Of a stretch of 27,156 nt of DNA, positions 1-27,156 are shown one piece after another (within the stretch, counting starts at the first letter, position 1; each line of letters starts with the position of its first letter). The DNA is from a virus. Both the position numbers and the translations under genes were made by a program. The DNA is taken from the IMG/VR virus record IMGVR_UViG_3300009061_000004, positions 1 through 27,156 of that record; one strand, 5' to 3'. The notes under the pieces were generated by a model. It had not been told where the DNA came from. It saw only the letters and a list, made by a program, of their open reading frames with translations, and did not search any database.

Positions 1-510
1 GCGCCAGTAAAATTAAGAGCGGTTGGAGTCGCAACAATTTCTGTTCCGTCATCTTCTACAGGAACACTACCACCACTCTGCCAAGTGCTACCACCTAGTT
101 CTGTGTCAAGTGCTGAAACAATCTCTGCTCCGGTCTGGTCTGCTGTCGCGCCATCTTCTACGTTTAGAGCTGTGCGCAGATCACCTGCTGATATAACACC
201 AGTCTCTCCTGCAACACTTGTCACTGGGCTGACGTCTGCGCCGTCAGCTACATTCAGTAGTGTTCTTACATCTGCGGCAGTTAGTTCTTCGCTGTCACCT
301 GATCCTGCTGTTGTACGTCCTAGGATGGTATCTGTTGCAACATTTGATACCACATCAACTGTTCCACCTGAAGGAATATCAATGGTTGCTACTCCACTTG
401 CGTCTGTGACTGTAACACCAGCGCCAGTAAAATTAAGAGCGGTTGGAGTCGCAACAATTTCTGTTCCGTCATCTTCTACAGGAATACTACCACCACTTTG
501 CCAAGTGCTA
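1..510. repeat. Direct repeat, copies at 1-90 and 421-510
   Basis: Bases 1-90 and 421-510 are identical except for two C/T differences (65 vs 485 and 78 vs 498), then diverge abruptly. The spacing of 420 bp is in frame and encodes a 140-residue period. The left copy touches the window edge, so it may be longer. A 53-base piece (19-71) recurs exactly in the neighbouring fibre gene at 2206-2258. High nucleotide identity points to recent duplication or gene conversion. Confidence 0.9.
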
Positions 511-686
511 TTACCAATTTCAGTATCAATTGCGCTTACTAGATTAGCACCACTTAGTGTTGTTCCATCACCTAGCGTGGTGTAAATCTCGCTAGTCATG
601 CTGTTTACTTTGATCCAGCATTCGCGCAACGGATCGCCATTTCCATCATTGGCTACCGAACCAATATCAATAATCTCTCTTGACAT
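1..686 (-). CDS. Tail fibre-like repeat protein, partial (C-terminus beyond the left edge)
   Basis: Open from an ATG at 686 to the window edge: 228 codons seen and no stop. The N-terminus (IGSVANDGNGDPLRECW) is the short conserved head found in many T4-like structural and fibre proteins of environmental phages. The rest is beta-repeat material: a module of about 140 residues containing STWQSGG, PVEDDGTEIVATPTALNF and ITVTD-like strands occurs once complete, and a second copy begins at the window edge. Between the copies lies a stretch (LRTALNVEDGATADQTGAEI) typical of phage fibre shafts. The start is supported by AGGACAGGAG upstream and two TAAATA boxes. It is probably a distal tail fibre or appendage subunit. 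The fibre class is clear, the exact role is not, and the receptor-binding end is outside the window. Confidence 0.75.
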   Translation of the reverse strand, partial: MSREIIDIGSVANDGNGDPLRECWIKVNSMTSEIYTTLGDGTTLSGANLVSAIDTEIGNSTWQSGGSIPVEDDGTEIVATPTALNFTGAGVTVTDASGVATIDIPSGGTVDVVSNVATDTILGRTTAGSGDSEELTAADVRTLLNVADGADVSPVTSVAGETGVISAGDLRTALNVEDGATADQTGAEIVSALDTELGGSTWQSGGSVPVEDDGTEIVATPTALNFTG

Positions 687-705
687 AGCTTGAAATCTCC
701 TGTCC

Positions 706-723
706 TATTTAATACTATTTAGC
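706..723 (-). promoter_or_regulatory. Two tandem late-promoter-like TAAATA boxes
   Basis: The minus strand reads GCTAAATA (723-716) and ATTAAATA (713-706) in the 58-base gap ahead of the partial fibre gene. They end 20 to 30 bases before its ATG and just upstream of a good Shine-Dalgarno (AGGACAGGAG). T4 late promoters consist essentially of TATAAATA recognised by gp55, and a gp55 gene lies at the other end of this window. Function is inferred. Confidence 0.5.
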
Positions 724-744
724 TTCCTGAAAATATTATATCGA

Positions 745-888
745 TTAATTTGAATCTGTAATGTTTGCCATAGTATTTGTTGGATCACCGGCACCAATTG
801 TATACGTAACGCCGCCGGCACCAACGGCGCCGATAGAGCTAGACTGTTCAAGAATACCTTTTCTGTGTAGGTATTCGCCACTAATCAT
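745..888 (-). CDS. Small 47-residue protein between two fibre genes
   Basis: An ORF of 47 codons starts with an ATG whose A is the last base of the upstream gene's TAA (TAATG overlap). The same arrangement occurs at four other junctions in this operon. The product starts MISGEYLHRKGIL, has a Gly/Ala-rich middle (GAVGAGGVTYTIGAGDPTNT) and ends TDSN. It has no predicted membrane segment and no cysteine. It fills almost all of the 200-base gap between the fibre genes. I do not recognise a family. A small fibre-associated or structural accessory protein is a guess from position only. The weak Shine-Dalgarno suggests it depends on translational coupling. Confidence 0.55.
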   Translation of the reverse strand: MISGEYLHRKGILEQSSSIGAVGAGGVTYTIGAGDPTNTMANITDSN

Positions 889-3047
889 TATGAAACTGAG
901 CCTATTGCACCTTGCACAACCCATGCATCTGTACCACGCTTGTAAAGTGATACGCCTGCGTAGGCTTCTGCTGTAAAATCACCGCTGCCTGTTGAGACAC
1001 CGTTAAGTGTTACGCCAGTATCTGCGGTAATGGTTGCAGTGTTGTCGGTGTTGAGTAGAGTAAGATTAATTACTGTGCCAACTGGAAACTCAACACTGGC
1101 ATTTGTTGGAATGGTAATAGTGACAGCGCCGCCGCTGGTGTCGACCTCAACAATGTCGCCAGCATCAGTCAAAGCAAGAGAACGACTAGAAGAAACAGCA
1201 ACAATAGCGGGATTAAGTGATTCCATGGCAAATGTTCCATCAGACTGACGTCTAAGAACATGTCCTTCTGTTTCATCACTGGCATCAACATCAGTTAGGT
1301 CTTCTAGCGGAAATACTGAAGCTGGGTTGCCCAAGACAAGGTATTCAAAACCAACAGGAGGGTCGTATGCACACGAACCGCTGTTGATATAAAGTGTTGC
1401 TCCAGATCCCTGTGGCACGTTATTTACTGCAATCATTGGAGCAGTTCCTGGCGCGCCAGTCGATGTTAACCCACTGCTGATATCAGCGGGGCCGCTAGGA
1501 TCTGGTGCCGTACCATTTACGCCAACCCAAACATCACCTGTACTGGTATCATAAGCAATACGCAAGCGATCACTGGTACTATATGTTGGCAATGCACTAT
1601 TTGTATCAGTGCCGGTAATAGATCTGCGCCCTGTGCGCCACCATGACCACCCATATTCATCAAATCCAGTGCCAGCAGTGTCATCGGCGGCCTCAATTCT
1701 ATTATTTTGTGGAACGGCGCCAATACCAACACCATCAATAACCTGCCCAAACTGAACTACTTCAAAATACCATTGACCTTCAGGGAGAGGAGTCCTTGAA
1801 AAGGCAAACTCTCTAAATGAAGTCGTAGCTGTGTTTGAAAATGTAGGACCGTCAATCTCATATTCTGCTGGAATATACGCGACTTCTTGAAAATTCCAAT
1901 CATAAATTGTACTACCAGCAATGAGTGAGTTTCCGCCTTGCCAGTCACTACCAATCGTATTATTGATTTCTGTGATAATTGTGTCGCCAGTAATACCACC
2001 AGCAGGTATTGTAATCGTCGCTACGCCGCCCACATCAGTGACCGTCACACCTGTGCCTGCAAAATTCAAAGCGCTTGGTGCTGCTACAATCTCTGTCCCG
2101 TCATCTTCTACAGGAACATCGTTACCTCCCCCGCCACCTGAAATAGCAATGGTTGCGACACCTGAAACATCAGTAACAGTCACACCTGCTCCCGTGAAGT
2201 TAAGTGCGGTTGGAGTCGCAACAATTTCTGTTCCGTCATCTTCTACAGGAACACTACCGCTGCCTGATTGCCAGGTACTGTTACCTAGCTCACTGTCAAT
2301 AGCACTAACAATATCCGTGGAATCAAAATTACCTGCAATGCTGCCTGTAACTATGACATTACCGTCAATATTTAATGCACTACCATCCCATGTTAGTCCT
2401 GCTTGTCCTTCAATGGTACCATCACCAGTCCATACACCAATTTGATCATCAACAGGCGTACCTACTTTACTGACATCACCCGATCCCGCTGGAACACTCC
2501 ATGTTCCATCGCCTCGCCAGAATGTTGAGCTATTAGCGTTTGTACCGTCATCAAAACGTGCGACGTCAAGTGTACCAGTTGAATGAGTCAAATCAATCAG
2601 AGCCCATGAACCATCACCACGCCAGAATGTAGTATTGTCAGCATTGGTACCGCTGTCTAGATTAGTAACTGGTAAATCCCCTGTGACCTGTGATGAAATA
2701 TCGATGTCAGTGACTTCAATAGTGACACCACCAAGACCAGTATCTGTGACTGTGATGCCACCATTGATAAAGTTAATGACACCAGGATTGCTGTTAATTA
2801 CTGTGCCGTCAATCTGCATGATAGGACGGACGCCTTCAACCACTCCTGCTTCAATATCGGCAATAATTTTGCGAACGTTCTTGACTGTTGCGCCGAGACG
2901 TGTTGTAACGAGACCTGGGCCAGGACCGCTGCCTGTTGCAAGCTCTGAGTCATTTGAAATGCGAGCAAGAACAGTAGCATCTTGATCAACAAGGTTCAAC
3001 AGTTCATTGAGCTCATTTATGGTATTAATTGTTGCCGTTCTTGACAT
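888..3047 (-). CDS. Tail fibre protein with SPRY-like domain
   Basis: 719 residues. The N-terminal 1-70 is helical (N-E-L-N-E-L-L repeats). Residues 80-115 form a beta module. Residues 130-148 and 165-183 are a near-duplicate (GTNAxxxTFWRGDGxW). Residues 266-303 and 311-347 are two copies of the PVEDDGTEIVA...ALNF module also present in the neighbouring fibre. Residues about 380-565 match the SPRY/concanavalin-like pattern: GQWYFEV, VGIGAV, YGWSWW, then a turn LRIAYDTSTGDVWVGVNG. The C-terminal 615-715 is a beta fold ending LYKRGTDAWVVQG, common at the ends of marine phage fibres. The start is supported by AAGGAAA seven bases upstream and a late-type box further up. Its likely role is an adhesion or fibre subunit. 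The SPRY domain, an interaction fold, may bind a protein or glycan partner. Confidence 0.75.
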   Translation of the reverse strand: MSRTATINTINELNELLNLVDQDATVLARISNDSELATGSGPGPGLVTTRLGATVKNVRKIIADIEAGVVEGVRPIMQIDGTVINSNPGVINFINGGITVTDTGLGGVTIEVTDIDISSQVTGDLPVTNLDSGTNADNTTFWRGDGSWALIDLTHSTGTLDVARFDDGTNANSSTFWRGDGTWSVPAGSGDVSKVGTPVDDQIGVWTGDGTIEGQAGLTWDGSALNIDGNVIVTGSIAGNFDSTDIVSAIDSELGNSTWQSGSGSVPVEDDGTEIVATPTALNFTGAGVTVTDVSGVATIAISGGGGGNDVPVEDDGTEIVAAPSALNFAGTGVTVTDVGGVATITIPAGGITGDTIITEINNTIGSDWQGGNSLIAGSTIYDWNFQEVAYIPAEYEIDGPTFSNTATTSFREFAFSRTPLPEGQWYFEVVQFGQVIDGVGIGAVPQNNRIEAADDTAGTGFDEYGWSWWRTGRRSITGTDTNSALPTYSTSDRLRIAYDTSTGDVWVGVNGTAPDPSGPADISSGLTSTGAPGTAPMIAVNNVPQGSGATLYINSGSCAYDPPVGFEYLVLGNPASVFPLEDLTDVDASDETEGHVLRRQSDGTFAMESLNPAIVAVSSSRSLALTDAGDIVEVDTSGGAVTITIPTNASVEFPVGTVINLTLLNTDNTATITADTGVTLNGVSTGSGDFTAEAYAGVSLYKRGTDAWVVQGAIGSVS
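2080..2260. repeat. Tandem module copies in the SPRY fibre gene
   Basis: Two adjacent in-frame copies of the PVEDDGTEIVA module are encoded here. The copy around 2206-2258 is base-for-base identical over 53 bases to 19-71 in the neighbouring fibre gene, whereas the other copy (about 2080-2117 at its core) has drifted. A separate shorter in-frame repeat (WRGDGxW) lies at about 2499-2660. Confidence 0.8.
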
Positions 3048-3068
3048 GAGATTTCCTTAGCTTTACAG

Positions 3069-3076
3069 TATTTAGT
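3069..3076 (-). promoter_or_regulatory. Late-promoter-like box ACTAAATA upstream of the SPRY fibre gene
   Basis: The minus strand reads ACTAAATA, overlapping the stop codon of the giant gene, 21 bases before the fibre ATG. It is followed by the Shine-Dalgarno AAGGAAA. The placement fits a T4-type late promoter giving the fibre genes their own transcript. Confidence 0.45.
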
Positions 3077-6000
3077 AGAGTGCATTGTCACCATCTGCTG
3101 TGATCCAGACACTATCAGCGGTGTACTCATCGCTATCACCTGATGGCCATGGATAATTTTGTGCCCAATACTCTTCAATCAATTCTTCCAGTTCATCTTG
3201 CCACTGGAAGATAGCGTCTGCTGTTTCTCCAAGAGCAATAATCTGTGCCCATAGGATATTTCCCCATGGCTCAATGGTTCCAAAGCAAGCACCGTAATCT
3301 ACAATGCCGTTCGTCTCACATCCTGTGTCTGCTGTTGGTGTATCGCTGTCTGCTGTAATCGTATCATCATCAGCGGTAACAGTGTCACAGGTTGAGACAC
3401 ATGTATCATCTGTTTCAACCTCGGTACTGTCTGTTGTAATACTGGTATCATCAGCGGTTATTGGATCACACCCTGTTGATGTAAACTCACTAAATCCTGT
3501 TGAATCAACTCCATCCAACGAGAACCTGGTACTGTCGATCACAGTGATTGTATAAGCACGATCGTTAATCTGTGTCATGCCGTCAACATTTTGAATACCG
3601 ACCACCATGACATCTTCTAGCATACTTGTATCAGTCACAGTGACTACAGCCGGGTTGGACTGTGTAATATTGATGATTTCCAACCACTTGTCTGTGCCAC
3701 GCATATGCAATCCGTTTGGTGTCTGGTTGGTAGTGTCAAGCAGACCTGAACCCAATGGTTGCCATGCCGGATATAGGTCGTTGCCCCAGTCACTAAGTGT
3801 TGTGTTTTCGATCAACTCAGCATCATTGCCCACACCTTCAATGATATCAGCAAAGCTGTGTCCGCGCGCAAAGGTGCCCTGTGTGCCTCTTGTCACGCCT
3901 GTGAGAAGCGTGACACCGCTAAAGCCTTGATCAAATCCGCTAGAGAATCCTGAACCAATACCATCTGTATTCAACTGGCCCAATCCAGTGTATGTAAATC
4001 TCTCACCGTTGATCCAAGCTGCTTCTGTTTGTCCTGTCACGGCTGGGTCAGGAAGATCGCCATCGCCAATTGTAAGAACCGGAATCACAGTGTCAAATGG
4101 CCCAATGTCCAAGCCCAACAATACCTTACGATCATTGATAATTTTGCTTGAATAATTGTTTCCATTCTTACCAACATTGAGACGGAAGGCACGAGTGAAC
4201 GGATCAACAATCTCTTGACCCAACGCTTGTGCTTCTTCACCACCAGCATATCCAATATCAAATCCACCGGTGAAATTGTAGTTGGCATTTAGCAGTGGGT
4301 TGGTTTGAACACGGATCTCAATCGCATCATCAATATCAACGTCTGCTGCATCATCAGCAATCTTTCGCACAATGGCATCGCGTAGTTTGCTGCGGAATGG
4401 CTTGACTGTTTCAATATATTCGATGAGGTCTTCAACGTTTTCTGTAAAGAACTTATTGTAGATCTTTTCGAGCTCGTCTTCGACGGTAACCTTGAAATAG
4501 CTGGTCTTAAAGATCCAGTCTGGCTCACCTTGCTCGCGCAACACATATTTGACCGCTGCAAACCAAAGGTCAGTATATAGCGGTCGACGTTCTTCGATCC
4601 AGATGTTATTATAGAACTCGTCGAAGATTTCAACCATGAGGCCGCTTGACGCACGATCCCATTCTGTCGTATCCCAATCTGCAATGTCCCAACCACCTTG
4701 TAGCAGTTCATTGTCCCACAATAGGTCATTGAACTGGATGGTTGCCTTTTCCTTGAAAACCAACTGCCATTCATCAGCGGTGTAGCGGTAGACTTCACGA
4801 CGGTTACGACCATCATAGTCTGTGTTGACTTCAACATGTGCAATGTTGCCTTCTGTTGGAGAGAGTTCAGCCAATTCTGAGCGCTCTTCCACGAAGAAGT
4901 TACCAACGCTGCGGTTGTATTCATAATCATCCACTGACCAGTCTGCAAAATCCCAATAATCGCGCAGATCATAAACAAGTCCATTGCCCAGGCTTACTTC
5001 GCGATCAAAGCTAGTGCGCCAAGGAATATCGCTACTCAATAGGTTGATCTCAATCAACTGGCTATTGATTTTTTCAATAACAGCGCGTCGACCACCATTG
5101 ATGTCTTCAAACCATGTCTGGTGTGGTCTAACTTGAAGACCTTGACGCACAAACGGATGCAACTTGAGATCTGGAATGTTTTGCGGTTCTTCAACCTCAA
5201 CATAATCCAGTGACTCAATTTCACCTTCTGGGTTGAGCTGCACGTCTTCGAGTTGTGTCCAGAAATCATTGTCTACATCTGAGTCAGGGTTGTTCCCTGT
5301 CGACTCTGTGTGGCATCGGAAAAACACACCATTACCACTGCGCACAATCTGTCCTGGTAGGTATGTGTCAATTGGTTCCCAATCACTCCAAGGATAAACA
5401 CCAGTTGCCTGAGTGTATCCTGCTAGGCTGTCTCGCAAGCTGATGTGCAACCATTCATTAATAATGGTTGATGGATCGTTCTCTGCAAGCAAGAGGTACT
5501 CTTGGTGATAATCACTTGGGTTAGCGTCATAGTTCACCGTCATAACCAAATCTTTGTAACCAGTTGTGGTATCAAGACTGCTGACAAGCAATGTGTTTTC
5601 ACTGGTAGCTGCTAGCCAATCGATTTGCTGACGAGCAGGATCCAGGATGATTTCTTCAAGTTGTAGAACTGAAAACTGACGGTTAACATTAGGCAATGTG
5701 GTCTTGCCACGTACCCAGAAGTAAAAGTAAGTTTCTACCTGTCCGGTGATTGGGTTGATTTCATTCTCTTCACTCCAGTAATACTGTGGTTCGCCAAACT
5801 GATCAGTCTGGGCATACGGTACACCAGTAAGCAATTGACCATCAACTGTGGTATCTTGTGATACCACATCAGAATATTGATCCGGTGTCACAGGGCTCTT
5901 GGTCCACTCGTATACGTCGATCAATGCCCCAGGAAATAGCTGTCCCCAGTGTTTCTGACGATACTCGGGTGTACTTTGGTCATAGTTAAGGTAGATAGCA

Positions 6001-9000
6001 GTTGTAAGATCCCACCACACAGTACCAACCTGTTCTTGTCCCCAGGAATTAGCAAAGTTGACTTCACCGTCTGGATCCGTTGTGTTGTTATAGTAAGCCG
6101 CATCAAACTCGCTCTTGATATCAATTTCACGATCAGCAATACCCGGGATAATGCCCTTGAGTGGATCATATACTTCAAAATTGACAATGGTGTCACCACT
6201 GGCGTTATCATGCAGAACACCGTTATGAATCTGACTGTTATCTGTCTTACCATTCTCTGCACGTACAAAGTTTAGGGTTACCTTGTTATTATTCACAAAG
6301 ACTTGATACACGGCACCAAAGCCCAGGCCTTCGTCAGCCACATTATCGACCACTTCTTGATAATCATCGACGTAAACATAGTCACCATTTCTTACACCGC
6401 CAGTTAGGCGTGGGAAAGGTTCAGGATCTGCAAGAGTAGACTCAAGACTCAAGCCGTCATTTATTACTGCAATATCATCACCAGCAGCACGGAAATATTT
6501 TGGATTTTCCATAGCAGTTAGTGCTTCGGCTGTATTAGCAAATCTCATTGAACGCAGAGGGAACACCTTACCAGCAAACCCTTCTTCTTCAATGTAACGA
6601 TCAATGTAGAAGTTTTGCTGATCATCAACTCTGGTGACACGGTGAATGCCATCCACACTTGGCACACAGGTTGAGTTAATAATGAATACAAACTCACCTA
6701 CTTCAAGGTTATGCACTTCAAAACCTTGACCATTGAGTCGGTCAAGCTTGATCAATGCATCATCACCATTTTCATTACCAGGGCAAATCTGCAAGATACC
6801 CAAATCAAAATCAAGTGCTTGGTAAACATTGTAACGATTTGAACTCAGTCCGCTAGCACCTGGTTCGCTGCCCAGGTTGTCAATTACCCAAACATTTAGA
6901 TCTAGAGGATCTTCAACAACATTCCAATCTGCAGGATCGAAAACATTTGACACAGTTTCATTTCTTGAATCAAATACGTTTGGTGTGATACCCAAATCGT
7001 TATTTGCTGTGCCTTCACCAATTTCTAGGCGATCACCAGTGAAGTTGATTACAAGAACACCTTCAACCTGAGTTGCGGTTAAATCAGTAATTTCAGCCTC
7101 GTTAATCTGTTGCACAACGTCGTTGATGTTGAGATCAGTTTCTCTATTTTCAATGGTTTGCGACGCTTGGTATACTCCGGCACTGATTCCCAATGGCCCA
7201 TTAGCTGATCCACTTCCAATTGTAAGTGTTGGATTAGAACTAGTGATACGCAATACGTTGTTTCTAGCAACTGCACTGACACCAATTACACCAGCATTGT
7301 TGATTTGTGTCACAATTCCAGACAAGTCCAAGTCAACACCGCCAACGACGTTGGTTCCTTGTGACACAACGTCTGTATCAGCGGCAGTGAAACCAAGATC
7401 TGCATCAATTGATACACCAAGACGACTGCCTTGTACGTTGTTGGTGCGGTTAACAGTTAACACATTACCAACAGTAGATGTTGAAATGTCACTTGGTGCA
7501 CTGGCGGCGGCCAATGCACTGTCAATCTTGTTCTTGATTGTTGCAAGTGTGTCTACAACATAGCGATTTGGTTCATCAACTATGATTGTGGCATTATCAG
7601 CAATAGTCACACCGCCATTACTTTCAACATATTGAATGAAATTATTGAGGTTGCGGTTTGCATCAATCGGTGTAACGAATAGGTCAAGCAAGTTGTTAGC
7701 TGCATCACGAGCAGTTTCAAATTGAACAGTATTGTTAAGAGAACCACTCACCATGGTAGCGACAGTTTCAACATGGGTGCCGCCGATATCTTCAATCAAA
7801 TCTAGGTCAAGCTGGATCAAGTCACGAGCTGCGTCTTCCCATGATGCACCAATGTTTGCGCTTACCTCACTGCCTAGAAACTCTGGGTTCAAGACAAGAT
7901 TTGGTGTTGGTGAAACTAGGTAATACTGGTCAATGAATGATTCCCAAGCTGATACTCCGTTAGCCGCTACATAATCCGTTTGAAGATCTTGTAATGCAGA
8001 AATTCTTGCAGAAACCTTTGAAGTTACTAGACTTGCACCTGCCTCATTGAGAGCGTCAGTCCAAATTTGTGTCATAGTATTCGTTGGCAGTAACTGATTA
8101 AAGTTAACCACTACCTCAGTGAGTGGATCATTTGAATTGTCTGCATAGAAAACACTGAACTGGCGACTTGCACTGTTTTGTATTGACGGATTGCTGATAT
8201 TACCAGTAATATTGATATCAAGATACTGAACTTCGCTCGCAGTCTTGATGAAGTCAATGTTAGTTCCATCAAGAACCAAAGTAGAACCAGAAGGTACTTC
8301 CGGCAATGGTTGAGCGCCATCAACATTTATCAGGTTATTGGTTATAACTTCATTTCTTTTGACAAACGTCACAACCTCGTCATTGGCAATGAATGTGTCG
8401 CCGTTTGGAACGGTTGGAAACACCTGAGTGCCACGGAAACTCAAGTCACTTGATACTCTGTTTAGTCCAGTTGATCCAATATTCAACTCCCATACATATC
8501 CTAGGTATCTAACCACATCACCTTGTACATAAGCTGCCAATTTGCTCCAGTTTGGAATGCTTGCATAGTCAGCAGTTGGGTCGTATATCTCACCGATATT
8601 GTCAATGCTTAGAACAAAGTTATCAACTTCAGTGGTTAACGGAAGGCCTGCATCACGTGTGAACGTCTGATACTGATCAAGATTGGTAATTTTGTTTTCA
8701 TCAAGACGCAGAACAGGCAGGGTATCGAATGGCGAGCTGTAATCGCCATTGATTGCTTCTGCACCGCCATCGCTGATGTCGATAATCAAGTCATCTTCAC
8801 GATCACTGACAAAGTTGTCATTGAAACGGAAATGCTGTGGGTCACCTTTGATCTTGTTTCGATCAACCTGAAATTGTAGAGGCTCACGTTCACTGATATC
8901 ACCATAGTCACCTAGGCGTACCATCCATTCTTCATAATACTCCTGAGCGAACTCGCTGCCAAAGATATTCTTATTGCGCGCCATGGCTGCGATTGCCTCA

Positions 9001-12000
9001 GGTGTACCTTGATACTTGCGCTCACCCTTTTCAAAACGGTATGCGCTAACATCACTGATAAAAGTATTGGTCATGTATGTTGGTTTGCTGTATCCAACAT
9101 TGTATCCGATTGTTTGTCGTGTGAGACGCTCTAGAGCTTTGCTCTCTGCACTGATCCAGTCACGCTCAAGTTCACGCACACTGGTTTCGAAGTTGGTGAC
9201 AAGACCAGTATTGCGTACGATATATCCAGGCGCTTCAACACGACCATTCCAGTTACGTGTACGCTCGCCAAACAAACGTATACGATTCTGACCAATGCCT
9301 AGCTCAGGCTGGTAGATAGGATCATTGAATGTTGTAATGTTATCCAGGGTAATGATGTGTTCAAACTCAACTACTCTTACACCTAGTCCATAGATTCTAC
9401 GATCGCTGCTCTTGGGTGCAATCTCTGTGGTTTCTTCATTGCGCAGAACAAACAACTCATTGCGGCGTATTGCCTGATATGTTTCATCTAGTACGTTGAG
9501 TACGCCATCGTAATTGACGTCGATTGTTTGCACAACACCACGGTTCCCTTGATTGTAGATCAAGTTATCGCTCATGCCGTTTACAAAAAGGTCTTCAGTC
9601 TCGTCGCTTAGTGACCACACAATAGCAGCACGAGCATCAATTTCCCATTCAGTGAATGCATCAAAACCAATGCTCTCGTAATACTTGCCCAAGCCAAGCA
9701 AGAACTGGTAGAGCTCTTGTCGCTTGCGGAAGACGGTGCGATAAGGCACACGGCTGACTTCATTTCGCCAGTTAAGATGCTTGATGACTTCAACATCGCC
9801 AATTTGAACTGATGTTTGGTTACCGCCAGTGCTCGGACGTAGATAGTTAAAGAATCGACTGTCAAGGTTGTATCCATCAACCATGTATCCGCGTCCTTCA
9901 ATCTTTTGAATACGAACACCTGAATAGAACACAATGGTGTTAGGTGCATTGCGATCAATTACAATGTCATAGCTGCTTTCAGGAATACGAATCTGACCGC
10001 CATCTTGATGTTCTCCAGCCAACTCGAGGGACAAGATTCTTTTGTCAGTAAACCCTCCAACATGAATGCAGTATTTATATGCAAGATTGTCAAGACGGGT
10101 TGCTAGGTCATTTGTATAGCGTTCATCTACTCGATACTCTTCTGCACTGAGAGTGTTAAAGCCGAGGTGTGTTACAACATATTGGCGGTCTACCACATAC
10201 TCTAGTTCAACATCGTCATTAGCACCTACATTGGCAGTAAGTGTTACCTCTGGCTCTTTGAGGAAGCCTCTGCCTGGGTTGTCAACAGCCACGGCTGTCA
10301 CAGCGCCACCATTGAAGTATGCTGTCGCTGAGGCGTTTTCCTGACAACTCACATCTTGTTCAAAGTCAATGTCTAGACTTGTGTAACCAGTACCAGGCAA
10401 GATCACACGAATGTTACCAATCACACCATTTGTGATCAGCTGGTTATGGATTTCGTTATTGTCCTTGCGCATACAAGTATCAGGATTGACCCATTGCTCT
10501 TGTGTTACACCTGTGTTAACATTCCAACGATTCAATGACCAGAAGGTTTCAAATACACGGTATGGCTTGAGCTGTAGATATACTTCAGCAAGCGCAAATA
10601 GGTATTCACTGCTCTTGCGCCATACATTTTCAGTTTCGCTCCAATCACCAAACACGAAGTCACGGGCCGCGTCCACATTAGCAGGAAGTGCTACCACACC
10701 TGCTGTTACAGGCGGGTTAAGTGTTGCGTTGCCATCATCGCTGACCAAAGTCTCGTTATCCCAGTCATAGCTGCTACGGGCATAACGAATGTCTACATGA
10801 TCTGGTGTAGTGGCATTGCCCGTAATACCATATTTGAGTGCGTTGAGCAGGGCTGTGCGCAACGGTCCTGCACTCCATGAATAGGTTGCATCCCACCAAG
10901 TTGGCTTTACACCATGGCCTAGCATTTCCCAAGGATGAGTGTGAGGACGATCTGTGCCAAAGGTGTACACATAGAGGCTTCGCCAACTGCCCACGCCTGG
11001 AATGATACTTGAGTAATTCCAAGTGAATTCATCCAACCCGTTAAAGTCTATCACGTCGATTTCTTGGATGCCTTCACGTAGTGCATAACGATTGTACCAA
11101 TCGTCTAGGCGAACAGTCATATCACTAACATCATACGCAAACTCACTGACTGGGTTAGGGTAGAAGTCACGCATGTCTGCAGGTAATTTGCTGCCAACAA
11201 AATGCTTATCAACCAGGTTGTTGAACACCCTGAGCTCAAAGTCCCAAAGGGCGGCAGCTACCACGTCAAAGTCTGGACCATTCATGTCTGTGATGTTGCT
11301 GGTAGCCAATGTGTATCGTGATCCATCATGTCCGATCAACTCTCCGTCAACCACTTCAACCTGTGTAGGCTTGAAGAAACCAAGCTTGACCGCACTATAT
11401 GGAACATGGCTGAGGTGATTGTAATCGTACCAACGAATTGTTACAAGAGCACTGCCTTCAATTACTGATGACGTGACAACCTGTTCGTTATTGTATACAA
11501 CAGGCACACCACTGGCGACAACATCAGCTGGTTTCACTGCCGCTGGGCTGTCAAGAACAATATTGAGCCCGTCGATAGTGTAATCGACACCTTTCTGAAG
11601 TGGACGCTCTTGATATGCGTTGGTTCCAGCATCATACTCGCTCAACCAAACCTGAACGTGGTTTTGTGTGTCGCCATACTTGCTGATTACCTTGGGCAGA
11701 GCAAATGTATCTTCACCTGCTGTCGTTACTGAGTAGATCAAGCTGTTGAACTGTTTTGAGTATGCCATGTCGCTGTGTGCATACTTGAAATCCTCACCCT
11801 TGCCTAGGTTGATATCGTTCATTGCACGGTCAACTAGTTCACGGATACTATCCCATTTTTCATTTTCCCATAGCTGTTTTACCTTATTACGGAAAAAGCG
11901 CTTGAACTCTGAGTAGTCTCTTGCATTGGTCTTGAGTGCACGAATTGGGTTAATGCTCTCTTGATCAAGCAGGTACTGAATGTGTGATGTGCGATAAATC

Positions 12001-14552
12001 TGTTGACGAATAAGACCATCATGTGTATGTTGACGCAGAGTGCGGTGATAGTTGTTTACACCTTGTACATCACCACTAAAACCCGGTAGTGCATGTAACT
12101 GACGGCGGAAGTGGTTGATGAAATCGTCATACCCTGCTCCAGTGAAAGGACGGTTTTCACTATTGTAAAAATGCACTGGTGCAATGTCGTAAACGACATT
12201 TTCAAGATCACTGTCAGCAACATACATCAATTCAATGACGTCATTGTTTTCTAGATCTGCTGTAACTGTTACTGTTGAACCAACAACGTCATAATCATTG
12301 CCTTCGTCGAGGATCTGACCGTTGCGTTGTACTAGAATACGATTTTGATTCTCATCGCTGAGATGTATCTCGCCCTGGTTGGTTGGGTCTGCCTGATCAC
12401 GATATCGTACAACATTATATTCATAGGCTGAATCAATGCTCACTGTGGTCAAAACGTCACTCACCACTGTGACATTGATGTTAGCATCAGTGTTGCCATA
12501 AGGGTCGACAAACTCTAGCTTGTTCGCTGACTCTGAGATAAGGTCGTTGATGGTATATTCAGTATCATACTTCCAAATGAACTCTGGATTTTCATAACCA
12601 ATACTGACGAGGTCCATGTAGCTATGGCTATACCAACGGTATGTGCCGTCAACCAATGATACAGTGTACTCAGTTGGATATCCATAACCAGTTGTACCCA
12701 GTTCAAACTCGACTGGAGTTTCACCGTCTGCAACTGTGGTTTGGATGATAGGCACACGCTGAGCGCCGCGGATATTGCTCCAGCCGTTGTAATAGTCATC
12801 ACGTACCCAGTCACGCCAGAAGTAATATCCAGGAATCTCTTCTTTGCCCTCTACTGTGATTTTTTGATTGTAACGGTTATTGTTCAGTGTCCATTCAAAA
12901 CGGTAGTTTGAAAAACTTCCTTGATTGGTAAACGCTGGTGAGAATCCAAGCACACGATCAAATGCACCTGCTGAGTTAAACTCATATCCAAAAATCTTTT
13001 CACCTTCAAAGTCTGTATCTGTGTATGTCTCAAGATCAGCTTTTTCATCATCGTATAGCTTGAACAGTGGATGCTGACCACGATCACTTTTGGTTTGAGC
13101 AATGCTCCAAGTAGATCCGTTGAAACACCAGATGTCACCACGTGAATCGCCTTTGTCAATAATCACGTATTCATCTGCATTGTATGTGCTGAATGGAGTA
13201 AGTGTAATGTTTGTACCAACACCACCAACTTCAAACGAAGCATTAAAGATGCTTGAGTCAGAACCTAGATTGAAAGCACGGCTAAACGCTGCACTATACG
13301 GACCAGTGTCACTGGAACCAAGGTTGCCTTCAACAACAAGAACAGTATCACCATCTTGCAACGCATGTAGCGGGTCGACTAGATAATTTGCAGTTCCTGA
13401 CAGAAGTTCACTAACCTGATCCAGCGTAATAATGTAGTCAATTACTTCAACAAAATTCTTACAGGTGTTGTAGAGTTCCATGTTGGCATGGTACTCAAGA
13501 ATAGGTCGTTCAGCGCGGGTAACACGATTCAAATAAGCACGTGGGTCAAGTTCATTGTATTCAGCTGCAATACGAATTGCATCTGCTGAAAACCAACGAT
13601 TGCTTCTTGCCCATGGATTTTTATCACGAGCCCAACGTTCCATAACGATATAGCTCTTGTTGAGCGTTAGGTCATCACGAGTAAAAGTTGTTTCAGTCTG
13701 ATACTCTTCAAATGTACCTGGTCCATCCCATGGTGTCGTATCCCAATCAACGGTGTCCCAACCTTCTGGGGTTTCGATGTAATAAGGAGTAACGATAGGA
13801 AACACATCATTTCCATTTTCATCTACAATTTCGACCAATTCAATACCACCAGCACCACCTACATTTTCAACATAGTAGATAGCATCAGTATTATAATCAC
13901 CACTGGTGCTGCTGGCGTAAGGACCAATGAATTGCACACGCAATCCGTTAACAAACTCAACGGTGCGATAGTTGCCTAGCTCTGGTGTGGTGTATTGTGT
14001 TAGCTGCACGATATCATCAATATCAATTGGGTCACTGACAGTGGGTTCGATTACCACAAGAGGAATGTTCCCTTCCAACCAATAATAATTGTAATAGTTA
14101 ATCATCATGTCAGCATTGACAGGCACATCAAGGGTGTAACCTGGCTCGCTAAAACGACGGTCATGGTTTGCAAGGTCAGCCCCAAGACTTTCTAAACGAT
14201 CAAGCCAATTGATATAAGAAACAGTCTCAGCAGTATCACCCTGTTCTTTTCTTACAATACCAGGCTGGAATTGGTAGTTGAGACGAGTTGCATCGTCTTC
14301 TGGCTCGAACAAGATGTTCTCAGGATTATAATTGCGCCCTGCGAGACGACCCCAAAAAGTATCAATACTCTGTGTTGAGCCGCTGCTCAAGAGTTGATTG
14401 ACAGTTGAACCAAAGAATCGCTGGATTGATTCAGTGCGGTTGATATTGGGCAAGAACTCACTATAGTCCTGGAAGTCCTGAGTCAGACTGACTTCTGCGG
14501 TTTGTGTGTTGTTCTTTACTGGCTTTGGGTCTGCTCTGTAGCGATTAGCCAT
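3072..14552 (-). CDS. Giant virion structural protein, gp7 position in the baseplate operon
   Basis: 3826 residues, uninterrupted. The start ATG overlaps the end of gene 6 by 8 bases (ATGGCTAA), with AGGAC upstream. Segments seen in large T4-like structural proteins: residues 30-160 (FLPNINRTESIQRFF, INWLDRLESLGADLANH, INYYNYYW), a Trp-rich stretch near 265-330 (ARDKNPWARSNRWF), a YWDFADW segment near 3200, and PDWIFKTSYF followed by IEYIETVKPFRSKLRDAI near 3345-3385. A Gly-turn beta module also found in gp6 lies at about 1380-1440. Three related repeats lie at about 2320-2525. The C-terminal 3690-3826 is Thr/Asp-rich with TAD repeats and several cysteines. Its position directly after gp6 suggests a wedge protein in the place of gp7 (1032 residues in T4), probably fused to peripheral-baseplate domains. 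Homology to gp7 itself is not shown here. Confidence 0.7.
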   Translation of the reverse strand: MANRYRADPKPVKNNTQTAEVSLTQDFQDYSEFLPNINRTESIQRFFGSTVNQLLSSGSTQSIDTFWGRLAGRNYNPENILFEPEDDATRLNYQFQPGIVRKEQGDTAETVSYINWLDRLESLGADLANHDRRFSEPGYTLDVPVNADMMINYYNYYWLEGNIPLVVIEPTVSDPIDIDDIVQLTQYTTPELGNYRTVEFVNGLRVQFIGPYASSTSGDYNTDAIYYVENVGGAGGIELVEIVDENGNDVFPIVTPYYIETPEGWDTVDWDTTPWDGPGTFEEYQTETTFTRDDLTLNKSYIVMERWARDKNPWARSNRWFSADAIRIAAEYNELDPRAYLNRVTRAERPILEYHANMELYNTCKNFVEVIDYIITLDQVSELLSGTANYLVDPLHALQDGDTVLVVEGNLGSSDTGPYSAAFSRAFNLGSDSSIFNASFEVGGVGTNITLTPFSTYNADEYVIIDKGDSRGDIWCFNGSTWSIAQTKSDRGQHPLFKLYDDEKADLETYTDTDFEGEKIFGYEFNSAGAFDRVLGFSPAFTNQGSFSNYRFEWTLNNNRYNQKITVEGKEEIPGYYFWRDWVRDDYYNGWSNIRGAQRVPIIQTTVADGETPVEFELGTTGYGYPTEYTVSLVDGTYRWYSHSYMDLVSIGYENPEFIWKYDTEYTINDLISESANKLEFVDPYGNTDANINVTVVSDVLTTVSIDSAYEYNVVRYRDQADPTNQGEIHLSDENQNRILVQRNGQILDEGNDYDVVGSTVTVTADLENNDVIELMYVADSDLENVVYDIAPVHFYNSENRPFTGAGYDDFINHFRRQLHALPGFSGDVQGVNNYHRTLRQHTHDGLIRQQIYRTSHIQYLLDQESINPIRALKTNARDYSEFKRFFRNKVKQLWENEKWDSIRELVDRAMNDINLGKGEDFKYAHSDMAYSKQFNSLIYSVTTAGEDTFALPKVISKYGDTQNHVQVWLSEYDAGTNAYQERPLQKGVDYTIDGLNIVLDSPAAVKPADVVASGVPVVYNNEQVVTSSVIEGSALVTIRWYDYNHLSHVPYSAVKLGFFKPTQVEVVDGELIGHDGSRYTLATSNITDMNGPDFDVVAAALWDFELRVFNNLVDKHFVGSKLPADMRDFYPNPVSEFAYDVSDMTVRLDDWYNRYALREGIQEIDVIDFNGLDEFTWNYSSIIPGVGSWRSLYVYTFGTDRPHTHPWEMLGHGVKPTWWDATYSWSAGPLRTALLNALKYGITGNATTPDHVDIRYARSSYDWDNETLVSDDGNATLNPPVTAGVVALPANVDAARDFVFGDWSETENVWRKSSEYLFALAEVYLQLKPYRVFETFWSLNRWNVNTGVTQEQWVNPDTCMRKDNNEIHNQLITNGVIGNIRVILPGTGYTSLDIDFEQDVSCQENASATAYFNGGAVTAVAVDNPGRGFLKEPEVTLTANVGANDDVELEYVVDRQYVVTHLGFNTLSAEEYRVDERYTNDLATRLDNLAYKYCIHVGGFTDKRILSLELAGEHQDGGQIRIPESSYDIVIDRNAPNTIVFYSGVRIQKIEGRGYMVDGYNLDSRFFNYLRPSTGGNQTSVQIGDVEVIKHLNWRNEVSRVPYRTVFRKRQELYQFLLGLGKYYESIGFDAFTEWEIDARAAIVWSLSDETEDLFVNGMSDNLIYNQGNRGVVQTIDVNYDGVLNVLDETYQAIRRNELFVLRNEETTEIAPKSSDRRIYGLGVRVVEFEHIITLDNITTFNDPIYQPELGIGQNRIRLFGERTRNWNGRVEAPGYIVRNTGLVTNFETSVRELERDWISAESKALERLTRQTIGYNVGYSKPTYMTNTFISDVSAYRFEKGERKYQGTPEAIAAMARNKNIFGSEFAQEYYEEWMVRLGDYGDISEREPLQFQVDRNKIKGDPQHFRFNDNFVSDREDDLIIDISDGGAEAINGDYSSPFDTLPVLRLDENKITNLDQYQTFTRDAGLPLTTEVDNFVLSIDNIGEIYDPTADYASIPNWSKLAAYVQGDVVRYLGYVWELNIGSTGLNRVSSDLSFRGTQVFPTVPNGDTFIANDEVVTFVKRNEVITNNLINVDGAQPLPEVPSGSTLVLDGTNIDFIKTASEVQYLDINITGNISNPSIQNSASRQFSVFYADNSNDPLTEVVVNFNQLLPTNTMTQIWTDALNEAGASLVTSKVSARISALQDLQTDYVAANGVSAWESFIDQYYLVSPTPNLVLNPEFLGSEVSANIGASWEDAARDLIQLDLDLIEDIGGTHVETVATMVSGSLNNTVQFETARDAANNLLDLFVTPIDANRNLNNFIQYVESNGGVTIADNATIIVDEPNRYVVDTLATIKNKIDSALAAASAPSDISTSTVGNVLTVNRTNNVQGSRLGVSIDADLGFTAADTDVVSQGTNVVGGVDLDLSGIVTQINNAGVIGVSAVARNNVLRITSSNPTLTIGSGSANGPLGISAGVYQASQTIENRETDLNINDVVQQINEAEITDLTATQVEGVLVINFTGDRLEIGEGTANNDLGITPNVFDSRNETVSNVFDPADWNVVEDPLDLNVWVIDNLGSEPGASGLSSNRYNVYQALDFDLGILQICPGNENGDDALIKLDRLNGQGFEVHNLEVGEFVFIINSTCVPSVDGIHRVTRVDDQQNFYIDRYIEEEGFAGKVFPLRSMRFANTAEALTAMENPKYFRAAGDDIAVINDGLSLESTLADPEPFPRLTGGVRNGDYVYVDDYQEVVDNVADEGLGFGAVYQVFVNNNKVTLNFVRAENGKTDNSQIHNGVLHDNASGDTIVNFEVYDPLKGIIPGIADREIDIKSEFDAAYYNNTTDPDGEVNFANSWGQEQVGTVWWDLTTAIYLNYDQSTPEYRQKHWGQLFPGALIDVYEWTKSPVTPDQYSDVVSQDTTVDGQLLTGVPYAQTDQFGEPQYYWSEENEINPITGQVETYFYFWVRGKTTLPNVNRQFSVLQLEEIILDPARQQIDWLAATSENTLLVSSLDTTTGYKDLVMTVNYDANPSDYHQEYLLLAENDPSTIINEWLHISLRDSLAGYTQATGVYPWSDWEPIDTYLPGQIVRSGNGVFFRCHTESTGNNPDSDVDNDFWTQLEDVQLNPEGEIESLDYVEVEEPQNIPDLKLHPFVRQGLQVRPHQTWFEDINGGRRAVIEKINSQLIEINLLSSDIPWRTSFDREVSLGNGLVYDLRDYWDFADWSVDDYEYNRSVGNFFVEERSELAELSPTEGNIAHVEVNTDYDGRNRREVYRYTADEWQLVFKEKATIQFNDLLWDNELLQGGWDIADWDTTEWDRASSGLMVEIFDEFYNNIWIEERRPLYTDLWFAAVKYVLREQGEPDWIFKTSYFKVTVEDELEKIYNKFFTENVEDLIEYIETVKPFRSKLRDAIVRKIADDAADVDIDDAIEIRVQTNPLLNANYNFTGGFDIGYAGGEEAQALGQEIVDPFTRAFRLNVGKNGNNYSSKIINDRKVLLGLDIGPFDTVIPVLTIGDGDLPDPAVTGQTEAAWINGERFTYTGLGQLNTDGIGSGFSSGFDQGFSGVTLLTGVTRGTQGTFARGHSFADIIEGVGNDAELIENTTLSDWGNDLYPAWQPLGSGLLDTTNQTPNGLHMRGTDKWLEIINITQSNPAVVTVTDTSMLEDVMVVGIQNVDGMTQINDRAYTITVIDSTRFSLDGVDSTGFSEFTSTGCDPITADDTSITTDSTEVETDDTCVSTCDTVTADDDTITADSDTPTADTGCETNGIVDYGACFGTIEPWGNILWAQIIALGETADAIFQWQDELEELIEEYWAQNYPWPSGDSDEYTADSVWITADGDNALY
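6970..7580 (-). repeat. Three diverged beta-alpha-beta repeats within the giant protein
   Basis: At the protein level, three units of about 60 residues follow one another. Each has an amphipathic helix (IKNKIDSAL, IVTQINNAG, VVQQINEAE), two strands (LTVNRT, LRITSS, LVINFT) and an LG-x-S/T closing segment (LGVSID, LGISAGVY, LGITPNVF). The pattern resembles the IN motif repeats of flagellar hook-associated proteins, but that comparison is by eye. The DNA copies are too diverged to recombine. Confidence 0.6.
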
Positions 14553-17500
14553 TTCGTCGTCCTATGCTGTTTAGTGTTTCGACAATGTCGATATCTTGTA
14601 ATGTTACATCTGGTATAAAGAGTTCATTGCTTTCTGGTGTAATCTGGAATAAGTCTCCAAAATCGCTTTCAGTTGCGGTTGGCACTAGAACAATGCTACT
14701 GATCACACCAGGTAGCTCTTGGTGGATATAAGCGCTGAGCTCAGTGAAGTAGAATGTTTCACCAAAGTCCCAGTTCTCAATGTTGAAGAATTCTCTGATT
14801 GCAGTAAGAACTCGTGATTTGATTTCGTTATTGGTCAATGTAGTGCCAGAAACTTTCACGATCTTGAACTTACCTTGCAATTCTATGTCAGCCAATTCAC
14901 CAAATAGCGTTTTGTAATCAGCAGCACGATATACGATTGAGTCGCTTACCATCTTCTTGCTATCAAGTCTGGTAAACTGTTTCTCAAGTTCAATCTCTGT
15001 AGGTGCTTCTGGTCTGTTCGCTTCAATACGATCATCAGCCAACCACTGTCGATATTTAGTGTCGTAATTCTGGTTAAGAACGTAGATATCAATAATATTG
15101 CTAAGGCTAGGATCAATACGATACTCGCTGGTTGAGATACGTCGCCAGATAAAGCTCAGGTTGCCCCGTCCATTAGCTTCGTCACCCTGATCCACTCTTA
15201 CTGTATACTCAAAACCATCTTCAATTACTGGACCAATCTCGATGTTGTCAGTTCCTACCAGTTCTTTGAATGCTAGTGGGTTGTCAGGATAGTTGTCATT
15301 GTCAATGTCAGCCAGTGTCACAATTACCTTACGGTCGTCAGTATAACCGTCGGATTCTGTATAATAACGATGCACAAAGAATGGCATATCAACTCCCAAT
15401 GGGTAAAAGTTACCGTTAGGCTGTGTGTTGATTTTTGATACAATAATACGATCTCTGTCAGGCTTATTGGTTTCAACATTGAATCGACGGCGTCCGTTCT
15501 GATTATGGAAGCGAATCTTTTCGTCGCTGCCAAACACAATACGAGTACGGCGTGATGTAAACGTCCAACTGTCTGCTGAATAGTCAGCACGTATTAGCCA
15601 GCTGTTATCTAGATTGTTATTGGTTCGATCACCAGCAAACTGCAAACTGAAATTGTCGGGTTGATTCTGACTTGCTGGACCAAGGTCTCCTGGTCGTATC
15701 AGGAACCAACGATTCAAGTTAGCATCATAACGCAGACCAAAGCTGCTAAGATTTTGAATTTCTGTGATGATATCTTGTTGAAGTTCTACATCAAATGTAG
15801 TACGGAACGCTGGAAATACTCTTGACACTCGCGCAGTGTTTGGAATGCTCTTGTTGAGTACAATTGCACCTTTGCCACGTGATGTCAAACCTGTTGGGAT
15901 CCCGTTGTCATCAAGAACGCCTTGCCCGTCACTTACTACGTCAACAACGCGCGCCCAGGTCTTAGCAGGGCTTACAGCATTTACTGCCACCTCTGCACCT
16001 TCACCTCCGCCACCAACAAACGCAACAGTAACCGGGTTGAGATATCCTTGCCCAGGATTGGTGAGAACAACCTGAACAACCTGTCCATTTTGAATGTTTG
16101 CAACAGCGGTAGCACCTGTGCCGGTGCCGCGAATTTCAACATCTGGTGCGCTGGTGTATCCTGTACCAGGATTGGTGATGCGCAATTCTTCTCCCAAGAA
16201 CCCAAGAGCACCTTGAATATATGGCGTTTCCACAAATTCAACAATGGATCCTTCACGAACTATGTTAAGATCACTCAGTGTTGCTGTTCCGACCTTTTCA
16301 ATCGCACCATCGCCGCGTGTGAAATATCCACTTGATCCACGGTATCCAGTTGTAATTTGTTGCCATTCAAAGTTTTCTTCACCAGTTTCATCTTGGAATG
16401 GAATTCTAGTTACATCATATTTGTCATAGAACAAGTTAATGATCTCTGGGTTAGATGGCAAATCATCAAGGAAGCGATTGTAGATTTGTTCTGGTGTCTG
16501 ATCGCTTGGCAAATCAAGCTTGGAGCGATATGTGATACCTTGTCTGTAAATGTAGCCATCATCAGCAATCATATCAGCGTTCTGGTATGTTGCTGTTGGA
16601 TCACGCGGCTTGATATAACGACTATGTCCAGTATAGGTTCGGTTAATTGCCTTGATCTTTTGTACATTCTCACTTACAGTAAGTGGGTATGCTGAGTAGT
16701 CGTCAGCTGTGACCATGCGATCCTGTGCAGCAAAGACACGCCCAGCGTTGTTCTTGATGCTGGTTACACTCTCTTGTGCCGCTGCATTATTGACCGGCTC
16801 TTGCAATTCACAGTTGAATGTTGCATTGTAGGTGTTGCCGTCTGATGCCAGATAACGAAAGCTGAATGATACCAGGCTAAGATCTTCTGGTGCAAGTGTA
16901 TAAGTTTGATTAACACCTGTGCGATACCAGACACGCAAGGTGCCACGTGGAATTTCACTGAATACACCATCACCAAATTGGATATTAACATTGTCATTAT
17001 CCACAGTTTTGACTGTGTATAGCTTGCGCACATCTTGGCGCACACTGTTAAAGATCATGTTGGCACCGAAGCTGGAATCAACACGTTGCCATGTGTCAAG
17101 AGGCTCGCCATTCTGATCAATCTCTTGTACCCAAACGTCGTCATTGTTGACGTTCTGTGCATTGAGGTCTAGAATGAGGTTACTGACTGCACGGTCGGCA
17201 TTGACATCATTGAATTGTAAGTTACCCTGCTTGAAGCCTACGAAGAATCCAGTGTTGTTACTGCTAAGACCTTGTCCATCATTTTTGTACACAATGTCGA
17301 ATTTTCCAAATGGGTTTGGTTCGCTTTCACGCAAAGAATTTGAAGCATCATCAATTTCTAGTCCATGCACTTCAAATTGTTGACGGGCACCATTAACCTG
17401 ACCATTGAAACTGAATACGACGTCGCGCTCTTCTGTAATATTGGTTGAGTAAATGTCATGCTTTACATTACCAATACGAGTGCTATCGGTTGGTCGTCCA

Positions 17501-17994
17501 AATTTGTTGTTAACGTTGAACAATTCGTTCATAATCAATAGATAGTTTTGATATGACGTTTCAAAATCAATTGTGTTGTTTTTGAGGTTAGTACCATCAA
17601 TGCTGAAAACATCTTGCGTTGTTTTAACACTGATAACTTTTATCTCACCACGGGCTGGTCGATGGCGTGTTGGTGTGTAGCCAATGAAATCAGCAATACG
17701 TAGAACGCTGGCACGTCGTTCTGCGGTGCTGAGGAAGTTTTCACGTCCAGCCTGGTCGATTCGGAATGCAAGGCTATGCGCGAGAAACGCGAGGGTTTCG
17801 ATCAGCGCAACGAATTCGCTTGACTGGATCCAGTCGTTGAAGTTCTCTGGATATTGCTGTCTGATATAATCAGTTAGTGCACCACGAATCGTGTCGTAGT
17901 CGTATGCTTGGAAGTTTGCTTGCTTAAAGCTATCATATACCAATCGGTAATCTTCAGCTGCAAACAGGTTACGTTGACGTAATGACTGGGCCAT
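14545..17994 (-). CDS. 6: Baseplate wedge protein gp6
   Basis: 1149 residues. The N-terminal 1-130 carries the gp6 signature: DYIRQQYPENFNDWIQSSEF, then LIETLAFLAHSLAFRID, then ENFLSTAERRASVLRIADFIGY. In T4, gp6 forms the continuous ring of the inner baseplate and changes shape when the sheath contracts. T4 gp6 is 660 residues, so this one is much longer. Part of the excess is a Gly-rich beta insertion at about 600-670 with two GTGYT/GQGY turns. Residues about 1040-1120 (KFKIVKVSGTTLTNNEIKSRVL, ELPGVISSIVLVP) resemble the dimerising C-terminal part of J/gp6-type proteins. It starts three bases after the gp25 stop and overlaps the giant gene by 8 bases. This order (25-6-large wedge gene) is typical of T4-like operons. 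Confidence 0.9.
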   Translation of the reverse strand: MAQSLRQRNLFAAEDYRLVYDSFKQANFQAYDYDTIRGALTDYIRQQYPENFNDWIQSSEFVALIETLAFLAHSLAFRIDQAGRENFLSTAERRASVLRIADFIGYTPTRHRPARGEIKVISVKTTQDVFSIDGTNLKNNTIDFETSYQNYLLIMNELFNVNNKFGRPTDSTRIGNVKHDIYSTNITEERDVVFSFNGQVNGARQQFEVHGLEIDDASNSLRESEPNPFGKFDIVYKNDGQGLSSNNTGFFVGFKQGNLQFNDVNADRAVSNLILDLNAQNVNNDDVWVQEIDQNGEPLDTWQRVDSSFGANMIFNSVRQDVRKLYTVKTVDNDNVNIQFGDGVFSEIPRGTLRVWYRTGVNQTYTLAPEDLSLVSFSFRYLASDGNTYNATFNCELQEPVNNAAAQESVTSIKNNAGRVFAAQDRMVTADDYSAYPLTVSENVQKIKAINRTYTGHSRYIKPRDPTATYQNADMIADDGYIYRQGITYRSKLDLPSDQTPEQIYNRFLDDLPSNPEIINLFYDKYDVTRIPFQDETGEENFEWQQITTGYRGSSGYFTRGDGAIEKVGTATLSDLNIVREGSIVEFVETPYIQGALGFLGEELRITNPGTGYTSAPDVEIRGTGTGATAVANIQNGQVVQVVLTNPGQGYLNPVTVAFVGGGGEGAEVAVNAVSPAKTWARVVDVVSDGQGVLDDNGIPTGLTSRGKGAIVLNKSIPNTARVSRVFPAFRTTFDVELQQDIITEIQNLSSFGLRYDANLNRWFLIRPGDLGPASQNQPDNFSLQFAGDRTNNNLDNSWLIRADYSADSWTFTSRRTRIVFGSDEKIRFHNQNGRRRFNVETNKPDRDRIIVSKINTQPNGNFYPLGVDMPFFVHRYYTESDGYTDDRKVIVTLADIDNDNYPDNPLAFKELVGTDNIEIGPVIEDGFEYTVRVDQGDEANGRGNLSFIWRRISTSEYRIDPSLSNIIDIYVLNQNYDTKYRQWLADDRIEANRPEAPTEIELEKQFTRLDSKKMVSDSIVYRAADYKTLFGELADIELQGKFKIVKVSGTTLTNNEIKSRVLTAIREFFNIENWDFGETFYFTELSAYIHQELPGVISSIVLVPTATESDFGDLFQITPESNELFIPDVTLQDIDIVETLNSIGRRNG

Positions 17995-17997
17995 GTG

Positions 17998-18363
17998 TTA
18001 AATCTCTTCTGTCTGGGTGTACTTCAAAAACAGTTCTTCTTCGCTTGTGTCAGGCAGATACTCCAATTGTACTGCAATAAGAATAGCCTGCTCAGCGGTA
18101 GTCAAACGATAGTCGATTAGCTTCCAACGTGGATCAAGATTAACGATGCGTCGTACATCTTCATCTGCTAGGTCGATCACACGCTGATCAAAGGGTTCAA
18201 ACACCAATAGTGGAAGAATGCTGCCGAACTCTGGTTCGCCCAGACGCTCTCCGCGACGAGTGTAAAAATTGTTCAATAGGTCAACTTTAGCTAGCTCTTT
18301 GTCCTCAAGGACTTGAGTGCCTGTGCGTCTACCAATTGAAGAGAATCCAATGAATTTTGCCAT
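17998..18363 (-). CDS. 25: Baseplate wedge protein gp25
   Basis: 121 residues, close to the 132 of T4 gp25. It matches the GpW/gp25 family: DLLNNFYTRRGERLGEPEFG (29-48) followed by ILPLLVFEPFD and, later, an amphipathic segment ending YLPDTSEEELFL. In T4 and in type VI secretion (TssE), this small protein sits at the core of the wedge and contacts gp6 and gp53, helping nucleate the sheath. It lies directly before gene 6 with a three-base gap. I see no Shine-Dalgarno ahead of its ATG. Instead a CATAAATA box sits five bases upstream, so translation may start on a very short or absent leader. Confidence 0.92.
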   Translation of the reverse strand: MAKFIGFSSIGRRTGTQVLEDKELAKVDLLNNFYTRRGERLGEPEFGSILPLLVFEPFDQRVIDLADEDVRRIVNLDPRWKLIDYRLTTAEQAILIAVQLEYLPDTSEEELFLKYTQTEEI

Positions 18364-18368
18364 ACCGG

Positions 18369-18376
18369 TATTTATG
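18369..18376 (-). promoter_or_regulatory. Late-promoter-like box CATAAATA ahead of gene 25
   Basis: The minus strand reads CATAAATA, seven of eight matches to the T4 late box. It lies in the only real gap (32 bases) in the middle of the operon. Only five bases separate it from the gp25 ATG, so a transcript started from it would have almost no leader. Confidence 0.45.
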
Positions 18377-18395
18377 GCTGTGAAAAGTGCCCAGA

Positions 18396-19115
18396 TTACG
18401 TTCTAGCAAATCTTACCACTCTACGCTGTCTAAGCTGGCTCATACCAGGCAAAAATGTACCGTTTAGTTGACGGTAATATGCAAACTCTGCCTGTCTGCG
18501 TTCAAATTCAGTACGCAAACCGCTGATGTAACGTGTTCTCAGAGTCTGAATACCCTGAATACGTTGTTGGCGTCTGGTCTTGCGCACTGAGTAACTGCCT
18601 AGACGCAATGCAGCGGCTTCTCTCTTGCGCAAGAGAGGATTAACATTACCTCGCATAAGGATGTCTGCGACCAGCAACCAGTTACCATTACGAACAGCAT
18701 CAGCCACGTCATACGTGCCTTCGGCGGCCTGTAATGTACGCCAGGTTCCTGTATCAAGATAGAGGCTCATAAGCGCATCAAATACGCTATTTGGAATTTT
18801 ATCAATTGGAATTTGTGCTTTGACAATTCGCTGTTGATTTCGCACATAGCCTAACCATTCAGCATACGCTTGTTCTTCAGTATATCCTTGCTCATCATCA
18901 GGATCACCTATGCCATAACCAATCTCAAATTCTCCGTCTTCTGTTTCATAACGAACAGGACTAAATGTTTTAAATCCAATTATCACATCAACCATTTCTT
19001 GTGTGATTGTAATGACATTGACTGGTAGTAGAAATTTTGTATAGAAATCGTTACTCACAGTGAATACTTCCCACTGTGTTCTAAATTGTGGCGGTACAAG
19101 TTTTAATAATGCCAT
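18396..19115 (-). CDS. Lysozyme-fold (GH24-like) baseplate protein with replaced catalytic residues
   Basis: 239 residues. Residues 40-170 follow the phage lysozyme (GH24) layout: an IIGFKTFSPVRY segment, DGEFEIGYGIG turn, GYTEEQAYAEW helix, FDALMSLYLDTGTW (the usual FDALvsF-N-G region) and LLRKREAAALRLG (the usual RR-x-x-E-x-x-L). Aligned on Y56, G61, G66 and G68, the T4 lysozyme triad positions E11, D20 and T26 correspond here to K49, T58 and E64, at identical spacing. Hydrolysis by the normal mechanism therefore looks lost. The N-terminal 1-38 and an Arg-rich C-terminal tail (175-239) are extra. It is TAATG-coupled to the hydrolase gene upstream and precedes gp25, so I infer a structural role in hub or wedge, or binding of peptidoglycan without cutting. 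I know no established name. Confidence 0.65.
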   Translation of the reverse strand: MALLKLVPPQFRTQWEVFTVSNDFYTKFLLPVNVITITQEMVDVIIGFKTFSPVRYETEDGEFEIGYGIGDPDDEQGYTEEQAYAEWLGYVRNQQRIVKAQIPIDKIPNSVFDALMSLYLDTGTWRTLQAAEGTYDVADAVRNGNWLLVADILMRGNVNPLLRKREAAALRLGSYSVRKTRRQQRIQGIQTLRTRYISGLRTEFERRQAEFAYYRQLNGTFLPGMSQLRQRRVVRFART

Positions 19116-21076
19116 TAGTTGCCTCCTGCTCTCAATCTGGCTAATGCATCATTTCGTTCATTTCCGAATCGGTTAACGACCGCACTTCTTACGCTAGAGG
19201 TACTGCTACCAAAATATTTGGTTCCATTGCCGGCTGCTCGCTCAGCATATACACCCCTGATAAATGCTTCATTTGATGGATTAGGTCCTGTTCGTGCTAG
19301 CACTCTGCCTACAATGGTAGCTGCCCCTCCGGCGCCGTGTTGTACAGCCGTTGACCAGACAACATCTTGTACAACCCTTGGTCTGCTTGAAACATTGAAC
19401 CCAGTGTTTGCTGCAATTCTTCTCGCTGCTGGCTCATAGTGAGTTGATGCGATGAATGCGTGTTGTGTTGCTGCATTTGATGGATTGCTCATTGTTCTTT
19501 GCCAGGCTGCCTCGAACTGTGGTGTACGGGCGCGGGCCGCGGATTCGCCGCCAGCTGCCTGAAGTTCATTGTATAGTGCGGGATTCTCAGTTCGTAAAAA
19601 GTCCATATAGTTACCAAAAGTACCTGTGCGAGTAGCAATCTGATACTCGCCATAACTTGGGCCACCAGTTCGGTCTTCACCTACAATAGTTGGATCACCT
19701 CTTGATTCATACTGGGAGCTCAAAGCACCTAGTTCAGGATCTGCATCACTAACATCGCCAACTGCACTACCTAACTCATCACCACCTAGGCTTGATTCAA
19801 GAGCACCAGAATCAAAAAATGCTCCTGCTTCGTGTTGGCTCGCAAAGGCTTCGGCCCATTCTGGCACAGAATCTCGTTTCCAGTTATCACCCCAAACTGT
19901 ACGCGGACCATCTCTAATATCCCAATGCAAGCTTCCGCTGCTATAAAATCCCATTCCTCGTATACCCAAGGTACTAGCTGCTTCGGATAAATCAATACGC
20001 TCAGTATTGGTGAGTCCTTGACCAGAAATATCGAATGCTTTACCTTGCAAGTGTTGTGACCCACGAGCACCACGGCCTGCGGTTTCACGGAAACCGTCAA
20101 TAATAGTAAGTGGAATACCAACTTGGCGAGCCGCTTCGTTTGTGATGTCAACCAGTCTCTGATCAACACGCATGTCAACTCCCGGCAAGATGGTAAGGTA
20201 ATCACCACCTGACGCTAGCGCTTGTCGCTCAGCACGTTCACCAGTTTGCTCGTCGATTGTTCTAATGTCACTCGGTGCTCCGTAGTAATATGAGTTACTA
20301 TCCTGTACTGGACCGCCCGCTCCCCCACCAGATGGACGTGATTGGCTTCCACCACCACCGCCAAGGCCGCCGAATCCACCCCCGCCGCCAAACAATCCAC
20401 CAAGTCCCCCGCTGGTTCCACCACCGCCAAAAAGACTACTGAGCCCACCAAACAATCCGCCAAGGCCACCACCTCCGCCACCACCACTTGGTCTGCGGTT
20501 TGTGTTGCCACCACGCCATGGAGAACGGCCTGGTTGATTACTATTTCCAGGAGGAGGTGTAACGGGCGGTTGTGCTGGGGGCTCCAAAGCATCTATTATC
20601 AGATTCACTATGAGCAATCCATAGGTCGTTTCATTGACAAATATACTTGAAGTAGATCCACGGTCCTCAACACCATGAGATGGAATTAGTAGAGCATCAA
20701 GATTACCAAATGTTTCTAAATAGATTGCAGCAAAGCTAGATAGATTATTGCGTATTACTCTTGTAGCTTCCTCATCATCATTAAAAAATGGTTCAGGATG
20801 TATGGTATTTTCTACACCCCTCCCGCCGCTTTCAGTCAATGTTTTCACACCAAGGCTTGGATATCCACTTATACCTTTTGATGCCATGAACGCCACTACA
20901 CCCTGATTGAATTTTGTCGCAGCCGCACGAACCTCAGAGCTAGCATCGTCAGGGATAATGACTTCTGTACCTCGGACGCCGCCTTCACCCACTGCTGGAT
21001 TAAAGCCCACAGCGATGTTCAGATTGTCCTCTGGACTGTTAACATCTCTTGTACCAGTATCGACTCTAAGACTCAT
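19115..21076 (-). CDS. Multidomain tail-associated peptidoglycan hydrolase (amidase-like, M15 peptidase, lysozyme-like)
   Basis: 653 residues in three parts. Residues 70-165 (RGVENTIHPEPFF, LLIPSHGVEDRGS, NETTYGLLIVNLI) recall N-acetylmuramoyl-L-alanine amidases of phages, but this is weak. Residues 170-260 are a Pro/Gly linker. Residues 290-400 are a clear M15_3-type zinc peptidase: GFRETAGRGARGSQHLQGKAFDI with H342, G345, A347, D349, and SLHWDIRDG with H384 as third ligand. Residues 450-600 are lysozyme-like (LSSQYESRGDP with candidate E457, then GGPSYGEYQI). No signal peptide is visible, as expected for a virion enzyme. The start lies nine bases after the gp5 stop with AAGGAAC upstream. 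It probably digests the cell wall during tail penetration. Release of progeny is a less likely role given its place between hub and wedge genes. Confidence 0.75.
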   Translation of the reverse strand: MSLRVDTGTRDVNSPEDNLNIAVGFNPAVGEGGVRGTEVIIPDDASSEVRAAATKFNQGVVAFMASKGISGYPSLGVKTLTESGGRGVENTIHPEPFFNDDEEATRVIRNNLSSFAAIYLETFGNLDALLIPSHGVEDRGSTSSIFVNETTYGLLIVNLIIDALEPPAQPPVTPPPGNSNQPGRSPWRGGNTNRRPSGGGGGGGLGGLFGGLSSLFGGGGTSGGLGGLFGGGGGFGGLGGGGGSQSRPSGGGAGGPVQDSNSYYYGAPSDIRTIDEQTGERAERQALASGGDYLTILPGVDMRVDQRLVDITNEAARQVGIPLTIIDGFRETAGRGARGSQHLQGKAFDISGQGLTNTERIDLSEAASTLGIRGMGFYSSGSLHWDIRDGPRTVWGDNWKRDSVPEWAEAFASQHEAGAFFDSGALESSLGGDELGSAVGDVSDADPELGALSSQYESRGDPTIVGEDRTGGPSYGEYQIATRTGTFGNYMDFLRTENPALYNELQAAGGESAARARTPQFEAAWQRTMSNPSNAATQHAFIASTHYEPAARRIAANTGFNVSSRPRVVQDVVWSTAVQHGAGGAATIVGRVLARTGPNPSNEAFIRGVYAERAAGNGTKYFGSSTSSVRSAVVNRFGNERNDALARLRAGGN

Positions 21077-21085
21077 ATCTGTTCC

Positions 21086-22861
21086 TTAATAACTCCACTC
21101 GTAACCCATTCCGCCTCGGAGTGATGGTCCACCATTTCCTCCCCACAGGTCTGCATGAACACCGCCACCTCTCATGACCATGCCAAATGAGCCATAGTTA
21201 TTGGAGCGCCAATGATCACGTAGTGGTGCCAGTTGACTGCGACTGCGCAGCCGATTGCCACTTGGATCATAAATGTAGATGTCAGCAGCATATCCATTGT
21301 CATGTCGAATAGTGCCTGTTCTCCTATTACTAGTACCAATAGGTGGTTGACCGCCAGAATAAATTTCGGCACGATATCCTGGCCCATATACATCAGAAAT
21401 TGATGTCTGCAATCGATCCATGAGCAAAGGTTGAATTGGTTGATTTCGAGTTGCGCCTTGGTTATTATATGTGACTTCAGCTCTACCAGAACCAGGCGAA
21501 CCGCCTGCATCACTGGTCGGTGGTGACAACTCTGGACGTGGAGCCGGAGAGGTTGATGGCGGGCGTTCTCCAGTAGCAGGTTCTCGACTGCGACCGCCAC
21601 CGCCACCACCACCGCCGCCAGCGCCGCCCCCGCCACCACCACCTCCGGTACCGCCACCGTCTGGTATCTGTTGTGCAACGTCAAGGTGTCCGGCCCATGG
21701 TTCCCCCTCAGGTACACGCTCAGCAATGCTTTCTGTGACGCCGCTGTTACCTGCCAATGCACCAGGTGTTGCTACTTCTGCTGTTTCTGCTTCAGGTCCA
21801 TTAAGATCAATACGTCCTGCTGTGACACGAAGGTTACCTGACATATTGAGATTACCGTTTGATTCACTAGTAAGGTTCATATTACCTACCGATAGAGCGT
21901 CAAAACCACCAAGTGATTCCATGCCGATATTTGTACCTCGCATATTGATATTTCCAATGGCATGTAGGTTGAAATCAGCACCAGCATGTAGATTGAAGCT
22001 GCCAGGTGTATGCATGTTGATTGACCCTGCGGCAAAAATATCAACATCACCGTTACGATTCATTTCCATCCACACACTACCATCACGATTGTTAATGTAT
22101 GTCATGCCATTTGTATCATCCATGAGAATCTGTGCGCCGCCTGCACTGCGCAAACGTATACCCAATTCACTGCCGTCTTCACCATTACCGTCATCAAGTG
22201 TAAGAGCATGTCCTGCTGGTGTTGTCACACCAGCTACACGAGGACTTGCATCGCGGCGGGGGCTTGAGTTTGATGGTCCACGGATAATGTCATTTTCTAG
22301 CCCCTGTCTGCGATAAGCTTCTGCTTGTGGGTGTTCGTTTGGAAGATCGTTAGGTTGTCCTGAACTAGGTTGTTCATATCTTGCGGTTACATCGCCGTCA
22401 GCAGTTGGTCCTCTTGCGCCGGCTCCAGCAAGACCTTCATTGCGACCTGGATCAAGAATAACTCCCAAGCAGATACCATTGTGAGTGTCACCGCCAAATG
22501 CTACTACAACCTCGTTGTTGATATCAGGTGGAATACCTGAAAATCCGTATGAGGTTTCAGCGCCTGGATTAGAACTCGTACCACTACCCATTGGCAACAT
22601 GGTGCGGCACCACATAGAACCCAGATATTTTTCTGGGTCAAGCGTTTGTGGATCTGATGATTCGCCTATAGGAAACGTTCCGTAAAACTTCATAATCTGT
22701 ACTTTGATACGTCCCTCAAGACTAGGATCTTCAACATCAACCACAATACCACGATAGATGCCTGCCGGAATCTTAAGTCCTTTTGACATTTCATTCTGGT
22801 TATATTGTGTCCTAGGGCTACGACTAAATGAGTCGGACGTCTTATATCTTTTCTTATCCAT
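21086..22861 (-). CDS. 5: Baseplate spike gp5-like protein with C-terminal M15-like peptidase
   Basis: 591 residues. Residues 31-140 are an OB-fold of the gp5/VgrG type (GIYRGIVVDVEDPSLEGRIKV, NNEVVVAF). Residues 215-355 are the repetitive triple-stranded beta-helix (GDVDIFAAGSINMHTPGSFN, INMRG, MNLTS). A run of about 20 glycines at 402-423 and a Pro-rich stretch lead to residues 475-591. There HDNGYAADIY supplies H520 and D527 in the HxxGxAxD zinc motif, and GGVHADLW supplies H569. T4 gp5 instead carries a lysozyme domain between the OB-fold and the helix. Here that place holds only about 75 residues of linker. The gene is TAATG-coupled to the hub gene with AAGGAGG upstream. Placement as the central spike is well supported. 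The peptidase specificity is inferred. Confidence 0.85.
   Translation of the reverse strand: MDKKRYKTSDSFSRSPRTQYNQNEMSKGLKIPAGIYRGIVVDVEDPSLEGRIKVQIMKFYGTFPIGESSDPQTLDPEKYLGSMWCRTMLPMGSGTSSNPGAETSYGFSGIPPDINNEVVVAFGGDTHNGICLGVILDPGRNEGLAGAGARGPTADGDVTARYEQPSSGQPNDLPNEHPQAEAYRRQGLENDIIRGPSNSSPRRDASPRVAGVTTPAGHALTLDDGNGEDGSELGIRLRSAGGAQILMDDTNGMTYINNRDGSVWMEMNRNGDVDIFAAGSINMHTPGSFNLHAGADFNLHAIGNINMRGTNIGMESLGGFDALSVGNMNLTSESNGNLNMSGNLRVTAGRIDLNGPEAETAEVATPGALAGNSGVTESIAERVPEGEPWAGHLDVAQQIPDGGGTGGGGGGGGAGGGGGGGGGRSREPATGERPPSTSPAPRPELSPPTSDAGGSPGSGRAEVTYNNQGATRNQPIQPLLMDRLQTSISDVYGPGYRAEIYSGGQPPIGTSNRRTGTIRHDNGYAADIYIYDPSGNRLRSRSQLAPLRDHWRSNNYGSFGMVMRGGGVHADLWGGNGGPSLRGGMGYEWSY
21590..21660. 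repeat. Poly-glycine codon tract in the spike gene
   Basis: A CCG/CCA/CCC-rich tract on the plus strand encodes a run of glycines broken once by alanine on the minus strand. It is a flexible linker between the beta-helix and the peptidase. Its length is likely to vary between relatives by slippage. Confidence 0.8.
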
Positions 22862-24912
22862 TAGAATGGACCTCCTTGACTAAAAATACCCAGAGCTCTT
22901 GATGCGTCTTCTTGCTCTTGAGCAAGGTTACGCCCACTATTTCCAAATCCAGCGCCGGTAACACCGCCGCCGGGCCCGGATCCACCTTTAAGTGTATCGA
23001 TAGCGGTATTGGTGTTGGTTGCATTGTCCAGATGCGCTGTCAAATATTGAGTGAATTGACCATTCTGAAACTTGTTAATTACACTTGTGACAGTATATAG
23101 CGCAGTGAGCTGATAATCTGGGCTTGGCACACGTTGTCCGGCTGCATCTTCATCTGCGGTAGGGAAATGTACATTGAGGAAAAAACTATTAGATCCTAAC
23201 TCGTAATTAGCTAACTCGCCGCCACCACCTCCGCCAGAATTATACAGGCTGTTAGGCGCGCCAAACCAATAAGGATCACCTCGTATTCCAATTTCAATAT
23301 CGAGTAGGTCAGCTGCACTTTCAAGATTCATTTTGACAGCACCAAATTTAAGTACGCCACTTCGTCGGTCGTTGTCACTGGTAAGAATGTCACCATCGTC
23401 GACAACGTCATGAACAAACCTAACTGGATGATTGACTTTGCCTGGTGAAAACTCAAATTGATCACTCAAAAAACTCTGATAATCCCCAAGAGCATTATTG
23501 AAATCAATACCAGCCTGACCTAATACTCCACGTAATTGGTTGAAAATACCGCCACCAACATCCTGGCCTTGAACAGCGTTGAAGTTTTGTGCTGCCGATG
23601 CATATTGCTGTCTAGCCTGAGACAAAGCTTCTAAACGTGCGATTTGTTCTGGAACGTCAGTTGCAAACTCTGGATTTTGTGTATTAGGTTCACCAAAATA
23701 CCCGTCACCATAAGGAGTTGCGTAATAGTATGCGTTATTGAACTGCATATCAAACTCAAGGACTTCCGTGTTTTGGCCTGTGAATAGATAATCATAACGC
23801 TTGCGCAACAATCCAAGTCCAAACAAATTTTGGACACGTCTTGATTGAACTCCGGGATTGGTAATGCTTGATTGATATGCTAGATTATCTATCAATTCAT
23901 CAGGAACCATATACGGTTGAATTACATATTTAACAATTTTTTGATATTCGTTTCTTAATGGATCAAATTGCCCAAATTCAACATTGGCTAAAACTTTATG
24001 AAACACTGGAAATGAATCCAATTGTTTTTGTGTGGCTTCATATGTTTGATTACGAAACGTGCCGCCATCATGTGCAATGATTTTCTTGTACTCTTTGGTT
24101 AGCTGCAAAACCTGCCCGATAATAGCAGTAAAGTTTGAACCGTTATTAATACTGACCTGTAGTTTGGGATTGGCTCCTGGCAGGCCAATGAAGTTTGCAC
24201 CATCAGCATCAAAAGGATCTTCAAGTATCTCAAATCCCCAATCACGCCAACTTTCAGCGCCATTGCCAAATTCAAATGAATATTGGTCTTGCAATGCACC
24301 CATATTAGGGTTAGCAACCCAGGCGTTGAGAAGTGATTCTTGTAGTTTACGCTGAAACTCGTCAATAAACTCACCTACAGTTCTCGCTTCAACAACAATT
24401 TGATCCCTGATAACCGCAGTGATATAGTTATATCCAAGTGTGCTGCTCTCAACTGCTTCAATGTTATAGACAGTTCCCATCTCTGTTACATTGAACTCAA
24501 ATCTAGTAAACATAACTGGAAAATAAAAGACCTGAGGATGCTTGCGAGCACTACCATCTGGCATACGTCCATTGAATTCAATAGCAATGATATATCCAGC
24601 ATTTGTATGATTTTGAATACCAAGTTGAGAAGCGGCTTGTTGAATTTTACTAAGCAGTGTAACACCGTTTGGCTCGTTAACTGTCATTTGGAACATGCTA
24701 CCAAATGCTTCGCGAACCTGACCATGTCCTACTGTAAATACTTGCTCTACACTGGTAAGATTATATCTTGCATCAACTACATTGTTAGCAATCGGGATGC
24801 CGCTGCTAATCGCCCCATCAAGCTGTGATAGGTTATTTGGATGCACCATATACAATGCAATATTATAGGTATAGGTGTCGTACTCATTGAGTGGATTTGG
24901 TGAATAACTCAT
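22861..24912 (-). CDS. Baseplate hub protein, gp27-position candidate
   Basis: 683 residues. The N-terminal 1-190 is beta-rich with conserved-looking FNVTEMGTVYNIEAV and AVIRDQIVVEARTVGEFIDEF. Residues about 375-400 contain LEFDMQFNNAYYY. Residues about 520-550 contain VKMNLESAADLLDIEIGIRGDPYWFG, a segment typical of hub proteins of contractile-tail phages (the GDP-Y-W turn). A Gly run follows at about 553-567 and a Gly-rich tail at the end. It lies immediately before the spike gene, the position of the hub that holds gp5 (gp27 in T4). It is TAATG-coupled on both sides. I infer that it forms the trimeric hub ring at the base of the tail tube. Identity with gp27 is by position and pattern, not by an alignment. 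Confidence 0.65.
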   Translation of the reverse strand: MSYSPNPLNEYDTYTYNIALYMVHPNNLSQLDGAISSGIPIANNVVDARYNLTSVEQVFTVGHGQVREAFGSMFQMTVNEPNGVTLLSKIQQAASQLGIQNHTNAGYIIAIEFNGRMPDGSARKHPQVFYFPVMFTRFEFNVTEMGTVYNIEAVESSTLGYNYITAVIRDQIVVEARTVGEFIDEFQRKLQESLLNAWVANPNMGALQDQYSFEFGNGAESWRDWGFEILEDPFDADGANFIGLPGANPKLQVSINNGSNFTAIIGQVLQLTKEYKKIIAHDGGTFRNQTYEATQKQLDSFPVFHKVLANVEFGQFDPLRNEYQKIVKYVIQPYMVPDELIDNLAYQSSITNPGVQSRRVQNLFGLGLLRKRYDYLFTGQNTEVLEFDMQFNNAYYYATPYGDGYFGEPNTQNPEFATDVPEQIARLEALSQARQQYASAAQNFNAVQGQDVGGGIFNQLRGVLGQAGIDFNNALGDYQSFLSDQFEFSPGKVNHPVRFVHDVVDDGDILTSDNDRRSGVLKFGAVKMNLESAADLLDIEIGIRGDPYWFGAPNSLYNSGGGGGGELANYELGSNSFFLNVHFPTADEDAAGQRVPSPDYQLTALYTVTSVINKFQNGQFTQYLTAHLDNATNTNTAIDTLKGGSGPGGGVTGAGFGNSGRNLAQEQEDASRALGIFSQGGPF

Positions 24913-25205
24913 TAAATTCCTGCTACGAATGATCTAGTTGGTACCAAAATAACTTTGTTCAATGTAAAGTCATTGATTGGATCAACAATTAGGTTCTTAT
25001 TATACAATGGAAATACCCACCAGAAATCACTTTCTCCATACAATTCATATGCAAGCATATCTGGACGGTTAACATATTTCTGAGTAATTGTAAATTCTTC
25101 TGTTTGTGTAAAATCAGGCACTAATGGGGGCTCATATAGAGCAGCATATCCATTACGAATTGATGTTTGACGCAAATGACTTGTTCTTTTATATGAGTTA
25201 GCCAT
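24912..25205 (-). CDS. 53: Short gp53-like baseplate wedge protein
   Basis: 97 residues. The core RPDMLAYELYGESDFWWVF (47-65) followed by N69 and VDPINDF matches the T4 gp53 segment RPEELANAIYGNPQLYWVL. The C-terminus LNKVILVPTRSF is like the closing strand of LysM-type baseplate proteins. T4 gp53 has 196 residues, so this is a half-size form keeping mainly the core. In T4, gp53 clamps neighbouring wedges together around gp6/gp25. It is TAATG-coupled to both neighbours. The alternative is a LysM-like tail protein of the P2 gpX type, which has a similar Y-G-x-x-x-x-WW motif. Confidence 0.7.
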   Translation of the reverse strand: MANSYKRTSHLRQTSIRNGYAALYEPPLVPDFTQTEEFTITQKYVNRPDMLAYELYGESDFWWVFPLYNKNLIVDPINDFTLNKVILVPTRSFVAGI

Positions 25206-26125
25206 TAGATAAATCCTGCTGAGTAAAGTGATCCGCTAGCAAATTCTTCAATTGAAAAGCTGCTCTGAATTCCTGGACTGTACTGTGGTAATAGATCGAT
25301 TGCAACTGTCATAATGACTGGAATTTGCAATGTTGAATCAGCACCGCCAACATTTACGTAATCAACACCATCTTCATAGATAAAGTTGAAGCCGCCAATA
25401 AGAACAGGCACACGGTTGAAATTGTATTTACCATATGCTGACAGCTCTAGAACTGGCGGAGGAGTGCCAGGATTGCTGCTCTGACCAAAGTTCATTTTAC
25501 TTGCAACACGTAGGAAGTGCATGACACCCACAGTGTACTCAGCTTCTTCTGGTGTCTGACTTGGAAACACACCTGTTATCTGAATCGCTGGTGTTCGACT
25601 TTTGCCGTAAGCGTTTGGCTGGTAGTTTGTATGAACCAATTCATATGAGCTGTATTCGACTTGATGTGCTACGCTGATGTTGGGTGTGAACGGAAACAAG
25701 ATACCATTGGTAGGTTGCAGTATTGCGCCTGGACCGCTAAATGGGGTTGTATATGCTGATTTAGCACTCAATCTTGCTCGCGAATCACTGGCTGTTCCAC
25801 CACCTGAGCCTGAGAAGACATCTGCACCTCCTCCAAATACATTGGCTGCACTTCCTGTAAATCCACGATCTCCGCCACCAACTGCTCCAAACTGTCCTGC
25901 GATACCTTCAAAGCCTCTCAGAGCATCGCCTACACCGCTAACCTGACTGAAAACCTGTGCTACTGAACCTAGATCTCCCAAATTACGGCGTTGAAAATTT
26001 CCTGCCAAGTTGCCAAAACTAGAAGGTATGTTGGTTGGCAAACTGCTGGTCACATTCTGTGCTATATTGCCCAGCCCACTAAGCCCTCCTGTTAATCCAC
26101 TGAATACGTCGCCTCTGAATACCAT
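25205..26125 (-). CDS. Tail tube/baseplate junction protein candidate (first gene of the structural operon)
   Basis: 306 residues from the ATG at 26125. An in-frame GTG at 26176 would add 17 residues (MGCQWWH...). I prefer the ATG because AGGA lies six bases before it, the added residues look unlike a structural N-terminus, and the extension runs back towards the promoter. Residues 1-125 are Gly/Ser/Phe-rich and low in complexity. Residues about 135-306 form a beta-rich domain (GILFPFTPNISVAHQVEYSS, YGKSRTPAIQITGVFPSQT, EAEYTVGVMHFLRVASKMNF, RVPVLIGGFNF, IPVIMTVAIDLLPQYSP). This pattern is compatible with tube-like baseplate proteins that start the tail tube (gp48/gp54 in T4). Position ahead of gp53 and hub supports this, but the assignment is tentative. 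Confidence 0.55.
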   Translation of the reverse strand: MVFRGDVFSGLTGGLSGLGNIAQNVTSSLPTNIPSSFGNLAGNFQRRNLGDLGSVAQVFSQVSGVGDALRGFEGIAGQFGAVGGGDRGFTGSAANVFGGGADVFSGSGGGTASDSRARLSAKSAYTTPFSGPGAILQPTNGILFPFTPNISVAHQVEYSSYELVHTNYQPNAYGKSRTPAIQITGVFPSQTPEEAEYTVGVMHFLRVASKMNFGQSSNPGTPPPVLELSAYGKYNFNRVPVLIGGFNFIYEDGVDYVNVGGADSTLQIPVIMTVAIDLLPQYSPGIQSSFSIEEFASGSLYSAGFI

Positions 26126-26135
26126 ATGCTGTCCT

Positions 26136-26143
26136 GATAAATA
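26136..26143 (+). promoter_or_regulatory. GATAAATA box facing gene 55
   Basis: The plus strand reads GATAAATA, seven of eight to the T4 late box, 117 bases before the gp55 ATG. It overlaps the region just upstream of the first structural gene. It could be a late promoter for gp55 itself or chance. Confidence 0.25.
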
Positions 26144-26184
26144 CCCATGTGATATGTGCCACCATTGACACCCCACATCGTTTA

Positions 26185-26198
26185 CTGATATTTATCAG
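26185..26198. promoter_or_regulatory. Late-promoter-like box within a perfect inverted repeat, driving the structural operon
   Basis: CTGATA and TATCAG form a perfect 6-bp inverted repeat around TT. On the minus strand bases 26196-26189 read GATAAATA, a seven-of-eight match to the late consensus, about 64 bases before the chosen start of the first structural gene. This is the best placed promoter for the whole minus-strand operon. Confidence 0.5.
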
Positions 26199-26210
26199 CT
26201 GAAAAACCAC

Positions 26211-26239
26211 TTGACTTCAGTGGGTTAACATATTATATT
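26211..26239 (+). promoter_or_regulatory. Sigma70-type promoter of gene 55
   Basis: TTGACT (26211-26216), a 17-base spacer, and TATATT (26234-26239) make a near-consensus host-type promoter. Transcription should begin near 26246, leaving a leader of about 14 bases. A short inverted repeat (CCACT at 26207-26211, AGTGG at 26219-26223) brackets the -35 element and could be an operator. Confidence 0.7.
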
Positions 26240-26248
26240 CTATTGAAC

Positions 26249-26254
26249 AAGGAG
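26249..26254 (+). promoter_or_regulatory. Shine-Dalgarno of gene 55
   Basis: AAGGAG, five bases before the ATG at 26260. It fixes the start of gp55 and predicts strong translation. Confidence 0.85.
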
Positions 26255-26259
26255 TCTAC

Positions 26260-27153
26260 ATGACCAAGAGGAAGTCTACCAAATATCTCAATAATAAAGA
26301 CATGCTACGTGAAATTCACAAGAGCAAAATGAGCTACTGCTATACAATTGACGATCGTTACACCCAATTTGATATTATTCTTGACGACGTTGACGAAATA
26401 AACGAAGAAAACATACAAAATGCACGTGAAGCACATGCGGCGAGATTAAGTGCACAAGGATATGAACAGGGAATTGACTATTGGCATGACACAAGCGGTA
26501 ATCGCAACGATAAGCCAAAACAGGCTGATTTTCGTGTCGACCCTGCTGATATTGCACAAGACGATCTCGTGTTTCGTGTAATGACATATGATCATATTCC
26601 TGAAACACCAACACGCAAAAAGAATCCAAAGACAGAAGCCGATCTGCATACCAAGATCAATTTTCCACCATTCAAACACTACGCTTTCATCAATGGTGAA
26701 CTGCGCGAGGTCTTGCGTAGTCATTGGAAGGATGGTCTTGAAAACGGTGCGTTTTGTCAAACACATGGTGGCTTAACTAACGAGCTCGCCAAGATGATGA
26801 TGAAATTGGTTGAGCGTTATGCAATGCGTGGCAACTGGCGCGGCTACACTTACAATGCAGAAATGCAAGGTGCTGCTCTGCTTCAGCTTAGCGAAGTTGG
26901 TCTCAAGTTCAACGAGGCAAGATCAAGCAATCCATTCGCATATTACACAGCAACCATTACCAATAGCTTTACCCGTGTTCTCAATCTTGAAAAGCGTAAT
27001 CAAAACATACGTGATGACATGCTACAAGATGGCGGCTACATGCCTAGCTTCAACCGCCAGCTAGATGATGAAGCTGCACAAAAAGCCGCACGAGAGGCTG
27101 ATGAAGAAAAACAACAAGAGGAATTGCGAAATGCCGGATACAACACAATCTGA
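26260..27153 (+). CDS. 55: Late-transcription sigma factor gp55
   Basis: 297 residues. Residues 7-17 (TKYLNNKDMLR) match the T4 gp55 N-terminal segment with NNKELL. Residues 172-250 are the sigma region-2-like core: LAKMMMKLVERYAMRGNWRG, YTYNAEMQGAALLQL, SSNPFAYYTATITNSFTRVL and NLEKRNQNIRDDML. T4 gp55 (185 residues) directs host RNA polymerase to TATAAATA late promoters. Here about 150 residues separate the N-terminal motif from the core, against roughly 35 in T4, so residues about 25-165 contain an insertion rich in charged residues. The C-terminus (272-297) is a charged helix and lacks the SLDFLYE-type tail that T4 gp55 uses to bind the sliding clamp. It is transcribed away from the structural operon from its own promoter. 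The stop is at 27151-27153, three bases before the window end. Confidence 0.9.
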   Translation: MTKRKSTKYLNNKDMLREIHKSKMSYCYTIDDRYTQFDIILDDVDEINEENIQNAREAHAARLSAQGYEQGIDYWHDTSGNRNDKPKQADFRVDPADIAQDDLVFRVMTYDHIPETPTRKKNPKTEADLHTKINFPPFKHYAFINGELREVLRSHWKDGLENGAFCQTHGGLTNELAKMMMKLVERYAMRGNWRGYTYNAEMQGAALLQLSEVGLKFNEARSSNPFAYYTATITNSFTRVLNLEKRNQNIRDDMLQDGGYMPSFNRQLDDEAAQKAAREADEEKQQEELRNAGYNTI

Positions 27154-27156
27154 AGA

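Follow-up and report, generated by a model that had tools for sequence, protein, structure and literature searches.

Genomic context of the gene

The window, by which we mean the whole 27,156-nucleotide stretch of viral DNA analysed here, carries at 18396-19115 a real ORF that codes for a 239-aa protein related to GH24 lysozymes. This gene lies within a cluster of hub and wedge genes, as expected of a T4-type myophage baseplate protein, and the order of transcription is virion protein gene, gp53-like gene, gp27-like hub gene (so called by position), gp5-like spike gene, 653-aa gene, pseudo-lysozyme gene, gp25 and gp6. The features are as follows:

24912-25205, minus strand: gp53-like baseplate wedge gene (Pfam PF11246 and phrog_7145)
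22861-24912, minus strand: virion structural protein gene (phrog_11190, E=7.7e-44), a gp27-like hub by position only
21086-22861, minus strand: gp5-like baseplate hub/spike gene (phrog_13211, E=9.5e-20; OB-domain match slightly below the cut-off)
19115-21076, minus strand: 653-aa gene with an M15 peptidase domain and a VgrG3-like C-terminal domain, a putative muramidase (Pfam, 25.9 and 104.4 bits, both above the cut-off)
19113-19127, minus strand: Shine-Dalgarno sequence AGGAGG (19122-19127) and TAATG overlap with the stop codon of the upstream gene
18396-19115, minus strand: GH24 (pseudo-lysozyme) gene, 239 aa, product predicted to be inactive (Pfam, PHROGs, hhalign, AlphaFold2, Foldseek)
18597-19010, minus strand: GH24-like domain, approximately residues 36-173 (hhalign, Foldseek)
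18969-18971, minus strand: codon of K49, at the catalytic Glu position (hhalign and column counts)
18942-18944, minus strand: codon of T58, at the catalytic Asp/Cys position (hhalign and column counts)
18924-18926, minus strand: codon of E64, at the catalytic Thr position (hhalign and column counts)
18399-18575, minus strand: conserved helical C-terminal part, residues 181-239 (QAEFxYYRQ...FLPGMSxLRxRR), outside the GH24 match
17998-18363, minus strand: gp25-like baseplate wedge gene (phrog_43, E=2.2e-10)
14545-17994, minus strand: gp6-like baseplate wedge gene (phrog_10646, E=7.7e-284)

Around residues 603-693 of the gp6-like protein (14545-17994, minus strand) there is a segment with matches to other PHROGs of virion proteins, which suggests that a repeat domain has been inserted. 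The ORFs at 3-686 and 888-3047 (minus strand), which lie downstream of the wedge genes, contain repeated stretches (VPVEDDGTEIVATPTALNFTGAGVTVTD). In the 3826-aa ORF that follows gp6 (3072-14552, minus strand), residues 3633-3694 match Pfam E1_FCCH.

The position of the gene is constant. The order hub, gp5, pseudo-lysozyme, gp25 and gp6 recurs in the listed loci, the pseudo-lysozyme being the gene after gp5 wherever the contig reaches upstream. When 74 loci were scanned with gp6 as the anchor, a family match of more than 100 bits was present upstream of gp25/gp6 in 61, and a partial match at the contig end in 3; 10 loci gave no match, 8 of them having less than 700 bases upstream. L167 (871 bases upstream) contains gp25 and then just short ORFs on the opposite strand, and in L229 (1301 bases upstream) gp25 is joined by two ORFs, one HNH-like and one partial and unrelated, and so the gene may be missing or displaced in some members. 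HNH-endonuclease-like ORFs, perhaps homing endonucleases, are inserted directly upstream of gp25 at L069:3310-3852 and L229:274-861.

Homology to GH24 lysozymes

On the evidence of sequence comparison, GH24 homology is weak from the window protein (P0001) alone but firm for the family. P0001 matches Pfam Phage_lysozyme with E=5.9e-4 and 20.6 bits, under the cut-off of 22.3, and the phrog_7 endolysins with E=2e-4. The family profile (20 aligned rows) matches 80 intact GH24 endolysins in hhalign with P=96.6% and E=5.9e-10, and the profiles of three family subsets match each other with P of 99.9-100% and the intact GH24s with P of 93-97% each. One member, L231, clears the Pfam cut-off unaided (Phage_lysozyme, 36.9 bits), and in tblastn it finds partial matches to ordinary phage lysozymes (best E=8e-5).

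The viral contig scans that gave these relatives returned 27, 34 and 39 mostly overlapping loci, mostly contig fragments, and the family counts below are counts of rows, some of which are near-copies. Among 50,697 phage records, tblastn retrieved no full-length member, and no cultured member was found; P0001 (limit 1e-3), P0002, L234 and L180 had no match there, and L069 had one chance-level hit. The genome contigs scanned yielded no relative.

Loss of the catalytic triad

The first-pass annotation had described a GH24-like domain in which the catalytic triad is replaced at conserved spacing while the signatures of the fold are kept, and both points were confirmed. When the family is aligned by hhalign to the 80 intact GH24s, no gap occurs between about residue 36 and the GYG turn, and K49, T58 and E64 fall exactly on the columns of the catalytic Glu, Cys/Asp and Thr, which in the intact set read E in 80/80, C in 78 and D in 2, and T in 80/80; the GYG motifs align, and FDAL..TG and LLRKREA lie on GH24 motifs. 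A HMMER alignment to PDB 8app, with a short deletion, had put the catalytic Glu close to S52; this placement was rejected, the hhalign alignments to 3 and to 80 intact GH24s being ungapped there and pointing to K49.

The letters K, T and E are not themselves conserved among the homologues. In the 20 rows, position 49 reads K in 10, R, Y and I in 2 each, and N, L, V and F once each, with no Glu; position 58 reads N in 10, D in 4, A in 2, T and S once each, with 2 gaps; and position 64 reads E in 9, T in 4, V and K in 2 each, and R, D and N once each. These columns rank with the more variable ones in the family (87th, 69th and 85th entropy percentile, respectively). What is conserved is the loss of the triad: the full set that marks an active GH24 lysozyme, catalytic Glu with Asp/Cys and Thr, was found in none of the 64 family rows available after the gp6-anchored scan, and the only row with Glu at column 49 is L231, which has Asp at 58 and Lys at 64. 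In contrast, I65, G66, Y67, G68, D113 and G123 are invariant (20/20), while the Asn at column 121, present in 80/80 intact GH24s, is kept in 1/20 family rows. Thus, the positions of the fold have been held and those of the active site have not. Columns past about residue 125 look shifted in the MAFFT alignment of the family with the GH24s and were left out of the residue argument.

A muramidase still active through other residues is, on these counts, highly improbable. The domain does contain two conserved acids, E80 and D113 (both 20/20), and L231 retains Glu and Asp, with Thr changed to Lys. However, Asp is found at the position of D113 in 73/80 intact GH24s as well, and Glu at that of E80 in just 25/80, so that neither has the look of a catalytic acid that has moved, and no common acid in the loop substitutes for position 49. 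E57 and E59, which had been named as possible substitutes, are conserved in only 1/20 and 5/20 rows, so that the alignment does not support an escape through them.

Predicted structure, phylogeny and selection

The lysozyme fold is predicted to be retained. AlphaFold2 run on 69 rows (20 family and 49 intact GH24) gave a model with pLDDT 97.2 and pTM 0.90, although the intact GH24s in that alignment may have biased it in the direction of GH24; with 14 family rows only, the result was poor (pLDDT 58) and was set aside. The best Foldseek matches of the predicted structure in the PDB are GH24 endolysins, with a TM score on the target of up to 0.72, and SpmX (6h9d) and T4 lysozyme appear among the lower matches.

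In the tree, the family is a single clade apart from the intact GH24s (support 100/100), and it gives no firm branching order for the three clades inside the family. One of these (28 tree rows, proteins of about 300 aa) is without the hairpin that bears the Asp and Thr positions. The slot genes of L234, L186, L219 and L213, from this 300-aa clade, are extended at the C-terminal end by a stretch of beta-rich appearance (VEKLTVEVNG...FDFTV...TITK...GDIIRTTIKI). The gene is under strong purifying selection, as seen in the L020-L026 pair, with dN of 0.097 against dS of 2.27; many other pairs are saturated.

These data bear on the idea that the dead lysozyme acts as a clamp, binding glycan strands and anchoring the baseplate to the wall with no cutting. 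Wall binding of this kind is credible because T4 lysozyme inactivated by E11A retains its binding to peptidoglycan (PMC7060211). In the same enzyme, T26E leads to a covalent adduct (PMC7060211), and E64 occupies the column equivalent to Thr26, where Glu is found in 9/20 rows. We nevertheless consider it unlikely: (i) the near-complete loss of the column-121 Asn (1/20 against 80/80) and the absence of the active-site hairpin from one clade argue against wall binding for the whole family, and (ii) T26E cleaves before trapping and needs the catalytic Glu, and Glu49 and Glu64 occur together in 0/20 rows.

Enzymes encoded nearby

Active enzymes next door had been proposed to serve instead of the pseudo-lysozyme, and this holds for the window insofar as the 653-aa gene adjoins it there. 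Among the listed loci, though, this M15 and VgrG3-like gene between gp5 and the pseudo-lysozyme is present only in the window and in the matching contig L001. The gp5 proteins of L013, L014, L020, L027, L174, L178 and L068 carry a Pfam M15 domain above the cut-off, and that of L044 one slightly under it (22.5 bits, cut-off 23.2); in addition, Phage_lysozyme2 is present on the gp5 of L044 and L068. Pfam recognised no hydrolase domain in the gp5 of L069, L231, L236 and L234, and neither M15 nor GH24 in the window's gp5-like ORF (21086-22861). Since the triad has been lost family-wide, including in the loci whose gp5 has no recognised hydrolase, the 653-aa gene of the window cannot be the general cause of the loss.

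The window's gp5-like protein (21086-22861, minus strand) has an M15-like look in its C-terminal part (HDNGYAADIYIYD ... GVHADLW), at a level below a significant Pfam match.

A lysozyme probably reused in the baseplate

We regard it as fairly probable that the muramidase catalysis of a GH24 lysozyme homologue disappeared early in the history of this phage group, and that the protein was then retained in the central baseplate without an enzymatic function; its most likely role there would be that of a connector at the place where the gp5 spike meets the gp25/gp6 wedge. Where other domains are present, wall cutting would be left to them: in most of the window's clade to the M15 of gp5, and in the window to the 653-aa gene too. 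The connector is the best and most economical reading of the role of the pseudo-lysozyme. The analysis itself establishes the relationship to GH24, the predicted fold, the absence of the triad from every row, the constant gene position and the purifying selection; from these we infer that the protein would lack activity, be present in the virion and have hub and wedge proteins as its partners. The first-pass annotation had likewise suggested exaptation into a structural or wall-binding baseplate part; the retained fold, family-wide triad loss, fixed place in the cluster and purifying selection uphold the exaptation, and its choice of roles and the presence of the protein in virions go further than these data do.

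A wider reading is that of a clade-wide exaptation, from tail lysozyme to obligatory non-enzymatic baseplate connector, with its stages still visible in L231 (Glu and Asp kept), in the window's clade (triad substituted) and in the 300-aa clade (hairpin deleted). This is tentative, and we are somewhat more doubtful than convinced of it. Because the active site is lost by degrees in a family whose gene has a fixed place in the baseplate cluster, one can test in what order the events occurred and what new role the former enzyme took on; the case also warns that a lysozyme label given to a tail gene by fold or profile may be mistaken.

Comparison with known systems

In T4-type phages, the tail-lysozyme domain is borne by gp5 itself. 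The T4 gp5 tail lysozyme and the C-terminal GH24 of 121Q gp5 (P0004; Phage_lysozyme, 44.5 bits) resemble the family in being GH24 domains of the T4-type baseplate hub region. However, the T4 domain is active and shares one polypeptide with the OB-fold and the spike, whereas here, judging by its residues, the same fold would belong to an inactivated protein, encoded by a separate gene.

Other phages have separate genes in the same slot. GH24 proteins of 162-163 aa are encoded before gp25 in 121Q (586), CBB (CBB_239), RaK2 (ORF073), XaC1 (XaC1_315), Salmonella PHA46, Erwinia SNUABM_19 and Xanthomonas XbC2; these Rak2-like proteins are of the T4-lysozyme type, with E, D and T intact in 7/7 aligned. 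They share the gp5-gp25 slot with the family, but the hhalign match is weak (P=29%; 23-34% over the comparisons), and thus their likeness to it rests on position and not on established orthology. In Stenotrophomonas phage RAS14 the slot is taken by an M23 peptidase gene (L077:6088-6921), and PA5oct has no same-strand gene there before gp25.

Slot genes need not be virion parts, since CBB_239 is unconfirmed as a virion structural protein while its neighbours CBB_238 and CBB_240 are confirmed (PMC5259590). This observation, together with the start/stop overlap and the fixed place between hub and wedge genes, fits a product that is required for building the hub or wedge and is absent from the finished virion. 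Mass spectrometry can, however, miss low-copy baseplate proteins, as the RaK2 authors remarked of gp078 and others (PMC3622015), and the protein matched no known chaperone family; we judge an assembly factor of this kind decidedly unlikely and continue to favour the connector.

Within the open-access literature, a scope outside which most subscription journals fall, we found no paper on an inactive baseplate lysozyme. The family has a common fold with the GH24 phage lysozymes and SAR-type endolysins (PF00959, phrog_7), as well as the GYG, FDAL..G and LxRRRxA motifs and the profile match given above (P=96.6%). In contrast to those enzymes, it is without the full Glu, Asp/Cys and Thr set, has the extra conserved C-terminal helical part, and is encoded in the baseplate cluster and not in a lysis cassette. 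An enzyme-derived virion protein has a parallel in the TTV1 nucleocapsid protein TP1, which is described as derived from a Cas4 nuclease (PMC4625639), although fold, virus and host are all different. The nearest precedent for a GH24 domain as a scaffold is SpmX of Caulobacter and Asticcacaulis, whose lysozyme-like domain is reused for protein binding with no activity detected (PMC5347347). SpmX is a bacterial polarity protein and, unlike the family, keeps the catalytic Glu, so that residues alone do not settle function.
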